The translations under genes were made by a program, and so were the position numbers. From Fusobacterium varium (lineage in GTDB: Bacteria; Fusobacteriota; Fusobacteriia; Fusobacteriales; Fusobacteriaceae): a stretch of DNA of 64,000 bases. The stretch lies in the NCBI GenBank assembly GCA_002356455.1, contig AP017968.1:372001-436000 (forward strand). The letters are read 5' to 3'. The notes below the pieces were generated by a model, which was not told the DNA's origin, did not search any database, and saw only the letters and a program-made list of their open reading frames with translations. Below, piece by piece: positions 1 through 64,000 of this stretch; within the stretch, counting starts at the first letter, position 1, and every line of letters begins with the position of its first letter.

Positions 1-459
1 GAAAATTTTAAACATTCAGCTAAAGAGATAAATAGAATTGAGAAATCTCTCAGTAAACTTCAAGATAAGGCGAATAAATTATTAGACCTATTCCTTGAAG
101 GAACAATATCAGAGGATAATTATAAGAATAAGAAAGGAGAAATAGATATGGAGAGTATAAGGTTAAAGGAAGAAAAAATAAGATACAATGATGCTCCAGA
201 ATTTACAGACAAATATAAAATAAAAAATCATCTCATAGAATTAGGAATAAATCTAAATTCTAAAGATGATTATCTACTTAAAACTTTAATACAAACTTTT
301 GTCAGAAAAATTGTTGTTCATCGTACTTCGATAGTGCTAGAACTTAGAATTTTCCCCATGTTGACACCAGCTAAGGTTGGTGGAGATGAGGCACAACACC
401 CTTTAGCCATATCTATCACTCTGCCAAAATTATTCAAGAAAGGGAGTTTAAAACAATAG
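1..459 (+). CDS. Large serine recombinase, C-terminal part (5' end outside window)
   Basis: The open frame runs in from the left edge and stops at a TAG at 457-459. The visible 152 residues begin with a lysine/leucine-rich helical stretch (KSLSKLQDKANKLLDLFLEGTISEDNYKNKK in shortened form: LDLFLEGTISEDNY) that is characteristic of the coiled-coil region after the zinc ribbon of large serine recombinases. The tail (TLIQTFVRKIVVH) matches the usual C-terminal beta segment of that family. The catalytic N-terminal domain lies outside the window, so activity cannot be judged. An internal ATG at 148 is not the real start, because the family-specific sequence continues upstream of it. Such enzymes integrate and excise phages, conjugative or mobilisable elements, which fits the defence and IS-rich genes that follow. 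Confidence 0.75.
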   Translation, partial: ENFKHSAKEINRIEKSLSKLQDKANKLLDLFLEGTISEDNYKNKKGEIDMESIRLKEEKIRYNDAPEFTDKYKIKNHLIELGINLNSKDDYLLKTLIQTFVRKIVVHRTSIVLELRIFPMLTPAKVGGDEAQHPLAISITLPKLFKKGSLKQ

Positions 460-467
460 CTCCCTTT
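439..467. terminator. Bidirectional hairpin between recombinase and helicase genes
   Basis: The arms AAAGGGAG (439-446) and CTCCCTTT (460-467) form an 8-bp stem around the recombinase stop codon. The two flanking genes converge here. T-rich sequence follows on the plus strand, but no strong U-run does. Confidence 0.45.
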
Positions 468-469
468 AA

Positions 470-1585
470 TTATTCCTTTATTCTATATTTATTTTTTACT
501 AAATCAAATTGTGACTTTTTTATAATATATAAATTTCCTTTTGTTCTAGTTAATGCAACATATAATTTATTAACTGTTATAGAAGTTAATGGTTTTTTAA
601 ATTCTCTGGAATCTAAATTTTCAAACCCACTAGATAAAATTACACATATATTTTCATATGTATCTCCCTTTGAATATCCCCAGTTAACTGCATTAAAATT
701 ATATTTTTCTGCTTCCTTAAATACTAATTTTTTTATCTCTATATTTTCTAAGATATCTTCTATTTCTTCATTCTTTAAAAAAGTTACTTTTCCAACATTT
801 TTATTATCAGCTGAAATATTTATATCTAATTTTTCTTTTACAAAACCACAAATTTCTTCTGGACATCTTCTAGAACTTAATAAGGATTCAGTATCTATTT
901 TGATTTTTAGTTTTGTCATTTTTTTTAAATATTCTTCATAACTAACACTTTTCTTACTTGTTCCTAAAGGTTTTCCTGTATTATTTTTTCCGCTTACTGA
1001 ATGCTGATAATAATCTCCTACAGCTAATACTCTATTGAATTTTTTTAACAAGTTCTCTAAAAATTCGTAGTCATTACCTCTAAAATCTTGAAATTCATCT
1101 ATATAAATTTTATCAAAAAAGATATTAAGATTAGTAATACCTTTTTCAATTAAATTTATATCTTTATTTTTTACTACACAAATCAGTTTTGTCATCAAAC
1201 AACAGAACCATTTATTATTTTCAATATAATGTCCTATTTTATCTTGTGTAATATAATTTTTATTATAAATACCAATACCATTATTAAATGGTGGTGGTGG
1301 ATCTTTGAAAGAAATTCCATTAACTTTTAAATTTTCTATTCCAAAAAATTTAAAAATAGTGGGTTTATAAGGAAGAATAAAAAATTGATATACAAAACTA
1401 TGAAAAGTCATAATTTTAGTTTTTATAGGAATTTTTCCATATTGTTTTTTTATTTCTTCTTTTATATTAAAAATATTTTGATTAGTAAAAGCTAATATAA
1501 GATTTTTTTCTTCTAAATTTAATTTTGAAACTAAAGTATATGTTTTCCCTGCTCCTGCGACAGCTAATATTAATTTCTTATCCAT
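470..1585 (-). CDS. gajB: UvrD/Rep-like superfamily 1 helicase, GajB-like
   Basis: This 371-aa protein carries superfamily 1 helicase motifs in the expected order. Walker A is AGAGKT (residues 10-15), a TFHSF motif follows, the Walker B region is DEFQD (163-167), GDYYQ is motif III, and motif VI is VALTRTK with its arginine near 346. It is short for UvrD helicases and also shorter than typical GajB proteins of about 490 aa, so accessory subdomains seem reduced. Its start lies inside the end of the upstream OLD-family ATPase gene (16-bp overlap), which points to translational coupling. An OLD nuclease followed by a UvrD-like helicase is the Gabija anti-phage architecture, in which the helicase is thought to sense or activate at DNA ends. 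The assignment rests on motif order and gene pairing. It could be another OLD-helicase pair of the same general type. Confidence 0.72.
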   Translation of the reverse strand: MDKKLILAVAGAGKTYTLVSKLNLEEKNLILAFTNQNIFNIKEEIKKQYGKIPIKTKIMTFHSFVYQFFILPYKPTIFKFFGIENLKVNGISFKDPPPPFNNGIGIYNKNYITQDKIGHYIENNKWFCCLMTKLICVVKNKDINLIEKGITNLNIFFDKIYIDEFQDFRGNDYEFLENLLKKFNRVLAVGDYYQHSVSGKNNTGKPLGTSKKSVSYEEYLKKMTKLKIKIDTESLLSSRRCPEEICGFVKEKLDINISADNKNVGKVTFLKNEEIEDILENIEIKKLVFKEAEKYNFNAVNWGYSKGDTYENICVILSSGFENLDSREFKKPLTSITVNKLYVALTRTKGNLYIIKKSQFDLVKNKYRIKE

Positions 1586-3141
1586 GCTATAGCTTCCTTT
1601 ACATACTTAGGTATTTCAAATTCAAAATTGTAAGACAACATATCATAGGCAGTTTCTACTTTAGTATTAAGCATCTTTCCTAAATGTTTTTCATAACTTT
1701 TACCATTAAATTTATAATCAAATTTTTCATCAATCTTAATGATTTCTTTTAATTTTTCTTCATTAAGATTATAGATGCATACTTCCCATGTCCAATTTTC
1801 AATGTCTTTATCCATAAAAATATGTTGTAAATCATTTTTTTTGTTAAAGTCGTTCATTTTATCGATTCTCTTTTGACTACAATCATTATCTGTAATTACA
1901 GCTATTTTTTTCTTAGTTTCTGAACCTATCTCTAAATAATTTTGATATGAAATTCCATTACAAGAAATAACTGTAATCTCTTCACTCTCTATTTCAGCTC
2001 CTGTTATCTTTTTATAAATACTTGGAATTAATAAGTACTCCGTTGCTCCTTCTACTAGAATAATTTTTTTCGCTAATAATAATTGTAAAAAATTATTATT
2101 ATCTACTTTTTCAAAAAATTTTGAAATCTTAGAGTCTATATCACTCAGGCTTTTAGATTTTTCCTTATCTATCCATATAACATTATTCAAATTCAATCTA
2201 CTTGTTATTAAATTATTATGTGTTGTAATAATTATTTGGTTATTTTCGATTTGTTTTTTTATTTGATCTAACATTTTCATCAGATTTGAATGACAAAGAT
2301 GATTTTCTGGTTCCTCAATCATTACTAAATCTAACTTTGTTTTTGATTTATTCAAAGCAATTTCTGTCTTTATTAAATTTTCTATTCCTTTACCTTTATT
2401 TTCAAGAGGAACATCATTTTCAAAAACTGAAATTATAGATTCAAAGATAATTTTTTTGTTATTTATTCCAAAATATCTATTTGTGTCAAATTCAGTACCA
2501 TTATCTTTTATTATTTGATTTAACCCAGTTCTAACATCATTTTTAATTTTTAATTTTTCTATGTCACTATATATTGAATTAAATAACATCTTATTATAGT
2601 AATTAAAAGAATTAGAACTATCGATTGTAGAAGTATCAATCATTATTGATTTTAAAGGTTTTTTCATTATTTTGTATGCACTTCCTTGAAAAGTTGTCCA
2701 AGTCATTACATAATATTCATAAGGAATTTCTCCTTGATTTATTTTATCTTCTAACATATCTTCATATGAATCTTTATCAAAATAACATTCAAATAAAATA
2801 CCATATTCTTGATTTTTTTCTATATTATTTTCTCCAAAATACTCATATTTATTATTAATTTCATCTAATTCTAATTTCATTTGTATTTGTATTTTGGGTA
2901 ATGTTTCAATTGTGGGATTGTTTTTAAACTCATTAACATTATCTATATTTACTAAATCTTTTATTATACTTTTATCAACATTTTTGTAAAATTGATTTAA
3001 AACAACATTTATAGCTTCTAAAATAGTACTTTTTCCAGCTTCATTTTCACCTACTAAGATATTCATATTTTTGTTAAATTTTATATAAAATTTTTTAAAT
3101 TTTTTAAATCCTATTATTTTCAAATCTTTTATATATCCCAT
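1570..3141 (-). CDS. gajA: OLD-family ATPase with TOPRIM nuclease domain, GajA-like
   Basis: The 523-aa protein has an N-terminal ABC/SMC-type ATPase domain with Walker A GENEAGKST (residues 31-39) and Walker B IEEPENHL (EEPEN at 276-280). It ends in a TOPRIM domain with the conserved glutamate in LVEGATE (E364) and the acidic pair in ITDND (D418, D420). This is the layout of overcoming-lysogenization-defect (OLD) nucleases and of GajA, the DNA-nicking subunit of Gabija. The start is supported by an AAGGAGA site seven bases upstream. It is the first gene of a two-gene operon with the helicase. GajA proteins are usually somewhat longer (about 580 aa), so this is a compact member. A nuclease role in phage defence is inferred from family and context. 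Confidence 0.77.
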   Translation of the reverse strand: MGYIKDLKIIGFKKFKKFYIKFNKNMNILVGENEAGKSTILEAINVVLNQFYKNVDKSIIKDLVNIDNVNEFKNNPTIETLPKIQIQMKLELDEINNKYEYFGENNIEKNQEYGILFECYFDKDSYEDMLEDKINQGEIPYEYYVMTWTTFQGSAYKIMKKPLKSIMIDTSTIDSSNSFNYYNKMLFNSIYSDIEKLKIKNDVRTGLNQIIKDNGTEFDTNRYFGINNKKIIFESIISVFENDVPLENKGKGIENLIKTEIALNKSKTKLDLVMIEEPENHLCHSNLMKMLDQIKKQIENNQIIITTHNNLITSRLNLNNVIWIDKEKSKSLSDIDSKISKFFEKVDNNNFLQLLLAKKIILVEGATEYLLIPSIYKKITGAEIESEEITVISCNGISYQNYLEIGSETKKKIAVITDNDCSQKRIDKMNDFNKKNDLQHIFMDKDIENWTWEVCIYNLNEEKLKEIIKIDEKFDYKFNGKSYEKHLGKMLNTKVETAYDMLSYNFEFEIPKYVKEAIAWIRN

Positions 3142-3500
3142 AGAACTCTCCTTGATAATTAGATTTTATTATATATAGTATAACATAAAATTAAGAAATA
3201 GGATTATTTATATATACCTTTTTTATTCAATTATTTAGGTATTTTCTAGTACCTTCAATAGTTATAAACAGTTTCACTGTTCAATTTCTTTCTTTGACTT
3301 TTTAAGAAGCCTGAAATATTTTTAGCAAAAAAAGTATTTCTTATTGCCCACCTTTTTTACTACTCTTTTTAAAAAAGAGCTTCAGTAACTTCCTTTTGAG
3401 AATTGATCCTATAAATTCTTTTTAATTCATATATTATTTGTTATTCTAAAATAGTAATAAATATACTAGAGGCAGAATATGGCATATAATGGAATACTCT
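3142..3500. other. Gene-free stretch upstream of the Gabija-like operon
   Basis: This 359-bp AT-rich gap holds the Gabija ribosome binding site at its left end. Read on the minus strand around 3280-3440 it has codon-like stretches interrupted by stops, which suggests a decayed coding sequence, possibly an old transposase. I cannot assign a family. No convincing promoter or terminator is visible. Confidence 0.3.
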
Positions 3501-4751
3501 TTATATTATTTTCAAATCCAAAATTTTTATAGCATATTCAGGTTGATATTTTTTCATATATATATCAAGACTTTTAGCTCTTGTATTATCTGCTGCTTTT
3601 ACTTCTACTGGAATTATTTTTCCCTCTCTCATTATTATAAAATCAACTTCTGCTGTTCCTTTAGGTGCTTTCCAATAGTAATGGGTATAACCATTGATAT
3701 TCAGATGAATATTAATATAGTTCTCTGTCATTCCACCTTTAAAATCATTTAGTTCTTTAGAAAGGTATAGGATATCCTCTGGAACTATCTCTTTTTTAGC
3801 ACACAGCAATCCTATGTCTGAAATATAGATCTTAAAAGAGTCTATATCTTTGTAGTTTTCCAATGGTTTCTTTATATCTTCAAGCCCATATATTTTTGAA
3901 GTAATACCAGAAAGTTCCAGCCATTCTATTGCATTTTCAAATTCAGAGGCTCTTCCACCACTCTTTACTAATTTATATTGGAATCTGGTATTTTCCTTAG
4001 ATAGCTGTACTGTTATGTTGTCATAAACAAGCCTTGTCTTTTTTATTTCATTTGTTATATTATACTTACTCATATCATTCAGATAACTTAATAAAATCAT
4101 ATTCTGTGTATGACGGATCAGAGTATAATCCTGTGTTTCTCTAAATTTACTTACACATTCAGGCATTCCACCTATTACCAGATATTTCCTGTAATATTCC
4201 ATAGCTACATTGTGTAAAACTGATGGCATTGGAGTATTATCATTAAAAGACTGCCTTATAGTTTTTACCAATTCCTCTTCTCCCAATGCCATTAAAAACT
4301 CTTCTATATCCATAGGATAAAGAGTCTTCATATCTACTTTCCCAACAGGAAAAGAAAACTGCTGTCTGTTGACTGCTATCCCCAATAAGCTTCCAGCAAC
4401 TATAATATGGTATTCTGAAGCCTGCTCATAAAAATATTTTAGTGATGTCAATGCTTTTTCACACAGCTGTATCTCGTCAAAGAAGATAAGAGTTTTTTCT
4501 TTAATTATAGTCTGGCTTGAAATTCTTGATAGAATAGGTATCAGATATTCAGGAGTTATATTTTCTTCAAAGGTTTCTTTCAGCCTTATATCAGTTTCAA
4601 AGTTAAAATATGCTACATTTTCATATTCTTTCTTTCCAAAGGTAAGAACAGAGTGAGTCTTTCCTACCTGTCTTGCTCCTTGTAAGATAAGAGGTTTTCT
4701 ATATTGACTGTTTTTCCATTTTTTTAAGTACTCATATATTTTTCTGTACAT
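3501..4751 (-). CDS. AAA ATPase with C-terminal DUF4143 (nuclease-like) domain
   Basis: This 416-aa protein has Walker A GARQVGKT (residues 25-32), a Walker B stretch reading LIFFDEIQLCEKAL, and a C-terminal DUF4143 region ending in AEVDFIIMREGKIIPVEVKA. The VDFI and VEVK elements resemble a PD-(D/E)xK nuclease fold. The protein is the common 400-aa ATP-binding DUF4143 type found in many copies in anaerobic bacteria and archaea. A GGAGG ribosome binding site sits just upstream of the ATG. The cellular role of the family is not settled; links to mobile or defence DNA are suggested by the fold and here by the neighbours. It appears monocistronic, with gaps of about 300 bp on both sides. Confidence 0.82.
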   Translation of the reverse strand: MYRKIYEYLKKWKNSQYRKPLILQGARQVGKTHSVLTFGKKEYENVAYFNFETDIRLKETFEENITPEYLIPILSRISSQTIIKEKTLIFFDEIQLCEKALTSLKYFYEQASEYHIIVAGSLLGIAVNRQQFSFPVGKVDMKTLYPMDIEEFLMALGEEELVKTIRQSFNDNTPMPSVLHNVAMEYYRKYLVIGGMPECVSKFRETQDYTLIRHTQNMILLSYLNDMSKYNITNEIKKTRLVYDNITVQLSKENTRFQYKLVKSGGRASEFENAIEWLELSGITSKIYGLEDIKKPLENYKDIDSFKIYISDIGLLCAKKEIVPEDILYLSKELNDFKGGMTENYINIHLNINGYTHYYWKAPKGTAEVDFIIMREGKIIPVEVKAADNTRAKSLDIYMKKYQPEYAIKILDLKII

Positions 4752-5046
4752 TTGACTACCTCCTAGACTTTTTTCTTTAATTATAGCATTTCTTAGAAAT
4801 AGTGTAAATATTTATATAAAAACAACAATTTTTCAATGATAGTTTTTGTAAAAATATCATTAAATTCTAATTGATATAAAAAAACTGATAAATGAAATAT
4901 CTATCAGCTTAGATTATTATTTTGATGGAGATGAAAGATATTAGTCATATTCGTTGACACTCCTAAGCTTTAGAAGGTTAGAGCTCTTTAAATAGTTATA
5001 ACCTTTTTATCTAATATACATAATTTATTTTTAATATTTGTCTAAA

Positions 5047-6658
5047 TTATTTAGAATTTATAACAAAATTATATTTTTCTTTAGCCCAAGCTTCTAAAAG
5101 ATCAGTGTCATAATTATAATTTTCTATTGCAAATTTTTTGATGTATAGATTATCAAAAAAGTTATATGGATAAACTTCAAAATAATCAAAAATATTATTA
5201 AAGATTATTTCTTGGTTATTTATCTTAAAATAGAGCCCTTTAAGGTTAGATATATTAGAAGAGAGTCTAACTACATACTTATTATATTCAAGGTCTGTTC
5301 GTTGATTATATTCTTTTTTTCCAGTTTTATATTTTAAAGTTAAATAATGATATTTATAAAAACCAGGATCAGAAAAAAAATTAAACTTGAGTTTTATTGT
5401 TTCTCCAAGCATGCTATTAAGTTCTTCTTCCTCTAAAATACTTTCAAAAGGAGCAGAATTTATTTTTTCAAAAAAAGTTCTTAAATATAATAAGGCGATG
5501 GGAGGTTTAGGATGTTCTTGTTTATTTTTATCACTAATTTTGGAAGTTAATAAAAATTCTTCCCTAATAAAATATAAAATTAACATTATCATTAGAGGAT
5601 AACAGCCTTTTTCTTCTAATGATAGAGAAGAAAGTAAGAGATTAAATTTTTTAAAAGATTTAATAAAACTTCTAGGAGAAGCATTATTACCATCACAATT
5701 AGATTTAAAAGCTTCTAAAAAACAGCTTCATAAAGTCTATCAGTGTCATTAGAAATATATTTTCTATCTACTGCTTCAACTTTATAGGTTTCTAATTGAT
5801 TGTATTTATTGTATTCTATTTCTAAAAAATTTTCATAGTCTAATTCCGGTAAAGAAAATTGAATATCAAAAAATTTTTCAAAATATTTGGAACATTTATC
5901 TTCAGTTAGATATGAAGTAGAAACAATACTACTTAGTTGTTCTTTATTTACTAAAAAGATAAAAATAATATTTTTTACACCAAAAAAATGTTTTACTGTT
6001 TCTAATAATTCAATAGCATAAGTAGGTCTACATCTATCCAATTCATCAATAAGAATAATTTTTAAATTTTCTTCTTTTGTCATTAAAGTTGCTTTGGAAT
6101 CATTTATTAATTTTTTATAATTTTTATATTCTTCTAATTCTGATGAATTGAACTCTGTTATGTTTTTAAAGAGATTTTCTAGTTCATTTCTTTTTGACTC
6201 ATCAAGTCCTATTTTTTCTAATCCTTTATTTAAAATGGCCTTACTAAAAATTTTAGTTCCATTCTTTAAAATTTCTTCTGCTTTATGGATTGTTTCTACA
6301 TCAAGTGAAATAAAAGAATTGATTTCTCCAATAATAGATTTCATAGGATCAGAAAAATAATCTGTTTCCCATGCATTAATAGTTATAAAATTAATTTTTT
6401 TTCTTCATTCTTAGTAGAATTTTCATTTATAATTTTTTCTTTAAAGGCTTTAGCAAAGTAAGTCTTTCCCATTCCCCAAGGGGCATTTATAAATATTCTT
6501 TGAATATAATCTGAATTATTTTCTAATTCCTCTATTATTTCTCCTACTGTTTTTTCTTTTAATTCTATTCTTTGTTTTTTGAATTGATTATCTATAAGAT
6601 TATAAAGTTGTTCTAAAAAAATTTTTCTTTGTTTAGTAAGCATATTTACTCTTTCCAT
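5047..6658 (-). pseudogene. KAP-family P-loop NTPase, disrupted by two single-base frameshifts
   Basis: Three consecutive minus-strand frames together make one KAP NTPase of about 537 aa. The first segment (6658-6383) has Walker A APWGMGKT. The second (to 5715) has Walker B ILIDELDRCRP and continues with ITINAWETDYFSDP just before its first ATG, exactly what should follow the first segment. The third (to 5047) continues with ASPRSFIKSF and a hydrophobic stretch. The first break lies in a run of eight A (minus strand, near 6400) and the second in a run of six T (near 5717). Adding one base at each restores a continuous frame of 538 codons. KAP NTPases are membrane-associated ATPases, some linked to phage exclusion. 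It may be a true pseudogene, a slippage-controlled gene or a pair of homopolymer sequencing errors. Confidence 0.8.
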
Positions 6659-6755
6659 TTTATTAATTCTCCTATAAAACTTATGATATGATAATATTTT
6701 TTAATAAATATTATATCAATTATTTTTATATTTATGAAGTAATAATATAAAAAAA

Positions 6756-6790
6756 GCTGAGTAACATTTAAAAAAAATGTTTTACTCAGC
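6756..6790 (+). repeat. Subterminal hairpin of IS91-like copy 1
   Basis: The arms GCTGAGTAA and TTACTCAGC with an inner CATTT/AAATG pairing form a strong stem-loop followed by TCTCTTTTTT. It lies at the 5' end of the element, before the transposase gene. It may act both as an end-recognition structure and as a terminator that shields the transposase from outside transcription. Confidence 0.7.
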
Positions 6791-6842
6791 TCTCTTTTTT
6801 GTATAATATAGTTACCACCCTAATTATGCAAAGGAGACATTC

Positions 6843-8051
6843 ATGCAAATCAAACATATTATCTCTAAAATCAATATAACAAATCTTTTAGGTAAAATCA
6901 AGAAATATTTTAAAAATGAGCATTTTGAGGATGTTAAACAGACTATTCAAAAATTCTTAGCTTGTTCTATTGATAAATCTTTTCTCTCTCTTCAATGCCC
7001 TAATTGTCATGAGGCGCATAAAATTAAAGTTACTTGTAAATCTAGATTTTGTCCTTCCTGCGGTAAATGTTATTCTGCTGTTTGAACTGAAAAAACTTCC
7101 ACTTCTCTTATTGATGTTAAACATAGAAGTGTCCTTTTTACTATTCCTGAAGAACTTAGAATGTTTTTCTTCTATGATAGAGACCTTTTAACTAAGCTTG
7201 CTTATGCTGTTAATGATGTTTTTAAATATCAATTTCATAACATTAAAGCAAAAAATCAAAGAATTCATAAAATTTCAAAATATTCCTCTAAATACTTTAC
7301 TAACTCAGATATCATTCATTATGGATTGATTACTGTTATTCATACCTTTGGACGCGATCTTAAATGGAACCCTCATATTCATGCTATTGTTACTTTAGGT
7401 GGATTCAATAAAAACTTCCAATTTCTTGAAAAAAAATATTTTCATGTCAATTCCATTGCTGGACAATGGAAAAAAATGGTTATTGATATTGTTAAATCTG
7501 GAAATTATGACAAGCCTGAAATTAAAGCTAAAGCTTACGCTGCTGCTAACTCCCTTTATCGCAAAAATACAAGATTCTTTTTCAATGTTGCAAAAAATGA
7601 TTTAAATAATAATATTTATGCAATTAAATATATTGGCAGATATCTGTCAAGAGCTCCTATCGCAGAATATAAAATTATTGATTTCTATGATAATAAGGTT
7701 ACTTTCTATTATGAAAGTCTTGCTGATGATAAACAAAGAATTGAGCTTACTTTAGATGCAGAAACATTTCTTTCTAAATTAATTATTCACATTCCCCCTA
7801 AACATTTCAAAATGATTAGGCGCTTTGGAATCTATTCTAGAAATATTAAATCAGAACTTAAAAACATCATGAAATTCATGAGAAAATATGTCTCTAAATA
7901 TTCCAATTTTATTTTTTATCAACTTGAAATATGGAAAGCTTTTGGAGTAAATCCTTTTTATTGTTTTAAATGTAACACCAGAATGAAAGTTAAAAAAATA
8001 TCATATTTTAATATACATACAGGCTCCATTTGTTGGAAAGAATATCGCTAA
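6843..8051 (+). pseudogene. IS91-like (HUH/Y2) transposase, interrupted by an in-frame TGA
   Basis: The frame is 403 codons long and has a single in-frame TGA at 7083-7085. The N-terminal part is a zinc-binding transposase domain (LQCPNCHEAHK followed by CKSRFCPSCGK). After the TGA the same frame continues with the HUH motif WNPHIHAIVTLGG and the tyrosine region YIGRYLSRAPIA typical of IS91/IS801 transposases. The interrupted codon lies just after the zinc ribbon, where relatives usually have tryptophan, so TGG to TGA is the simplest change. The start ATG has a GGAGA site upstream. The second copy at 12711-13919 has the same TGA. Unless read through, translation would give an 80-aa zinc-domain peptide, with the catalytic part possibly started at an internal ATG (7161). 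Confidence 0.8.
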
Positions 8052-8208
8052 ACGGGGCTGTTGCAAATTAGTGATTGATAAACTAATTTGTGCAGCCTCT
8101 CTTATTTTTCATAAAAAAATAGGAATCTATTTTATAGATTTCTGCTAATTTATATTTTTATATTTATTTTTAAGTATCAAAAAAAGAAGTAGATGATTTT
8201 TTATTTAT

Positions 8209-9687
8209 CTAAGCTACTTTTAATGAGTGAAGTGTTGTTCCTAAGCGATTATTTATATTTCTGCTTAGATATCTGTTGAAGTTGTAAGCGATACAAAACA
8301 AACATATTTCTCTTAAAACACTTTTTTTACTTCGAACTTTTAATTTTCGCAATTTCATATCTTCTTTCAAAACTGCAAAAGCACCTTCTACTTGAATACT
8401 TCTGTTCATTCTTAATTGTTTTCCATAATTGCTTGATACATTCTCTTTTGATTTATTTGATAAAATTCTAAATCTCGCATTGTACTTAATTTTTTTGTTA
8501 GTTTCAAGATTCCAAAAATATTGAACTGTATTATTTTTGTTAGAGTATAGAAATTCTAATTCTAATCCATCTTTTCTAAATAGCTTATTTTCAGAATGAT
8601 TATATATTAAATTTTCTACTCTGTTTAAATCATTTTTAAACTTTCTGATTTTAGATTTTTCAAAATATATTGGTTTTATATATGAAGTATAGTCCATTTT
8701 TTCCAAATATTCATAATTTGAAATGCTTTCATATCCTGCATCAGCTACAATATTTTTAATTTCTAAATTTTGAGATGAAATTTTCTCTAAAAATGGAATC
8801 AAAGTTTTAGAATCAGAAGGATTAGAAAAAATTTCATATGAAGAAATATATTCACTAATCACTCCTATTTGCAGATTATATCCAGGTTTTAATTGACCAT
8901 TTCTCATATGGTCATCTTTCATTCTCATAAAAGTAGCATCTATATCAGTTTTTGAATAGCTATTTCTGCCATTAAGATTTTTAAAATGATTAGAATATTT
9001 TTGATACTTTTCTAAGTATTCTGCGCATAATTCTAAATATTTTTGTTCTTTAGATTTTCGCTTTCCTCTACCTTTGACTATTTGAAAATTCAAATTAGAA
9101 AGATACGAATATATTTCAAGGAAGTTATCATATTGTAAGTTGAAATCATCATTAAAATTTGAAATTAGTTCAAGAATTTTTTCATCTAATCTATCTCTGT
9201 ATTTCTCAATAGATTTTTTCCAAACAAATGAATATTTATTAGCATATGCTTCAATTTTAGTACCATCAATATATATTGTTTCAGTAGAAATATCTTCCAT
9301 TTCAAAAATTTTTTCAACGAATTGTTCAAATAGATCTGGAAGAATATCTTCAGTTTTTGCTAAAAATCTAGAAATAGTAGAGTGAACAGGAATTTTAGAA
9401 TTTTGTAAAAGAAACCTGAATTTAATATTTTCACGGCAAGCCATTTCTATATCTCTAGTAGAAGTTAAATTGCGCGAATAGGCATAAACAATGATAGAAA
9501 ACATTCTGATAGGATGTACCTTTGTTTTGTAAGAAAATACTTGCATTAAACTACTAAAATCTAATCCCTCCAATATTGAGCTAAGTTTTCTTACAGGATC
9601 ATTATCAGAAATTTCATATTGTAAAAAGTTAAAAAGTTTAGGTTGATTTAATTGAAAAAAAATGTTATTATTAGTTGGTTTTTGCAT
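8209..9687 (-). CDS. IS1182-family DDE transposase, copy 1
   Basis: This 492-aa protein has the IS1182/IS5-like DDE layout. An N-terminal domain begins NQPKLFNFLQYEISDNDPVR. The first catalytic aspartate lies in IYIDGTKIEA, the second in NIVADAGYES, and the glutamate in SIQVEGAFAVLKED. The gene is intact from ATG to stop. Compared with copy 2 it differs at a few residues, including valine instead of aspartate in the motif IPVHSTISRF; the aspartate (DHSTISRF) is the usual residue in relatives, so this copy may be weaker. The hairpin at 9752-9789 lies upstream of the gene and may block outside transcription. Confidence 0.92.
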   Translation of the reverse strand: MQKPTNNNIFFQLNQPKLFNFLQYEISDNDPVRKLSSILEGLDFSSLMQVFSYKTKVHPIRMFSIIVYAYSRNLTSTRDIEMACRENIKFRFLLQNSKIPVHSTISRFLAKTEDILPDLFEQFVEKIFEMEDISTETIYIDGTKIEAYANKYSFVWKKSIEKYRDRLDEKILELISNFNDDFNLQYDNFLEIYSYLSNLNFQIVKGRGKRKSKEQKYLELCAEYLEKYQKYSNHFKNLNGRNSYSKTDIDATFMRMKDDHMRNGQLKPGYNLQIGVISEYISSYEIFSNPSDSKTLIPFLEKISSQNLEIKNIVADAGYESISNYEYLEKMDYTSYIKPIYFEKSKIRKFKNDLNRVENLIYNHSENKLFRKDGLELEFLYSNKNNTVQYFWNLETNKKIKYNARFRILSNKSKENVSSNYGKQLRMNRSIQVEGAFAVLKEDMKLRKLKVRSKKSVLREICLFCIAYNFNRYLSRNINNRLGTTLHSLKVA

Positions 9688-9751
9688 AGGTATATTATAT
9701 TAGAAATTTGAAAAAATTTTTAGTATTTTATACCTTTTTTTATTTTAAAAG

Positions 9752-9789
9752 AAAAAGCTGACAAGAAGAAAACTTCAAGTCAGCTTTTT
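9752..9789 (-). repeat. Hairpin upstream of IS1182-like transposase, copy 1
   Basis: AAAAAGCTGAC (9752-9762) pairs perfectly with GTCAGCTTTTT (9779-9789). In either direction the stem ends in a run of T, so it can terminate transcription entering the element. Confidence 0.65.
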
Positions 9790-9841
9790 GGGTAATTGGG
9801 CTATTTTGAATTTGCAACAGCCTCTTTATTATATTATTAAA

Positions 9842-10303
9842 TTAAAGGTTTAATTTAAAATATAGAACATTGTCCAAGGGATTTTCATAATAAGCTTCAA
9901 CCTCTTGAAAACCAGATTTTTTATAAAGAGCAACAGCTCCTTGCAGATTAGAAAGAGTATCCAGTACCATATATTTATATTTCAGCTCATGAGCATCATC
10001 TATAATTTTATTTACTAATTTTTTTCCTATTTTTAAATGTCTATATTCAGGTCTGACAAATAGCCTTTTCATTTCACAGCCATCATTTCCAAATTTTCTC
10101 AGAGCTATACAGCCAGCAGCTTTATTGTCATAATATGCAATATACAGTCTTCCATAAGGCATAGCATATTTTCCTGGAAGATTCTTTATTTCATCATCAT
10201 ATCCTTGAAAAGCAAGATTAACTCCAAGCATAGTGGTATATTCATTAAAAAGGAGTTTTATATTTTCTAAATCATCATAAGCAGCTTTGATATCTATTTT
10301 CAT
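9842..10303 (-). CDS. GNAT-family N-acetyltransferase
   Basis: This 153-aa protein has the GNAT fold. The acetyl-CoA binding loop is visible as VRPEYRHLKIGKKLV, and it is followed by the typical later strand and helix (YMVLDTLSNLQGAVALYKKSGFQEV). A CAGGAGG ribosome binding site precedes the ATG. It is divergent from the B3/B4-domain gene and ends only about 18 bp from the IS1182-like element. The substrate is unknown; small GNAT proteins of this type acetylate amino groups on metabolites or proteins. Confidence 0.85.
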   Translation of the reverse strand: MKIDIKAAYDDLENIKLLFNEYTTMLGVNLAFQGYDDEIKNLPGKYAMPYGRLYIAYYDNKAAGCIALRKFGNDGCEMKRLFVRPEYRHLKIGKKLVNKIIDDAHELKYKYMVLDTLSNLQGAVALYKKSGFQEVEAYYENPLDNVLYFKLNL

Positions 10304-10430
10304 TTTTCCTCCTGAAGTTTTTATGATATTTTAACGCAAAATAAATTTAAAGTCTATAAGTTTTATGAAAAAATAGTTTTTTAAATTTTTTTATGATATA
10401 GTTTAATTACCATAGAAATAGGAGGGAGAA

Positions 10431-11129
10431 ATGAAAAGATTTGTTATTGAAAATGAAGTATTTGAAATGTTTCCTCATTTAGAAATAGGAGTATTATCTT
10501 TTAAAAATGTTAATAATAGTGGAACTGGAAAAACACATATGCTAGAAACTGCTTGTAAATCCCTTTGTGAAAGATTAGCTTCTGAAGATAGTAAAACAGC
10601 TGAATATATAAAAGAGTACAGCCTTGCTATGAAAAAATTTAAAACAAAAAAAGGAGCTAAAGCTTCAATAGATGCAATGGCCTCAAGAATTGCAAAGGGG
10701 CATATATTAGGCTCGATAAATCCTCTTGTGGATATATATAATGTAATATGCTTAAAAAATCTTGTTACATGTGGTGGGGAGGATATGGACAAGATAGAAG
10801 GGGATATGGTATTATGTTTTGCCAAAGGAAATGAGGAATTTATTCCTTTAGGGGAAGAGGAAAATAAACCTCCAAAAGAAGACGAACTCATATATAGAGA
10901 TGACAAAGGAGCAGTAGTAAGAGGCTGGCTTTGGAGAGAAGCAGACAGAACCAAAATAACAGAAAATACTAAGAATGCACTTCTTTATATGGAATTAATA
11001 GATGAAAATAGAAAAGATGAATTTAAAAAAATAGTTAAGGAATTAGAAGAACTTGTACTCCTAGAATTAGGAGGTCAATGTAAATCTGCTATAATAGATA
11101 AAAATATTTCTGCATGTGAAATAGGATGA
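10431..11129 (+). CDS. B3/B4 tRNA-binding-like domain protein
   Basis: The 232-aa protein matches the stand-alone B3/B4 domain also found in the phenylalanyl-tRNA synthetase beta subunit. It has an opening EVFEMFPHLEIGVLSF, a central SINPLVDIYNVICLKN, and a late stretch with VVRGWLWREADRTKIT. Stand-alone members are small cytosolic proteins of unproven function, possibly nucleic-acid or tRNA related. A GGAGGGAG site lies just before the ATG. The gene ends in TGA directly before the infC promoter, so it is transcribed in the same direction as the translation operon but apparently separately. Confidence 0.85.
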   Translation: MKRFVIENEVFEMFPHLEIGVLSFKNVNNSGTGKTHMLETACKSLCERLASEDSKTAEYIKEYSLAMKKFKTKKGAKASIDAMASRIAKGHILGSINPLVDIYNVICLKNLVTCGGEDMDKIEGDMVLCFAKGNEEFIPLGEEENKPPKEDELIYRDDKGAVVRGWLWREADRTKITENTKNALLYMELIDENRKDEFKKIVKELEELVLLELGGQCKSAIIDKNISACEIG

Positions 11130-11142
11130 GTATAAAAAAAAC

Positions 11143-11170
11143 TTGACTTTATTTATGTTTCTGATATAAT
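11143..11170 (+). promoter_or_regulatory. Sigma-70 promoter of infC-rpmI-rplT
   Basis: TTGACT (11143-11148) and TATAAT (11165-11170) are separated by 16 bp. The long infC leader follows. Confidence 0.75.
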
Positions 11171-11371
11171 AATAAAGGAACTAAATAAAAGTTGGATAAA
11201 GAAGAAACGCCTGTTTCTCACCTTTTGGGCCTCTAAGGCTTACATTAGGTATAAAAAAAGATTTAATAGAGTACGAGATTTTAATCCTCTATATTTCAAT
11301 TTTAGGAGTAATAACAGGGCGTAGTATTGTCCTGTTTTTTTTATTGTGTAACTAAATGGAGGTGTTGAATT
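11171..11371 (+). promoter_or_regulatory. Attenuator-type 5' leader of the infC operon (L20-leader-like)
   Basis: About 200 bp of untranslated leader separate the promoter from infC. It contains a small hairpin (GAAAC gcct GTTTC near 11205-11217), a GCCT/AGGC stem, an ATAGAG/CTCTAT stem and a final Rho-independent terminator. CCTGTT at 11210-11215 is complementary to the upstream terminator arm AACAGG (11313-11318), so it could form an antiterminator. In Bacillus the same gene order is repressed by L20 binding to its leader. That this leader works the same way is an inference from gene order and architecture. Confidence 0.62.
11313..11342 (+). terminator. Leader terminator before infC
   Basis: AACAGG (11313-11318) pairs with CCTGTT (11331-11336), extended by inner G-U and C-G pairs, and a run of nine T follows. 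It lies 30 bp before the infC start, so it attenuates rather than ends the operon. Confidence 0.8.
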
Positions 11372-11878
11372 ATTTCTGAAAAAATTAGAATCAACGAAAA
11401 AATTAAAGGAAGAGAATTTAGAATTATCTCTTCAACAGGTGAACAATTAGGAGTTATGTCAGCTAATGAAGCTTTAGAGTTAGCAAGACAGGAAGATTTA
11501 GATCTAGTGGAGATTTCACCTACTGCGAAGCCGCCAGTATGTAAAATAATGGACTTCGGAAAATACAGATATGAACAAACAAGAAAAGCTAAGGAAGCTA
11601 AAAAGAATCAAAAACAAGTAGTAATAAAAGAAGTAAAAGTTACTGCTAGAATAGATACTCATGATTTAGAAACAAAAATGGGTCAAATTGAAAAATTCTT
11701 ATCTAAAGAAAATAAAGTAAAAGTTACTTTAGTTTTATTTGGAAGGGAAAGAATGCATGCTACACTTGGAATAGATACTCTAAATGAAATAGCAGAGAAA
11801 TTTGCTGAAACTGCAGATGTAGATAAAAAGTATAACGAAAAGCAAAAACACATTATATTAACACCTAAAAAGAGTTAA
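11372..11878 (+). CDS. infC: Translation initiation factor IF-3 (AUU start)
   Basis: The product is IF-3, which binds the 30S subunit and checks start codons. From ATT at 11372 the frame reads ISEKIRINEKIKGREFRI and so on for 168 aa, with family-typical stretches EDLDLVEISPTAKPPVCKIMD (partly: PPVCKIMDFGKYRYE) and VTLVLFGRERMHA. The first ATG (11456) would delete 28 conserved N-terminal residues. A GGAGGTG site at 11358-11364 sits seven bases before the ATT, and no in-frame ATG, GTG or TTG serves instead. An AUU start is a known feature of infC in other bacteria, where IF-3 limits its own synthesis by rejecting it. First gene of infC-rpmI-rplT. Confidence 0.95.
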   Translation: MSEKIRINEKIKGREFRIISSTGEQLGVMSANEALELARQEDLDLVEISPTAKPPVCKIMDFGKYRYEQTRKAKEAKKNQKQVVIKEVKVTARIDTHDLETKMGQIEKFLSKENKVKVTLVLFGRERMHATLGIDTLNEIAEKFAETADVDKKYNEKQKHIILTPKKS

Positions 11879-11920
11879 TAATTATATTAATATTTATATA
11901 TTCGAGAGGAGGGTATTATT

Positions 11921-12127
11921 ATGCCAAAAATGAAGACTCACAGAGGAGCAAAAAAGAGAATTAAAGTAACAGGGACTGGGAAATTTATTGTTAAACATTC
12001 TGGAAAAAGCCATATCTTAACTAAAAAAGATAGAAAAAGAAAAAATAGCCTAAAGAAAGATTTAGTAGTTACTGACACTTTAAAGAAACATATGCAAGGG
12101 TTACTACCATATGGAGTAGGAAGATAA
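11921..12127 (+). CDS. rpmI: 50S ribosomal protein L35
   Basis: This 68-aa basic protein begins MPKMKTHRGAKKRIKVTGTG and contains HILTKKDRKRK, both typical of bL35. Length is normal for the family. A GAGAGGAGGG site precedes the ATG. It lies between infC and rplT in the standard order. Confidence 0.98.
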   Translation: MPKMKTHRGAKKRIKVTGTGKFIVKHSGKSHILTKKDRKRKNSLKKDLVVTDTLKKHMQGLLPYGVGR

Positions 12128-12172
12128 TAAATAATTCAAATTTTTGAGATTTATATTTAGGAGGAAAAAACA

Positions 12173-12523
12173 ATGAGAGTTAAGACTGGAATAGTTAGAA
12201 GAAGAAAGCATAAAAAAATATTACAAGCAGCAAAAGGATTTAGAGGAGCATCTGGTGACGTTATAAAACAAGCTAAACAAGCTACAATGAAAGCAGCAGC
12301 TTACTCAACAAGAGATAGAAAAGTTAATAAAAGAAGAATGAGATCACTTTGGATCATCAGAATAAACTCAGCAGCTAGAATCAATGGATTAACTTACTCA
12401 ACTTTAATCAATGGATTAAAAAGAGCTGGAATCGTATTAGACAGAAAAGTTTTAGCAGATATTGCTTTAAACAATGCAGCTGAATTCACTAAATTAGCTG
12501 AAACTGCAAAAGCTGCTCTATAA
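12173..12523 (+). CDS. rplT: 50S ribosomal protein L20
   Basis: The 116-aa protein begins [18 protein letters not shown] and contains [16 protein letters not shown] and [16 protein letters not shown], which identify bL20. L20 binds 23S rRNA early in assembly and in Bacillus also represses its own operon through the leader. A GGAGG site is eight bases upstream. It is the last gene of the operon and a strong terminator follows. Confidence 0.98.
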
Positions 12524-12536
12524 TTAATAAAATTAT

Positions 12537-12574
12537 GAGAGTATAAGGGAGTATTTTTGATACTCTCTTTTTTT
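12537..12574 (+). terminator. Terminator of infC-rpmI-rplT
   Basis: GAGAGTAT (12537-12544) pairs with ATACTCTC (12560-12567), followed by seven T. Confidence 0.85.
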
Positions 12575-12685
12575 TATTTCTTAGGAAATTATAATTTGAT
12601 AAATTTGTTGAAAAAATAAAAAATGTTAATTATTTTGTATTCATATTAGATATATTAATTGAATAAGATTAAAATTGACAGCACA

Positions 12686-12712
12686 AAACAGCTGATTGTT
12701 AATCAGCTGTTT
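12686..12712 (-). repeat. 3'-end palindrome of IS91-like copy 2
   Basis: AAACAGCTGATT and AATCAGCTGTTT form a perfect 12-bp stem with a three-base loop, overlapping the transposase stop codon. It is a candidate replication-origin end (oriIS-type) hairpin. It is absent from copy 1. Confidence 0.7.
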
Positions 12713-13919
12713 AGCGATATTCTTTCCAGCAAATGGAGCCTGTATGTATATTAAAATATGATATTTTTTTAACTTTCATTCTGGCATTACATTTAAAACA
12801 ATAAAAAGGATTTACTCCAAAAGCGTTCCATATTTCAAGTTGATAAAAAGTAGAATTGGAATATTTAGAGACATATTTTCTCATGAATTTCATGATGTTT
12901 TTAAGTTCTGATTTAATATTTCTAGAATAGATTCCAAAGCGCCTAATCATTTTGAAATGTTTAGGGGGAATGTGAATAATTAATTTGGAAAGAAATGTTT
13001 CCACATCTAAAGTAAGCTCAATTCTTTGTTTATCATCAGCAAGACTTTCATAATAGAAAGTAACCTTATTATCATAGAAATCAACAATTTTATATTCTGC
13101 GATAGGAGCTCTTGACAGATATCTGCCAATATATTTAATTGCATAAATATTATTATTTAAATCATTTTTTGCAACATTGAAAAAGAATCTTGTATTTTTG
13201 CGATAAAGGTAGTTAGCAGCAGCATAAGCTTTAGCTTTAATTTCAGGCTTGTCATAATTTCCAGATTTAACAATATCAATAACCATTTTTTTCCATTGTC
13301 CAGCAATGGAATTGACATGAAAATATTTTTTTTCAAGAAATTGGAAGTTTTTATTGAATCCACCTAAAGTAACAATAGCATGAATATGAGGGTTCCATTT
13401 AAGATCGCGCCCAAAGGTATGAATAACAGTAATCAATCCATAATGAATGATATCTGAGTTAGTAAAGTATTTAGAGGAATATTTTGAAATTTTATGAATT
13501 CTTTGATTTTTTGCTTTAATGTTATGAAATTGATATTTAAAAACATCATTAACAGCATAAGCAAGCTTAGTTAAAAGGTCTCTATCATAGAAGAAAAACA
13601 TTCTAAGTTCTTCAGGAATAGTAAAAAGGACACTTCTATGTTTAACATCAATAAGAGAAGTGGAAGTTTTTTCAGTTCAAACAGCAGAATAACGTTTACC
13701 ACAGGAAGGACAAAATCTAGATTTACAAGTAACTTTAATTTTATGCGCCTCATGACACTTAGGGCATTGAAGAGAGAGAAAAGATTTATCAATAGAACAA
13801 GCTAAGAATTTTTGAATAGTCTGTTTAACATCCTCAAAATGCTCATTTTTAAAATATTTCTTGATTTTACCTAAAAGATTTGTTATATTGATTTTAGAGA
13901 TAATATGTTTGATTTGCAT
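12711..13919 (-). pseudogene. IS91-like (HUH/Y2) transposase, copy 2, with the same in-frame TGA
   Basis: The frame is 403 codons, the same length as copy 1, with a TGA at the same codon (plus-strand 13677-13679). Zinc ligands (CPKCHEAHK, CKSRFCPSCGK), the HUH motif HIHAIVTLGG and YIGRYLSRAPIA are all kept. It differs from copy 1 by a handful of substitutions, for example CGKR here where copy 1 has CGKC. The rest of the frame is free of stops and frameshifts. This is unusual for a long-dead gene and leaves open readthrough, use of two polypeptides, or recent copying of a single mutant. Confidence 0.8.
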
Positions 13920-13971
13920 GAATGTCTCCTTTGTATAATTAGGGTGGTAACTATATTATACAAAAAAGAGA

Positions 13972-14006
13972 GCTGAGTAAAACATTTTTTTTAAATGTTA
14001 CTCAGC
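13972..14006 (-). repeat. Subterminal hairpin of IS91-like copy 2
   Basis: This is the same GCTGAGTAA/TTACTCAGC stem-loop as at 6756-6790, in opposite orientation, just inside the 5' end of the element. Confidence 0.7.
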
Positions 14007-14054
14007 TTTTTTTATTTTTTGAAAAAAATTTTTCTGCCTATTTTTAGAAAATAT

Positions 14055-14130
14055 TTGACAACTTGTATTTTTTTATGTTAATATTAAAACGTGAATACGT
14101 ATATAAGAATTATGTACGAATATACGAATA
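14055..14130 (+). promoter_or_regulatory. Promoter and possible operator repeats of the alcohol dehydrogenase gene
   Basis: TTGACA (14055-14060) and TAATAT (14079-14084) are 18 bp apart. Downstream lie the palindrome ATACGTAT (14095-14102) and a perfect tandem repeat of TACGAATA (14115-14122 and 14123-14130). Repeats just after a promoter suggest a regulator site; the regulator is unknown. Confidence 0.55.
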
Positions 14131-14151
14131 AAATATAAGAAGGGGGATAAA

Positions 14152-15294
14152 ATGATTTACTACATACCACCAATCAATTTACTAGGAAGAGGATGTCTTG
14201 CTGAACTTAAACAGCCATTATCTACAATGGGATGTAAAAAGGCTTTAGTTGTAAGTGATAAATTTCTTATGGGAAATGGAACAATAAAAAAAGTTACTGA
14301 TATATTAAAAGAGGCTGGAGTAGATTTTGTTGTCTATGATGAACCAAAACCAAATCCTACAGTAAAAAATGTTGAAGATGGATATAAGATATTAAAAGAT
14401 GAAAAATGTGACCTTGTTGTAAGTATTGGAGGAGGATCGCCTCAAGACTGTGGAAAAGCTATTGCTGTACTTGCAACTAATGGTGGAAATATAAAAGATT
14501 ATGAGGGAGTGAACAAAACTAAAAATAAATCACTTCCTATAATAGCTATAACTACTACAGCTGGAACATCTGCTGAAGTAACTATTAACTATGTAATAAC
14601 AGATGAAGAGAGACATGTAAAAATGATTATGGTAGATACAAACTCTCTTGCAGCAATAACAGTAAATGATCCTGAGCTTATGATGAGCAAGCCAGCTCCT
14701 CTTACAGCAGCAACAGGAATGGATGCTTTAACTCATGCAATAGAAGCAGTAGTAGCTAAAGGAGCAATGGATGTTACTGATTGTACAGCTCTATATGCTA
14801 TAAAAGAAATTTTTGACTATCTTCCAAGAGCAGTAAAAGATGGAAGTGATATAGAAGCTAGAGAGCAAATGTGTTACTCTTGTTTCTTAAATGGAATAGC
14901 ATTCAGTAATGCTGGACTTGGAAATGTACATGCAATGGCACACCAACTTGGAGGATTGTATGACCTTCCTCATGGTGTATGTAATGCTATGCTTCTTCCA
15001 ATAGTAGAAGAAGAAAATGCTAAAAATGCTCCTGAAAAATTCAGAGTAATAGCTCAGACTATTGGTTATGATGCAGCTGGTAAAACTGATAAAGAATGTG
15101 TAGACTATGTAATTGGTAGAATAAAAGCACTTTCTGAAGAAGTTGGAATACCTAAATCACTAAAAGAAGTAGGAGTAGACAACCCAGACTTTGAACTATT
15201 AGCTGAAAATGCTATGAAGGATGCTTGTGCTGGAGCAAACCCAGTATTCTTTGATAAAGAAAAACTTGTAGAGTTATTCAAAAAAATATCTTAA
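14152..15294 (+). CDS. Iron-containing (type III) alcohol dehydrogenase
   Basis: This 380-aa cytosolic NAD(P)-dependent enzyme belongs to the FucO/DhaT/YiaY group. The nucleotide-binding loop is VVSIGGGSPQDCGK, a conserved ITTTAGTSAEVT follows, and the metal site is spread over GMDALTHAIEA, NVHAMAHQLGG and LPHGVCNAML. It interconverts primary alcohols or diols and aldehydes, most likely to dispose of fermentation electrons. A GAAGGGGG site precedes the ATG. It is a single-gene unit with its own promoter and terminator. The exact substrate (ethanol, butanol, propanediol or lactaldehyde) cannot be read from the sequence. Confidence 0.92.
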   Translation: MIYYIPPINLLGRGCLAELKQPLSTMGCKKALVVSDKFLMGNGTIKKVTDILKEAGVDFVVYDEPKPNPTVKNVEDGYKILKDEKCDLVVSIGGGSPQDCGKAIAVLATNGGNIKDYEGVNKTKNKSLPIIAITTTAGTSAEVTINYVITDEERHVKMIMVDTNSLAAITVNDPELMMSKPAPLTAATGMDALTHAIEAVVAKGAMDVTDCTALYAIKEIFDYLPRAVKDGSDIEAREQMCYSCFLNGIAFSNAGLGNVHAMAHQLGGLYDLPHGVCNAMLLPIVEEENAKNAPEKFRVIAQTIGYDAAGKTDKECVDYVIGRIKALSEEVGIPKSLKEVGVDNPDFELLAENAMKDACAGANPVFFDKEKLVELFKKIS

Positions 15295-15330
15295 TAAAAA
15301 TCTTTCCACCAAATAAATAGATAAACTAAA

Positions 15331-15363
15331 GATGCTGAAGGAATTTTATCCTTTGGCATTTTT
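15331..15363 (+). terminator. Terminator of the alcohol dehydrogenase gene
   Basis: GATGCTGAAGGA pairs with TCCTTTGGCATT, including G-U pairs, and TTT follows. Confidence 0.65.
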
Positions 15364-15440
15364 AGTATTGAAATTTATATTTTCTATCTTATAAAATGAA
15401 GGAGGATAAGAAAATATTGAAAGAGTAACTAAGGAAAATA

Positions 15441-15463
15441 AAAAAGCTGCCAATAGGCAGCTA
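15441..15463 (-). terminator. Terminator of the 14-gene Ter operon
   Basis: On the minus strand GCTGCC and GGCAGC form a tight stem with a four-base loop, followed by TTTTTT. It lies about 20 bp after the last terD gene. Confidence 0.8.
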
Positions 15464-15482
15464 ATCATTGTTTAAAACTTTA

Positions 15483-16067
15483 TTATACATTTACACCATA
15501 GTTTTGACAAAGAGCTTTAAGTCCATTTTGATATCCTGCACCCACTGCATTAAATTTCCAGTCATTTCCATGTCTATAAATTTCGCAAACCACTATGGCT
15601 GTTTCAATAGAAAAATCTTCCATAAGATTAAATCTCAGCACTTCCTGTCCATCAGTATCAGTTTCATTTACCATTCTGGCTACTCTCACATAAGCATTTG
15701 ATACTTGACCAAAATTTTGTCTTCTGAATACTGCATCATGAATAGTTACTGTTATAGCTATTTTATGTATTTCCTGAGGAATTTTTCTGAAATCAATGAT
15801 AATTACTTCATCATCTCCATCGCCATCTCCAGTTAAATTATCTCCAGTATGAGTAACAGCACCATTATAAGCAGTAAGATTATTATAAAAAATAAAATCT
15901 TCATCTTTTAAAACTTTTTCATTTTTACCAAGTAAAAATGCTGAAGCATCTAAATCAAAATCATAACCGCCAGAATATTTATTAGTGTCCCAACCTAGTC
16001 CAATTAATGCCATAGTTATATTTTTATCAAGATTTACACGTTGTCCTTTTGATAAATTTACACTCAT
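15483..16067 (-). CDS. terD: TerD-family calcium-binding protein (distal copy)
   Basis: This 194-aa protein has a full TerD domain: [13 protein letters not shown] at the start, the acidic loop [11 protein letters not shown], and the second acidic site [15 protein letters not shown], both used for calcium in characterised TerD proteins. It ends with the usual [19 protein letters not shown]. It is the last gene of the operon, 19 bp after the P-type ATPase gene, and separated by three genes from the other three terD copies. An AAAGGGGA site lies before the ATG. TerD proteins are cytosolic or membrane-associated and take part in tellurite, envelope and phage stress responses. Confidence 0.93.
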
Positions 16068-16086
16068 TACATTTTCCCCTTTTTTT

Positions 16087-18732
16087 CTATTTTTTTATTA
16101 CAATTTTTTTTCTTATTATATCAACTGGTATAATTGTAAATGCCATAATAATTACTGCTGCCCATTCTTTTAAAGTTAAACCATAGCAGTTTAAGACAGC
16201 TCCTCCTAAGTATGTCATAATAACCTGTACAATTACAATAAGAATAATTATGTTAAGGAATCCTTTATTTTCAAAAATATTATCAAATAAATTAGTTTGC
16301 TCTGTTCTTGCATTGAAAGCATTAAAGACAGATATAAATATAAAGAAAGCAAAATATCCAGTCAGAAGATATTCATTATTTATTCCTGGTCTAAATAAAG
16401 CCTTTATTTGTGGTGTAAGAAGGAAGAACATACTTAGTATAAATGTCCAAATACTTCCTGTAAATATAGCACTCCACATATAGCTGCTGACAATATTTTC
16501 TTCTCTGCGTTTAGGTTTTTCCTGCATAAATCTTTTCAAAGCTGGTTCTCCTCCAAATGCCAGAGCTGCTAAAGTATCCATAACTAAATTTACCCATAAA
16601 ATTTGAGTAATTGAAAGTGGATTTTCCATTCCAAGTAAAGGAGAAACAAATGATACCATTACTGCAGCTACATTGATTGTAAGCTGAAATATTATAAATT
16701 TTCTAATGGAATTAAAAATTGTTCTTCCATAAAGAATAGCTTTTTCAATAGACATAAAGTTATCATCTAGGATAACAATATCTGAAGCTTCTTTAGCTAC
16801 TTCTGTACCACCACCCATAGCAAATCCAACATCAGCTTTTTTCAAAGCAGGAGAATCATTAACTCCATCTCCTGTCATTCCTACTACAAGATTCAGCTCT
16901 TGAGCTATTTTTACAAGTCTAGATTTATCACTAGGCAGAGCTCTTGACACTACTTTAATATTTTTCATTTGAGCAGCAATCTCATTATCTGTCATTTGAG
17001 CTAGTTCATCAGAAGTATAAACTAAATCTGTATCTTCAGTAAGAAGTCCAGCTTCTTCAGCAATAGCTACAGCAGTATCCTTTCTATCTCCAGTTATCAT
17101 TACTACTTGTATTCCTGCTCCTTGTACCTCTTTTATAGCAGAAATAGATTCAGGTCTTACTTCATCTCTAATACCTATAATACCAATTAAAGTACAATCT
17201 TCAATTTCTTTATCATCTTCATGTATTTTTTTTTCACAGCTTGCAAATGCTAATACTCTTATAGCTCTTCTAGCAAGCTCATTTATTATATTTTCTATTT
17301 TATCGTGGTCATTAAACTCTTTTTTCTCCCCTTCTTCAGTATAATAATATTTACATTTTGAAAGGAGTTTTTCAGGAGCTCCCTTTACTAATGTTATATC
17401 ACAATCTCCAGTTACAGAACAGGCAGAATATTTATTTGTACTATTAAATGGCAATGAACAGCAGACTTCAACATCCAAATCACAGCAGTTTTTTCCAACA
17501 AAGCCAAGAATAGCTCTTTCAGTAGCATTTCCTCCAACTATTTTAATATTATCTCCATCTCCTGTAATAAGGGCACTTGTATTTTTAAATATATTAAGAG
17601 AAAATATTTTTTTTAGTTCCTCAGAGATATGATCATATTTTTTAGTTTCCTTACCAGTTCCATCTACAAATAATATTGTTTCTAATTTTCCTTTTGTAAT
17701 AGTTCCTGTTTTATCTGAAAAAAGGATATTTAAGCTTCCAGCAGTTTCAATACCTACTATTTTTCTTACTAGTACATTGTCTTTCAGCATTTTAGACATA
17801 TTCAATGCTGATACAATAGCTATCATTAATGGAAGACCTTCTGGAACTGCCATAACTATAATGATAACTGCAAGCATAACAGCATGAATCAAGTCATTCA
17901 CTAAAACCATCCAGTTAGAACAATAAGCAATAATTCTTGCCATTTCAAAGCCATTATGTATTACAATTCTTTGAAATAAAAGTGCTATTGCTATTGCTAT
18001 ACCACCAATATACCCAAATTTACTTATATCATCTGCAAGTTTTCCAAGTTTTAATTTTAATGGAGATTCCCTATCATCATCTATTTGCAGCTCACTTGCT
18101 ATTTGACCATAAACACTCTTATCTCCAACTACAGTAACTTCCATCACAGCATTTCCAGAGCAGACAACTGCACCTCTGAATACTTTATATGGATTTAAAA
18201 AGTCCATTGAAGCTTCTTCATCTTTATAATTTTCTGGAAATGGTTTTTTAGTGGCTTCCTTAGTTTCGCCATTTAAAACAGATTGATCTACTTTAATAGT
18301 TCCATCTGTAATTATTCCATCTGCTGGAATTTTATCTCCAGATTGGAGTAAGACCCAATCTCCTACCACTATATCATTGATAGATATTTCAGTTACTTCA
18401 TTGTTTCTATATACTTTGCACATTATTCTTGAAGCTTCTTCTTGAAGCTTCTGGAAAGCATTTTCATTTCTATATTCGGAAAATGTAGAAACAAATGTAG
18501 CAAGTATGACAGCTACAGCTATACCAAAAGGCTCATACCATTCTGTTTGCCCCATGAATGTAAAAATAACATTGATAATTAGAGCTACACACAATATTTT
18601 TATCATTGGGTCGCCAAAGTTATCCTTTAGTTTATCAAAAAAACTTTCTGTTTCCTGTTCTGTAATTATGTTGCTACCAAATTTTTCTTTTGATGCTAGA
18701 ACTTCTAAATCCGTTAATCCCATCTTTTTCAA
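16087..18732 (-). CDS. Calcium-type cation-translocating P-type ATPase
   Basis: The 881-aa protein is a type II P-type ATPase of the PMCA/SERCA-like group. It has an N-terminal cation-ATPase domain, the actuator loop with [10 protein letters not shown], the phosphorylation site [10 protein letters not shown] (aspartate near residue 340), the hinge [21 protein letters not shown], and about ten membrane segments, including NMVLVN-type helices and the C-terminal set after 690. The predicted start is TTG at 18732, with AAGGAGG ten bases upstream; an ATG nine bases later is the alternative. It most likely exports calcium. Its place between the HAD gene and a terD gene ties calcium flux to the calcium-binding TerD proteins. 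Confidence 0.9.
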
Positions 18733-18764
18733 AATATTTTATCCTCCTTAGATGTTTTTTCTTC

Positions 18765-19514
18765 TTATTCTTGAAAAACTTTTTTTACTATTTGCAGCAT
18801 TTTGTCTGAAAAAAGCTCTTTTTCAGATATAGCATATTGTTCCTTTTGTCTAGATAAAAATTTTTTTAATTGTTTTGGAAAAATAGATATATCTGCTTTT
18901 TCCAACATTGGAATATCCATTTCACTATCTCCTGCACAGATTACTGTATCAGCTTTTAAAAATTTTTTTAATCTTTCTAAAGAAGTTCCCTTATTCAATT
19001 CTTTGGGAAATATATATAATTTTTCTCCATGATTGTGTATATCTACAAGTTCTTGATTTAGATTATTTTTTAATTTTTTTATGACTGTTTCTATATTAAA
19101 ACTTTTAGTAAATATAAAAAGTTTATCTACTTTTCTAACTTCAAAATATATATTTTCATCTTCTGTCAGCAGTTTTATTCCTTTTTCCAGTTCTTTTATA
19201 GATTTTACTGATATTTCTAATGATTTTTGGTACCATTCCTTAACAATTTTTCCGCTATAAAGAAGAATTCCCCCATTGGCTGCCAGAGCATACTCTGGCT
19301 GATAATCTTCAAAAAATTTTATCCTTTGATATTGTTCAAGAGAACGTGTTGTTATAGGGATAAAATTCAGTTCTTTTAGTATTTCATGAGAAATTTTAGT
19401 CATATAGGAAAGTTTTTTTCCATTTTTTGTTTCAACAAGTATTTTGTCTCTTCCTATATCTTTTTTATATGAATATATTAAAGTATTGTCTAAATCTGTT
19501 GTAAAAATTTTCAT
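18765..19514 (-). CDS. HAD-superfamily phosphatase of the Ter module
   Basis: The 249-aa protein has HAD motif I in FTTDLDNTLIYS (D7 and D9), a Cof/sucrose-phosphatase-like cap, and motif IV in VICAGDSEMDIPMLEKAD. The ATG at 19514 is preferred over an upstream TTG at 19529 because an AAAGGA site sits six bases before it. The ribosome site overlaps the end of the ATP-grasp gene, so the two are coupled. In Ter biosynthetic modules a HAD phosphatase is thought to dephosphorylate a sugar- or nucleoside-phosphate intermediate. The substrate here is unknown. Confidence 0.85.
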   Translation of the reverse strand: MKIFTTDLDNTLIYSYKKDIGRDKILVETKNGKKLSYMTKISHEILKELNFIPITTRSLEQYQRIKFFEDYQPEYALAANGGILLYSGKIVKEWYQKSLEISVKSIKELEKGIKLLTEDENIYFEVRKVDKLFIFTKSFNIETVIKKLKNNLNQELVDIHNHGEKLYIFPKELNKGTSLERLKKFLKADTVICAGDSEMDIPMLEKADISIFPKQLKKFLSRQKEQYAISEKELFSDKMLQIVKKVFQE

Positions 19515-19525
19515 TTTTATTCCTT

Positions 19526-20539
19526 TCAAATAAGTATAGGCGTTTCTATATAAGATACTTTTGTTTCTTTTTTATTAATTTTCCAAATTTTGTCTATACC
19601 TAAAAGTTGATTTACAGATATATTAGGAATATTGATATTCGCTGCAAGACATGTATAATGTATTCCTCCAGACATTCTGGTATTTATTTCTAATAAATAA
19701 GGAATACCATTGTCGTATTTAAATTGAATATTGCAGGGATGTTCTACTCCATATTTCTTAAAAAAGTCTTTGCATATATCTAGAATTTCTTTGTCATATC
19801 TTATTATTTCTGTTCTTGTCAGTGTTTTTACTCTTGGAATAGAAATTAAACCATTTTTTGTTTTTAAACAGTCTACACTTACTTCTTCACCTTCAAGATA
19901 TGGCATCAGCATTATTTCAGCAGTATTTTTTCTTTTTTTTAAAGAATTATATACTTCTTCTGATGTAACTTTAAGCCCTTTTCTTATTAAAAAAATATCA
20001 GCATCCTTCATAGAATCATCAATTATTCTAAAACTTACAGCGCCTTCATCCTCAACAAATTTAAAACAGATTTTTTTATGATTTGCTTTTAGTTTTTGAT
20101 AAGCCTCAATAAATTTTTCAGCTGTATTCACTATATAGTATTCAGGAATATTTCCAATTTTTAATGTTTTAAATAATTCATATGTATTTTTTTTATTGTT
20201 AAGCTGTTTCATTTTTTCAAAATTTTTTTCTGCAAGAACTTTAACAGATATATTCTCAAATCTTTTTATATTTTTAACTATGGAGAGCTGTTTTTTTCTT
20301 GGGATAAATATATTTACAGAATGTCTTTGACAAAATTCTAAACAATACTGCACATACTCTTCATCACTTAGAAAATCAGGTTCTTTTTCCCAGTAATCAC
20401 ATACTGTTTTCATAACATTTTCTTCATTTCCATTAGTACCTATTATATAAAATTCAGTATTATTATCATCTTTTATCATATTAACCATATGATAAGCAGT
20501 ACTGAACCAGTGATTGAACCAAATAATGACTTTTTTCAT
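19526..20539 (-). CDS. ATP-grasp ligase of the Ter module
   Basis: This 337-aa protein is an ATP-grasp enzyme. An N-terminal pre-ATP-grasp part is followed by CFKFVEDEGAVSFRI (ATP lid), MLMPYLEGEEVSVDCL, and the metal-binding end PYLLEINTRMSGGIHYT. Such enzymes join a carboxylate to an amine or thiol through an acyl phosphate. ATP-grasp genes recur next to TerD, phosphoribosyltransferase and HAD genes in predicted Ter biosynthetic modules. A TTGGAGG site precedes the ATG. A strong stem-loop (20555-20579) separates it from the upstream terD gene. Confidence 0.87.
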   Translation of the reverse strand: MKKVIIWFNHWFSTAYHMVNMIKDDNNTEFYIIGTNGNEENVMKTVCDYWEKEPDFLSDEEYVQYCLEFCQRHSVNIFIPRKKQLSIVKNIKRFENISVKVLAEKNFEKMKQLNNKKNTYELFKTLKIGNIPEYYIVNTAEKFIEAYQKLKANHKKICFKFVEDEGAVSFRIIDDSMKDADIFLIRKGLKVTSEEVYNSLKKRKNTAEIMLMPYLEGEEVSVDCLKTKNGLISIPRVKTLTRTEIIRYDKEILDICKDFFKKYGVEHPCNIQFKYDNGIPYLLEINTRMSGGIHYTCLAANINIPNISVNQLLGIDKIWKINKKETKVSYIETPILI

Positions 20540-20554
20540 TATTCCTCCAATTTA

Positions 20555-20579
20555 GAAGGGAGCAGCATATGCTCCCTTC
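20555..20579 (-). repeat. Intra-operon stem-loop between terD and the ATP-grasp gene
   Basis: GAAGGGAGCA and TGCTCCCTTC form a perfect 10-bp GC-rich stem with a five-base loop, without a T-run on the minus strand. It is more likely an mRNA stabiliser or processing site than a terminator. Confidence 0.6.
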
Positions 20580-20584
20580 ATTTA

Positions 20585-21181
20585 TTATTTATATCTAGCA
20601 GCAAGTTCACCAATACCATCATCAGTTGTTCCTTGACCTATTGCATTGAATTTCCATTCTTCATTATGGCGATATACCTCTCCAAATATCAGAGCAGTAC
20701 ACCCGCTATAGTCATCTGTCAGATTATATCTGCACATTTCTTTATTTGTTTTAGTATCAATTAGTCTTATAAAAGCATTTTTTATCATTCCGAAATGCTG
20801 ATTTCTATCTTTAGCTTTAAATATATTAACAACTATTACTATTTTGTCATAATTTTGAGGGATTTTTTTTAATTCAACAATAATTTGTTCATCATCTCCC
20901 TCGCCCTCACCTGTAAGATTATCTCCTGTATGCCTTACAGAATCAGTATAGTGTTTCAAATTTCCAAAATAAACAATATCTTTTTTATCTATCATTTTAC
21001 TATTTTGAAGAAGCATTGCTGTAGCATCACAATCTATATTGGCTTTTTTGCCAAACATTGAAAAAAAACCACCATTATCTTTTGAAGCTTGATCCCATCC
21101 AAGTCCTAATATAATTTTGTCTAAAGTGCTATTATCTTTTGTAAGGCTTATCTTTTGTCCCTTTTGTAAACTTATTGACAT
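20585..21181 (-). CDS. TerD-family protein, divergent copy
   Basis: The 198-aa protein opens SLQKGQKISLTKDN and has the second calcium loop [15 protein letters not shown]. The first acidic loop differs from its neighbours: an insertion GGFFSMFGKKAN precedes NIDCDATAMLL instead of the usual [10 protein letters not shown]. This makes it resemble TerX/TerZ-type members. It lies 17 bp after the next terD copy and carries a GGAG site. The change may alter calcium affinity. Confidence 0.9.
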   Translation of the reverse strand: MSISLQKGQKISLTKDNSTLDKIILGLGWDQASKDNGGFFSMFGKKANIDCDATAMLLQNSKMIDKKDIVYFGNLKHYTDSVRHTGDNLTGEGEGDDEQIIVELKKIPQNYDKIVIVVNIFKAKDRNQHFGMIKNAFIRLIDTKTNKEMCRYNLTDDYSGCTALIFGEVYRHNEEWKFNAIGQGTTDDGIGELAARYK

Positions 21182-21198
21182 AATATTATTCTCCTTTT

Positions 21199-21780
21199 CT
21201 AATCAATGTCTATTCCATAGTTGATGCAAAGAGCAGCCAGACCTCCTTGATATCCGCTTCCTATTGCATTAAATTTCCATTCACCATTATTTTTATAGAG
21301 TTCTCCAAAGACTGCTGCTGTTTCAATTGAAAAATCTTCTCCTAAATCATATTTCAGTATCTCATTATTTACATCCTCATCAACTATTCTTATATATGCA
21401 TTTGATATCTGTCCGAAATTCTGCCTTCTTTCTTCCGCTTCATATATAGTAGCTGTAAATATTATTCTTGTAATATTTTCAGGTACCTTAGAAAGATCAA
21501 TGGATATTTGCTCATCATCGCCATCACCGTCACCAGTCCTATTATCACCCATATGAATAACAGAACCACTGTTATGCTTCAAATTGCCATAAAAAATAAA
21601 ATCACTTTGTGAAGTTACCTTACCATTTTCTCCTAGAAGAAATGCAGCAGAATCTAAATCAAAATCTCCACCTGTATCAAATTTATTAGTATCCCATCCA
21701 AGTCCTACTATTAATTTTTTTAACCCAGGATTATCTTTTGTAAGGCTTACTTTTTGTCCTTTTTTTAAACTAATTCCCAT
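21199..21780 (-). CDS. terD: TerD-family calcium-binding protein
   Basis: This 193-aa protein has a complete TerD domain with [18 protein letters not shown], the acidic loop [28 protein letters not shown] and a final [28 protein letters not shown] site precedes the ATG. It sits between two other terD genes, with gaps of 17 and 23 bp, as in tandem terD arrays elsewhere. Confidence 0.94.
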
Positions 21781-21803
21781 TTGTTTACCTCCAAAATTGA
21801 AAA

Positions 21804-22385
21804 TTATGCTACTTCTATTCCAAAGTTAGCACAAAGAGCTGCCAACCCTCCTTGGAATCCGCTTCCTACTGCATTAAATTTCCATTCTCCAGCATGTCTG
21901 TAAATTTCTCCAACTACAACTGCTGTTTCAATTGAGAAGTCTTCTCCAAGATCGTATCTGATAAGTTCTTGATTATTGCTTTCATTCACTACTCTTATAT
22001 ATGCGTTTGATATTTGTCCAAAATTTTGTCTTCTCGTTTCTGAATCATAAATAGTAACAGTAAATACAACTTTTTCTACATTAGCAGGGATTTTAGATAA
22101 ATCTACCTTTATTTGTTCATCATCGCCATCTCCTTCACCTGTTAAGTTATCCCCCATATGTTCTACTGAACTGCTTTTATGAATAAGATTACCATAAAAA
22201 ACAAATTCTTCTTGTGAAGGAACTTTTCCATTTGCACCTACTAAAAATGCTGCTGCATCTAAATCAAAATCAGCTCCACCATCATATTTGTTAGTATCCC
22301 ACCCAAGACCAATTACAAGATTTTTTAAACCAGCATTTCCTTTTGTTAAGTCTACTTTTTGCCCTTTTGTTAAATTTATTGGCAT
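21804..22385 (-). CDS. terD: TerD-family calcium-binding protein
   Basis: This 193-aa protein begins [17 protein letters not shown] and keeps [27 protein letters not shown] and [16 protein letters not shown]. The ATG at 22385 is chosen because AAGGAG lies nine bases upstream; an ATG at 22394 is directly attached to that site and too close. It follows the telA gene by 36 bp and is the first of three tandem terD copies. Confidence 0.94.
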
Positions 22386-22421
22386 ATTAATCATCTCCTT
22401 GATTTTTATAGTAAAAAAATA

Positions 22422-23552
22422 TTACTTATTACCAAACATTTTATTAAAATCATCTTTTATAGCTTTTAAACGTGCTTGATCTTCAATACGTTTTCTAGAA
22501 GCATTTTCTTGTATTTGCTTTGTTTCTTCTATTCCTTTTACAATAGTTTTCCAAGTTGTTTCTAAAGTTTCTATTTTTATAGAACTTCCAGAAGCCAATT
22601 GTGCTGCAAGTTTAGCTTGTTCAGAAGTGTTTTGAGCATTTTTAATCAACATCTCATTTGTTTTTTCATCAAGAGCAGCCATTGCTTCAGCTTGTATACG
22701 CTGTCTCTTCAGTAGTATAGCTTGTGAAAGAGCTTGTTTAAATATAGGGAGTGTAATTATAAAAGCTGAGTTTATTTTTCTTATAAGGTTTACATTGCTA
22801 AATTGCATAGTTTTTAGCATAGGGATAGACTGCATAGCCACATTTTCTGCTATTCTTAGGTCTTGTGTTCTTTGCTCCAGCATTTGCTTTGCTTGTACTA
22901 AACTTGTTAATTCAAATTGAATACTTTTATCATTTGACTTTTCCATTTCTTCAGTCCTTTGAGTGATAAAAGTATCTATTTCCTTTATTCCCTGTTCTCC
23001 TGCCAGAATATATTTTAAAAGTTCATGATAATAATTTACATTTGTTTGGAACATTGTTTCAAGTTTTTTATTTGACTGTTTGATTTCAACTTCATATTGT
23101 TTTAGTTTTACATATATTTTATCTATTTCATCTCCCATTGTATGGTATTTATCTAATATTTTTTCAAGTTGTTTTTTCAAATTTCCAAATATTCTTTCTA
23201 AAAATCCTGGTTTTTCTCTAATTTCATCAATATCAAACTTACTCATTATTTTTCCAAGAAGTGTAAGCATTTCTCCAGTATCATTAATTTGAGCCATATT
23301 CATACTATTTAATACAGCATCAGAGCATCTAGATATTTCTTCAGCAACTTCTCCACCGAAAGAGATGATAGTTTCAGTATCATAAACAGATATTGAACTT
23401 ACAAGATTATCTACTTCACGTGAATCTACAAGTTTTTGAGCCATTTCATTTCTATCAGCCTGTATATTAAATTGTTTTACTTCAGCTTCAACTATAGTCA
23501 TGTTATTTTCATCAACAACTATAGGTTCTGTTGAATTCATTTTTATTCCCAT
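22422..23552 (-). CDS. telA: Toxic anion resistance protein, TelA family
   Basis: The product, about 376 aa, is a long helical protein of the TelA/YceH family. It has the early region QKLVDSREVDNLVSSISVYD, the FLERIFGNLKKQLEKIL block, and the late VNLIRKINSAFIITLPIFKQAL region. It is mostly coiled coil with no membrane segment. TelA members are linked to tellurite, nisin and other envelope-stress tolerance. Several start codons cluster after GAGGGG; ATG 23552 has the best spacing, but 23561 and 23540 are possible. It lies between YceG and the terD array, as in Bacillus yce-type operons. Confidence 0.9.
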   Translation of the reverse strand: MGIKMNSTEPIVVDENNMTIVEAEVKQFNIQADRNEMAQKLVDSREVDNLVSSISVYDTETIISFGGEVAEEISRCSDAVLNSMNMAQINDTGEMLTLLGKIMSKFDIDEIREKPGFLERIFGNLKKQLEKILDKYHTMGDEIDKIYVKLKQYEVEIKQSNKKLETMFQTNVNYYHELLKYILAGEQGIKEIDTFITQRTEEMEKSNDKSIQFELTSLVQAKQMLEQRTQDLRIAENVAMQSIPMLKTMQFSNVNLIRKINSAFIITLPIFKQALSQAILLKRQRIQAEAMAALDEKTNEMLIKNAQNTSEQAKLAAQLASGSSIKIETLETTWKTIVKGIEETKQIQENASRKRIEDQARLKAIKDDFNKMFGNK

Positions 23553-23588
23553 TATAATCATACCCCTCTTTTTTATTTTTATAGTTTT

Positions 23589-25862
23589 TTAATTCATAAG
23601 GTTAAGAAGCGATCTTAACCCAAATCTTTCTTTTTTTATATCAAATTTTTTCTTTTCCTTGTCATAAACAGGTATTTTCATATCATAAAGATATTCCCCA
23701 ATTTGATGTTTTACAAAGATATTTTTTTCAAAATGTCCATCAACACTTTGATACCCTGTTGGAACAAAAAGAAGAATATCAAATCCTAAGAATTTTAAGA
23801 AAGCTGTAATTATTCCATCTTCCTTACTTCCTATTTGTTCAGTGGTATCAATTATTACTAATTTTGGTATTTTTTTAGTAAAATCATATTTTTGTATAAG
23901 TCTTAATATTTCTATATCAAGATTAAGTATTGTATCCAATATTGTAAATTCTATACCATTGCTGAAAGTTCCAGGAATAATACCACTATCTAATAATTGC
24001 TGAGCTTTTTCAAAAATATAATTCTGCATTTCATCTCTGATAAATTTATAATTATATGAAGGATGTTTTTTTATTGTTTCCACTTTTATTTTTTTATTTT
24101 TTATAAATGAAACTACAGATTGCCCCAAAGTTTTTTTATTTTTTTCATTTATATATGGAAGATTTTTTATAAATATTCCTTCAGGCTGTAAAAATTGTTC
24201 TATTATTTTCCAATAATTATTTTTATCTTTATTTGGAACACCACATATTTTAGAACATATTACTGGAACCATTACTCTGTCAGTAAGTATTTCAAAATTT
24301 TGTCTGTATTTAGCTTCCTGATTCCATAATATTCCAATTTCTTCATAGGTAGTTTTTAAAGTAACTGGAATAGCATTTTTAAATTGATTTTGTCTGAATA
24401 AGCCAGAATCTTGATATAAAAGCGAATCTAAATCTCGTTCAGCATTATAAGCTGTTGTCCCAAAATTTATATTTTCTAGTTTTTTAGGAAATTTTCCTAA
24501 TGGAATAGAAAATTCATTTATTTCTTCAAATAAAAGTTTATCGTTTATACTGCATTCTAAAGTTTTGTCAGGACAAAATATTATAACATCAACTGGAATT
24601 CTTGCTAGAAGTCTTATAAACAGCTTTTCATTTTCATTTTTACAGCTGCCATAATAAATAAATACAGGATATTTTTTTAAATCTATTTTTTTGAATAGTA
24701 CAGAAATATATCTATTTATCCAACATAAAAGGATTACTCCGCTATTGCTTAATTTTTGTAGCCTTTCATCTTTATTTTCTGTCATTAATTCAATAAAAGC
24801 TTTCTTTAAAAGAAGTTCAAGCTCAGAATTTTGTTTAAAAGAAATATTATTAGAAAGCTCATTTATCAGTTCTATAGAATTTTGATGTAGTTTTTTCTTT
24901 ATTTGCTGTACCTCTAACCCATCAGGATTATGTATTCCATCTTCTATGATTAATACTTCTCTTTCACTGCTGCTCAGTTTTAATTTCCATTTAAATAATT
25001 CATTCATAAAATTATTTTTATCTTCAACACCTGTCATTTTAACAAACATATTATAGTAATAATTATCTTTACTTCCCCTCATATTTGAAGATTTTAAAGA
25101 ATCTTCAAATATATATCCAGCAGTAATCCAAGTGTTTGTACTCATTATTCCTTGAGGCTGAGCTATTTTTATCTGCTTTTTCTCATTAGGGTGACTATAT
25201 TTTTTTATTTCTAGTGCTGTTACAGAAAAATCTTTTGGAAATGGCTGAGGATTATCATTTGGTATTATATAAGATAAAGCTGAGCTTCTATCTAAATTTA
25301 TATCTTCTGCAGTTTGAAGCAAAATGATATCACATCCTGCTTTGGCAAGTATATTCAGCATTTTTAATTCGTGATTGCTTGCATTTCCGTCAAAAAGAAT
25401 TTTAGGAACATTATCCTTTCCCAATGCTTTTAACACAGATTGAAATCTATAATAGAACCAACACATATATTTTACATAAGTATTTTTTAAGATATTAATA
25501 TTTTTCCCCTCTTTTTCCAATACTTTTAATTCTTCAAAAAGAGATTCTATTATTATTGTAATTTGAATTTCTGAAAGTTGAGGTATCCATTTTTTCATAG
25601 TTTTTTCCATGAATGCTTTATCCATTATGAAGTTTTTTCCAGTCATTTCAATAAAATAATTTATTCTTTCCTGAGTTGGGTTTTGAATATTATTTTTTAT
25701 GTAGACTCCACATATTTTTACTTGTTCTAAGTACTTAAAGAGAAAATCTTCTATTTTTATACTGTATGAAGTTACTCTGTAAAAATATATGCCTTTGGGA
25801 CTTCTTTCACTATATTTTTTAAAATAATCATCTGTATTGTTAAATTTTATCTTTTCTGCCAT
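23589..25862 (-). CDS. yceG: YceG-family protein with two internal repeats
   Basis: This 757-aa soluble protein belongs to the YceG family found with TelA, TerD and phosphoribosyltransferases. Two equivalent segments are visible. One contains MCWFYYRFQSVLKAL followed by PKILFDGNASNHELKML and GCDIILL. The second contains LCWINRYISVLF followed by PVFIYYGSCKNENEKLF and VDVIIF. Each looks like a helical lead-in plus a Rossmann-like strand-helix-strand. The start is supported by GAGGAAAA before the ATG. The family was proposed to act in the Ter biosynthetic module, but its reaction is unknown. The same type of domain recurs in the first gene of the operon. Confidence 0.85.
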   Translation of the reverse strand: MAEKIKFNNTDDYFKKYSERSPKGIYFYRVTSYSIKIEDFLFKYLEQVKICGVYIKNNIQNPTQERINYFIEMTGKNFIMDKAFMEKTMKKWIPQLSEIQITIIIESLFEELKVLEKEGKNINILKNTYVKYMCWFYYRFQSVLKALGKDNVPKILFDGNASNHELKMLNILAKAGCDIILLQTAEDINLDRSSALSYIIPNDNPQPFPKDFSVTALEIKKYSHPNEKKQIKIAQPQGIMSTNTWITAGYIFEDSLKSSNMRGSKDNYYYNMFVKMTGVEDKNNFMNELFKWKLKLSSSEREVLIIEDGIHNPDGLEVQQIKKKLHQNSIELINELSNNISFKQNSELELLLKKAFIELMTENKDERLQKLSNSGVILLCWINRYISVLFKKIDLKKYPVFIYYGSCKNENEKLFIRLLARIPVDVIIFCPDKTLECSINDKLLFEEINEFSIPLGKFPKKLENINFGTTAYNAERDLDSLLYQDSGLFRQNQFKNAIPVTLKTTYEEIGILWNQEAKYRQNFEILTDRVMVPVICSKICGVPNKDKNNYWKIIEQFLQPEGIFIKNLPYINEKNKKTLGQSVVSFIKNKKIKVETIKKHPSYNYKFIRDEMQNYIFEKAQQLLDSGIIPGTFSNGIEFTILDTILNLDIEILRLIQKYDFTKKIPKLVIIDTTEQIGSKEDGIITAFLKFLGFDILLFVPTGYQSVDGHFEKNIFVKHQIGEYLYDMKIPVYDKEKKKFDIKKERFGLRSLLNLMN

Positions 25863-25899
25863 TTTTCCTCACATTCCACACAGTCATTCTCTTTTATTT

Positions 25900-26952
25900 T
25901 TATAAATCTGATAGATTTTTTATTATTCCACAGGCTTTATAATTATTCAAAGGATAATATTCTATAGGGACATTTTTCTCTTGAGCTAATCTATATAAAT
26001 GTTGTAAAACAGGATCATTTTTATACTTTTCACTTATTAGAAGCTTCCAAGGAACTCTTCTGAGCAATACTCTAGTAGCCTCTCCTATTCCCGGCTTTAT
26101 AAAATTAATCTCTTTTATTCCAAATTTTTTTCCAATATTTAATACTTCTTCAATACCATTTTTATCTGTTGCATTATTTATATTTTTTATGTTAAAATCA
26201 AAATACTTTTCTACCTCTTTTATAAATTCATAAGAAACATCTTCTTTTATTAAATCTGAATAATAAACTGCCCCATGAAAATCATTTTCAGTAATTATAT
26301 CCTTTCTTAAAAAAGTTCTGCTGATAAGACCTGAAACTGTACTGTTAAGACATGAACTTGGAATCAATATATCTTCATGTGTTCCACATAATTCTGTAAT
26401 ATTGGCAGGATCTGATAACACAGCAAGTTCTGTGGAAACATCCTTATAATTTTCAAGAGATTTTTTTAATTCTGTAAGAATTGCTCCCTTTCCTATCCAG
26501 CCATCTACAAATTGAATATCTTCTGCTTTGTGTCTTTCAAGAATATATTTCATAGCATTGTGGTCTATTTCTTTTCCTCTAATTATTGATATAGAATAAT
26601 GTTTAAGATTTTTCATTCCATATTTTCTATTGAGATAATGCTTTATCAGTATTCCAACAGGAATTCCAGCCCTTGCCAGAGAAACTAACACTACATTTTC
26701 TTCTTTTATTTTGTATATTTTTTCTGCTGTAAGACATACTGCTTCTGCTGTTTGCTTTGAATAATTTTTTAAGGCTATGTCATACATTTCCATATATTTT
26801 TTAGTAGGTTTATATTCTACAGGAAGCATTTCAGAGTAATGTGTTCCTTCTTGTATTTTTTTTTCTCTTTCCTCAGTTGATATGGGCATTACCATATTGG
26901 TAATATCTTTCAATAGTAGAATTACATCTTCAGTATTATAAGAAGTTTTCAA
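25900..26952 (-). CDS. StiP-type / phosphoribosyltransferase-like protein of the Ter module
   Basis: The 350-aa protein matches the family often named cysteine protease StiP. It has an N-terminal phosphoribosyltransferase-like part with VLVSLARAGIPVGILIKHYL, then HYSISIIRGKEIDHNAM, FVDGWIGKGAI, and a C-terminal part with INFIKPGIGEATRVLLRRVP. The protease name is historical; in Ter operons it has been reinterpreted as a phosphoribosyltransferase with an RNA-binding-like domain. The start is TTG at 26952, overlapping the TGA of the upstream gene, with GGAGTG eight bases before it. It is the second of two adjacent phosphoribosyltransferase-type genes. Confidence 0.83.
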   Translation of the reverse strand: MKTSYNTEDVILLLKDITNMVMPISTEEREKKIQEGTHYSEMLPVEYKPTKKYMEMYDIALKNYSKQTAEAVCLTAEKIYKIKEENVVLVSLARAGIPVGILIKHYLNRKYGMKNLKHYSISIIRGKEIDHNAMKYILERHKAEDIQFVDGWIGKGAILTELKKSLENYKDVSTELAVLSDPANITELCGTHEDILIPSSCLNSTVSGLISRTFLRKDIITENDFHGAVYYSDLIKEDVSYEFIKEVEKYFDFNIKNINNATDKNGIEEVLNIGKKFGIKEINFIKPGIGEATRVLLRRVPWKLLISEKYKNDPVLQHLYRLAQEKNVPIEYYPLNNYKACGIIKNLSDL

Positions 26953-28091
26953 TCTAAATCACTCCATTGAAATATAGAGATGTCGTTACATTCATGTTCT
27001 TTCAAGGCAGCTATCAAACTTTTTATTCCTTCGCCTTTTGTTGATTTTGAGTCATGAATAATAACAACTTTATCATATTTCTTTAAATTATATAAATAGA
27101 CTACTCTATTTTTATCATAAAGACTTCTCAACTCATGCCTTAAATAAAGAGGGTAGTCTTTTTCTCCGCTTGGAAGAATAGGACTTCTGGTAACAGCATG
27201 AAATTTTACTTCATTACATTTGTATTCTTTTTCAAGCTTTTCTCCTGTTATCATAGCTGGGTACATAAATTCTTCTGTTCCCAGTACAAGAACATCTTTA
27301 TTTTCAAATTCTTCTTTTTTTAATTTTTTTATTATTAATTCAGCTAGTTTATTGCAGTTTTTTTCATATACTCTGCTGTCTGCACCTAATTTAGCATCTA
27401 TATATTCGTTGAAGGAATATTCTTTAATTAAAAAATTTTCTGTAAATTTTAGATTATATCTTCTTTCGTTTTCATAACTGTACTTGTTTAATTGGTCATC
27501 ATAATTTTCTGCTGATAGTTTTATTTCATATATACATTCTATTTGAAATTCGTTGAATTTCTCCATATTTTTTTTATTCATACCATTGAGAATAGAAATT
27601 ACTCCAAAATTTAATTTCTTTTTTGAATATTGCTCTTCTAAAATATTTTTTATATTCCAAATAGTATTTCCTGTGGTTATTTCATCTTCAGCAAATATTA
27701 TTCTATCAGTCTTTTCAATCATTTCTTTTAGATTATTTTTTACAAGCTTTTGTTCTACAGCATGACTGTGAGCTTCTGAAAAAAATAGATATTCACTATT
27801 TTTTATAGTTTCTCTAGTAGTATGTATATATTTTGTTCCTTCTGGACATTGGGCTGCTATAGTTGCACCAATAGCAGTAGCCGTTTCTGCAAAACCTATT
27901 ACTAAGAATTTTTCATTTGGATATTTATTTATTAATTTATTAGCTAATTTTTTAAATAATTCTAATGCTGCTGTTGGACTTACAGGTATATGTTTTCCTT
28001 GCAGAGGATTTACCAAAAGAAAGGTTCTCTTGTTATTGTTGTCCCTTTTAGCTACTTTTACAAGATCCTCTTTATTATATATTTTCTGCAT
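26949..28091 (-). CDS. Phosphoribosyltransferase with C-terminal TRSP-type domain
   Basis: This 380-aa protein has a phosphoribosyltransferase core. The leading strand reads EKFLVIGFAETATAIGATIA and the PRPP loop is FAEDEITTGNTIWN. A second half contains VLVLGTEEFMYPAMI, a RSPILPSGEKDYPLYLRHEL motif and VVIIHDSKSTKGEGIKSL. This matches the PRTase-TRSP proteins of Ter modules, predicted to make a nucleoside-like compound. It begins three bases after the lyase gene and ends overlapping the StiP-type gene, so the three are translationally linked. Confidence 0.87.
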   Translation of the reverse strand: MQKIYNKEDLVKVAKRDNNNKRTFLLVNPLQGKHIPVSPTAALELFKKLANKLINKYPNEKFLVIGFAETATAIGATIAAQCPEGTKYIHTTRETIKNSEYLFFSEAHSHAVEQKLVKNNLKEMIEKTDRIIFAEDEITTGNTIWNIKNILEEQYSKKKLNFGVISILNGMNKKNMEKFNEFQIECIYEIKLSAENYDDQLNKYSYENERRYNLKFTENFLIKEYSFNEYIDAKLGADSRVYEKNCNKLAELIIKKLKKEEFENKDVLVLGTEEFMYPAMITGEKLEKEYKCNEVKFHAVTRSPILPSGEKDYPLYLRHELRSLYDKNRVVYLYNLKKYDKVVIIHDSKSTKGEGIKSLIAALKEHECNDISIFQWSDLD

Positions 28092-28094
28092 TTT

Positions 28095-29069
28095 TTATTT
28101 CACTCCATATGTTTCTGCTAGTATCATTATTTTTTCAGCCCAATTTAAATGAACTTTTACTTCATTCATTCTTTCACCAGAACTGCTTTTTCCTACTGCA
28201 AGTACACTATTTTTCCAGTTTGTTATTTCAAGTGCATCTTCATAATCTGATTGATCTACTATTAAGTTATCATTCACTATAGTTATCTGATTAGGATGGA
28301 TGACAGTTTTTCCTATAAACCCGTTGAGTTTATCCAGTTGAACTTCTTTTGCTAAACCTGTTTTCCATTCATCATTTTTACTGGCAAAATATTCCCATAC
28401 AGGACCAGAAACTACATATTCTCTTGAGAAGACAGTAAGAATATCACTTAATATATTTCTTACAGGAGTTATATCGTAAATACTTTGAGTATAATTGCGA
28501 CGTACTTTGAATTCTTTACAGAAATCATTACCTCCCACTCTTATGTTAAGCACCATATCTTTTACTTCATTAATTTTCTTTTTGAGTTTATATAAATATT
28601 CACTTCTGGTATCTAATTCAATAATTTCTGAACTTTCCAGTATAGGCATCATATATATTGTTTTTTCAATTTCTTTGTTGATTTCTTTCATATATGAATT
28701 GTATTCATCTGCACATTCCAAAGAATATTTTGGAAAGATAAAACCTGTGAATAGAGTGCTATATTCTTTTATTCTTCTAAAAATAGTCAGTATCTGTTCA
28801 GGTTTTCTTACTCTGATAAATATTTTTGGGTAGCTATTCCATTGAGGATTATTTTTTTTATATGTTTCTAATTCTTTGAAAGTTTTTATTACTTGTTCCT
28901 CAGCTGTTTCAACAATATCATCACTTATGGAATCTTCTAAACAAAGAGAAAGAGAATACCTGCCTTTAACTTTTTTTTCTATTATCATTTCAGATATTTT
29001 ATCATTAATAGCAGGAGAATACATTAATGCTCCAACTGTATAGGCCATTTTTTCTCTATTGTCTAACAT
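28095..29069 (-). CDS. HpcH/HpaI/citrate-lyase-like C-C bond lyase of the Ter module
   Basis: The protein is about 324 aa from the preferred ATG at 29069, which has TTGGAGGAAATA directly upstream. An ATG at 29114 would overlap the preceding gene's end. Features of the aldolase/citrate lyase barrel are PAINDKISEMI, CLEDSISDDIVE (metal-binding acidic pair), FIRVRKPEQILTI, FIFPKYSLECA, PILESSEIIEL, NIRVGGNDFCKEF and a late IGKTVIHPNQITIVND. The members of Ter operons are thought to split or form a C-C bond in a precursor that is then joined to phosphoribosyl. The substrate is unknown. Confidence 0.88.
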   Translation of the reverse strand: MLDNREKMAYTVGALMYSPAINDKISEMIIEKKVKGRYSLSLCLEDSISDDIVETAEEQVIKTFKELETYKKNNPQWNSYPKIFIRVRKPEQILTIFRRIKEYSTLFTGFIFPKYSLECADEYNSYMKEINKEIEKTIYMMPILESSEIIELDTRSEYLYKLKKKINEVKDMVLNIRVGGNDFCKEFKVRRNYTQSIYDITPVRNILSDILTVFSREYVVSGPVWEYFASKNDEWKTGLAKEVQLDKLNGFIGKTVIHPNQITIVNDNLIVDQSDYEDALEITNWKNSVLAVGKSSSGERMNEVKVHLNWAEKIMILAETYGVK

Positions 29070-29089
29070 TATTTCCTCCAAATAATTTT

Positions 29090-29746
29090 TTAATCTTTGC
29101 TGCCTTCTTGCCATTTGAATCCCCATCCATATTGTTTATCACAATCTTGATGTCCTTTATGAAATGTAACCAGCTTTTTAACTGTTATCGAATCTTGACC
29201 ATCAAATAACAACTCAGCTATTGCACAGAAATTTCTATGATCACTTTGTTTTCCCATTTCTACAACTATACTTTCATTTCCAGGAACCTGAACAGTAACT
29301 ACAGCATTTGTTGCAGTCCAATTAGGAGCACCTTCATAGATAAAAGTATATATAATAATTTTACGAATATTATTTATTCCTTTAGGGTTTACATAAATAT
29401 TTTCTCCAGATTCCCCACCTGCATTTCCTCTGTCATCTCCCTTGTGCCAGATGAATGGAGCATTGCTGTAGCAACCTTGATTTGTTCTTTGCTCTCTGTT
29501 TCCTCCTCTTCCTTGAGAAAACTGCAGTCCATCAATTATCATTTTTTCCCCATTATTGAGCTCATAATAACATCCTAAATCTAAGTCTATTTCTTGATTT
29601 CCACCTAAAAGCGAGGCTAAAAAACCTTTCTTTTTAGGTTCTTGAGACCAATTTAGATTAATTACGATCTCTTGTTTTCCAGCCATATGCTCTTTGCTCA
29701 AACTGATTTTGTGCTGATCTCCAAATTTTTCTAATTTTACTGCCAT
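29090..29746 (-). CDS. TerA/TerD-superfamily protein
   Basis: The 218-aa protein is a divergent TerD-superfamily member resembling TerA. It has EIVINLNWSQE, the acidic loop EIDLDLGCYYEL, IDGLQFSQGRGG, a glycine-rich HKGDDRGNAGGESGEN site in place of the HTGDNxTG loop, and AIAELLFDGQDS. A GGGGGA site precedes the ATG. It lies 26 bp after the protease-fusion gene and ahead of the lyase gene. Calcium binding is likely but less certain than for the four TerD copies. Confidence 0.87.
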   Translation of the reverse strand: MAVKLEKFGDQHKISLSKEHMAGKQEIVINLNWSQEPKKKGFLASLLGGNQEIDLDLGCYYELNNGEKMIIDGLQFSQGRGGNREQRTNQGCYSNAPFIWHKGDDRGNAGGESGENIYVNPKGINNIRKIIIYTFIYEGAPNWTATNAVVTVQVPGNESIVVEMGKQSDHRNFCAIAELLFDGQDSITVKKLVTFHKGHQDCDKQYGWGFKWQEGSKD

Positions 29747-29772
29747 TTTCTTCCCCCTTCACTATTTTTTAT

Positions 29773-31191
29773 CTATATAAAACCTTTGATGAAACCCAAT
29801 ATTGTTTTATGATTTACAGCTAAATTTATATTTTGTCCTTTATCAAATCCTGCTGTAATTACTCCTATTAATTTGCCATTTAAATCTAGAAGAGCTCCCC
29901 CTGAACTTCCATGAGAAATAGGAGCTGTAAATTGGATCATATATAAATCATCAATCATACGAAATCCTGATATTATTCCATCAGACACAGAATTAAAAAG
30001 ACCTAATGGACTTCCAATTGCTATTACTTTTTGGCCTCTTACCAGTTCTTTAGTATCTTGATAAAGCTTAATGTATTTATGAGATTTTTCTATTTTTATT
30101 ATTGCTAAATCATTTAAATCATGATATTTAACAATTTCATTAGTGAAATATATCTTATCATCATTTTCCAGTTGTACTCCAAAATAATATCCATTTGAAA
30201 TAACATGAAAATTTGTAAGTATACTCCCTTTATCATTAATAATGACTCCTGAACCAGTTTTAATACATTCTTTTTTTCTATTGAATACACTTATCATCAC
30301 AACTGATGAAGCTAACCTTGCAAGTTTTTCATATGATACTTCTTTTGTTTTATTTTCTTCAGCAGTATTTATTTCTTTTTTTTGTTCTGTTTTTTCCATT
30401 GATTCATTTCTTTTTAGGTTTACTTTAACTGTATTATTTGTATTGATTGTGCTGTTTTCTTTAGTGTGATTAACTTCAGCTTTATTTTTTCTATTTTTTG
30501 CTAATAAATCTTCAATGAAAATATCTAATTTTTTACTATTTTCTTCTTCATATAAAGATGATAGTTTTAATAAATTTTCTGGTATATTTATTTTTTTCTT
30601 TTCTGAGTCTAAATAAATGACATCACAGCCTAAAAGCACCAACATATACAAGAAAAGATATTCTTGAATCTTTAATTCCCCTAGATATATAGCTTTAGGA
30701 AAGCCTTTCATTTCTTCAGTATTTTTAAATATTTTTGGAAAATATTTTCCTATCCAATAGAGGAGCTTAATTCCAAAATTTTTTGTTATTGATTCATTTT
30801 GATTTTTTATTTTAAAATATATTTCAATTATTTTTCTATAAGTTTCTTTTAATGTATATTCCCAACACTTATCTTGAAATTTAAATGGGAACTTTAAAGC
30901 ATCTAATTTTTCAACATCATGATATAATTTTTTCCATTCCTCATAAATAATAGAATATTTTTCAATTAAATTGTTTTCTATAAAGTTGTCTAAATTTTTT
31001 TCAATAAAAGCTTCAGGTAAAAGCCCAGAAATTTCTTCTATATAGTTTTTCTCATATTTTATTCCAAGATATCTAAAAAAATAGACATCTTTTTTATAAT
31101 TAAAAAAACGTCCTGAAATATTTTTAAATGATAAAATAGAAGTCAAGGCTATTGGATTTATTCTAACTTCTAATTTTTGTATTTGATTCAT
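29773..31191 (-). CDS. YceG-like domain fused to a trypsin-like (S1C) serine protease
   Basis: This 472-aa protein has two parts. Residues 1 to about 240 resemble one repeat of the YceG protein encoded downstream (LLYWIGKYFPKIF, then PKAIYLGELKIQEYLFLYMLVLLGCDVIYLD). A charged linker follows, rich in N, K, T and E. The C-terminal 190 residues form a trypsin-fold protease with catalytic histidine in TNFHVISNG, aspartate in HDLNDLAIIKI and serine in ISHGSSGGALLD. No signal peptide or membrane segment is seen, so it should act in the cytosol. No PDZ domain is present. It is the first gene of the 14-gene operon. The ATG has no close ribosome site; a GGGGGA lies about 35 bases upstream. Confidence 0.8.
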   Translation of the reverse strand: MNQIQKLEVRINPIALTSILSFKNISGRFFNYKKDVYFFRYLGIKYEKNYIEEISGLLPEAFIEKNLDNFIENNLIEKYSIIYEEWKKLYHDVEKLDALKFPFKFQDKCWEYTLKETYRKIIEIYFKIKNQNESITKNFGIKLLYWIGKYFPKIFKNTEEMKGFPKAIYLGELKIQEYLFLYMLVLLGCDVIYLDSEKKKINIPENLLKLSSLYEEENSKKLDIFIEDLLAKNRKNKAEVNHTKENSTINTNNTVKVNLKRNESMEKTEQKKEINTAEENKTKEVSYEKLARLASSVVMISVFNRKKECIKTGSGVIINDKGSILTNFHVISNGYYFGVQLENDDKIYFTNEIVKYHDLNDLAIIKIEKSHKYIKLYQDTKELVRGQKVIAIGSPLGLFNSVSDGIISGFRMIDDLYMIQFTAPISHGSSGGALLDLNGKLIGVITAGFDKGQNINLAVNHKTILGFIKGFI

Positions 31192-32138
31192 AATTTTTGC
31201 TGAATAAATAACTGCCTATCAGCTTCCCCCTTTTTTAATAAAACTTGTAAAGTAATATTTTTTCTAAAAAATAAAATTAATTATGTTATTATTAATTTCG
31301 AATTTAAGATATATTTTGTAATTTTTTAAATGATGAAAAATAAAAAAAATATTTTACAAACATTTAATATTTTTTTATAATATAAATTTTTAATCATACT
31401 AAAATTACTAACTATTTATGATAGAAAACACTTTTAATTCTAGTATTTGTTTTGCCTTATATTAATTATTATCATGTATAAATAATAGCATAAAAAGTAT
31501 TTATTTCAAAATAATAAATTCATAAAAAATTGAGTTTACAAAAAATGTTAGATAAAGATTTAAAGGTAAACTATAGTTAACGTAATAAAAGTTGAATTTA
31601 AAGAATTCTTTGAAGAAATATTGTATCAGTAGAAATTAATTGTATGTTTTAAAATAAAAATACAATTAATATATTAAATAACAAATTGGAAATAAAAATA
31701 TGAAATATTAATTGTTAAAAAATTTAATGAATAAATATGCAAGACATAAATTAACTTTTTTATTTGCAGGATTTTAGAATAAAATTAAAAAATAAAATTA
31801 AGTATAAATTTTAAAAGTTAAAAATTATTAAATATAAAAATGATGGAAGAAGGAGTTACTGAAGTTTTAGTTTTATAAGGAAATTTACTTTTAGAAAGAT
31901 AAGGATAAAGAAGTGTTGGAATAAGAATAAAAATTAAATTATATTTATCATAAATCTAGAAGATTAATTATGCAAATTAAAAAAATTAAACCCATGAAAT
32001 TTTAAGAAAAATATTCTAAATTTCATGGGTTTTTTAATTTTATATAAATGTATCTTCTAAATTATTTTAATACTGGAAGAGAGAATTTGGAAAAGTAACT
32101 CAACAGCAATAAAAATTTTTTAGAGAAAACTTAAATTA
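31192..32138. other. Long AT-rich gene-free stretch upstream of the Ter operon
   Basis: About 950 bp separate the divergent-facing ends here. The right end (31260-31192, minus strand) must hold the Ter operon promoter, but I cannot point to clear -35 and -10 boxes. A terminator sits at 31989-32031. Between 31300 and 31980 no open frame or RNA gene is recognisable, and the base composition is extremely AT-rich. Confidence 0.5.
31989..32031 (-). terminator. Terminator downstream of the flavodoxin-type gene
   Basis: AACCCATGAAATTT and AAATTTCATGGGTT form a perfect 14-bp stem. It serves the minus-strand gene ending at 32139. The plus strand also shows a T-run after the stem, so it may work in both directions. 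Confidence 0.75.
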
Positions 32139-32759
32139 TTATTTGATGAAATTAGTCATTATTTTTTCTTCATATTCTGGTTTTTGAATATTCATTTTTT
32201 TTCCAGCTTCTATACATTTTAACAACCATGCCATATTTTCTCCAAGAGTACGCATTATTTGCAGTCCTTCTTTATCCTGCATTACATCTTCTGGAGTAAA
32301 ACCATGTACTTGATTCCAGTAATTAGATGAAACAATAGGCATATTGCTGATTGTAAAGTATTTATTCAACTGATCAAATGCAGCTGTAGAACCAGCACGA
32401 CGACATGAAACTATAGAAGCTCCTAACTTTCCAGCCATTTTTTCTCCTGCTGAAAAGAATAATCTGTCTAAAAATGCAATAAGACTTCCATTGGCACTGG
32501 CGTAATATACTGGAGAACCAATAATAAGCCCATCTATTTCATCCAATCTTTTCGCTGTTTCATTTACCTTGTCGTTCCATATACATTTTCCTGTTTCAAA
32601 GCATTTAGAACATGCTATACATCCAGCAATAGGTTTTTTACCAAGATATACAATCTCTGTTTCTATTTCATGTTTATTTAGTACTTTTTCTATTTCTCTC
32701 AATGCAGTATAAGTACACCCTTTTTCATTTGGACTTCCATTTAATAACATTACTTTCAT
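32139..32759 (-). CDS. Flavodoxin-family NAD(P)H-dependent oxidoreductase
   Basis: The 206-aa protein has the flavodoxin-like FMN site MLLNGSPNEKGCTYTAL and IIGSPVYYASANGSLIAFLDR. A cysteine cluster, GCIACSKCFETGKC, lies around residues 46-60 as in iron-sulfur flavoproteins and related FMN reductases. It likely reduces quinones, metals or other small acceptors in the cytosol. A GGAGA site precedes the ATG. The gene stands alone in AT-rich surroundings. Confidence 0.87.
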   Translation of the reverse strand: MKVMLLNGSPNEKGCTYTALREIEKVLNKHEIETEIVYLGKKPIAGCIACSKCFETGKCIWNDKVNETAKRLDEIDGLIIGSPVYYASANGSLIAFLDRLFFSAGEKMAGKLGASIVSCRRAGSTAAFDQLNKYFTISNMPIVSSNYWNQVHGFTPEDVMQDKEGLQIMRTLGENMAWLLKCIEAGKKMNIQKPEYEEKIMTNFIK

Positions 32760-33060
32760 TTTAATTTCTCCTTTGACCTATTAATTTTAGTGATTTTAAT
32801 GTTTTTTCAACAGTTTTTTAGGTAAAATATTCTTTTCTTTTTTCATATTTACTAGATATATTTTAAATTTCCTTTATCTTTAATTAAAATAATTTTGGTA
32901 TAAATTTAACTGAGAGCAAATTCTCCAAATCACTAATTTAAATAATATAGGATGTAATTATAGAGAATAATCCATAATTTATTGAAAAATAATTAAAAAA
33001 TTTAGTATAACAATATTTAAGAAATAAAATAATTGTATTTAGAAAAATAGTGGGGAAAAT
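32760..33060. other. Divergent intergenic region
   Basis: This 301-bp AT-rich region separates the flavodoxin-type gene and the cyclase gene, which diverge. Both promoters should lie here. I see no convincing consensus boxes or repeats. A GTGGGGA ribosome site for the cyclase is at the right end. Confidence 0.4.
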
Positions 33061-33669
33061 ATGAAAATATATGACTTAACACATAAAATAGAAAATAATA
33101 TGCCAGCATACTGTAATGCAGAGAAGCCTGATATTAAACCTCTTTTTTCGTATGAAAAAGATAATTTCAATGTAACTTATTTAGGTCTGACTTCACATCT
33201 TGGAACTCATTTAGACACTCCTCTTCATATAGTAGAAAATGGAAAAAATATTTATGATTTTCCAATTGATACCTTTTTGGGGAAGGGATTGTGCATTTCT
33301 TTTGAAAATTTAGAGCATCTTGATTTTAATTCTATTAAAAGCATTGATTATTTGTTGATTTATACTGGCTGGGATAAATATTGGAGTGAGGAAAAATATT
33401 TTGAAAATTATCCAGTTATTTCAGAAGAAATAGCTGAAAAAATAGCAGATTCTCATTTAAAAGGGATTGGAATAGACTGCATTTCTCCAGATAGTTATGA
33501 TTCAGAAGAATTAAAAAATCATAAAATACTTTTAAAAAGAAACAAGATAATAGTAGAAAATTTATGTGAGTTAGAAAAGCTTTTGAAAAAAGAGTTCCAT
33601 TTTTCATGTATGCCTTTAAAAATAGCAATAGATGGCTGTCCTGTCAGAGCTGTTGCAATAGAAATCTAA
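33061..33669 (+). CDS. Metal-dependent cyclase / kynurenine-formamidase-like hydrolase
   Basis: This 202-aa protein belongs to the cyclase (KynB-like) family. The metal site is HLGTHLDTPLH near residues 46-56, the standard HxGTHxDxPxH signature, and a later GIGIDCISPDSYD motif is also family-typical. Such zinc or manganese enzymes hydrolyse N-formylkynurenine or other cyclic amides. No tryptophan-degradation genes are next to it, so the true substrate is open. It is a single gene flanked by AT-rich spacers. Confidence 0.85.
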   Translation: MKIYDLTHKIENNMPAYCNAEKPDIKPLFSYEKDNFNVTYLGLTSHLGTHLDTPLHIVENGKNIYDFPIDTFLGKGLCISFENLEHLDFNSIKSIDYLLIYTGWDKYWSEEKYFENYPVISEEIAEKIADSHLKGIGIDCISPDSYDSEELKNHKILLKRNKIIVENLCELEKLLKKEFHFSCMPLKIAIDGCPVRAVAIEI

Positions 33670-34420
33670 AAAATACAATTATAATTATGCATGGGAAAAG
33701 AAAAACATCAGCTTTATTTTTAGATATTTATAAATAGGCAGTATATTATTGTATGTGAAAAAGAGTCAAAAGAAATTATTATTTTAAAAGAGAGAACTTA
33801 AATTCTTAAAGTTCCTGTGTAAATTATTATAAAATTGATAAATAATGAGCCTGATTTTACTCTTTTAAACATCAAATATTTTTGAAAAAATAAAAAAAAT
33901 AGTTTTAATTTTTGAGACCTCAAATAAGATGTTTGAGGTTTTTTATTATACTCTTTTTTAATCTTATTTTTTCTTTTATTAAATAAATTTTTAGTTTACC
34001 ATATTTTTTCAAAGAACATTTTCTAATAATTTTCTATTTTTAATTTGTTATATTTTTCTATAATAGTTATTTATCATTCAAAATCCTATTTTTTTAATAA
34101 AATCTACAATTTAAATTATATATTTATATAATTAAAGTGATTTAGAATTTGTATAATTTGAAAAAATGTGGTTACAAGAAGTTTAATAACTTAAAAAAGT
34201 ATACGATATAATATTTTTATACATAAAATAACTAAAAAATGATAATATTTAAAATATACGTTTAGAATCTGGATTATAGAAAAATATTATGTTAAAAATA
34301 TGAATTGATGATAAAAAATATAGAAATACAGAAACAAATAAAATAATATACTTCGAATAATATTAAAAAAGATAATAAAGATAGAGAACAAGCATTAAAA
34401 GTTTTGCTGGGAGAGATCTT
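33670..34420. other. Gene-free region between the cyclase and tpsB
   Basis: This 751-bp AT-rich spacer contains one clear terminator (33917-33945) and no supported gene. A TATAAT at about 34207 could be the -10 of the tpsB promoter, but no good -35 accompanies it. Confidence 0.4.
33917..33945 (+). terminator. Terminator downstream of the cyclase gene
   Basis: ACCTCAAA (33917-33924) and TTTGAGGT (33932-33939) form the stem, followed by TTTTTT. It is about 250 bp after the cyclase stop. Confidence 0.7.
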
Positions 34421-36073
34421 ATGAAAATCAAGGGGATATGGTTTTGGCTTTTTCTAATGTTTAGTTATTGCAGTTATGCTAATCAACAGGAATTAATTAG
34501 AGAAGAAAGAAGAAGGCAGGCTGAAGAAATAAGGAAATTAGAAAAAAATGAACTGAAAGATGAAGTCAAACTAAATGATATTGAAGAAGATGCTCAAGCC
34601 ATGGGAAGTGAAATAAGGAATATTACTATTGAAGGGAATACTATATTAAAAAAATCCGAAATTGAACTTTTAAAAAAAAGATATATAAGCAGAAAAGGTG
34701 GAAAAAATATATTAAATTTGATGAAAGAGCTTGAAAATATGTATCTTGAAGAAGGATATATTTCAGTAAGAGTAAAAATAGATATGGAAAAATCAAATAT
34801 TCAAGAAGGGAAAATATTTTTAAAAGTAATAGAAGGACATGTGGAAAAGATTATATTTAAAAATGGAAAGAGTCAGGAAAAACTAAAGATTTTCACATCT
34901 TTCCCTATCTATAAAGGAAAGATATTAAATATAAATGACCTTGATCAGGGAATAGATAATCTTAATTCAGTTTCCTCTAATAGTGCAAGAGTAGATATTA
35001 CAGCGGGAAATGAGCTGGGAGGAAGCATAGTAGAAATAGATAATCATAAAAGGAAAAAAGTATCTGGTGCTGTAAATTATAATGACTTAGGACAAAGTTC
35101 TACTGGTAAGGATAGAATAAAATTTTCTCTCATTTTTGAAGATGTTGCAGGGATAAATGATACTTTTGCAAGTACTTATCAGCGAAAACTTGGAAATAGC
35201 AGAAAATATAAGGATAATGAAAATTTTTCATTTTACTACAGAGTACCAGTAAAATATTGGGAATTTTCAATATCAAAAGACCAATCTGAATATCTTTCTA
35301 CAATAAAGTCTTTTGCTCATACTTATGAAATAACAGGAGTTTCAAAAAATATGAATTATTCTGCAAGAAGGATAATAAGCAGGAACAGCAATGGAAAAAC
35401 TTCTGTAGGAGTGACTCTAACAAATAAGGAAACTAAGAATTATTTTGATGGAATAAAATTGATAACAAGTTCAAGGAAACTTTCTGTATTAAAAATAGAG
35501 GCAAATCATAATAGAAGATTTTTTAATGGAGTGCTATATGGAAATTTTACCTATCATGAAGGAATAAAAAAATTTGGTGCAGAAAAAGATGAAAATAAAG
35601 GGGATTATTCTCCAAGGGCGCAATTTCAAAAATATACTGCTGATTTGAGCTGGTACAAACCATTTATGATAAGAGAGCAGAGGTTTTCATATAGAGTTTC
35701 TTTCAGTGGACAGTATTCAGATGATATACTTTATTCTTCTGAAAAATTAGGAATAGGAGATGATACTACTGTAAGAGGATTTAAGGAGAACTCAATAATG
35801 GGAGATAAAGGTTTTTATATAAGAAATGAAATTGGATATAATTATAAATCTTTAGAACCATTTATAGCATATGACTATGGAAGAGTGAAAGATGTATATA
35901 AAGATGAATATTATGAGAAAAATGGAAGTGAAATGAGTGGAGCAACAATAGGATTGAGAATGTATTTGAATAATTTTGATATGAGTTTTTCATATTCAAA
36001 ACCACTAACAGCTCCAGCTTATATAAAGAAAAATACACATGAGATATATTTTAGTATGAGTACAAGATTTTAA
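34421..36073 (+). CDS. Two-partner secretion outer-membrane transporter (TpsB, ShlB/FhaC/HecB family)
   Basis: The 550-aa protein has a signal peptide (IWFWLFLMFSYCSYA), a charged linker, a POTRA domain around residues 64-140 (IRNITIEGNTILKKSEI), and a C-terminal 16-stranded-type barrel. The barrel includes the family motif VRGF (451-454). It sits in the outer membrane and exports its partner across it. A GGGAGAG site precedes the ATG. The partner exoprotein gene begins 23 bp downstream, so the two form an operon. Length is normal for TpsB. Confidence 0.92.
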   Translation: MKIKGIWFWLFLMFSYCSYANQQELIREERRRQAEEIRKLEKNELKDEVKLNDIEEDAQAMGSEIRNITIEGNTILKKSEIELLKKRYISRKGGKNILNLMKELENMYLEEGYISVRVKIDMEKSNIQEGKIFLKVIEGHVEKIIFKNGKSQEKLKIFTSFPIYKGKILNINDLDQGIDNLNSVSSNSARVDITAGNELGGSIVEIDNHKRKKVSGAVNYNDLGQSSTGKDRIKFSLIFEDVAGINDTFASTYQRKLGNSRKYKDNENFSFYYRVPVKYWEFSISKDQSEYLSTIKSFAHTYEITGVSKNMNYSARRIISRNSNGKTSVGVTLTNKETKNYFDGIKLITSSRKLSVLKIEANHNRRFFNGVLYGNFTYHEGIKKFGAEKDENKGDYSPRAQFQKYTADLSWYKPFMIREQRFSYRVSFSGQYSDDILYSSEKLGIGDDTTVRGFKENSIMGDKGFYIRNEIGYNYKSLEPFIAYDYGRVKDVYKDEYYEKNGSEMSGATIGLRMYLNNFDMSFSYSKPLTAPAYIKKNTHEIYFSMSTRF

Positions 36074-36096
36074 ACATTTTAAGGGGGAAGATTAAA

Positions 36097-39000
36097 ATGG
36101 AGATATTAAAAAACAAGCTGCTGAAAAGATTGCTTATATATACCTACATCTTTTTTAGTATCTTTACACAATCAGCAATGGCAGCTGCAAAAGTAGTTGA
36201 CCAAAACAGAAATCAACAGGTAAATGTAGAAAAGGCACCAAATGGAGTTCCAATAATAAATATAAATGCACCTAATAAGAATGGAGTTTCACATAACTAT
36301 TTTGAAGAATATAATGTTGGAAAAGAAGGAGTGCTCTTAAATAACAGCAGTAAAGAAAATAATAAAACTCAACTGGGAGGAATTATTCAAGGAAACTCTA
36401 ATTTAAAAGGCAGAGAAGCTGATGTTATTCTGACAGAAGTTACAGGTGTAAACAGAAGTAATATAGAAGGATATACTGAAATAGTTGGAAAATCTGCTGA
36501 GTATATTTTAGCAAACCCAAATGGAATATATCTAAATGGAGCTGGGTTTATAAATACGCCTAGAGTAATACTTACAACTGGAAAATCTATAACTGATGAA
36601 CTTGGAGATTTGAAAGGGTTTGATATAGATGATGGAACGGTGGTAGTGGGAAGTCAAGGGATAGATGGAAAAAATGTAAGAATGGTAGATATTGTTTCAA
36701 GAACAGCAGAGCTGAATGGTGCAGTATATGGTGGAGAAGAAGTAAATGTTGTTTTAGGAAGAAATGAATATAATCATAAAACAAGAGAAGTGAAAGCCAA
36801 GGCTGAAAAAGATGGAGATAAACCTAAAGTGGCTTTAGATGCTAAAGCATTAGGTTCTCTTTATGCTGGTAAAATATATCTTCAAAGTACAGAAAAAGGT
36901 GTTGGAGTAAATAGTCAGGGAGAGATGCTGGCAGGGTCAGGGGATCTTGAAATAGATGTTAATGGAGATTTGATATTAAAAGATGCTCAAGCTAAGAATG
37001 ATATAAAAATCAAAGCAGATAATGTAAATATACAGGAAAAAGCTATTGCAGAAAATAATATTAATATAAACACTAAGGATATAGTGAATACTGGAAGTAT
37101 ATCTTCAAATAAAAATATAGAAATAAATAGTTCAAATATTGAGAATAAAGGAAATATATCTTCAAAAAATATAAATATATCTAATAAAGATAAGATTGTT
37201 AATACAGGAAAGATTTCAGCTGATAATGTAACAATAGCTTCAAAAGATATGGAAAATAAAGAGCTTACTGCAGTAAATGCAGATATTACTTTAAGTGGAA
37301 ATTTAAAAAGTGAATCATTGAAAGCAGTAGAAAATTTAAATATTAAAGCAAAAAATATAGAAAATACAGGAACAATAGCTGCTAATAAAAAAGTAAAAAT
37401 TGAAAGTACAAATTTATCAAATAAAGGTAATATCAGTGCAGATAGTATAGAAATAAAAAATGAAAATAATATTTTAAATGAAAAAAATATAATATCTTCT
37501 TCAATTAATATGACATCAAAATTTCTGTATAATAATGGGCTTATCCAAGCTGATATTTTAACTTTAAAAATTACAGACTACTTAGAAAATAATGGAAATA
37601 TATTGGGTAAAACAACTACATTAAATGTTGGACAACTGTTGAATAAAGGAACTCTTTATGGAGAAAATTATCTGACTATCACATCTTCTAAATATATTAA
37701 TGAAGATTTGGGAATTATAACTGGAGGACAGCTCTTCATAGATGGTATTGGGGATAATGCTGGAGATATGTCAGGAGAAAAACTGATTCTCACTGGAAAA
37801 GAAATTAAAAACAGTGGAAATATAACAGGAAGAGATACAGTTAATATTACTGCTGATTTAAATAATAGTGGAACTATTCAAGGAAAAAATCTGGTAAATA
37901 TAACTGGCAGTATAGACAATAAAAAAGATATAAAGAGTGAAAATGAATTAAAGATATCTGGAAATATAATAAATACTGGGTATATTTATAGTGAGAATGC
38001 AGAGATAACAGGAAACCTCAATAATAGTGGAGAAATTCTTTCTCTTTTAAATATGAAGATATCAGGGAATATAACCAATAATAAAGTCATAAGCAGTGGA
38101 AATAAGCTTGTTTTATTGAGTGATGATATTTTAAATAATGGCAGAATATCTGCTTTGGAAATTTTAATCACTGGAAAAAAATTTGTAAACAGCGGGATAA
38201 TGACTTCAGATACTGGAATTTTTAATATTTATGATTTTGAAAATTCAGGAATTATACATGGTAATAAAAATATTACTATTTCAGGAAATCAAATTGTGAA
38301 TACTAAACTTATCCAAAGTTCAAATGACTTGTATCTAATTTCACAGAATATAATAAATAAAGGAGACATATTCTCAAGAAATAATATGAATATTACTTCA
38401 CAATTTTTCAATAACAGTGGAAGAATAATAGGAGATGGAGATTTAAAATTTGATGCTGCTAATTATATTGAAAATTCTAATTTGATTCAAGGGAAAAATA
38501 TAACACTTAAAAAAATTGATAATAGCGGAAAACTTGTTGCAAAAGAAAATATAAAAGCCTCTAAAGTAAAAAATACAGGTACTATATCTGCTATGAAGAA
38601 TTTTGAAGGGGAAGGGCTGTTGAATTTTCTTTTTGGAAAATTAATTCTTGGAGAGAATATGAGCCTTGAAAAAGAGCTGCTCAATGAAGGAATTATTTCA
38701 GTAAAAGGGGACATAACAGCAGAAAATGTTTCTAATACTGGAAGTATAATTTCAGATAAAGATATAAGATTAAAAGAATTAGATAATAATGGGGGAATTA
38801 TTGAAGGAAAAAACATAGAGATAAAAAATACTACAGTTCTTAATAATCAATCAGGAAATATAAGAGTATTTGACAATGATTCTGTGCTGTCTATTCAGGC
38901 AGAAAATATTCTAAATACAGAGGGAAAGATACAATCTCAAGGGCAGCTTGAACTTAATATTTTTAATTCTTTTGCTCTTGAAGGAAGTTATACAGGAAAT

Positions 39001-40620
39001 GGACTTTTAAAAATAACAGCAGTATCTCTTACTACAAAAACAGATATAGAAAATAGTGGAGATATAGTACTTAATTTAACTGGAGATTTTTTAAACAATA
39101 ATAAATTTATTGGTGGAAAGAGTATAACTATAAATGCTGTGAATCTAGTAAATAGTAATATACTGGGAAGTACAGAAAGTTTTACAGCAAATCTTTCAGG
39201 AAGATTAGATAACTATAATAAATTGGTTTTAGGACATGGAAATAATATGATAATAGCTAGTGAAAGCGTCATTAACAATGGATTTTTAACTTCACAGAAT
39301 AATTTGGATATAAATTCAAAAGATTTAATAAATAATAGTCAGATAATTTCTGGAAATAGTTTGATTTTAAATACAGAGAGTATATTAAATGGGAACTATT
39401 CATTGATATATTCAAAGAATGATATAACTATGTCTGTAAAAAAAGATTTTATTAATAATAAGGGAGAAATATTCTCTGAAAATAATATAAAAATAAAAGC
39501 TTTAGGTAAAGTTCAAAATAATGCAGGGATTATTGAAGCAATAGGAGATATTTATATAGAGGGAGAACAAATTGAAAATCTTGGAGAAGTTATAGAGAAT
39601 CCTTCTGTTGCTGAAAATATATCAGTTTCTACAATGTCGGAAAGTTTAGATCTGGTGGATAGAGCAGAAAATAATTATGCAAGTACAATGGCATATATTT
39701 CATCTGGAAAAAATATTACTCTGAAAACTACAGGAGATGTTATAAATAGAGAAGGAAATATTTCAGCAGATAATGATGTAAATATAACAGCCTACAGGTT
39801 GATAAATGAAAATTTTTCAGGAAATACTGCTGTCTATTCTCTGACTGGAAGTGAAGCCACAGGAATTGATAAGGGAACAAAAATATCAGCAGGGAATAAT
39901 ATAAATATATCTGCTATAAGAACAGGAGATGGAATTTTCTCCAAAGAGATAAATATAGTAAATGCCAAAGATATAAATATAAAGCAAGTAATTTTAAACA
40001 GCAGTAATGTAGAAAGAATTGGGACGATTGATATAGAAAGTTATATTACAATTCCTGAAGAGGATAAAGGGTTGTTTGTTGTGAATAAGGATTTAGTAAA
40101 TTCAAAAGATATTTTAATAGATTCTAAAGAAAAAACAGAGGTTGGCAAAGATGAAATATCAATTATAAATAATTCTATTTCAAATGAAAAAGAACCTGAA
40201 TTTAAATATCTTATAGAAACAAATATAAAATTTACAGATATGGGTTATTATCTTGGTTCAGATTATTTATTTGGAAAAATAGGTTATAACCCTGAAAAAG
40301 ATATCAAACTTCTAGGTGATTCATTTTATGAGTCAAGAATAGTAAACAGAGCTATTTTTGAAAGTACAGGAAAGAGATATTTAAATGGAGCTGTGAATGA
40401 AAAAGAACAGATGCAGATATTGCTGGACAATTCTATAAAAGCTATGGAAGACTTTAATCTGTCCATTGGAATAGCTCTTACAAAAGAACAGATAAATAAT
40501 CTTAAAGATGATATTATATGGTATGTGGAAGAAGAGGTAGAGGGAGTAAAAGTTTTAGTTCCAAAGGTATATCTTTCTAAAGAAACTCTTGCTTCATTAG
40601 GAAAAATCAATCTGGAATAA
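36097..40620 (+). CDS. Filamentous-haemagglutinin-type exoprotein (TpsA), probably C-terminally short
   Basis: The 1507-aa protein has an extended signal peptide ending near SAMAAA and a TPS secretion domain with GNSNL (variant of NPNL) near residue 98 and NPNGI at 140-144. A long region of beta-helix repeats follows, rich in N, I and G, with recurrent NTG and NSG turns. It would be exported by the upstream TpsB and act as an adhesin or carrier at the surface. The frame ends right after EGVKVLVPKVYLSKETL, which in larger relatives is followed by further repeats and a C-terminal domain. An IS1182-like element begins 181 bp later. I infer truncation, but a naturally short exoprotein is possible. 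Confidence 0.88.
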   Translation: MEILKNKLLKRLLIYTYIFFSIFTQSAMAAAKVVDQNRNQQVNVEKAPNGVPIININAPNKNGVSHNYFEEYNVGKEGVLLNNSSKENNKTQLGGIIQGNSNLKGREADVILTEVTGVNRSNIEGYTEIVGKSAEYILANPNGIYLNGAGFINTPRVILTTGKSITDELGDLKGFDIDDGTVVVGSQGIDGKNVRMVDIVSRTAELNGAVYGGEEVNVVLGRNEYNHKTREVKAKAEKDGDKPKVALDAKALGSLYAGKIYLQSTEKGVGVNSQGEMLAGSGDLEIDVNGDLILKDAQAKNDIKIKADNVNIQEKAIAENNININTKDIVNTGSISSNKNIEINSSNIENKGNISSKNINISNKDKIVNTGKISADNVTIASKDMENKELTAVNADITLSGNLKSESLKAVENLNIKAKNIENTGTIAANKKVKIESTNLSNKGNISADSIEIKNENNILNEKNIISSSINMTSKFLYNNGLIQADILTLKITDYLENNGNILGKTTTLNVGQLLNKGTLYGENYLTITSSKYINEDLGIITGGQLFIDGIGDNAGDMSGEKLILTGKEIKNSGNITGRDTVNITADLNNSGTIQGKNLVNITGSIDNKKDIKSENELKISGNIINTGYIYSENAEITGNLNNSGEILSLLNMKISGNITNNKVISSGNKLVLLSDDILNNGRISALEILITGKKFVNSGIMTSDTGIFNIYDFENSGIIHGNKNITISGNQIVNTKLIQSSNDLYLISQNIINKGDIFSRNNMNITSQFFNNSGRIIGDGDLKFDAANYIENSNLIQGKNITLKKIDNSGKLVAKENIKASKVKNTGTISAMKNFEGEGLLNFLFGKLILGENMSLEKELLNEGIISVKGDITAENVSNTGSIISDKDIRLKELDNNGGIIEGKNIEIKNTTVLNNQSGNIRVFDNDSVLSIQAENILNTEGKIQSQGQLELNIFNSFALEGSYTGNGLLKITAVSLTTKTDIENSGDIVLNLTGDFLNNNKFIGGKSITINAVNLVNSNILGSTESFTANLSGRLDNYNKLVLGHGNNMIIASESVINNGFLTSQNNLDINSKDLINNSQIISGNSLILNTESILNGNYSLIYSKNDITMSVKKDFINNKGEIFSENNIKIKALGKVQNNAGIIEAIGDIYIEGEQIENLGEVIENPSVAENISVSTMSESLDLVDRAENNYASTMAYISSGKNITLKTTGDVINREGNISADNDVNITAYRLINENFSGNTAVYSLTGSEATGIDKGTKISAGNNINISAIRTGDGIFSKEINIVNAKDINIKQVILNSSNVERIGTIDIESYITIPEEDKGLFVVNKDLVNSKDILIDSKEKTEVGKDEISIINNSISNEKEPEFKYLIETNIKFTDMGYYLGSDYLFGKIGYNPEKDIKLLGDSFYESRIVNRAIFESTGKRYLNGAVNEKEQMQILLDNSIKAMEDFNLSIGIALTKEQINNLKDDIIWYVEEEVEGVKVLVPKVYLSKETLASLGKINLE

Positions 40621-40955
40621 TAGCTAGTTAGAGATGATATAATTATATTTATAGGTTAGAGTTTTAAGTATGAAGGAAGTAAGTTTAATCAGAGAAAAAT
40701 TGGGATGAATTTGTATTAGGGAATTTTAAAATCATAATTTTATGAATAAATTAAGTATAGAGAAAATAAAATCGTATTTAATACAAAGGTGAGAAATTAA
40801 GGGGCTGTTGCAAATTAGTGATTGATAAACTAATTTGTGCAGCTTCTCTTATTTTTTATAAAAAAATAGAAATCTATTTTATAGATTTCTGCTAATTTAT
40901 ATTTTTATATTTATTTTTAAGTATCAAAAAAAGAAGTAGATGATTTTTTATTTAT

Positions 40956-42434
40956 CTAAGCTACTTTTAATGAGTGAAGTGTTGTTCCTAAGCGATTATT
41001 TATATTTCTGCTTAGATATCTGTTGAAGTTGTAAGCGATACAAAACAAACATATTTCTCTTAAAACACTTTTTTTACTTCGAACTTTTAATTTTCGCAAT
41101 TTCATATCTTCTTTCAAAACTGCAAAAGCACCTTCTACTTGAATACTTCTGTTCATTCTTAATTGTTTTCCATAATTGCTTGATACATTCTCTTTTGATT
41201 TATTTGATAAAATTCTAAATCTCGCATTGTACTTAATTTTTTTGTTAGTTTCAGGATTCCAAAAATATTGAACTGTATTATTTTTGTTAGAGTATAGAAA
41301 TTCTAATTCTAATCCATCTTTTCTAAATAGCTTATTTTCAGAATGATTATATATTAAATTTTCTACTCTGTTTAAATCATTTTTAAACTTTCTGATTTTA
41401 GATTTTTCAAAATATATTGGTTTTATGTATGAAGTATAGTCCATTTTTTCCAAATATTCATAATTTGAAATACTTTCATATCCTGCATCAGCTACAATAT
41501 TTTTAATTTCTAAATTTTGAGATGAAATTTTCTCTAAAAATGGAATCAAAGTTTTAGAATCAGAAGGGTTAGAAAAAATTTCATATGAAGAAATATATTC
41601 ACTAATCACTCCTATTTGTAGATTATATCCAGGTTTTAATTGACCATTTCTCATATGGTCATCTTTCATTCTCATAAAAGTAGCATCTATATCAGTTTTT
41701 GAATAGCTATTTCTACCATTAAGATTTTTAAAATGATTAGAATATTTTTGATACTTTTCTAAGTATTCTGCGCATAATTCTAAATACTTTTGCTCTTTAG
41801 ATTTTCTCTTTCCTCTACCTTTGACTATTTGAAAATTCAAATTAGAAAGATATGAATATATTTCAAGGAAGTTGTCATATTGTAAGTTGAAATCATCATT
41901 AAAATTTGAAATTAATTCAAGAATTTTTTCATCTAATCTAGTTCTATATTTCTCAATAGATTTTTTCCAAACAAATGTATATTTATTAGCATATGCTTCA
42001 ATTTTAGTGCCATCAATATATATTGTTTCAGTGGAAATATTTTCCATTTCAAAAATTTTTTCAACGAATTGTTCAAATAGATCTGGAAGAATATCTTCAG
42101 TTTTTACTAAGAATCTAGAAATAGTAGAGTGATCAGGAATTTTAGAATCTTGTAAAAGAAACCTAAATTTAATATTTTCATGGCAAGCCATTTCTATATC
42201 TCTAGTAGAAGTTAAATTGCGCGAATAGGCATAAACAATGATAGAAAACATTCTGATAGGATGTACCTTTGTTTTGTAAGAAAATACTTGCATTAAACTA
42301 CTAAAATCTAATCCCTCCAATATTGAGCTAAGTTTTCTTACAGGATCATTATCAGAAATTTCATATTGTAAAAAGTTAAAAAGTTTAGGTTGATTTAATT
42401 GAAAAAAAATGTTATTATTAGTTGGTTTTTGCAT
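40956..42434 (-). CDS. IS1182-family DDE transposase, copy 2
   Basis: This intact 492-aa protein has the catalytic residues in IYIDGTKIEA, NIVADAGYES and SIQVEGAFAVLKED. Unlike copy 1 it has the usual aspartate in IPDHSTISRF. With perfect terminal repeats this copy looks the more likely to be active. The hairpin at 42499-42536 lies upstream. Confidence 0.93.
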   Translation of the reverse strand: MQKPTNNNIFFQLNQPKLFNFLQYEISDNDPVRKLSSILEGLDFSSLMQVFSYKTKVHPIRMFSIIVYAYSRNLTSTRDIEMACHENIKFRFLLQDSKIPDHSTISRFLVKTEDILPDLFEQFVEKIFEMENISTETIYIDGTKIEAYANKYTFVWKKSIEKYRTRLDEKILELISNFNDDFNLQYDNFLEIYSYLSNLNFQIVKGRGKRKSKEQKYLELCAEYLEKYQKYSNHFKNLNGRNSYSKTDIDATFMRMKDDHMRNGQLKPGYNLQIGVISEYISSYEIFSNPSDSKTLIPFLEKISSQNLEIKNIVADAGYESISNYEYLEKMDYTSYIKPIYFEKSKIRKFKNDLNRVENLIYNHSENKLFRKDGLELEFLYSNKNNTVQYFWNPETNKKIKYNARFRILSNKSKENVSSNYGKQLRMNRSIQVEGAFAVLKEDMKLRKLKVRSKKSVLREICLFCIAYNFNRYLSRNINNRLGTTLHSLKVA

Positions 42435-42498
42435 AGGTATATTATATTAGAAATTTGAAAAAATTTTTAGTATTTTATACCTTTTTTTATTTAAAAAG

Positions 42499-42536
42499 AA
42501 AAAGCTGACAAGAAGAAAACTTCAAGTCAGCTTTTT
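42499..42536 (-). repeat. Hairpin upstream of IS1182-like transposase, copy 2
   Basis: AAAAAGCTGAC pairs with GTCAGCTTTTT, as at 9752-9789, and may stop transcription entering the element. Confidence 0.65.
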
Positions 42537-42760
42537 TGATAATTGGGCTGTTTTAAATTTGCAACAGCCCCTTTTGCTATTCTATAGAAAAATATTAATA
42601 GTAGAAAATCTAAAAAATATATTTATGAATTAAAAAGATATTAATAAATCTATATATAATAAATTTTTTTATTTGATAAAAAAGAAAATATAAACTTGAG
42701 GAGAATGTTTATATAAGCATTTTTAATTAATGAGATTGTAACAATTTTAAGACAAAAACA

Positions 42761-43171
42761 TTAAAATATGATTGTAGCTTTTTTGATGTTGTCATAATTT
42801 TTAATAGTAACAGGTAAAATGTGGTTTTCTGGAATTATTATTTTTTTATTTAAATTTACAATAGCAGCATATAAAATTTTTCCTTCAGCAACATTGGCAG
42901 GAAGTTCAGTTACACATTTGACAGCACCAAGAGGGCCACTGCTTTTTCCATAGTTGTACCAAAATTTTAAATTGAAATTTTCTCATTCAGCAGTTCTTAA
43001 TTTTGCTGCCAGATTATCTATATTATTTCTAACTTTTGTTAAAAATTCATAATCATTTTTTATATCTTCATCAAGAGAGTAAAAAATAAAATTGAATTTT
43101 GCTGTTTCATTTACATTCTCTGATATAACATAAATATTTGTTTCACATTTTTTAGAAGAAAACCATCCCAT
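42761..43171 (-). pseudogene. Unknown small protein gene with an in-frame TGA
   Basis: From ATG 43171 the frame codes 62 residues (MGWFSSKKCETNIYVISEN...). It meets a TGA at 42985-42983, then continues without a stop for 73 codons to a TAA at 42763-42761. The downstream part (FWYNYGKSSGPLGAVK and KILYAAIVNLNKKIIIP) has protein-like composition, so the two parts probably form one 136-codon gene with TGG changed to TGA. A GGAGG site lies before the ATG. I do not recognise the family. No signal peptide is seen. It may alternatively be a genuine 62-aa gene. Confidence 0.55.
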
Positions 43172-43320
43172 AATTTATACCTCCAGTTTTTATATTATAG
43201 TAACAAGGAGTTTAAATTATGTCTATATAGCAATGGTTGCTTTTTGTATATTATACATTACTTTTTGTGTTAAATAAAAAATATTAATATAAAATTATTT
43301 ATTAAAAGAGGCGAAAGATT

Positions 43321-43851
43321 ATGAAAAAATTTTTATTTTTAATTTTATTTCTTGGAGTTTATATTTTTACTTTCCCTAAAGAAGAATTTTTTAAAAAAAT
43401 AGAACTTGAGAAAGTAAAAAATATTCTTATAGAAAATGGATTCAGTTTTAAAGATGAAGGTACATATTATTTTTTTGAAAGAAAAGCTGGGAAGCTTAAT
43501 GAAAAGATAGATATTTTATTAAAAAATAAAGAAATACCGTATGGGATAGGTATTATTGTATCCTGTCATAAGCTGGATTCAAATCAGACAAAATTAAAAA
43601 ATACCTTAATAGATTTAGTAGAAAAAATGGGTGAAGGAATTTTAGACAGGGAATTAAAAGAAAGAATGCTCAATTCTTTAAAAAAAATGCCAGAAAAAGC
43701 AATTAAAAACACTGATGGGATAGTATCTTATATAAAAAAAACAAGTAATATGACTGAAAATAAGGATTATTCTATAATAATTGCTAATAGAGAAAATGGT
43801 AAAAGTATAAAAGTTATTTTTGAAAAATATTCTATGGATGAAAAAAATTGA
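43321..43851 (+). CDS. Unknown secreted or membrane-anchored protein
   Basis: This 176-aa protein begins with a signal-peptide-like segment (KKFLFLILFLGVYIFTF) and is then mostly charged and helical, with one isolated cysteine (IIVSCHKLD). No lipobox cysteine follows the hydrophobic part. I do not recognise a domain. A GAGGCG site lies seven bases before the ATG. It is followed by other small membrane or secreted genes and the MscS gene, all on the plus strand. Confidence 0.6.
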   Translation: MKKFLFLILFLGVYIFTFPKEEFFKKIELEKVKNILIENGFSFKDEGTYYFFERKAGKLNEKIDILLKNKEIPYGIGIIVSCHKLDSNQTKLKNTLIDLVEKMGEGILDRELKERMLNSLKKMPEKAIKNTDGIVSYIKKTSNMTENKDYSIIIANRENGKSIKVIFEKYSMDEKN

Positions 43852-43897
43852 TTATATTTAAATTTTTTGGAGAAAGGAATTTTTCTTTATTTTTTAT

Positions 43898-44046
43898 ATG
43901 GATATATTGACGCAGGAAAGAGTTTTATCGGTTCTTAAAAATAGAATTAAAGGCATATTTAAAAGAAAAAAATCTTTACTTATAGATTTATTAATGATAA
44001 TATAAAGCTGATTAAAAATCATTTAGGAGATTTAATATCAAAATAA
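43898..44046 (+). pseudogene. Possible small ORF broken by one missing base
   Basis: ATG 43898 opens MDILTQERVLSVLKNRIKG and ends after 35 codons. Adding one T in the short run near 43988 would join it to FINDNIKLIKNHLGDLISK and give a 49-aa charged helical protein ending in TAA at 44046. There is no close ribosome binding site. The evidence is weak. Confidence 0.25.
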
Positions 44047-44066
44047 TTTATAAGGGGAATTTTAAA

Positions 44067-44471
44067 ATGATAAGGTTGAGAAGAAGTAAGGGGAGTTTAG
44101 GTTTTGGATTAATATTTGTAGCAATATGTTTAATTGTTTTAGGAGTAACGACAATAAAGGAAAGATATTTTGAAAAATCTGTACTTGTGATAAATAATAA
44201 GACAATAAAATCAATTAATAATGTAAAAATAATCTATGTTGAAGAAAATAAAGTTATAGATGCTGGAGATATAAAAAGAGAGTCTAAATATAAACATAAG
44301 ATAGATATAAATAAAACAGGAGCTATTTTATTAGAATATACTGAACATAAGAAGAAGACTCACAAATATCAGATAATACCTGAGATAACACCAAAAATGG
44401 AGAGAGTGGAAGTTATTTTAGATGATTTTATGTATCCAGAAAAAATTGAAATAAAGATAGGAAATAAATAA
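44067..44471 (+). CDS. Unknown protein with one N-terminal membrane segment
   Basis: The 134-aa protein has a short basic start (MIRLRRSKGS), one membrane helix (GFGLIFVAICLIVLGVTTI) and a charged, beta-rich outer part of about 95 residues. I do not recognise the family. An AAGGGGA site precedes the ATG, and the MscS gene starts 36 bp after its stop, which suggests cotranscription. The topology suggests a periplasmic-facing domain anchored in the inner membrane. Confidence 0.6.
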   Translation: MIRLRRSKGSLGFGLIFVAICLIVLGVTTIKERYFEKSVLVINNKTIKSINNVKIIYVEENKVIDAGDIKRESKYKHKIDINKTGAILLEYTEHKKKTHKYQIIPEITPKMERVEVILDDFMYPEKIEIKIGNK

Positions 44472-44507
44472 AAATTTATTAAAAACATAGAGAGGGTATC
44501 AAAGAAT

Positions 44508-45332
44508 ATGCAAAATAATATAGAAAATTTAATGAAAAAATGGGGGGAAGACTTAATTCAAGTACTTCCTGGAACAATATTGAGAATAATATGGATAATA
44601 TTTTTAATACTTATAATGAAGCATGTTGTTAATATAATTATACAAACACTTAAACTTTTAATGGAAAAGAGTCATATAGATGAACTTTTATCATCATTTG
44701 TTTTATCTTTAACAAAAACTATAATATATATAGGTTTTTTCTTTCTTGTTATAGGTGGGTTGGGAGTAAAAGCAACTTCATTGATAACATTGCTGGGAAC
44801 AGCAGGGTTGGCAGTTGGACTGGCATTACAAGGAAGCTTATCCAATCTTGCAGGAGGAGTTTTAATTTTATTTTTTAAGCCTTTTTTAAAAGGAGAGTAT
44901 ATAAAAAGCACTTCAGGAGATGGAACTGTAGAATGCATCCATATTTTATATACAGTGCTTACTACTCCTGATAATTCAAGAATAATAATACCTAACAGTC
45001 AGTTGGCAAATACAGCAATAACAAATATATCACGAAACGCTGAAAGAAGGGTTGACCTTGCGGTATCAGTGGCATATGGAACTTCTGAGGAAAAGGTAAA
45101 GAAAGTACTGACTGAAATAGCAGACAGAGACCCGAATATTCTCCATGATATGGGATATACAATAAGAATGAATAAACATAATTCCAGTTCTTTAGATTAT
45201 GTTTATAGGGTATGGGTAAAAAAAGAAAATTATTGGGAAGTATATTTTTCTTTAACTGAAAAAATTGCAAAATATTTTGAAAGAGAAGGAATAGAAATAC
45301 CTTATCAGAAAATAGATATTTACAGTAAATAG
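44508..45332 (+). CDS. Small-conductance mechanosensitive channel (MscS family)
   Basis: The 274-aa protein has three membrane segments near its N-terminus and the pore-lining third helix LLGTAGLAVGLALQGSLSNLAGGVLIL with its A/G pattern (key part GLAVGLALQGSLSN). A beta domain follows (IIIPNSQLANTAITNISR) and a C-terminal alpha/beta part. This is standard MscS architecture and length. It opens under membrane tension to release solutes in osmotic downshock. A GAGAGGGT site lies upstream of the ATG. Confidence 0.94.
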   Translation: MQNNIENLMKKWGEDLIQVLPGTILRIIWIIFLILIMKHVVNIIIQTLKLLMEKSHIDELLSSFVLSLTKTIIYIGFFFLVIGGLGVKATSLITLLGTAGLAVGLALQGSLSNLAGGVLILFFKPFLKGEYIKSTSGDGTVECIHILYTVLTTPDNSRIIIPNSQLANTAITNISRNAERRVDLAVSVAYGTSEEKVKKVLTEIADRDPNILHDMGYTIRMNKHNSSSLDYVYRVWVKKENYWEVYFSLTEKIAKYFEREGIEIPYQKIDIYSK

Positions 45333-45368
45333 GATATTGCTTAATATCAAAATTTAAGGAGATGATGA

Positions 45369-45787
45369 ATGTTAAAAAACGTAAACATAACTGTATTTGT
45401 ATTGGGGATAGGAACAACATTATCAGCTTGTGTTTTAATATCAATAGCAATTTATTTTAACAGTGAGAAATTATTTGCTGTAGCCGACTACATACCATAT
45501 TTTTCAGGGATAATTATTTTTATTTATTATATTTTTTTAATAAATTTGGAATTAAAAATTATATTGCTTTTGTTCTTGCTTCTAAAGGGATAGGATATAT
45601 TCTAGAAAAGATATTTTTAAATAGTATTTATGAGATTATTTTAAAAAATAATTATATAGAGTATTCTACAAAAATAATATTTGTTCTTATTCTCTCAGGA
45701 ATAATTTTTTCCATAATTAATAGTGTTTTATATCAAATTGCTAAGAATAGTTCTAGAAAAATGTTGATTGCAAAAAAGTATGAATAG
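45369..45787 (+). pseudogene. Unknown multi-pass membrane protein, disrupted by one frameshift
   Basis: The first frame codes 74 residues with two membrane segments (VFVLGIGTTLSACVLISIA and YFSGIIIFIYYIFL) and then runs out of frame. Adding one T to the seven-T run near 45537 joins it to FGIKNYIAFVLASKGIGYILE and a final membrane segment (IIFVLILSGIIFSII), giving a 139-aa protein ending at TAG 45785-45787. An AAGGAG site supports the ATG. I do not recognise the family. It follows the MscS gene by 36 bp. Confidence 0.6.
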
Positions 45788-45823
45788 AAATTTCTATAAA
45801 AATTAAGACAATATAAATGAAAA

Positions 45824-45855
45824 GGGATTTCGATTACAATTGAAATCCTTTTTTT
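45824..45855 (+). terminator. Terminator after the MscS gene group
   Basis: GGATTTCGATT pairs with AATTGAAATCC (one G-U pair), followed by seven T. Confidence 0.75.
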
Positions 45856-45872
45856 GTTTAAAAAATAAATTA

Positions 45873-45973
45873 TTGTGTATAAAGGACAATGTTTTGTGTG
45901 TATAAAAAAACATTTTGTGTTTAAAATAAAAAAATAAAAGAAATTATGATATTCTTTAGTTAAAGAATATCAT
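45873..45973 (+). promoter_or_regulatory. Phased repeats and palindrome upstream of the autotransporter gene
   Basis: TTGTGT occurs three times at exactly 21-bp spacing (45873, 45894, 45915), that is two helical turns apart. A perfect inverted repeat, ATGATATTCTTT and AAAGAATATCAT with a four-base spacer, lies at 45946-45973. Together they look like a multi-site regulator-binding region ahead of the gene at 46040. The regulator is unknown. Confidence 0.5.
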
Positions 45974-46039
45974 AAAAATAGACAAAGAAAGCTTAATTAA
46001 TTTTTATACTATAATTATTAAATACACAAGGAGGAGATT

Positions 46040-49000
46040 GTGATAAGAAGATTTTTTTATTTAACTATTTTATATTTACTTTCTTTTTTTAATCTTTCAG
46101 CAATTGAAGATCAGCTTATTTTAGATAAGAATGGAAAAGAGTTATTTAATTTAAGATTTTTTGATGAAGGAGAAAAAATAAAACTTGAAGATTTGGAAGA
46201 AATATCAACTTATTCATTAAATTCAGAAGAAAAAAAAGCAATTTTAGGTGCTGGTAAATATTGGAAAGATATTTTAAATACTAATAACAACTCTCTTTCA
46301 AAAATATTTATATATACAAGTAATGTTGAAAATGCCTCAGCATATAGTCCTAATATAGAAGATGGAATAGCTAAGGGAATGACACAGCTACAAGCAAAAA
46401 TACTAGGAAAACCATTTGATTATACTTCTGGCGAGCCAGTTGCTCTTATAGAAATCGGAAAAATGAATTTTAAAACTGGAGTACCTTCAGTCTTACCTAA
46501 TGTGGTAGGAGCTGATTTGTATGGAACAATGGTACATGAACTGGGACATGCATTGGGAATCTCTGGAACTGCTATTTTTGATAAAGATACAAATCAAGCA
46601 AAATTTGAAGATATTCCCTCAATTTTTGACAAAGGTTTAATTGATAACAGAGGAAGAAAAATATCTGAGACTACAGGAATTATTTCATATATTGATAATG
46701 ATAGAAATACAATAGGAAATCCAAATACAGATTTTGATGCTTCTGGAAATGTATACTTTACTGGAAAAAATGTAGCTGAAGTTTTAAAAGATAGTTCATT
46801 AAAAGGAGTTCCTATAAATGTAAGATTAGAAGGAGATACTCCAATTCCTGAACTTTCTCATTTAGAAATGGATAGAGGCTTAATGAGTCATCAACCGTAT
46901 TCAAATTATTCAACATTTATGGAAGCAGAATTAGCTGTACTTCAAGATATTGGTTACAGCATAGACAGAAGAAATTTCTTTGGTTATTCTGTATATGGAG
47001 ATAATTTAAATATTAATAATTATAATGGTTATTTCCTTAGAGATGAAAAAGGAGAAAAATATATTATAGGAAGGGCTAATACAGCTTCTTATGGAGTAGG
47101 GCTTCATGTTTATGGAAGCAATAATGAAATAGTCCAAAAGGCAGATATATTAACTTCTGGTATGGCAGGAACAGGGATACGTGTTGATGGAGTAAAAAAT
47201 AAAATAACTGTAGATAAAAATATTAAAATTAATGTTGATGGTGATTATGGAACTGGAATACTTATCGCATATGGAAAAGAACATAATATTACTAATAATG
47301 GGGAAATTAGAGCCAGAGGAAATCAAGGAATAGGTGTAAGATTTGATTTTGGTACTGGAAGTAATGGAAAGCATACAGCTTATTTAGGATCATATATTTT
47401 ATCAGCTGAGGGAAAAGATTTTTCTAACTCTTTAGCTCTTATAGATAATGAGAGTTTAAAGGTTAATGAAGTAGACGGAGCTCTGGTTGAAAACTTTAAT
47501 ACTTCAGGTTATATAGAAGGTAAGAATGCTTCTTTGTATATGTCTGATAATGTTTATGTAAAAAATATAAATATTTTTGATGGAGCTGTATTGAAAGGGA
47601 ATATAGTTTCTATGTACAACCCTAAAACATTATTTAATAATAACAATATTGCAACTGAAACGAATTTAAATTTAGGTGTTGATAAAAATAATCTTAATAA
47701 AGGTGACAGTAATTTTTCTTTTAGATTTGATGATAATATCATAGGAAAAAATATTGTTTTGAATATAAAAGGAGGAAAATCTTCTCTTAATGGTAATAAC
47801 GAAATTTTAAGGGCTGTAATAAATGATGGTGCTATATTATCTGGAAATGCTCAATATACTTTAGATGAAAATGAAAATTTTATTAATAAGGGGACTATTT
47901 CTCCTGGAAATATGATAGGGAAAATTGTGATTAAAGGAAACTATAAGCAGGAAAATGATGGAAAAATAAATATTGATTTTGATGGTAATGGAAATCATGA
48001 TATTCTTGAAATAATAGGAAATGCATATTTTTCAACAAATTCATCAATGAAATTAACTCCCCAAAAATCTTATTACAGTAAATCATTAAAAATTGATAAA
48101 AATGAATTTTTAAAAGTAGTAGGAATAAAAAATGGAGAGATAAATAATTTAATATTTGATGATAACATTTTTACTTCATCACCTACTATAAAAAGTGCAG
48201 CTTTTGATTCATCTTCTTCACAAATGACAGTTTTAAGAAATGAAAATCCCTATAGCAGATTTTCTCAAAATAGAAATACAAAAGATTTTGCTAAAGCAAT
48301 AGACAGAATATCAGATCAAGCTTCTGGACCAATAAAAGATTTAATAGGAGCATTGGATTTTTCTTCATCTGCAGCGATTTCTTCTGCCCTTTCTCAAGCA
48401 ACACCTAATATATATGGGAATAATATTATTGCTACATTTGAAGCAGAAAAAGAGTATTCAGCTTATATGAGAAATCAATTAATGACAGAAAATAATTATG
48501 AAAAAAATAAATCTTATGCTTTTGGAAAACTTTTTTATAAAGACAGCTGGCAGAAAGGAACAGGATATCTCATGGGATATGATTACAGAGATCAGGGTGT
48601 TATTACAGGAATAGAAAAAGCCTATGATGATAATTTAATTTTAGGAACTCATTTATTATTTAGCCAAAGTATTTTAAAAGGGCATACTGTAAATACTCCT
48701 AAAATAAAAAGTAAAAATATTCTTTTAGGGGTACATGGAAAATATTACCCTGATTATGGAAAAACTGGTTATTTATATGGAATAATTCGTGGAGGAATTC
48801 AAGAAAATAAATTGAGTAACAATATTAAATTTGATGAATATAAAAATAATACAAATAGTGATTGGAAGGTAATTAATGGTTCAAGTGTATTAGGATTTGG
48901 AAAAGATATTGAATATAAAAGATTTACTGTTACTCCATTAATAGAATTAGGATATGGTATTTTAAAAACAGAAAATACAAAAGACAGTAACTTAGGAATT

Positions 49001-49348
49001 AATATAGATTCCAAAACATATCATTCAGTTTATTCTAAAGTAGGAGGAAAACTTTCAAGCAGTAAAATACTTATTGGAGAAAATACAAAAGTAAGTGGAA
49101 ATATTCTTATGACATATAATCATGACTATATAAATGATTATTATGTTACTGGAAATATTGATAAAAATAAAAATTCTAATTTTAAAATACAAACTAAAAG
49201 ACCAGATAAAGATTATATAACTATTCAGGGAGGAACAACATTTTCTGTAAAAGACAATTTTGATATTACACTTGAAATAGGAACAGATTTATTCAAGCAT
49301 AAATCTACTTCTGTCAATACTTCATTGACATTTGAATTGGGATTGTAA
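46040..49348 (+). CDS. Type V autotransporter with a zinc-metalloprotease-like passenger
   Basis: The 1102-aa protein starts with GTG, supported by AAGGAGGAG seven bases upstream, and has a signal peptide (FFYLTILYLLSFFNLSA). The passenger carries HELGHALGIS (H166, E167, H170), a zinc HExxH motif with a metzincin-like glycine. A possible Met-turn follows at GLMSHQPYS (M282), then AVLQDIGYSID, as in matrixin-like peptidases. A beta-helix stretch with IN/GN repeats spans roughly 320-700. The C-terminal autotransporter barrel runs from about YAFGKLFYKDSW (826) to the terminal phenylalanine-containing strand SLTFELGL. It should be exported to the cell surface. The eleventh motif residue is glycine rather than the usual histidine or aspartate, so the third zinc ligand is unclear. 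Confidence 0.85.
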   Translation: MIRRFFYLTILYLLSFFNLSAIEDQLILDKNGKELFNLRFFDEGEKIKLEDLEEISTYSLNSEEKKAILGAGKYWKDILNTNNNSLSKIFIYTSNVENASAYSPNIEDGIAKGMTQLQAKILGKPFDYTSGEPVALIEIGKMNFKTGVPSVLPNVVGADLYGTMVHELGHALGISGTAIFDKDTNQAKFEDIPSIFDKGLIDNRGRKISETTGIISYIDNDRNTIGNPNTDFDASGNVYFTGKNVAEVLKDSSLKGVPINVRLEGDTPIPELSHLEMDRGLMSHQPYSNYSTFMEAELAVLQDIGYSIDRRNFFGYSVYGDNLNINNYNGYFLRDEKGEKYIIGRANTASYGVGLHVYGSNNEIVQKADILTSGMAGTGIRVDGVKNKITVDKNIKINVDGDYGTGILIAYGKEHNITNNGEIRARGNQGIGVRFDFGTGSNGKHTAYLGSYILSAEGKDFSNSLALIDNESLKVNEVDGALVENFNTSGYIEGKNASLYMSDNVYVKNINIFDGAVLKGNIVSMYNPKTLFNNNNIATETNLNLGVDKNNLNKGDSNFSFRFDDNIIGKNIVLNIKGGKSSLNGNNEILRAVINDGAILSGNAQYTLDENENFINKGTISPGNMIGKIVIKGNYKQENDGKINIDFDGNGNHDILEIIGNAYFSTNSSMKLTPQKSYYSKSLKIDKNEFLKVVGIKNGEINNLIFDDNIFTSSPTIKSAAFDSSSSQMTVLRNENPYSRFSQNRNTKDFAKAIDRISDQASGPIKDLIGALDFSSSAAISSALSQATPNIYGNNIIATFEAEKEYSAYMRNQLMTENNYEKNKSYAFGKLFYKDSWQKGTGYLMGYDYRDQGVITGIEKAYDDNLILGTHLLFSQSILKGHTVNTPKIKSKNILLGVHGKYYPDYGKTGYLYGIIRGGIQENKLSNNIKFDEYKNNTNSDWKVINGSSVLGFGKDIEYKRFTVTPLIELGYGILKTENTKDSNLGINIDSKTYHSVYSKVGGKLSSSKILIGENTKVSGNILMTYNHDYINDYYVTGNIDKNKNSNFKIQTKRPDKDYITIQGGTTFSVKDNFDITLEIGTDLFKHKSTSVNTSLTFELGL

Positions 49349-49378
49349 CTTTAATAAAAAATTGAAATAATAAAAATA

Positions 49379-49415
49379 AAAGGAAGACTCAATTAAATTT
49401 GATTCTTCTTTTTTA
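49379..49415 (+). terminator. Terminator of the autotransporter gene
   Basis: An imperfect stem is formed by GGAAGACTCAA and TTTGATTCTTC and is followed by TTTTTT. It lies about 40 bp after the stop. Confidence 0.65.
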
Positions 49416-49463
49416 TTGGTTATTTACATTAAAGTTATCCATTAATAATCTTACAAAAAAATT

Positions 49464-49513
49464 AACTTAAGATTTAGAAATTAAGTTGAAAATTATGATA
49501 TAAATGATATAAT
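49464..49513 (+). promoter_or_regulatory. pst promoter with an overlapping inverted repeat
   Basis: TTGAAA (49486-49491) and TATAAT (49508-49513) are 16 bp apart. The inverted repeat AACTTAA (49464-49470) and TTAAGTT (49481-49487) with a 10-bp spacer touches the -35 box. It is a candidate binding site for a phosphate-responsive regulator. Confidence 0.55.
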
Positions 49514-49548
49514 AACAAATAGAATTACAAAATTAAGGGGGAACTTAA

Positions 49549-50427
49549 ATGCAAAAAAAATTAATAAAAATGCTTTTGGGAGCTGCAGTATTTGGATTGT
49601 CTTTTGGAACTTTGACTGCAGAAGAATTTAAAGCACAAATAATGTTTAATGGATCTTCTTCACTAGCTCCTGTTATTTCAAAAATATCTACTGATTTTAT
49701 AGAGGAAAATGTAACTTGGGATAAAGTAGACCCTAGTTTTTCTAATAAAAATATAGCTATTTATGTATCTTCAGGTGGGTCAGGAGCTGGAGTTAAGAGT
49801 GTAATTGAAAAAGTAAGTGATTTTGGAATGGTAGCTAGACAAGTAAAAGATAGTGAAAAAGCTAAATTTCCTGAATACAGAGAGTTTGTGGTAGCATCAG
49901 ATGCTTTAACAGTATCAGTTAATAATGAAAACCCAATATTAAAATATACAAAAGAAATAGATGGAGAAACTTTAAGAAAAATATTTTCTGGAGAATACAA
50001 ATACTGGAATGATGTAGATAAAAGACTTGAAAAGAAAGAAATCATAGTTGTGACTAGAGATCTTGGTGGAGGGGCTCACGAAGTATTCCAAAATGTAATC
50101 ATGGGAAAAACTGATGTAAAAGATGATGCTATTCAAGCACCTTCTATGGGAGCTTTAGCAGCAAAATTAGTAGAAAACAAATATGCTATTGGATATGCTT
50201 CATTTGGTATGTACAATCAAAATAAAGATAAAATAACTGCATTAGTTGTAGATGGTGCAGCACCAACTGTTGAAAATATTGTATCTGGTAAATATAAAAT
50301 TCAAAGACCTCTATTATTTATTAAAAATGGAGAACCTACTCCTCAGGAAAAAGCATTTATTGATTATATATTTTCAGAAAAAGGAATGGATGCTGTAAGT
50401 AAAAGTGGTTATATTCCTGTAAAATAG
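49549..50427 (+). CDS. pstS: Phosphate ABC transporter, periplasmic binding protein
   Basis: The 292-aa protein has a signal peptide (LIKMLLGAAVFGLSFGTLTA) and the PstS fold with FNGSSSLAPVISKIS, the phosphate-loop-like SSGGSGAGVKSV, and VTRDLGGGAHEVFQN. It captures phosphate outside the inner membrane for PstCAB. A GGGGGA site precedes the ATG. The hairpin after the gene would lower expression of the permease genes relative to the binding protein, as usual for such operons. Confidence 0.92.
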   Translation: MQKKLIKMLLGAAVFGLSFGTLTAEEFKAQIMFNGSSSLAPVISKISTDFIEENVTWDKVDPSFSNKNIAIYVSSGGSGAGVKSVIEKVSDFGMVARQVKDSEKAKFPEYREFVVASDALTVSVNNENPILKYTKEIDGETLRKIFSGEYKYWNDVDKRLEKKEIIVVTRDLGGGAHEVFQNVIMGKTDVKDDAIQAPSMGALAAKLVENKYAIGYASFGMYNQNKDKITALVVDGAAPTVENIVSGKYKIQRPLLFIKNGEPTPQEKAFIDYIFSEKGMDAVSKSGYIPVK

Positions 50428-50441
50428 TAAATGATGTAAGG

Positions 50442-50476
50442 ATGGCTCATTTTTATAGATATTGAGCCATTTTTTA
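50442..50476 (+). terminator. Partial terminator between pstS and pstC
   Basis: ATGGCTCA and TGAGCCAT form the stem, followed by TTTTTATATTT. Because pstC starts 20 bp later, this is likely a leaky intra-operon terminator. Confidence 0.75.
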
Positions 50477-50497
50477 TATTTATCAAGGAGGAAAGAA

Positions 50498-51364
50498 ATG
50501 CTGTTTTGGAAAAAATATGATAAAATATTTGCTGGCGTATTAAAAATTGCAGCATTAGTATCTTTTTTTATCATTTCCTTTATAATAATTTTTATATTAA
50601 AAGAGAGTCTTCCTTTATTTAAAGAAATTGGATTAAAAGAATTTATTTTAGGAAGAAGATGGAAACCTATGTCTGTAAGTGGGCAGTATTTAGGAATACT
50701 TCCTATTATATCTGCTACTCTCTATGTTTCTTTTACAGCTGTTTTTATTGCACTTCCTGTTGGTATAGGATGCAGTATTTTTCTTTCATGTGTATTTCCT
50801 TCAAAAATTAGGAATGTATTAAAACCTTATGTAGATATATTAGCTGGAGTTCCTTCAGTTATCTATGGCTTTATGGGACTTGTAATACTTGTAAAATTTT
50901 TTGAGAGTATGGGAATGGCTACAGGGGAAACAGTTCTTGCTGGTGGAATACTTCTTTCTATTATGATACTTCCTTTTATGATATCTATATGTGAAGAAAA
51001 TATGGGAGAAACAAGAAAAAAATATGAAAAAATATCTGAGGCAATGGGAGTATCTAAATGGTATATGGTGAGTGAAATAATACTTCCTCTTTCTTTAAAA
51101 AGTATAATCATCAGTATAATATTATCGCTGGGAAGAGCCATGGGAGAAACTATGGCGGTAATGATGGTAATAGGGAATGCTCCTATTTTTCCCAAATTAA
51201 TGGGAAAAGCTCAAACTATATCTTCATTGATAGCTCTAGAAATGGGAATGGCAGAGGTAGGCAGTTTACATTATAGTGCTTTGTTTGCTTCAGGATTTAT
51301 TTTAATGATGATGATATTCTGTATTAATATATTTATAAATTATCTAAAGAAGAAATTTCTCTAG
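50498..51364 (+). CDS. pstC: Phosphate ABC transporter permease PstC
   Basis: This 288-aa inner-membrane protein has about six membrane segments and the permease loop ISEAMGVSKWYMVSEIILPLS, shortened here as EAMGVSKWYMV, plus GRAMGETMAVMMVIGN, typical of PstC. The ATG at 50498 is chosen because AAGGAGGAA lies just upstream; the longer frame from 50462 would begin inside the terminator stem. It ends nine bases before pstA. Confidence 0.92.
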   Translation: MLFWKKYDKIFAGVLKIAALVSFFIISFIIIFILKESLPLFKEIGLKEFILGRRWKPMSVSGQYLGILPIISATLYVSFTAVFIALPVGIGCSIFLSCVFPSKIRNVLKPYVDILAGVPSVIYGFMGLVILVKFFESMGMATGETVLAGGILLSIMILPFMISICEENMGETRKKYEKISEAMGVSKWYMVSEIILPLSLKSIIISIILSLGRAMGETMAVMMVIGNAPIFPKLMGKAQTISSLIALEMGMAEVGSLHYSALFASGFILMMMIFCINIFINYLKKKFL

Positions 51365-51373
51365 GAGGCTGTT

Positions 51374-52195
51374 GTGAGACTAAAAGAGAATATAATAAGA
51401 ATATGGGCATATGGAAGTGGACTTTTAGTAATATTTCTTGTGTTCTATATATTTGGATATATATTTTGGAAGGGATATAATTCTATAAATTGGGAATTTA
51501 TCACAGATGTTCCTAAAGGAATGATACTGGGAACTGAAGGAGGAATAGCTCCAGCTATTATAGGAAGTTTTCTTTCTACAAGTATTGCTTGTGCTATAGC
51601 AGGTATCTTTGGAATCTGTACAGGAATATATTTAGAGTTTTATACTGAGAATAAAAAAATGAAAGCAATGATACAAACAATAATACAATGTATGGGAGGA
51701 GTCCCTTCAATAGTATTAGGGCTGTTTGGGTATACAATGTTTGTACTGCATTTAGGGCTGGGAAGGTCAGTAATTTCAGGTGGGCTGACATTGGGGATAA
51801 TGATATTTCCAGTAGTAGAAACGAGAATAGAGAAAGCATTCAAAGAAGTAGATGAAAATTTAATAAAAGCATCATATTCCATGGGGATATCGAAAGTATA
51901 TACTATAGTGAAAATTGTTATTCCACTATGCAGAGACAGAATAATATCAGCTCTTATTTTAGCATTTGGATATGCAGTTGGAGCCACAGCTCCAATAATG
52001 TTTTGTATGGCTGTAATAAATTCTCCTGTGTCTTTTAATATAACAAAACCATCAATGTCTCTTTCATATCATCTGTATATACTTCTGACTCAGGGAATAT
52101 CCACTGAGAAAGCATATGGAACAGCTTTTGTACTGATGCTGGTATTACTTAGTGTGATTATACTTAGCCAGATACTTTTAAGGAAAAGGAAGTGA
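51374..52195 (+). CDS. pstA: Phosphate ABC transporter permease PstA
   Basis: The 273-aa protein has about six membrane segments, GGIAPAIIGSFLST near the start, SYSMGISKVYTIVKIVIP as the coupling loop, and FGYAVGATAPIMF. It starts with GTG, with TAGGAGG overlapping the pstC stop. It ends in TGA four bases before pstB, so pstCAB are tightly coupled. Confidence 0.92.
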   Translation: MRLKENIIRIWAYGSGLLVIFLVFYIFGYIFWKGYNSINWEFITDVPKGMILGTEGGIAPAIIGSFLSTSIACAIAGIFGICTGIYLEFYTENKKMKAMIQTIIQCMGGVPSIVLGLFGYTMFVLHLGLGRSVISGGLTLGIMIFPVVETRIEKAFKEVDENLIKASYSMGISKVYTIVKIVIPLCRDRIISALILAFGYAVGATAPIMFCMAVINSPVSFNITKPSMSLSYHLYILLTQGISTEKAYGTAFVLMLVLLSVIILSQILLRKRK

Positions 52196-52199
52196 AATA

Positions 52200-52949
52200 G
52201 TGGAAAATATACTAGAAATAAAAAATCTCTTTGTATACTATGGAGAAAAGAAAATATTAAAAAATATTAATATGTCTATAAAGAAAAATAAAATAATTTC
52301 CATAATAGGTCCTTCTGGCTGTGGAAAATCAACTTTTCTTAAAACTATTAATTGTATGATAAATGATGAAGAGGATTCTAAAGTAGAAGGAGCAATTTTT
52401 TTTAATGGAAATAATAGTGCTGATATTGATAAGGAAAAATTAAGAAAAGAAATAGGAATAGTTTTTCAAACTCCATCTCCATTTCCCTTTTCAATATATA
52501 AGAATATGACTTATGCACCTATTTATTATGGCATAAAAAATAAAGAAGAACTTGATAAATTGGTAAAAAAGAAATTGGAAGAAGTAGGGCTATATGATGA
52601 AGTAAAAAATGATATAAAAAAATCCGCCTTGAAATTGAGTGGAGGACAACAGCAGAGATTATGTATTGCTAGAAGTCTCAGTGTGAACCCAGAAGTATTA
52701 CTTTTAGATGAGCCTTGTTCTGCATTGGATATACAAAATACGATGAAAATAGAGGAGCTCCTTCTTAAGCTTGCCGAGAGATATACTATTGTTATAGTTA
52801 CACACAATCTTTTTCAGGCTAAGAGAATATCTGATTATACAGGTTTTTTCTTGGATGGTCAGTTGATAGAATTTGATACAACAGAAAAGATATTCAATAA
52901 TCCAGAAGATGAGAGAACTAAAAAATATATTTCAGGTATATTTGGATAA
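52200..52949 (+). CDS. pstB: Phosphate ABC transporter ATPase PstB
   Basis: This 249-aa ATPase has Walker A GPSGCGKST, the Q-loop IVFQTPSPFPFSIY, the ABC signature KLSGGQQQRLCIARSL and Walker B VLLLDEPCSALD, with the PstB-typical NPSPF-like loop reading TPSPFPF. The start is GTG at 52200. No phoU gene follows, unlike many pst operons; a strong terminator ends the unit. Confidence 0.94.
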   Translation: MENILEIKNLFVYYGEKKILKNINMSIKKNKIISIIGPSGCGKSTFLKTINCMINDEEDSKVEGAIFFNGNNSADIDKEKLRKEIGIVFQTPSPFPFSIYKNMTYAPIYYGIKNKEELDKLVKKKLEEVGLYDEVKNDIKKSALKLSGGQQQRLCIARSLSVNPEVLLLDEPCSALDIQNTMKIEELLLKLAERYTIVIVTHNLFQAKRISDYTGFFLDGQLIEFDTTEKIFNNPEDERTKKYISGIFG

Positions 52950-52960
52950 TAGTTTGTGGA

Positions 52961-53005
52961 AAAAGTATATGTATTTTAATTTTAAACTAAAATACATATA
53001 CTTTT
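52961..53005. terminator. Bidirectional terminator between pstB and the GntR gene
   Basis: AAAAGTATATGTATTTTA and its exact complement (52988-53005) form an 18-bp stem. The two genes converge here, and T-rich sequence follows in both directions. Confidence 0.85.
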
Positions 53006-53008
53006 ATT

Positions 53009-53746
53009 TTATTTACTATATCGAATATTATTCAAGTGAAAACGATAATGTTCTGAATTTATAAACTGTTTTCCAATATGAACAAGCCTCTTTTTGTCAT
53101 CATACATTTGAGTATAAAGAAAGAAAAGAGGCTCTCCATTTGATAACTGCATCAAAGGAGCAATGTCACTTCCAGCACAAACTATGTCTATATACGAATT
53201 ATTTGAAGAATCAACCTTTATACCATATTTATTCTTTAAAAGGGAATAAAGAGAAGTAGTTAAAGGCTCAGAAATCAGAAAGTCAAACTTAGGGTATGGA
53301 AAATAGTTATTTTCACACATTATAGGAAAACCATCTGCAAATCTGATCCGTTGTATAAATAAGATCTTTTCACTTTTTTTTAATCCCATTTCTTTTATTT
53401 GTTCTTCTGTAGGTACAAGAATTTCCTTTTTGGTAACAATACTTGAAGGAATCATCCCATTTATTTCACAAGATTCAGTAAAACTTAATAGATTATCAAT
53501 CTTTCTTTGTATTTTATTCTGCTGCACAAATGTACCCTTACCTTGTTTTTTTAATAATAGTCCTTCTTTAACTAATTCTTCAACAGCTTTTCTTATTGTG
53601 ATTCTACTGACTTTATAAATTTCACTCAATTCAATCTCAGTAGGTATTTTTTCTCCATGAATAAGAGTTCCTTTTTTTATGGAGTTTTTTAATTCTTCTT
53701 TGAGTTGTTTATATAAAGGTATTTTTGTATTTGAAGTTAATATCAT
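53009..53746 (-). CDS. GntR-family regulator with UTRA ligand domain (FrlR-like)
   Basis: The 245-aa protein has an N-terminal winged helix (PLYKQLKEELKNSI, IPTEIELSEIYKVSR, ITIRKAVEELVKEG) and a C-terminal UTRA effector domain with ILFIQRIRFADGFPIMCE and YTQMYDD. HutC/FrlR-type members sense a sugar phosphate or amino-acid derivative and repress adjacent genes. It is divergent from the frlB-like gene, and a perfect palindrome lies in that gene's promoter. The ATG has TAAGGAGA upstream. Confidence 0.9.
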   Translation of the reverse strand: MILTSNTKIPLYKQLKEELKNSIKKGTLIHGEKIPTEIELSEIYKVSRITIRKAVEELVKEGLLLKKQGKGTFVQQNKIQRKIDNLLSFTESCEINGMIPSSIVTKKEILVPTEEQIKEMGLKKSEKILFIQRIRFADGFPIMCENNYFPYPKFDFLISEPLTTSLYSLLKNKYGIKVDSSNNSYIDIVCAGSDIAPLMQLSNGEPLFFLYTQMYDDKKRLVHIGKQFINSEHYRFHLNNIRYSK

Positions 53747-53860
53747 ACTAAATCTCCTTAAATTACTGAATATATCATACTTATATTATTATACTATGTA
53801 ATTTAATAAACAACAAGAAAATTCATCATAAGATGTTATATAATAAATAAAAAAATATTA

Positions 53861-53889
53861 TTGTTTATAACGTTATATTATGATATAGT
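53861..53889 (+). promoter_or_regulatory. Promoter of the frlB-like gene with operator palindrome
   Basis: TTGTTT (53861-53866) and TATAGT (53884-53889) are 17 bp apart. The perfect 12-bp palindrome TATAACGTTATA (53866-53877) lies between them. A GntR dimer bound there would block polymerase. Confidence 0.6.
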
Positions 53890-53924
53890 TATATTATAAA
53901 ATTTTAGTTGGAAAAGGAGTAAAA

Positions 53925-54893
53925 ATGAAGTCAAAAGAAATCATAAAAAAAATCTTAGATGAAAAAAAAAGTATTAAAAATATATATTTTATAGCATGTG
54001 GAGGATCTTTAGTTGACCTTTATCCGGGATTTTATTTTATACAGACTGAATCATCTTCTATAAATTCATCATGGTACACTGCTAAAGAATTTGCTGTAAA
54101 TCCTCCAAAAACCTTGGGAGAAAATAGTCTGATTATAGCAGTATCACATGGAGGAAATACAAAGGAAACTGTTGAAGCAGCAAGAGTTGGAAAAAATGCT
54201 GGAGCATCAGTTGTTGCTTTAACTCATAATAAAGATTCTATATGTGGAGGCGATGAGTTTATATCATGGATATATGACTGGTCTTTTGATATAGATGAGA
54301 AAGATAAACCTCAAGGAATAGTTCTTTCATTATTAAATGAGCTTTTGTATAAGCAAGAAGAAGATTATAAGTTATATGAGGTTATTTCAGATGGGTTGGA
54401 AAAAATAGATTCAATAGTTAAAGATGCAGTTAAAAAAATTAAAAATTCATCATGGCTTTTTGCAGAAAAGTATTGGAATGAACCATTTCTTTATATTATG
54501 GCCTCAGGAGCTTCGTATTCACAGGGATATGGTTTTGCTATATGCTCATTGCAAGAAATGCAGTGGATAGATTGCTGCTATCTTCATTCAGGAGAATATT
54601 TTCATGGACCATTTGAAGTAACAGATGAAGAACATCTTTATATTCTTTTAATGAGTAAAGGAAAGAATAGAATAATGGATGAAAGAGCATTTAAATTTTT
54701 AGAAAAATATGGGAAAAAATATGAGGTTATAGATGCAGAGCAGTTAGGAATTGGAAAAATAGATGATACATGTGTTGAATATTTCAATCCAATATTATTT
54801 TATGCAATGTCAGTAGTATATCGTACTGCTCTTCAAAATAAACGTAATCATCCTTTAGATATGAGGCGTTATATGGGAATTGTAGAATATTAA
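53925..54893 (+). CDS. frlB: SIS-domain deglycase, FrlB-like (fructoselysine-6-phosphate type)
   Basis: The 322-aa protein has two SIS domains: NIYFIACGGSLVDLYPG with VSHGGNTKETVEAAR, and YIMASGASYSQGYGFAIC with YLHSGEYFHGPFEV. The GEYFHGPFE segment and overall length match FrlB and GfrF-type deglycases, which split fructoselysine- or glucoselysine-6-phosphate into sugar phosphate and lysine. A GGAAAAGGAG site precedes the ATG. It is followed by a FrlD-like kinase that would supply its substrate. Which Amadori compound is used cannot be told here. Confidence 0.85.
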   Translation: MKSKEIIKKILDEKKSIKNIYFIACGGSLVDLYPGFYFIQTESSSINSSWYTAKEFAVNPPKTLGENSLIIAVSHGGNTKETVEAARVGKNAGASVVALTHNKDSICGGDEFISWIYDWSFDIDEKDKPQGIVLSLLNELLYKQEEDYKLYEVISDGLEKIDSIVKDAVKKIKNSSWLFAEKYWNEPFLYIMASGASYSQGYGFAICSLQEMQWIDCCYLHSGEYFHGPFEVTDEEHLYILLMSKGKNRIMDERAFKFLEKYGKKYEVIDAEQLGIGKIDDTCVEYFNPILFYAMSVVYRTALQNKRNHPLDMRRYMGIVEY

Positions 54894-54909
54894 AATTATG
54901 AGGTGGATT

Positions 54910-55767
54910 ATGGAAAAATATTCAATAAATGTATTGGGGTTCGGAGATAATGTAGTTGATAAATATGAACATATTAAAGTAATGTATCCTGGGGGAAATT
55001 GTGTAAATTTTGCTGTATATTCAAAAAAGTTTGGAGTAAGAAAATCAGCATATATGGGATATTTTGGAAGTGATAAGGAAGCTGAACATGTAATAGATAG
55101 TTTAGAAAAAATAGGAATAGAAACAATAAAATGTAGACAGTTAGAAGGAGAAAATGGATGTGCAAAGGTAACTTTGCTCAATGGAGACCGTGTATTTTTA
55201 GAATCAAATGAGGGAGGAATAAGGGGAAGAGTTCCATTTGTTTTAGATAGGTTTGATTTAGAATATATAAAACAATTTGATGTAGTTCACAGTGGAAATT
55301 ATTCTTTTATGGAAAATGAACTTTATAAAATAAAGGAAACAGGGGTATATGTTTCTTTTGATTTTTCAGACGATTCTACGGAAGCGTATTTGAAAAAAAT
55401 AGCTAAAAATGTAGATTTTGCTTTCTGCTCCTTTAATGGAACAGAAAAAGAAACTAAAGAGTATTTAAAAAAAATAGTAGATTATGGGGCTGAAACTGCA
55501 TGTGCTTCAAGAGGAGCAGATGGGTGTATTTTATATGATGGGGGAGATTATTTTATACAGAAAGCAGTGCCTTTAGAAAAGGTTGTAGATACAATGGGAG
55601 CGGGGGATTCTCTCATTGCCTCTTATTTAGTAAGTTATTTGGCTTTAATAAAAAAAGGAATAGAGAAAAAAGAAGCTATAAAAATGAGCCTAGTAAAAGC
55701 AGCAGAGTTTGCTGCTGAGATTTGTGCCATAGATGGTGCATTTGGTTATGGAAAAAAATATGAGTAA
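54910..55767 (+). CDS. frlD: PfkB-family sugar-amine kinase, FrlD-like
   Basis: This 285-aa protein is a ribokinase/PfkB-family kinase. It begins with NVLGFGDNVVDKYE and VMYPGGNCVNFAVYSKKFG, continues with VHSGNYS and VSFDFSDDS, and ends with the catalytic anion hole VVDTMGAGDSLIASYL. The match to FrlD (fructoselysine 6-kinase) is good along its length. The start at 54910 is preferred over 54898 because GAGGTGG lies between them. It lies 16 bp after the frlB-like gene, so the pair form one pathway: phosphorylation, then deglycation. Confidence 0.86.
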   Translation: MEKYSINVLGFGDNVVDKYEHIKVMYPGGNCVNFAVYSKKFGVRKSAYMGYFGSDKEAEHVIDSLEKIGIETIKCRQLEGENGCAKVTLLNGDRVFLESNEGGIRGRVPFVLDRFDLEYIKQFDVVHSGNYSFMENELYKIKETGVYVSFDFSDDSTEAYLKKIAKNVDFAFCSFNGTEKETKEYLKKIVDYGAETACASRGADGCILYDGGDYFIQKAVPLEKVVDTMGAGDSLIASYLVSYLALIKKGIEKKEAIKMSLVKAAEFAAEICAIDGAFGYGKKYE

Positions 55768-55795
55768 GTTTAATTTAAATAAAGGGGGATTTATT

Positions 55796-56551
55796 ATGAA
55801 AAAATTAGTATTAGTTTTAACTTTATTGTTTTCTGCTTTATCTTTTTCAGCTGAAAAATTATATGTGGGAACCAACGCAGAATTTAAACCTTATGAATAT
55901 TTGGAAGATGGAAAAATGATAGGGTTTGATATTGAGCTTATGAAAAAAATAGGAGAAGAATTAGGCTATGAAATCAGTTGGATTAATATGTCTTTTGATG
56001 GACTACTTCCAGCACTTCAGTTGGGAAAAGTAGATGCTGTAATTGCTGGACTTACTCAGACTCCAGAAAGGCAAAAAGCAGTAGATTTTTCTATTCCTTA
56101 TATGTTTATTTTTTCTTCTAAGCACATTATAATAGTAAATGAAAAAAGTGATATAAAAATTAAGGAAGAATTAAAAAATAAAAATATTGGAATACAATTA
56201 GGAGCTATACAGGAACAATTTGTTAATGAATTAGAAGGAAAAGCAAAAGTATATGATTCATGGACAGGAGCATTGATGGATCTTAAAGCTGGGAAGATAG
56301 ATTCAGTTATAATAGATGAATTATCATCAAAAGCTTATTTAGAAAATCTGACAGGAATCAAACAAATAGATACCTTAGTTGATGAACAGCCTGCTGCTTC
56401 TATCGCATTTAGAAAAAATGAAAAAGAGTTAGTAGAAAAAGTAAATAAGAAAATAATTGAACTAAGAGATAATGGAGAATATTTAAAAATATTGGAAAAG
56501 TATTTTCCTGCAAATGTTGAAGAATTTAAAGCTGCTTATGAGAAAAAATAA
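55796..56551 (+). CDS. Amino-acid-type ABC transporter binding protein
   Basis: This 251-aa protein has a signal peptide (KKLVLVLTLLFSALSFSA) and a type II periplasmic binding fold: LYVGTNAEFKPYEYLEDGKMIGFDIEL, partly GTNAEFKPYEY, followed by VDAVIAGLTQTPERQKAVDFS and GIQLGAIQEQF. It belongs to the polar or basic amino-acid binding protein family. The start at 55796 is set by AAAGGGGG and the signal peptide. It ends the frl-like operon, but no permease or ATPase gene is present, so its partners must be encoded elsewhere. Its location suggests that it captures the glycated amino acid. Confidence 0.9.
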   Translation: MKKLVLVLTLLFSALSFSAEKLYVGTNAEFKPYEYLEDGKMIGFDIELMKKIGEELGYEISWINMSFDGLLPALQLGKVDAVIAGLTQTPERQKAVDFSIPYMFIFSSKHIIIVNEKSDIKIKEELKNKNIGIQLGAIQEQFVNELEGKAKVYDSWTGALMDLKAGKIDSVIIDELSSKAYLENLTGIKQIDTLVDEQPAASIAFRKNEKELVEKVNKKIIELRDNGEYLKILEKYFPANVEEFKAAYEKK

Positions 56552-56560
56552 ATAAAAATA

Positions 56561-56601
56561 AAAAGCCCATATTGAGTAATTAACTCAGTATGGACTTTTT
56601 T
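56561..56601. terminator. Bidirectional terminator after the frl-like operon
   Basis: AAAAGCCCATATTGAGT pairs with ACTCAGTATGGACTTTT with few mismatches, followed by TTTT on the plus strand. The converging reductase gene ends two bases later, so the stem probably serves both. Confidence 0.8.
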
Positions 56602-56602
56602 G

Positions 56603-58345
56603 TTATTTAGCTGATTTTACAGCATTTTTTATAGCTGTTCCTATACCTCTTGCAGAACTAGTGGCACCTGCTACTGAATCTATTTTATCAGTATTTTGAG
56701 TACAGACTACATCATCAGATATTTTTTCAATAGCAGAATTGAAAATTATTTCAGTATCTTTATATTCAACAGCTTTTATTTGAACAATTTTATTGTGTTC
56801 AACAGTAACTTCTACTTTTATATCTCCTTTATATCCTTTTCCTTCACCTACATATTTTCCATCTTTATACTTAGTATCTTTTACAACTCTATTATCTTTG
56901 AAACCAGTAATATTATTGATAATAGTTTTATCCATAGGATTAGTTATTGATTTAGCAGCAGATATACCAGCCCTTCTACCAAAAACGAATGCTTGTAAAA
57001 GTCCATTACCAGACATATAGTTAGGTCCACCAGCACCAGAAAAACCTTCAGTTACACCTCCAGCAGCATAAAGATTGGCAATTTTTTCACCATTTTCTTT
57101 TTTTACTTTTCCATCTAAAGTTATAACAAGACCACCTTGGGTATGTCTTAAATCTCCAATTATTTCAATAGCATAGTAAGGACCAGCAAAGTTTTTAGGA
57201 AGTTTAGTTCTATTAAAAATATCTTCTCCTTTTTCTATTCCTTCCTTGTATATTTTAATTGTTTTTTCAAGTTCTTTTTCATTTACATTCATAGCTTTGG
57301 CAATTTCTGCAATATTTTTTCCTTCAAGGACTATTCCAGCAATAGTATAATTTTTAAAATTTCCAGTTTTTTCAGCATTTTCTTTATTAAATAATATATA
57401 CGCTTTCGCCTCTTTCTGATTTACAACATGAGGAGTAAGTTCAGAATATCCCATTATTTCATTAGTAAATCTTTTTCCATCTTTATTGATAAGAATACCA
57501 CCTCTAGAAAGGATAGAGAGATCCATACTGCTTTTAGTTTGAAGATTAAAAACTGCATGACCTTGATAAGCGTGCATATTTTTTATTTCAGCACCTAGCT
57601 TTTGTCCCCATGCTATTCCTTCTCCAGTTGCACCTGGAGCTGTTAAAGGATATGCATTAATTATTTCGGGAATATATTTTTTCAACATTTCTTCATTTGA
57701 AGCAAACCCACTAGTTGCTAATATCACTTTAGAAGCATATATTTCAATTTCCTCTCCATTAGATTTTTTAGCTCTGACACCATTGACATTTTCTTTATCT
57801 GTTATTAGTCCAGTTCCAGCAGTGAAATTAAGAATAGTAATCTTTGGATTTTTTTTCACTGCTTCTATGATTTTAGCAGTCATACCGATTCCAGAACCTT
57901 CAGCTATATGCATTCTGTAATTTGATTGTCCATAATACAGAGTATTTGTGATAAGATTAAATTTTACTCCTAAACTCTCTAGCCATTCAATAGTTAATTT
58001 AGCTTCAGATGCAACGGTATCAACCATATCTTTATCTTGGCTGTAATTTGCAGCTCTGAATATATCCAATTTAAAGTTTTCTATTGAATCATCAATTTTG
58101 GCATCTTTTTGTTGTTTAGTTCCTGCAGCAGGAATAATACCTGCTGACATGAGAGTAGCACCACCCAAGTATCCTGTTTTTTCCAATAGAATGACATTAG
58201 CCCCATTTTCTGCTGCAAAAAGAGCAGCAGTCATACCAGCTCCACCACTTCCTACAACAACTACATCAGTCTTATATTCTGTATTTATAGCATATAAATT
58301 GATTGAAAAAATAGAAGCCATAATAATAGAAAATATTTTTTTCAT
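56603..58345 (-). CDS. Secreted FAD-dependent reductase with covalent-FMN domain (fumarate/urocanate reductase-like)
   Basis: The protein is about 580 aa with a signal peptide (IFSIIMASIFSINLYA). An FAD-binding flavoprotein domain follows, beginning VVVVGSGGAGMTAALFAAENG, with catalytic-domain motifs DLRHTQGGLVI and GAGGPNYMSGNGLLQAF. A C-terminal FMN-binding domain carries SVAGATSSARG, the motif flavinylated by ApbE. The order is inverted relative to many relatives, where the FMN domain comes first. The ATG at 58345 is chosen over 58375 because AGGGGG sits seven bases before it. It would reduce an external organic acceptor such as fumarate, urocanate or an acrylate. No cytochrome domain is present. 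Confidence 0.88.
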   Translation of the reverse strand: MKKIFSIIMASIFSINLYAINTEYKTDVVVVGSGGAGMTAALFAAENGANVILLEKTGYLGGATLMSAGIIPAAGTKQQKDAKIDDSIENFKLDIFRAANYSQDKDMVDTVASEAKLTIEWLESLGVKFNLITNTLYYGQSNYRMHIAEGSGIGMTAKIIEAVKKNPKITILNFTAGTGLITDKENVNGVRAKKSNGEEIEIYASKVILATSGFASNEEMLKKYIPEIINAYPLTAPGATGEGIAWGQKLGAEIKNMHAYQGHAVFNLQTKSSMDLSILSRGGILINKDGKRFTNEIMGYSELTPHVVNQKEAKAYILFNKENAEKTGNFKNYTIAGIVLEGKNIAEIAKAMNVNEKELEKTIKIYKEGIEKGEDIFNRTKLPKNFAGPYYAIEIIGDLRHTQGGLVITLDGKVKKENGEKIANLYAAGGVTEGFSGAGGPNYMSGNGLLQAFVFGRRAGISAAKSITNPMDKTIINNITGFKDNRVVKDTKYKDGKYVGEGKGYKGDIKVEVTVEHNKIVQIKAVEYKDTEIIFNSAIEKISDDVVCTQNTDKIDSVAGATSSARGIGTAIKNAVKSAK

Positions 58346-58643
58346 GTATACCCCCTTTGTTATATATATTGACATCCTTATTAAAATTATACCTTAGATC
58401 ATTCTATCTTGCACTTATTTTTTTATAAAAAGAAAAATAGGGTTTATTTTTAATTTTGAAATAAATCTATTATAAAGTATATAGAAAAAATTTAATATAA
58501 AATTAATAAAGTGTTATTATGTAAAAGATTAAAAAATTCTATCAAGGCTTATTTTTTAAAAGAAGATATAAAAAAGATTATAGAAATATAAATGAATAAG
58601 ATGGTACAATATAATTGTAAAAAATAAGAATGGGGGAAGATAC

Positions 58644-60221
58644 ATGAGTGAAAAAGGGAAAAATTTTTTTATAGCATTTATTGTAATATTTATTATATCA
58701 GTAATATTAGCTGGTGGAGTATATTTTGCTCAAAAGAAAATAGAAGGTTTGGATGTGAAGTCAAAGATTGAAGCTAATATCCAAAAAAGTAAAAAAAATA
58801 TGGAAATAGCAGCAATTTTATCCAAAACATCTAAAAAACCAGTAGTTAAGACAACTAAAACTACTGCAGCAGTACCTATTCCAAAGGTAAAAACGCTTCC
58901 AACAACTGTAAAAAGAGAGCAGAAGAATGGAGTGTATAAGGAGTATTACACCAGTGGGTCTATAAAGTCAGAAACTTCATATATTGATGGTAAAAAAGAT
59001 GGAGAAGAGATAATTTATGATACGAATGGAAGAATAAAAGAAAAAAGAGAATATAAATATGGGGTCAGAGATGGTAAATGGAGTAAATTTTATGCTAATG
59101 GACTTTTAAAGGAAGAAGTTTCATACAGAGAAAATAAACCTGTTGGAGAACATATATTAAAATATGAAAATGGAAATACAAAGGCAGTAGGAATATATGT
59201 CAATGGAGTACTTAATGGGAATTATACGACGTTTGCAGTTAATGGAGATAAAAAAAGTGAAATAAATTTTGTAAATGGAAGAAAAGAAGGGGTAGAAAAA
59301 ATATACTTTGGAAAAAATCTTCAATATGAAATTACTTATGAAAATGGAAGGAAAAATGGTGTATATGTTAAGTACTATCAAGATGGAAATATAGAAGTTA
59401 AAGGGAATTATATAGAAGATAAAAAAGATGGTTTATGGCAAGGAATAAGCAGACAAAGAACTCTTGTTTGGGAAGAAAATTTCCAGGGAGGAGTCCTTAA
59501 TGGAGTATATACAAAATATAATAAAAATGGAAATAAAATGGAACAGGGAAATTATATAAATGGAGGAATAGATGGTACTGTTGAAATATATTATCCTAGT
59601 GGAAAAATATATAGAAAACTGAATTATGTTTCTGGTAAAAAAGAAGGAATGTTTATAACTTATTATGAAGATGGAAAAATATCTGTTGAAGAAACATATA
59701 CTAATGATAGATTAGAAGGCGATTATAAAAAATATAATAGAAAAGGAAAACTAGAAACAGCAGGAACATATAAAGAATCCATGAGAGTGGGTATATGGAA
59801 TACTTTTGATGAAAAAGGAAAGAATGTTTCTATCTATAATTATAATGAAAATGGAAAAATGGATGGAAAACAGGTACATTATACACCTACAGATTTTGAT
59901 AGAAAAGATTATTTTAAAAGAGAATCAGAATTTAAAAATGGACTTCGCCATGGTACTGTAACAGAGTATTATCCAAATGGGAAATTATATAAACAAGGAA
60001 GTTATCAGATGGATGAAAAAGAAGGAAGATGGATACAATATTCAGGAGATGTTGTTATATCAGAAGAAAATTATAAATCTGGAAGAAGAGATGGGGTACA
60101 GAGATTTTTTTATACAAATGGAAAAATATCAGAAGAATATATATATGAAAATGGTAAAGAAAAGGAATACAAACGTTATAGTCAAGATGGAAAATTAATA
60201 AGTCAAGGGAAAAAGTTCTAA
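58644..60221 (+). CDS. MORN-repeat protein with N-terminal membrane anchor
   Basis: This 525-aa protein has one N-terminal membrane helix (FFIAFIVIFIISVILAGGVYF), a lysine/threonine/proline-rich linker to about residue 95, and then about 17 MORN_2-type repeats of roughly 22 residues, each like NGVYKEYYTSGSIKSE or DGKWSKFYANGLLKEE. The repeats form a long beta-hairpin ribbon. The topology places them outside the inner membrane. Related proteins are annotated as YwqK-type antitoxins, which is not evidence of that role here. A TGGGGGA site precedes the ATG. The function is unknown; a surface or envelope scaffold role is possible. Confidence 0.85.
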   Translation: MSEKGKNFFIAFIVIFIISVILAGGVYFAQKKIEGLDVKSKIEANIQKSKKNMEIAAILSKTSKKPVVKTTKTTAAVPIPKVKTLPTTVKREQKNGVYKEYYTSGSIKSETSYIDGKKDGEEIIYDTNGRIKEKREYKYGVRDGKWSKFYANGLLKEEVSYRENKPVGEHILKYENGNTKAVGIYVNGVLNGNYTTFAVNGDKKSEINFVNGRKEGVEKIYFGKNLQYEITYENGRKNGVYVKYYQDGNIEVKGNYIEDKKDGLWQGISRQRTLVWEENFQGGVLNGVYTKYNKNGNKMEQGNYINGGIDGTVEIYYPSGKIYRKLNYVSGKKEGMFITYYEDGKISVEETYTNDRLEGDYKKYNRKGKLETAGTYKESMRVGIWNTFDEKGKNVSIYNYNENGKMDGKQVHYTPTDFDRKDYFKRESEFKNGLRHGTVTEYYPNGKLYKQGSYQMDEKEGRWIQYSGDVVISEENYKSGRRDGVQRFFYTNGKISEEYIYENGKEKEYKRYSQDGKLISQGKKF

Positions 60222-60349
60222 TATAAGTACTTACAAAAAGCTGGATGGAATACCACTCAAAAATTTTAAATATAGTTTATATCATTAAGTATTGATTTAA
60301 TTAAAAACATAAAGTATAATAATAGTATTAAAAATTTGTGGAGGTAAAA

Positions 60350-61852
60350 ATGAAAAAAAAGTTTAACATGCCAGATACGTATGTAATTATATTTTTTGTA
60401 GTCATTTTGGCTGCAATATTAACACATACGGTTCCAGTAGGAAAATTCCAAATGGAAAAGGTTACTTATATAACTGAAACTGGGGCAGAAAAAACTAGAA
60501 CAGTTCCTGTGGCAGGAAGTTTTGCTTATGAATTAAATGAACAAGGAGAACCTTTAGTAAAGGGAATAAAATTCTTTGAACCAGGTGGAGAAGTAGGAGT
60601 GGCAAACTATGTATTCGAAGGTATTGTAAGTGGAGATAAATGGGGAACAGCAGTAGGAGTAATTGCATTTATTCTTATCACTGGAGGGTCTTTCGGAATC
60701 ATATTAAAAACTAAGGCAGTTGAATCAGGACTTTATGCCTTAATAAAAAAGACAAAAGGATCAGAATGGCTCCTTCTTCCAATAGTTTTCTTTGTATTCT
60801 CTCTAGGGGGAGCAGTATTTGGAATGGGAGAAGAGGCAATACCATTTGCCATGGTTCTTATTCCGATAGTAATAGGAATGGGATATGATGGAATAACAGG
60901 TATACTTATTACTTATGTTTCTACACAAATAGGATTTGGAACATCTTGGATGAACCCTTTCAGTGTTGCAATAGCGCAAGGAGTAGCAGGAATTCCTGTA
61001 CTTTCAGCAGCAGGGTTCAGAATGGTTATGTGGACATTTTTTACAGCATTTGGAATTTTATATACTATAAGATATGCAAATAAAGTAAAAGCTAATCCTC
61101 AAAGTTCTATTTCTTATGAAGCAGATAGATATTATAGAGAAGAATTTAAATTGGAGGAACAAGGCGAAGTTGATTTTAAATTTGGACATAAATTAGTTTT
61201 ATTAGTTGTTCTTTTAGGAATGGCTTGGATAATATATGGGGTTGTAGTATTTGGTTACTATCTTCCTGAAATTGCTACTCAATTTGTAATAATGGGTGTT
61301 GTAGCAGGAATAATTGGAGTAGTTTTCAAACTTAATGATATGACTATAAATGATATAGCAACTTCATTTAGAAAAGGGGCAGAAGATTTAATTGGAGCAG
61401 CTATAGTAGTAGGGATGGCAAAAGGTATAGTTCTTGTATTAGGTGGAACAGAAGCAGGAACACCAAGTGTTCTTAATACAGTTCTTAACTGGGTTGCAAA
61501 TGGACTTGGAGGATTGCCAGCAGCAGCTTCCGCTTGGGTAATGTACATATTCCAATCTGTATTTAATTTCTTTGTTGTATCAGGTTCTGGTCAAGCAGCA
61601 TTGACAATGCCTATAATGGCTCCATTGTCAGATTTGGTTGGAGTTCCTAGACAGGTTGCAGTTCTTGCATTTCAATTAGGGGATGGATTTACTAATCTTA
61701 TTGTACCTACATCAGGAATTTTAATGGCTATACTAGGTATTGCTAAACTTGAATGGGGAATTTGGGCAAAATTCCAAATTAAGTTCCAAGGTTGGCTTTT
61801 CTTGTTTGGATCATTATTTGTTATTGGTGGAGTATTAATGAAACTTCAATAA
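60350..61852 (+). CDS. YfcC-family membrane transporter
   Basis: The protein is 500 aa from the ATG at 60350, which has GGAGGT six bases upstream. It has about 12 membrane segments and the YfcC/DcuC-type motifs ILTHTVPVGKFQ, GVIAFILITGGSFGIILKT, GMGEEAIPFAMVLIPI and SGSGQAALTMPIMAPLSDL. The family imports or exchanges dicarboxylates or amino acids such as arginine, ornithine or citrulline. The substrate is not readable from sequence alone. The gene has its own terminator and no linked enzyme that would identify the substrate. Confidence 0.9.
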   Translation: MKKKFNMPDTYVIIFFVVILAAILTHTVPVGKFQMEKVTYITETGAEKTRTVPVAGSFAYELNEQGEPLVKGIKFFEPGGEVGVANYVFEGIVSGDKWGTAVGVIAFILITGGSFGIILKTKAVESGLYALIKKTKGSEWLLLPIVFFVFSLGGAVFGMGEEAIPFAMVLIPIVIGMGYDGITGILITYVSTQIGFGTSWMNPFSVAIAQGVAGIPVLSAAGFRMVMWTFFTAFGILYTIRYANKVKANPQSSISYEADRYYREEFKLEEQGEVDFKFGHKLVLLVVLLGMAWIIYGVVVFGYYLPEIATQFVIMGVVAGIIGVVFKLNDMTINDIATSFRKGAEDLIGAAIVVGMAKGIVLVLGGTEAGTPSVLNTVLNWVANGLGGLPAAASAWVMYIFQSVFNFFVVSGSGQAALTMPIMAPLSDLVGVPRQVAVLAFQLGDGFTNLIVPTSGILMAILGIAKLEWGIWAKFQIKFQGWLFLFGSLFVIGGVLMKLQ

Positions 61853-61882
61853 AAAATATTGAAGATATAGTGATAAAAATAA

Positions 61883-61928
61883 AAAACAGCAGGAAAGTCT
61901 AATTTAGTCTTAATTGCTGTTTTTTTCT
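61883..61928 (+). terminator. Terminator of the YfcC-type gene
   Basis: AAAACAGCA pairs with TGCTGTTTT around a 23-base loop, followed by TTTTTT. Confidence 0.7.
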
Positions 61929-61991
61929 TTTATTGTTTATGAAAAATATGTTTTAAAAATTAAAAAATAAAATTTTTTTTTCAGAAAAAAC

Positions 61992-62020
61992 TTGATTTTT
62001 TATAGATTTAGGTTTATACT
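61992..62020 (+). promoter_or_regulatory. Promoter of the 48-aa peptide gene
   Basis: TTGATT (61992-61997) and TATACT (62015-62020) are exactly 17 bp apart, 41 bp before the ATG. Confidence 0.6.
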
Positions 62021-62061
62021 CAAATCTATAAAAAAGATTTAAAAACGAGGAGGAAGTAAGG

Positions 62062-62208
62062 ATGGTTGTAATACTAAGCATAATATTTGTCATATATACA
62101 CTGCTCATATATAAAAAAAATTATATACAAATATTTATGTTAGGAAAAGTTGCAGCATTATTTCATGAACTTCTTGTTGTAAAAAATATATTTAATTCAT
62201 TTGAGTAA
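62062..62208 (+). CDS. Small hydrophobic peptide (48 aa)
   Basis: From ATG 62062 the frame codes MVVILSIIFVIYTLLIYKKN and 28 further residues ending KNIFNSFE. It has one membrane helix followed by a basic and then amphipathic part. GAGGAGGA lies nine bases upstream, one of the best ribosome binding sites in the window. The gene has its own promoter and a clean terminator, so it looks like a complete small transcription unit. The function is unknown; membrane small proteins and type I toxins have this form. It lies 139 bp before ilvE. Confidence 0.65.
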   Translation: MVVILSIIFVIYTLLIYKKNYIQIFMLGKVAALFHELLVVKNIFNSFE

Positions 62209-62270
62209 ATTCTTATAATGAACAATAATATTTTTAATAATATTGGAGATATTTTGATAATAGTGATATA

Positions 62271-62296
62271 AACAGCCTGACTGGCTGTTTTTTTTA
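62271..62296 (+). terminator. Terminator after the 48-aa peptide gene
   Basis: AACAGCC and GGCTGTT form a tight stem with a five-base loop, followed by eight T. Confidence 0.85.
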
Positions 62297-62347
62297 TACA
62301 TAATTTTAAAGTTAAAGAAAATAATATATATTTTTAAGGGGGAAAAT

Positions 62348-63421
62348 ATGAAAGTAAAAGTAGAAAAAACAGAAAATTTAAAAGTAAAACCAGATCAAAA
62401 TAATCTTGGGTTTGGAAAATATTTTACTGATTATATGTTCGTTATGGATTATGATAAAGGCCAGGGATGGCATGATGCGAGAATAGTTCCATTTGGGCCA
62501 ATTGCTATGAGTCCAGCGTCTATGGTTCTTCACTATGCACAGGAAACTTTTGAAGGATTGAAAGCATACTATACCCCAGATGAACGTATACTTCTATTTC
62601 GTCCAGAAATGAACGCAAAGAGAATGAAAAATTCTAATAAAAGACTTTGTATGGCAGAAATCCCAGAAGATGTGTTTATTGAAGCAGTAGAAGCAATTGT
62701 ATCTCATGAAAAAGAATGGATTCCACATTTAGAAGGAACATCTTTGTATATCAGACCATTTATGTTTGCTACTGAAGTTGCTGTAGGAGTACATCCAGCA
62801 ATTTCATATAAGTTTATTATTATTCTTTCACCAGTAGGAAATTATTATCCAGAAGGAGTAAATCCTGTAAAAATTTATGTAGAAGATGAATATGTTCGTG
62901 CAACTAAAGGAGGAACAGGATTTACAAAATGCGGAGGAAATTATGCTTCTAGTATTGCTGCTCAAGAAAAAGCAAGAAAGCTTGGATATACTCAAGTACT
63001 ATGGCTGGATGGAGTAGAAAGAAAATATGTAGAAGAAGTTGGTACTATGAATGTAATGTTTAAAATAGATAACGAAATATACACAGCTCCTATTGATGGA
63101 ACAGTTCTTCCAGGAGTAACTCGTGATTCTTGTATAATTCTTTTAAAAGAATGGGGATATAAAGTCCATGAAGATCATTTTACTATTGATTTTTTGATGA
63201 CAGCAGCAAGAGAAGGAAAATTAGAGGAGGCTTTTGGAACTGGAACAGCAGCTGTTATTTCACCAGTAGGGGAATTAAATTATAAGGGAGAAATAGCAAT
63301 AATTAATGATTTTAAAACAGGAGAACTTACTCAAAGACTTTATGATACTTTGACAAATATACAATGGGGAAAAATAGAAGACAAATTTAATTGGACCCAT
63401 GAAATAAAAAGAGATAAATAA
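62348..63421 (+). CDS. ilvE: Branched-chain amino acid aminotransferase
   Basis: The 357-aa protein is a class IV PLP aminotransferase of the BCAT type. It has HYAQETFEGLKAY, LYIRPFMFATE, the PLP lysine in FTKCGGNYASS (near residue 194), QVLWLDGVERKYVEEVGTMNV, and GTGTAAVISPVG. It transfers amino groups between glutamate and leucine, isoleucine or valine in the cytosol. Length is normal. AAGGGGG precedes the ATG. No other branched-chain genes are adjacent. Confidence 0.94.
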   Translation: MKVKVEKTENLKVKPDQNNLGFGKYFTDYMFVMDYDKGQGWHDARIVPFGPIAMSPASMVLHYAQETFEGLKAYYTPDERILLFRPEMNAKRMKNSNKRLCMAEIPEDVFIEAVEAIVSHEKEWIPHLEGTSLYIRPFMFATEVAVGVHPAISYKFIIILSPVGNYYPEGVNPVKIYVEDEYVRATKGGTGFTKCGGNYASSIAAQEKARKLGYTQVLWLDGVERKYVEEVGTMNVMFKIDNEIYTAPIDGTVLPGVTRDSCIILLKEWGYKVHEDHFTIDFLMTAAREGKLEEAFGTGTAAVISPVGELNYKGEIAIINDFKTGELTQRLYDTLTNIQWGKIEDKFNWTHEIKRDK

Positions 63422-63678
63422 ATTATGCTTATGGTAATAAGAGAATACTTTAATAAAGTATCTTTAAGAAGTAAAAAAATTTTTATTTCAATATAATTGT
63501 TATAATATTTGGAAAAAATAGAAATATAATAAAATAAGAAAAAAATACTCTGATTATATTCTTTTTATTTTTCTTATTAAAATTAGTATCTGAAAATATA
63601 TATTTTATAAATTTTTCTTGAAATTTATAAAAAACTAAGATAAACTTATTTGAATATAAAAAAGTAAGAGGGAATGGC

Positions 63679-64000
63679 ATGGAAATAGGAAAAATACTTG
63701 AAAGTATAATGAGAAATAATAATATAGTGGGAACAATATCTTCTGTCATAGTTATAATAGGAGCAGGATTTTTTTTCACTAAGAAAAAAGTAATTCCATC
63801 TAATTGTGCTGGAAGTTTGAGCAGGGTTATTTTAAATCTGGCAATTCCTACTTTATCATATAATGCATTTATGCAAGACATAGACAGTAAAAAATTAGAG
63901 CAAAGTTTAAGTATACTTGTATGGGGAATTATTATTCATTTAGTACTTATAGCCTTTACTAAAATATTTTATAAAGGTTATTATGGAGATAGAAATGATG
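63679..64000 (+). CDS. AEC-family transporter, N-terminal part (3' end outside window)
   Basis: The frame is open from ATG 63679 to the right edge (107 codons). It codes hydrophobic segments SSVIVIIGAGFFFTKKKVIP and VILNLAIPTLSYNAFM, then ILVWGIIIHLVLIAF, as in auxin-efflux-carrier (AEC) transporters with their conserved LAIPTL stretch. AAGAGGGA lies upstream. It would be an inner-membrane carrier for malate or similar organic acids. Only the first three membrane segments are visible. Confidence 0.8.
   Translation, partial: MEIGKILESIMRNNNIVGTISSVIVIIGAGFFFTKKKVIPSNCAGSLSRVILNLAIPTLSYNAFMQDIDSKKLEQSLSILVWGIIIHLVLIAFTKIFYKGYYGDRND

Follow-up and report, generated by a model that had tools for sequence, protein, structure and literature searches.

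A PMCA-type P-type ATPase within a Ter stress operon of Fusobacterium varium

A 14-gene Ter operon of Fusobacterium varium includes a P-type ATPase of the PMCA type, and the recurrence of such pumps in the ter clusters of many genomes makes it a well-supported conclusion that the pump is a component of the Ter module. The operon was analysed in a stretch of 64,000 nucleotides of contig AP017968.1, referred to here as the window. Judging from conserved residues the pump probably transports Ca2+, and it may stand in for TerC, a membrane protein of other ter operons. We give roughly an even chance to the reading that we prefer, namely a Ter module in which a PMCA-type Ca2+ pump, instead of TerC, exports divalent cations. 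To our knowledge, the role of ter genes beyond tellurite has long been open, and their function beyond tellurite is described as little known in PMC8123226.

Operon layout and gene content

All 14 open reading frames lie on the minus strand, running from 31191 to 15483, with a conserved promoter block ahead of them and a terminator behind (Table 1, in gene order). Neighbouring genes overlap (by 37, 4 and 4 nt) or are 3 to 45 nt apart, as the original prediction of a single-strand set with short gaps or overlaps had it, and on sequence grounds a single operon-like unit is supported. The promoter-like site falls inside a block of ~45 nt conserved without change in a genome of the same genus (G027), where its surroundings have diverged; promoter-like sites were not enriched across the entire region (109 versus 114.9 in shuffles). 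The single terminator that had been predicted corresponds to a terminator-like hairpin with a T run. The TTG start of the pump gene is immediately preceded by AAGGAGG. The palindrome between terD3 and the ATP-grasp gene has no T run on the minus strand and is reverse-complemented in G027; in a further genome (G052) a terminator-like hairpin with a T run is found in its place.

Table 1. Features of the ter operon, with window coordinates; families were assigned with Pfam and NCBIfam profiles.
Feature	Coordinates	Strand	Evidence
Probable operon promoter, TTGAAA-16-TATTAT, TG before second hexamer	31482..31509	-	
YceG domain (residues 35-208) + HtrA-like trypsin domain (313-444)	29773..31191	-	profile
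TerA-like, divergent TerD-fold protein	29090..29746	-	19.8 bits, below cut-off
C-C bond lyase, TIM barrel (PF15617)	28095..29126	-	343.6 bits
PRTase_2 + TRSP	26949..28091	-	profile
StiP (PF11202) + PELOTA_1; PRTase-like fold, C-terminal L7Ae-like RNA-binding domain	25900..26952	-	profile, predicted fold
YceG protein, three YceG_bac stretches	23589..25862	-	profile, 302.7 bits
TelA	22422..23561	-	profile, 327.8 bits
TerD1	21804..22394	-	profile
TerD2	21199..21780	-	profile
TerD3, subtype mostly preceding the pump elsewhere	20585..21181	-	profile
Strong 25-nt palindrome between terD3 and ATP-grasp	20555..20579	.	
ATP-grasp of Ter operons (PF15632)	19526..20539	-	profile
HAD-IIB (Cof-like) phosphatase	18765..19529	-	profile
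P2B (PMCA-type) P-type ATPase, 881 aa, TTG start	16087..18732	-	TIGR01517, 604.4 bits
TerD4	15483..16067	-	profile
Intrinsic terminator at operon end, hairpin + T run	15445..15462	-	

The predicted TelA and four TerD copies were recovered, the latter at 248.6 to 289 bits (cut-off 25.3) and as the sole TerD-family matches found in the genome. The Ca1 positions of TerD, as taken from PMC8779313, are kept in all four except for a Leu-to-Cys change at position 41 in TerD3. The gene predicted to be TerA-like does encode a TerD relative, but a divergent one, since its TerD score stays below the cut-off; in alignment the protein keeps most Ca1 positions and has lost most of Ca2. Similarly, the prediction of a YceG protein was right but incomplete. 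Gene 1 also carries a YceG domain, fused to an HtrA-like trypsin domain with the H, D and GSSGG serine motifs, hence the operon encodes two YceG proteins and one protease. The fold predicted for the other, stand-alone YceG protein had no clear match (pTM 0.41, best Z 7.3).

Ter systems that combine TerD and TelA with biosynthetic enzymes (PRTases, C-C lyase, ATP-grasp, HAD) were reportedly described by Anantharaman et al. in 2012. They are summarised in PMC7824862. The operon shares with them the TerD set, TelA, YceG, lyase, PRTase/TRSP, StiP-PELOTA, ATP-grasp and HAD proteins, but differs in that this genome is without TerC and TerB and in that it incorporates a P2B pump as well as a YceG-protease fusion. 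The enterobacterial terZABCDEF operon likewise holds several paralogues of TerD and a relative of TerA. Relative to the canonical terZABCDE/terZABCDEF, however, terC and terB are missing here, both of which PMC8123226 reports to be essential for tellurite resistance.

The pump and its linkage to ter genes

As predicted, the ATPase gene lies between the HAD and a terD gene, and its assignment as a calcium-type pump of a Ter module held. The protein exceeds the TIGR01517 cut-off of 507.05 bits and falls short of that of the PMR1-type profile (422.7 versus 798.3 bits), which we take to represent Ca2+/Mn2+ pumps. Its best-scoring solved structures are plant calcium ATPase 8, PMCA1 and Listeria lmo0841. 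With the known PMCA-type Ca2+ ATPases (LMCA1/lmo0841, PMCA, plant calcium ATPase 8) it shares the P2B profile, the DKTGT and PEGLP motifs and the N/D residues, differing from them in its location in a ter operon and its length of 881 aa; the long regulatory tail of eukaryotic PMCA-type pumps is missing. The DKTGT phosphorylation motif and the cation-site residues E298, N687, N715 and D719, presumably Ca2+ ligands as in work on SERCA and PMCA, are invariant in all 30 Ter-linked relatives of the main subfamily, which points to Ca2+ as the likely substrate. The same E, N, N and D residues occur in 15 of 15 unlinked pumps and in 14 or 15 of 15 from TerD-less genomes, hence the cation site singles out no Ter role.

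The reading of the pump as a chance neighbour, absent from this position in all other genomes, did not survive comparison. Among 98 genomes of the class, all four with a Ter-type lyase carried the pump in the ter cluster, as the last gene but one in two and as the first in two. Loci anchored on StiP gave 33 with a pump out of 36 assessable (of 80 in total, 17 ended too close to terD for a verdict and 27 contained neither terD nor a PMCA-type pump in their sequence). In an evenly drawn sample of the class of Blautia, where TerD was found in 18 of 393 genomes, the pump stood beside terD in 13 of these 18, or in 12 of 17 once the centre genome is set aside; approximately 0.19 of the 17 would be expected by chance, an order-of-magnitude estimate presuming random gene placement and unrelated genomes. 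On these counts the chance-neighbour reading is rejected. Furthermore, 44 of 56 different PMCA-type pump ORFs (duplicates and two heavy-metal ATPases excluded, the window pump included) come immediately after terD, on its strand and at most 400 nt away, with a median gap of 82 nt; 52 abut terD on either side and four on neither. The genes for the pump, TerD, TelA, YceG and the biosynthetic set make up one cluster that recurs across bacterial phyla, in which the pump mostly adjoins terD.

Alternatively, the pump could be carried without functional coupling, in a stress island that gathers useful genes and in which co-transcription reflects shared stress induction only. The module behaves as a unit: G027 has the block 15443-31544 at 96.2% identity, near ssrA and inverted relative to the shared flank (a search for terminal inverted repeats found AT-rich pairs, none of which was read as a border). 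The place of the pump within the cluster varies, and heavy-metal P-type ATPases also adjoin some of these clusters. We regard mere co-carriage as quite unlikely, however, because the same pump type stands beside terD in many genomes and in several pump lineages, two of them outside the main subfamily, a pattern that chance collection would rarely repeat.

In a first tree of 74 pumps, 30 of the 31 rows of one clade were Ter-linked, the unlinked rows coming solely from genomes with Ter clusters. A second tree included 15 close relatives from TerD-less genomes and two plasmid pumps (a third, L251, was omitted), with 40 unlinked rows reduced to 13; it placed two unlinked clades inside the subfamily, and the idea of a pump exclusive to Ter was rejected. 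In the 393-genome sample, 24 genomes hold a close pump relative, and 15 of them gave no match to TerD. One genome holds both an unlinked copy (L220) and a linked one. The 30 linked rows as one clade were not rejected (AU p 0.457), and the Ter-linked pumps may have a single origin.

The window pump matched 132 phage records, with a best identity under 60%, and five plasmid records. One of the phage records is an unannotated sequence of 4.5 kb. No ter gene is named in three plasmid stretches with a pump, two of which were also checked by sequence. A viral contig (L278) encodes the lyase, PRTase, StiP, HAD and ATP-grasp but, among the matches listed, no terD or pump within 10 kb, hence phage carriage of the whole module is unsupported. 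Jug huge phages carry terD and a calcium P-type ATPase, both highly transcribed in one genome; they differ from this operon in that the two genes are in separately transcribed regions, and the available text of the source describes no biosynthetic module (PMC12363816).

TerC, TerB and the choice of cation

The original prediction reported TerC and TerB as absent from the window, and this absence extends to the whole genome, in which the best TerC match reached 26.7 bits (cut-off 27.8) and TerB gave no match. In a sample of the phylum, TerD was detected in 26 of 398 genomes, 22 of them new. The ter clusters of these 22 held a pump in eight cases, TerC in ten, both in none and neither in four, and the eight pump genomes had no TerC match anywhere. 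Combining 40 TerD genomes gave 21 clusters with a pump, 11 with TerC, none with both and eight with neither (Fisher p 3.3e-5, a value that carries shared ancestry, so exclusivity may follow taxonomy). Mostly one ter cluster was fetched per genome, hence further terD loci were unseen. A tree-aware test found just two independent pairs on starred branches and was therefore without power. One genome (G367) whose ter cluster carries a pump encodes a clear TerC at another site, and borderline TerC matches were seen in G052, also elsewhere (28.2 bits against the cut-off of 27.8), and in G103 (29.1 bits). The suggestion that the pump replaces TerC gains from the two sharing none of the ter clusters examined, but is not proven, as shared ancestry remains, eight of 40 clusters have neither and the argument is drawn from gene content.

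In Bacillus subtilis, we take yceC-E to encode TerD-type proteins and yceG and yceH to encode YceG and TelA. The membrane protein of that yce operon is the Mn2+ protein TerC (MeeF), whereas here it is a P-type ATPase. The operon yceCDE-meeF is described as constitutive and further induced by stress sigma factors, and the TerC proteins MeeF and MeeY as acting in Mn export or delivery (PMC10550928). This handling of Mn2+ by TerC, together with the finding that no examined ter cluster holds both proteins, would suit a pump whose main substrate is Mn2+, a direct functional equivalent of TerC (MeeF/MeeY/Alx) that perhaps loads Mn2+ into exported enzymes or, during oxidative stress, rids the cell of surplus Mn2+. 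Also fitting is a Mn2+/Ca2+ ATPase transporter of Streptococcus controlled by a Mn-sensing riboswitch, which is named in a title cited by PMC10550928. We nevertheless consider Mn2+ unlikely as the main substrate, given that the PMCA-type and not the PMR1-type cut-off was passed, that TM6 reads NLVMDTLA and that the window gave no match to a Mn riboswitch or any further Rfam family at gathering scores. Regulation through a known riboswitch is likewise unsupported, as seven related loci together yielded one T-box, one tmRNA and nothing else.

Predicted product and proposed function

The lyase, PRTase_2-TRSP, StiP-PELOTA, ATP-grasp and HAD proteins all matched, in agreement with the predicted biosynthetic set, and their product is predicted to be a nucleotide-like metabolite. 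Two phosphoribosyltransferase-type proteins had been proposed. The first is confirmed by profile, and the term is fair for the fold of StiP, since the predicted structure is nearest to PRTases among single-domain proteins; its C-terminal domain is of the L7Ae/PELOTA type. The two top rows of the fold comparison (Z 10.9 and 10.4) were a capsule-synthesis multienzyme, not a PRTase, Foldseek returned no match at E 0.001, and Pfam now labels PF11202 as cysteine protease, StiP.

A nucleotide signal, made on invasion, could also belong to an anti-phage or anti-plasmid system whose membrane or killing effectors would be the pump, the protease and TelA/YceG. According to a proposal in PMC7824862, Ter counters incoming phages or plasmids and produces a nucleoside-like signal, and the YceG-protease fusion would suit such a system. 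We think this very unlikely. A PADLOC-DB scan of 10 of the 14 operon proteins (pump and three TerD left out) matched the protease domain of gene 1 alone (RT-Protease_XI), and a defence role by itself leaves the recurrent cation pump unexplained.

Under the preferred reading of a Ca2+ exporter in the place of TerC, conserved residues and published work on relatives suggest that the pump would export Ca2+ using ATP and that the TerD proteins would bind Ca2+; a Streptomyces TerD-domain gene has been tied to calcium homeostasis (Daigle 2015, cited in PMC8123226). TerD, with TelA and YceG near the membrane, may sense or buffer cytosolic Ca2+ and cooperate with the pump, and a stress-driven imbalance of Ca2+ or Mn2+ would be reset by TerD and pump. 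TerC would perform the cation-export part in other ter operons, and the lyase, PRTase, StiP, ATP-grasp and HAD proteins may make a nucleotide-like signal or effector. More tentatively, Ter could in general be a system of divalent-cation homeostasis with an interchangeable exporter slot (TerC for Mn2+ or a PMCA-type pump for Ca2+), gated under stress by Ca2+-binding TerD and the nucleotide-like product.

The pump ties the reported Ca2+ binding of TerD to a concrete membrane partner, and raises two questions: is a Ca2+ pump under the control of TerD, and are pump and TerC interchangeable? With its known chemistry and easy assays, a pump that recurs in ter clusters offers a handle on ter function.

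Recurrence of the pump in ter clusters

The original prediction assigned the PMCA-type (P2B) P-type ATPase of the operon (881 aa, between the HAD gene and terD4) to the Ter module, and we checked this against a chance neighbour. The class of the window genome (98 genomes) was searched with the C-C lyase, TerD being searched there in the window genome alone. Four genomes carry a Ter-type lyase (>300 bits, all other matches <62 bits), and the pump lies within the cluster in all four. In the window and in G027 (same genus) it is the penultimate gene, whereas in G052 (same family) and G088 (same class) it comes first; gene order varies across these genomes and pump membership holds.

A StiP-alignment scan of genome contigs yielded the best 80 of 316 relatives, whose titles point mostly to Lachnospiraceae and in a few cases to Treponema. 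The pump is present in 33 of these loci and missing in three which extend ≥1 kb past the terD run (L063, L087 and L101), with 17 ending too near terD to judge and 27 containing neither terD nor a PMCA-type pump in the sequence. Two of the 17 short loci (L048 and L100) showed the pump beside ter genes once longer sequence of their genomes was taken. Starting from Ter genes biases such a scan, so the class and the phylum of a Blautia genome (G098) were sampled as two less biased sets. TerD (E 1e-15) was detected in 18 of 393 class-sample genomes, with a PMCA-type pump beside terD in 13, or in 12 of 17 without the centre genome, where random placement would yield ~0.19. In the phylum sample (398 genomes, 26 with TerD, four of these seen earlier), eight of the 22 new TerD genomes have the pump inside the ter cluster. 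The pump therefore recurs with ter genes in other genomes, in keeping with the predicted membership.

The pump usually lies next to terD, with 44 of 56 different PMCA-type pump ORFs from the surveyed ter loci directly 3′ of terD on the same strand (≤400 nt, median gap 82 nt), in 37 cases behind a TerD3-subtype gene. Overall, 52 abut terD on either side and four neither directly follow nor abut it. Other arrangements were also observed: heavy-metal P1B ATPases (ZntA- or Cu-type) adjoin PRTase_2 in three StiP loci, one of which (L114) carries a PMCA pump besides, and L096 and L116 gave weak matches similar to those of the P1B-ATPase loci. A viral contig (L278) encodes lyase, PRTase, StiP, HAD and ATP-grasp, with no terD or pump within 10 kb.

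In a first tree, 30 of 34 Ter-linked pumps formed one clade, separate from the remaining PMCA pumps encoded in these genomes, among them the second one in the window genome (L006). With the window pump as query (E 1e-140), close relatives were detected in 24 of the 393 sampled genomes. Nine are TerD genomes, each matched through its ter-cluster pump, and the other 15 gave no TerD match, which rules out a Ter-only subfamily. These 15 form two clades inside the subfamily on a second tree (64 rows, quick method), hence the subfamily is partly, not only, Ter-linked. One of these clades includes L220 (also L231, G099:C17; 978 aa), a close unlinked relative of the Ter pump whose genome also has a linked one. 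Ter-linked rows fell into three all-linked groups of eight (with the window pump), 16 and six, and a single clade of the 30 was not rejected (AU p = 0.457). Two further Ter-linked lineages outside the subfamily (L152/L153 and L146/L162) suggest that other PMCA pumps were separately recruited to ter clusters.

Pump, TerC and the transported cation

The pump had also been proposed to replace TerC, which a profile search did not detect anywhere in the window genome. TerC exceeded the cut-off in two of the 98 class genomes, one being the pump genome G052 (borderline, 28.2 bits versus 27.8, off the cluster's contig), and was borderline in one of 11 genomes behind StiP loci. Among the 18 class-sample TerD genomes, G254 carries it inside a pump-less ter cluster and G367 at a place away from the ter cluster. 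Of the 22 new phylum-sample genomes, ten carry TerC but no pump in the ter cluster, four have neither in the main cluster, and the eight pump genomes gave no TerC match anywhere in the genome. Pooling 40 TerD genomes, for most of which one ter cluster was examined, 21 have the pump only, 11 TerC only, eight neither and none both (Fisher p = 3.3e-5; 4.5e-5 when the centre genome is left out; the test ignores shared ancestry). Pump and TerC labels were strongly clustered on a TerD3 tree of 41 of 44 clusters (three without a TerD3-type gene left out), and as just two independent pairs remain on starred branches, a tree-aware test cannot decide. The mutual exclusion and the missing TerC are consistent with replacement, but shared ancestry is not removed, and the eight clusters with neither indicate either that a ter cluster can do without an exporter of this kind or that other exporters exist. 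A rhomboid protease gene lies between ter genes in one of these (G862), and rhomboid protease and AIM24-domain genes recur in related ter clusters.

The pump scores above the cut-off of the PMCA-type profile (604 versus 507 bits) and below PMR1- and SERCA-type cut-offs. E298 (PEGLP), N687, N715 and D719, which we take to be the residues that coordinate Ca2+ at the one site in PMCA pumps, are invariant in all 30 Ter-linked main-subfamily pumps and nearly so in unlinked ones. Klebsiella TerD has two Ca2+ sites, the residues of which are listed in PMC8779313. In an alignment with this protein, the Ca1 positions (D40, L41, D42, D78, N79 and E89) are the same in all four window TerDs, save that TerD3 has Cys at 41; the Ca2 positions as listed fit solely after moving by one residue, and all four proteins then have acidic residues there, and the TerA-like protein keeps most Ca1 and loses most Ca2 positions. 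A TerD-domain gene is cited for calcium homeostasis in Streptomyces (PMC8123226), and the Bacillus subtilis TerC proteins MeeF (from the yceCDE-meeF operon) and MeeY are described as handling Mn2+ and working with the secretion machinery (PMC10550928). Given these residues, sites and precedents, our first guess from sequence for the cation would be Ca2+ and our second Mn2+.

The operon as a unit

The 14 ORFs of the operon (window G000:C1:372001-436000, genome 4.12 Mb) are spaced −37 to +45 nt, with a terminator after the last gene in a sequence scan. From terminator to promoter the window and G027 share a block of 96.2% identity, whereas their common flank is 76–84% identical and in opposite orientation relative to it, hence the operon behaves as one unit. 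Two other loci of these genomes are 92.5% and 83.8% identical. Upstream, G027 has diverged except in a ~45-nt block including a promoter-like TTGAAA-16-TATTAT and in the last ~44 nt before gene 1. The latter, identical in both, includes GGGGG at a long distance from the ATG, and a small hairpin between the two (predicted −5.9 kcal/mol) could place a ribosome site beside the gene 1 start. Between terD3 and ATP-grasp lies a 25-nt palindrome, which G027 carries in reverse-complemented form, as though inverted. At this place G052 shows a hairpin and T run resembling a terminator, so genes downstream of terD3 may have separate expression. In G027 a tmRNA gene lies just past the promoter end; such neighbourhoods often hold mobile islands. 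An IS91-type Y2 transposase (two ORFs, one with the main domain and one with a zinc-binding segment) lies near the operon end of the window.

Coordinates of features in the window and in compared loci
Feature	Sequence	Position	Strand
14-gene operon	window	31191-15483	−
PMCA-type pump	window	16087-18732	−
Block shared with G027	window	15443-31544	
Conserved leader of gene 1	window	31192-31235	
Palindrome	window	20555-20579	
Y2 transposase	window	12711-13919	
Reversed palindrome (G027)	L043	8120-8190	
tmRNA gene (G027)	L043	19855-20000	
Terminator-like hairpin (G052)	L046	15130-15170	
P1B ATPase	L073	6132-8780	
P1B ATPase	L097	6035-8758	
P1B ATPase	L114	6057-8645	
Rhomboid/AIM24 genes	L067	14604-15191	
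Rhomboid/AIM24 genes	L265	9996-10646	
Rhomboid/AIM24 genes	L173	1013-1699	
Rhomboid/AIM24 genes	L253	4174-4830	

Biosynthetic enzymes and known Ter systems

A fuller proposal has the whole Ter enzyme set make a nucleoside-like product. As originally predicted, the operon has a set of this kind in its C-C lyase, PRTase-TRSP, StiP-PELOTA, ATP-grasp and HAD genes; PRTases and HAD are named among such genes in PMC7824862. StiP has the present Pfam name of a cysteine protease, and its predicted model (pLDDT 86.9) aligns with PRTases such as PyrR and HPRT (Z ~8.6 to 10), while two rows of a capsule-synthesis multienzyme rank above these (Z 10.9 and 10.4). A PRTase-like fold remains the likely one. 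The C-terminal domain resembles L7Ae/L30e-type RNA-binding proteins in model comparison and profile search, and the invariant C201 falls in the model's least sure loop. Sequence search found no solved relative of the lyase and PRTase_2 proteins.

No report of the pump as a ter-cluster member was found in the literature searched, although the key paper, Anantharaman et al. 2012, may mention it. The nearest, on huge phages, describes terD and a calcium P-type ATPase, but in regions that are transcribed separately (PMC12363816).

Follow-up and report, generated by a model that had tools for sequence, protein, structure and literature searches.

The ter operon in the window analysed here, a 64,000-nucleotide stretch of Fusobacterium varium DNA, is headed by a gene that joins an N-terminal YceG-like domain, via a disordered linker, to a C-terminal trypsin-fold domain of the HtrA/DegS (S1C) type. 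The fusion is a real gene and is more widely spread than first reported. As far as could be checked, it is an undescribed protease branch of ter operons that is built from known parts: the preliminary description of this DNA had noted no described function for it, and a literature search that covered sources other than the principal survey of Ter systems (Anantharaman et al., 2012) found neither a published description nor a function. The reading favoured here, to which we give about an even chance, is that the product would be a cytosolic HtrA-like protease that docks to YceG, TelA and TerD and cuts a partner protein upon a Ter trigger.

Domain structure of the fusion protein

The open reading frame runs from an ATG at position 31191 to a stop codon at 29773-29775, and its parts and neighbours are collected in Table 1. 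The preliminary description had proposed a YceG-like domain fused to a cytosolic trypsin-like protease with an intact His-Asp-Ser triad. Indeed, both domains score above their Pfam cut-offs and no export signal is detected by hydropathy. YceG_bac (PF14266) matches residues 35-208 with 61.2 bits (cut-off 25) and Trypsin_2 matches residues 313-444 with 85.1 bits (cut-off 27.6). An AlphaFold2 model of the protein has a mean pLDDT of 76, and values under 50 at linker residues 241-281.

Table 1. Positions in the window of the fusion gene, its parts and the other genes of the ter operon.
Feature	Position	Strand	Basis
YceG-trypsin fusion gene, 472 aa	29773-31191	-	First in ter operon; ORF, Pfam, orthologues
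N-terminal YceG-like domain, residues 1-225	30517-31191	-	Pfam match 35-208, HHalign, strand/helix order
Linker, residues 226-284; charged, disordered, fast-evolving	30340-30516	-	pLDDT, codon differences
HtrA/DegS-type (S1C) trypsin-fold domain, residues 285-472, without PDZ	29776-30339	-	Pfam, Foldseek
Catalytic His329	30205-30207	-	Kept in 50/51, one X
Catalytic Asp361	30109-30111	-	Kept in 51/51
Catalytic Ser430 in GSSGG	29902-29904	-	Kept in 51/51
Divergent TerD-like protein, 218 aa	29090-29746	-	TerD 19.8 bits, below cut-off 25.3
C-C bond lyase of Ter biosynthetic module	28095-29126	-	PF15617, 343.6 bits
PRTase_2-TRSP phosphoribosyltransferase	26949-28091	-	PF15609, PF12500
StiP with PELOTA_1 domain	25900-26952	-	PF11202, PF15608
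Three-repeat YceG, 757 aa, likely docking partner	23589-25862	-	PF14266, 302.7 bits, 3 stretches
TelA	22422-23561	-	PF05816, 327.8 bits
Three TerD genes (21804-22394, 21199-21780, 20585-21181)	20585-22394	-	PF02342, 249-289 bits
ATP-grasp of Ter operon	19526-20539	-	PF15632, 125.6 bits
HAD-family hydrolase	18765-19529	-	PF08282, 49 bits
Calcium P-type ATPase (PMCA type)	16087-18732	-	TIGR01517, 604 bits
Fourth full TerD, operon end	15483-16067	-	PF02342, 255 bits

Sequence and fold both assign the C-terminal domain to the HtrA/DegS (S1C) type. Foldseek aligned it with DegS and HtrA1 at E about 1e-14, with a TM-target of up to 0.82 against the isolated DegS catalytic domain, and the proteins that it most resembles in structure are DegS and the anti-sigma factor RsgI9 (S1C domain). 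The triad residues H329, D361 and S430 all align with the triad of HtrA1 and, together with the oxyanion-loop residues (GSSGG), are kept by all 51 aligned members, one of which has an unreadable residue (X) at the His position; the fusion carries the triad with GxSGG that is required of S1C proteases. The additional features of full-length DegP, DegQ, DegS and HtrA are not found. Pfam detects no PDZ domain, the protein stopping where the protease domain ends; hydropathy detects no export signal or membrane anchor; and the NCBIfam cut-offs for HtrA, DegP and DegS are all missed, the best score being 108.7 bits against a cut-off of 416.2 (degP_htrA_DO).

Within the first 60 residues of the fusion no 19-residue stretch exceeds a hydropathy of 0.81, and by this measure neither a signal peptide nor an N-terminal membrane segment is present there. 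Across the family the corresponding value is at most 1.01, and a hydrophobic N-terminus is absent from every full-length member, whereas secreted relatives of the protease reach 2.0-2.6 and the nearest other S1C proteases in Clostridia, as judged from their hydrophobic N-termini, appear to be secreted. The fusion protein thus looks cytosolic, and because its nearest S1C relatives have the hydrophobic N-terminus that it lacks, this type of protease was probably recruited into the cytosol in the fusion family. If this is true, an S1C type with secreted nearest relatives would be used in the cytosol through a domain that is shared with its partner.

The N-terminal half had been likened to one repeat of the YceG protein encoded in the same operon, and this resemblance was recovered both in profile alignment and in the predicted order of strands and helices, which agrees with that of the YceG repeats. 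HHalign matched the domain to repeat 1 of the three-repeat YceG at 98.0% (E 2e-13) and to repeat 2 at 89.9 (E 2e-6), and gave no match to repeat 3. Of the YceG repeats, the extra first one of the three-repeat protein is thus the nearest to the N-terminal domain, and the outcome named beforehand as refuting the proposal, an N-terminal domain unlike the YceG repeats, did not arise.

Codon differences between the window and its close relative G026 are distributed very unevenly along the gene. In the protease domain 4 differences are non-synonymous and 14 are synonymous, the strongest constraint among the parts of the fusion, and in the linker 11 are non-synonymous and 1 is synonymous. This pattern suggests a working, presumably catalytically active, enzyme on a free tether. 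A motif, V-x-V-x-[ILV]-P-x-R, is found in one to three copies in 22 of 51 linkers, compared with 0.11 expected from shuffled linkers, a comparison that flatters the motif because the pattern was picked after viewing these same linkers. Examples include L089, L091 and L109, and the short forms L071, L078 and L095; in the window's own fusion the motif is degenerate (TVKVNLKRN). As a guess, the motif might serve as a docking strand or else as a segment that inhibits the protein itself.

The ter operon and the distribution of the fusion

The ter operon of the window is complete and the fusion is its first gene, as the preliminary description had placed it, with 26 bases to the next gene of the operon and 947 bases to the neighbour upstream. 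The minus-strand run continues with the TerD-like gene, C-C lyase, PRTase, StiP, three-repeat YceG, TelA, three TerD, ATP-grasp, HAD hydrolase, calcium ATPase and a last TerD. The divergent TerD-like gene between fusion and lyase is also present in G026 and is absent from G051. There is no enrichment of promoter-like sites, of which 25 were counted against 29 expected, and neither a terminator-like site nor a match to an Rfam family turned up. Beside the ter region, at 34421-40620, lies a two-partner secretion pair consisting of a ShlB/FhaC-type transporter and a 1507-aa TPS-domain exoprotein, and two DDE transposases, each 492 aa long, flank the ter-operon stretch at 8209-9687 and 40956-42434.

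Members of the fusion family were recovered in both Fusobacteriota and Lachnospiraceae, and the fusion is much commoner than had been assumed. In the window's taxonomic family it occurs in 3 of 61 genomes: that of the window, G026 (95% identity), where it is also first in the ter operon, and G051 (52%). All three encode a three-repeat YceG (757-761 aa). Four others among the 98 genomes of the phylum that were searched have a two-repeat YceG and no fusion. In the YceG tree, two-repeat proteins of G049 and G050 nest with the three-repeat protein of G051 (support 0.999), which suggests that G049 and G050 have lost the first YceG repeat, the protease and most of the ter operon.

A scan of genome contigs with the window's fusion protein alone found no relative, the search patterns being too specific. 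Scanning with an alignment of the three-repeat YceG gave 80 loci, mostly from Lachnospiraceae. The same protease domain is found in 54 proteins of the whole set, nearly all of which lead a YceG-TelA-TerD-calcium ATPase unit, and in the majority of Lachnospiraceae loci the fusion lies directly upstream of YceG or of YceG's rhomboid neighbour. In most of the family proteases the YceG domain is present and the protein is about 440-590 aa long. Nine short variants (274-323 aa) are without it and keep the place in the operon. The N-terminus of these short variants (L064, L065, L071, L076, L078, L082, L085, L095 and L114) consists of motif repeats. Seventy three-repeat loci had at least 2.5 kb of upstream sequence, with the protease alone at 26, protease and rhomboid at 21, rhomboid alone at 10 and neither at 13, and none of seven two-repeat loci had a protease or a rhomboid; since the loci were collected with a three-repeat query, these shares describe the gathered set and not all ter operons. 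The rhomboid (PF01694, 79.5 bits in L039; 38 proteins) is encoded directly upstream of the three-repeat YceG in many Lachnospiraceae ter operons (within L043-L122, e.g. L069:9377-9982 and L122:9397-9987; also L039:859-1464), where its gene often comes after the fusion.

In a sample of 397 Lachnospiraceae genomes the fusion was present in 23 of the 39 that were YceG-positive and in none of the 358 that were YceG-negative (Fisher p 3e-27, a value that overstates the independence of the data because the sampled genomes are related). One of these 23 genomes (G192) has only a fragment of the core YceG, where a contig breaks off. Among 391 genomes sampled across the Clostridia, the fusion is found in three (G115, G805 and G784), and in G805 a two-repeat YceG lies beside it. 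At L158 (G784) the YceG part of the fusion gene is interrupted by a stop codon, and that genome yielded no core YceG. At L143 and L144 (Ruminococcus albus genomes) and at L146 the fusion stands alone, away from the ter operon, and a three-repeat YceG is also present in the genome.

Overall, the fusion is co-directional with YceG, TelA and TerD and co-occurs with them, and this gene order and genome co-occurrence with YceG support its assignment to the Ter module; in Lachnospiraceae it is a regular part of ter operons. A chance fusion is excluded by the 52% full-length identity in another genus and by the dozens of Lachnospiraceae orthologues. Scans of IMG/VR viral contigs with the fusion and YceG alignments found no relative, and tblastn of the N-terminal domain found no match on plasmids, so a mobile-element origin is unsupported here.

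Proposed docking to YceG and alternative functions

In the favoured model the fusion would act as a cytosolic serine protease of HtrA/DegS type within the Ter stress-response module. The N-terminal YceG-like domain would be an adaptor, and the flexible linker would tether the protease to a YceG/TelA/TerD assembly at the inner face of the membrane. Stress sensed by this assembly (metal, oxidative or envelope) would bring the protease to, or switch it on at, a partner protein, which it would then cut. Docking to YceG is the simplest reading of the shared domain, and need not use repeat 1; together with catalytic activity, regulation and cleavage of a specific partner, it is what we infer from the analysis. 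In Bacillus subtilis the yceC-H operon belongs to the sigma-W, sigma-M and sigma-B regulons (PMC3498285), and YceGHI, when overexpressed, adds to nisin resistance (PMC7864038). By inference these data point to membrane or envelope stress as the trigger, and they would fit a membrane-linked stress role.

The protease and YceG trees agree, with a distance correlation of 0.86 (the top of 2000 permutations being 0.50). We tested whether adaptor and repeat 1 specifically co-evolve and saw no sign of it: once the operon history that they share is allowed for, the two do not co-vary (partial correlation -0.05, p 0.65), and repeat 1 from the same locus was no closer to the adaptor than that from other loci (score 70.3 versus 70.4; mean rank 15.9 of 30). 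A strict pairing of the fusion with three-repeat YceG was abandoned, because in L157 a two-repeat YceG lies beside it. Both results weaken the docking model, as do the three-repeat loci that have neither protease nor rhomboid (13 of 70) or the rhomboid alone (10), the short variants that hold the operon place without a YceG domain, and the Ruminococcus fusion that lies away from the ter operon. A more specific proposal is that ter operons of Lachnospiraceae and some Fusobacteriota contain an undescribed proteolytic arm, in which the HtrA-like protease would be recruited through YceG-YceG contacts and, in many Lachnospiraceae together with the rhomboid, would cut a target at or in the membrane; this we consider possible but doubtful.

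Two of the alternatives take their lead from the HtrA family itself. DegS cuts RseA, and by the same logic the fusion could be a regulatory protease that cuts a repressor, an anti-sigma factor or a Ter component and so turns the response on or off, with the rhomboid possibly making a second, membrane-embedded cut. This would agree with the structural matches to DegS and the RsgI9 S1C domain, with the place of the fusion at the head of the operon and with the rhomboid that adjoins YceG at many Lachnospiraceae loci. However, the genes beside the fusion included no conserved one for a repressor or an anti-sigma factor, DegS acts outside the cytoplasm whereas the fusion looks cytosolic, and a rhomboid was not found in the three fusobacterial genomes with the fusion, so the rhomboid step cannot be general. 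Such a role is unlikely on present evidence. HtrA family members are often quality-control enzymes, and this habit, with the strong conservation of the catalytic domain, would also suit a cytosolic HtrA that degrades damaged proteins in metal or oxidative stress and whose YceG domain only positions it near the Ter assembly. The fusion has no PDZ domain for substrate capture, however, and its occurrence only with YceG in the Lachnospiraceae sample would be odd for a general housekeeping enzyme; quality control is thus quite improbable.

A protease gated by a ligand, with the YceG-like domain binding a small molecule, perhaps one made by the operon's biosynthetic enzymes, and with no docking to YceG, would make sense of the biosynthetic genes (lyase, PRTase, StiP and ATP-grasp) in the same operon. 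It could also draw on a weak P-loop-like match in a fold search with YceG (VIA-align Z up to 7.4, 135 residues, rmsd 3.6), but chance arrangements reach scores of this size and the N-terminal domain shows little conservation across the fusion family, leaving this reading very unlikely. We hold it no less improbable that the fusion is a defence effector, in which invader-triggered proteolysis would arrest or kill the cell and YceG would be a homotypic adaptor. The preliminary description had already likened the fusion to protease-linked immune systems, and of this the architecture stands by analogy, resembling that of pairs of effector-associated domain (EAD) proteins and trypsins (PMC7159879); the adaptor copies, however, are not mutual closest relatives. 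The trypsin part resembles anti-phage RT-Protease proteins, and ter genes have been termed phage-inhibiting (PMC8123226), but the rest of the operon has no PADLOC match and the searches of viral contigs and plasmids returned neither a relative nor the adaptor.

The way in which Ter systems protect cells is not yet well understood. A protease in such a system would give it a clear biochemical output, since one serine can be mutated and the proteins that then stay uncut can be sought. Moreover, in gut Lachnospiraceae that have YceG this family is common, which opens the question to study in culturable anaerobes.

Comparison with known systems

Among known anti-phage proteins, the PADLOC RT-Protease (type XI) proteins have a C-terminal trypsin domain that is related to that of the fusion (65 bits), and in these systems a reverse transcriptase is the partner where the fusion has YceG. 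In the VMAP, iSTAND and GAP1 conflict systems, copies of a small, non-enzymatic and self-associating adaptor, the EAD, are carried by a core component and by a trypsin effector (PMC7159879). The coupling is alike here, in that one adaptor copy is on the core YceG and another on a trypsin-like effector encoded next door, and the two co-occur across genomes. The differences are that the YceG-like domain is about 200 aa long, that neighbouring copies are no closer to one another than to other copies, whereas adjacent EADs are mutual closest relatives, and that no vWA-MoxR core was seen in the window's ter operon, unlike in EAD systems; YceG is absent from the text of the EAD paper (PMC7159879).

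With the HtrA/DegS family (MEROPS S1C: DegS, HtrA1 and the RsgI9 S1C domain) the fusion has in common the fold, the triad and GxSGG, but where those proteins have a PDZ domain, a signal peptide or a membrane anchor the fusion has a YceG domain. With the YceG of ter operons (PF14266; B. subtilis YceG) it shares one YceG domain, the operon and the genomes; it combines a single divergent repeat with a protease, whereas ordinary YceG consists of two (about 530 aa) or three repeats (about 757 aa).
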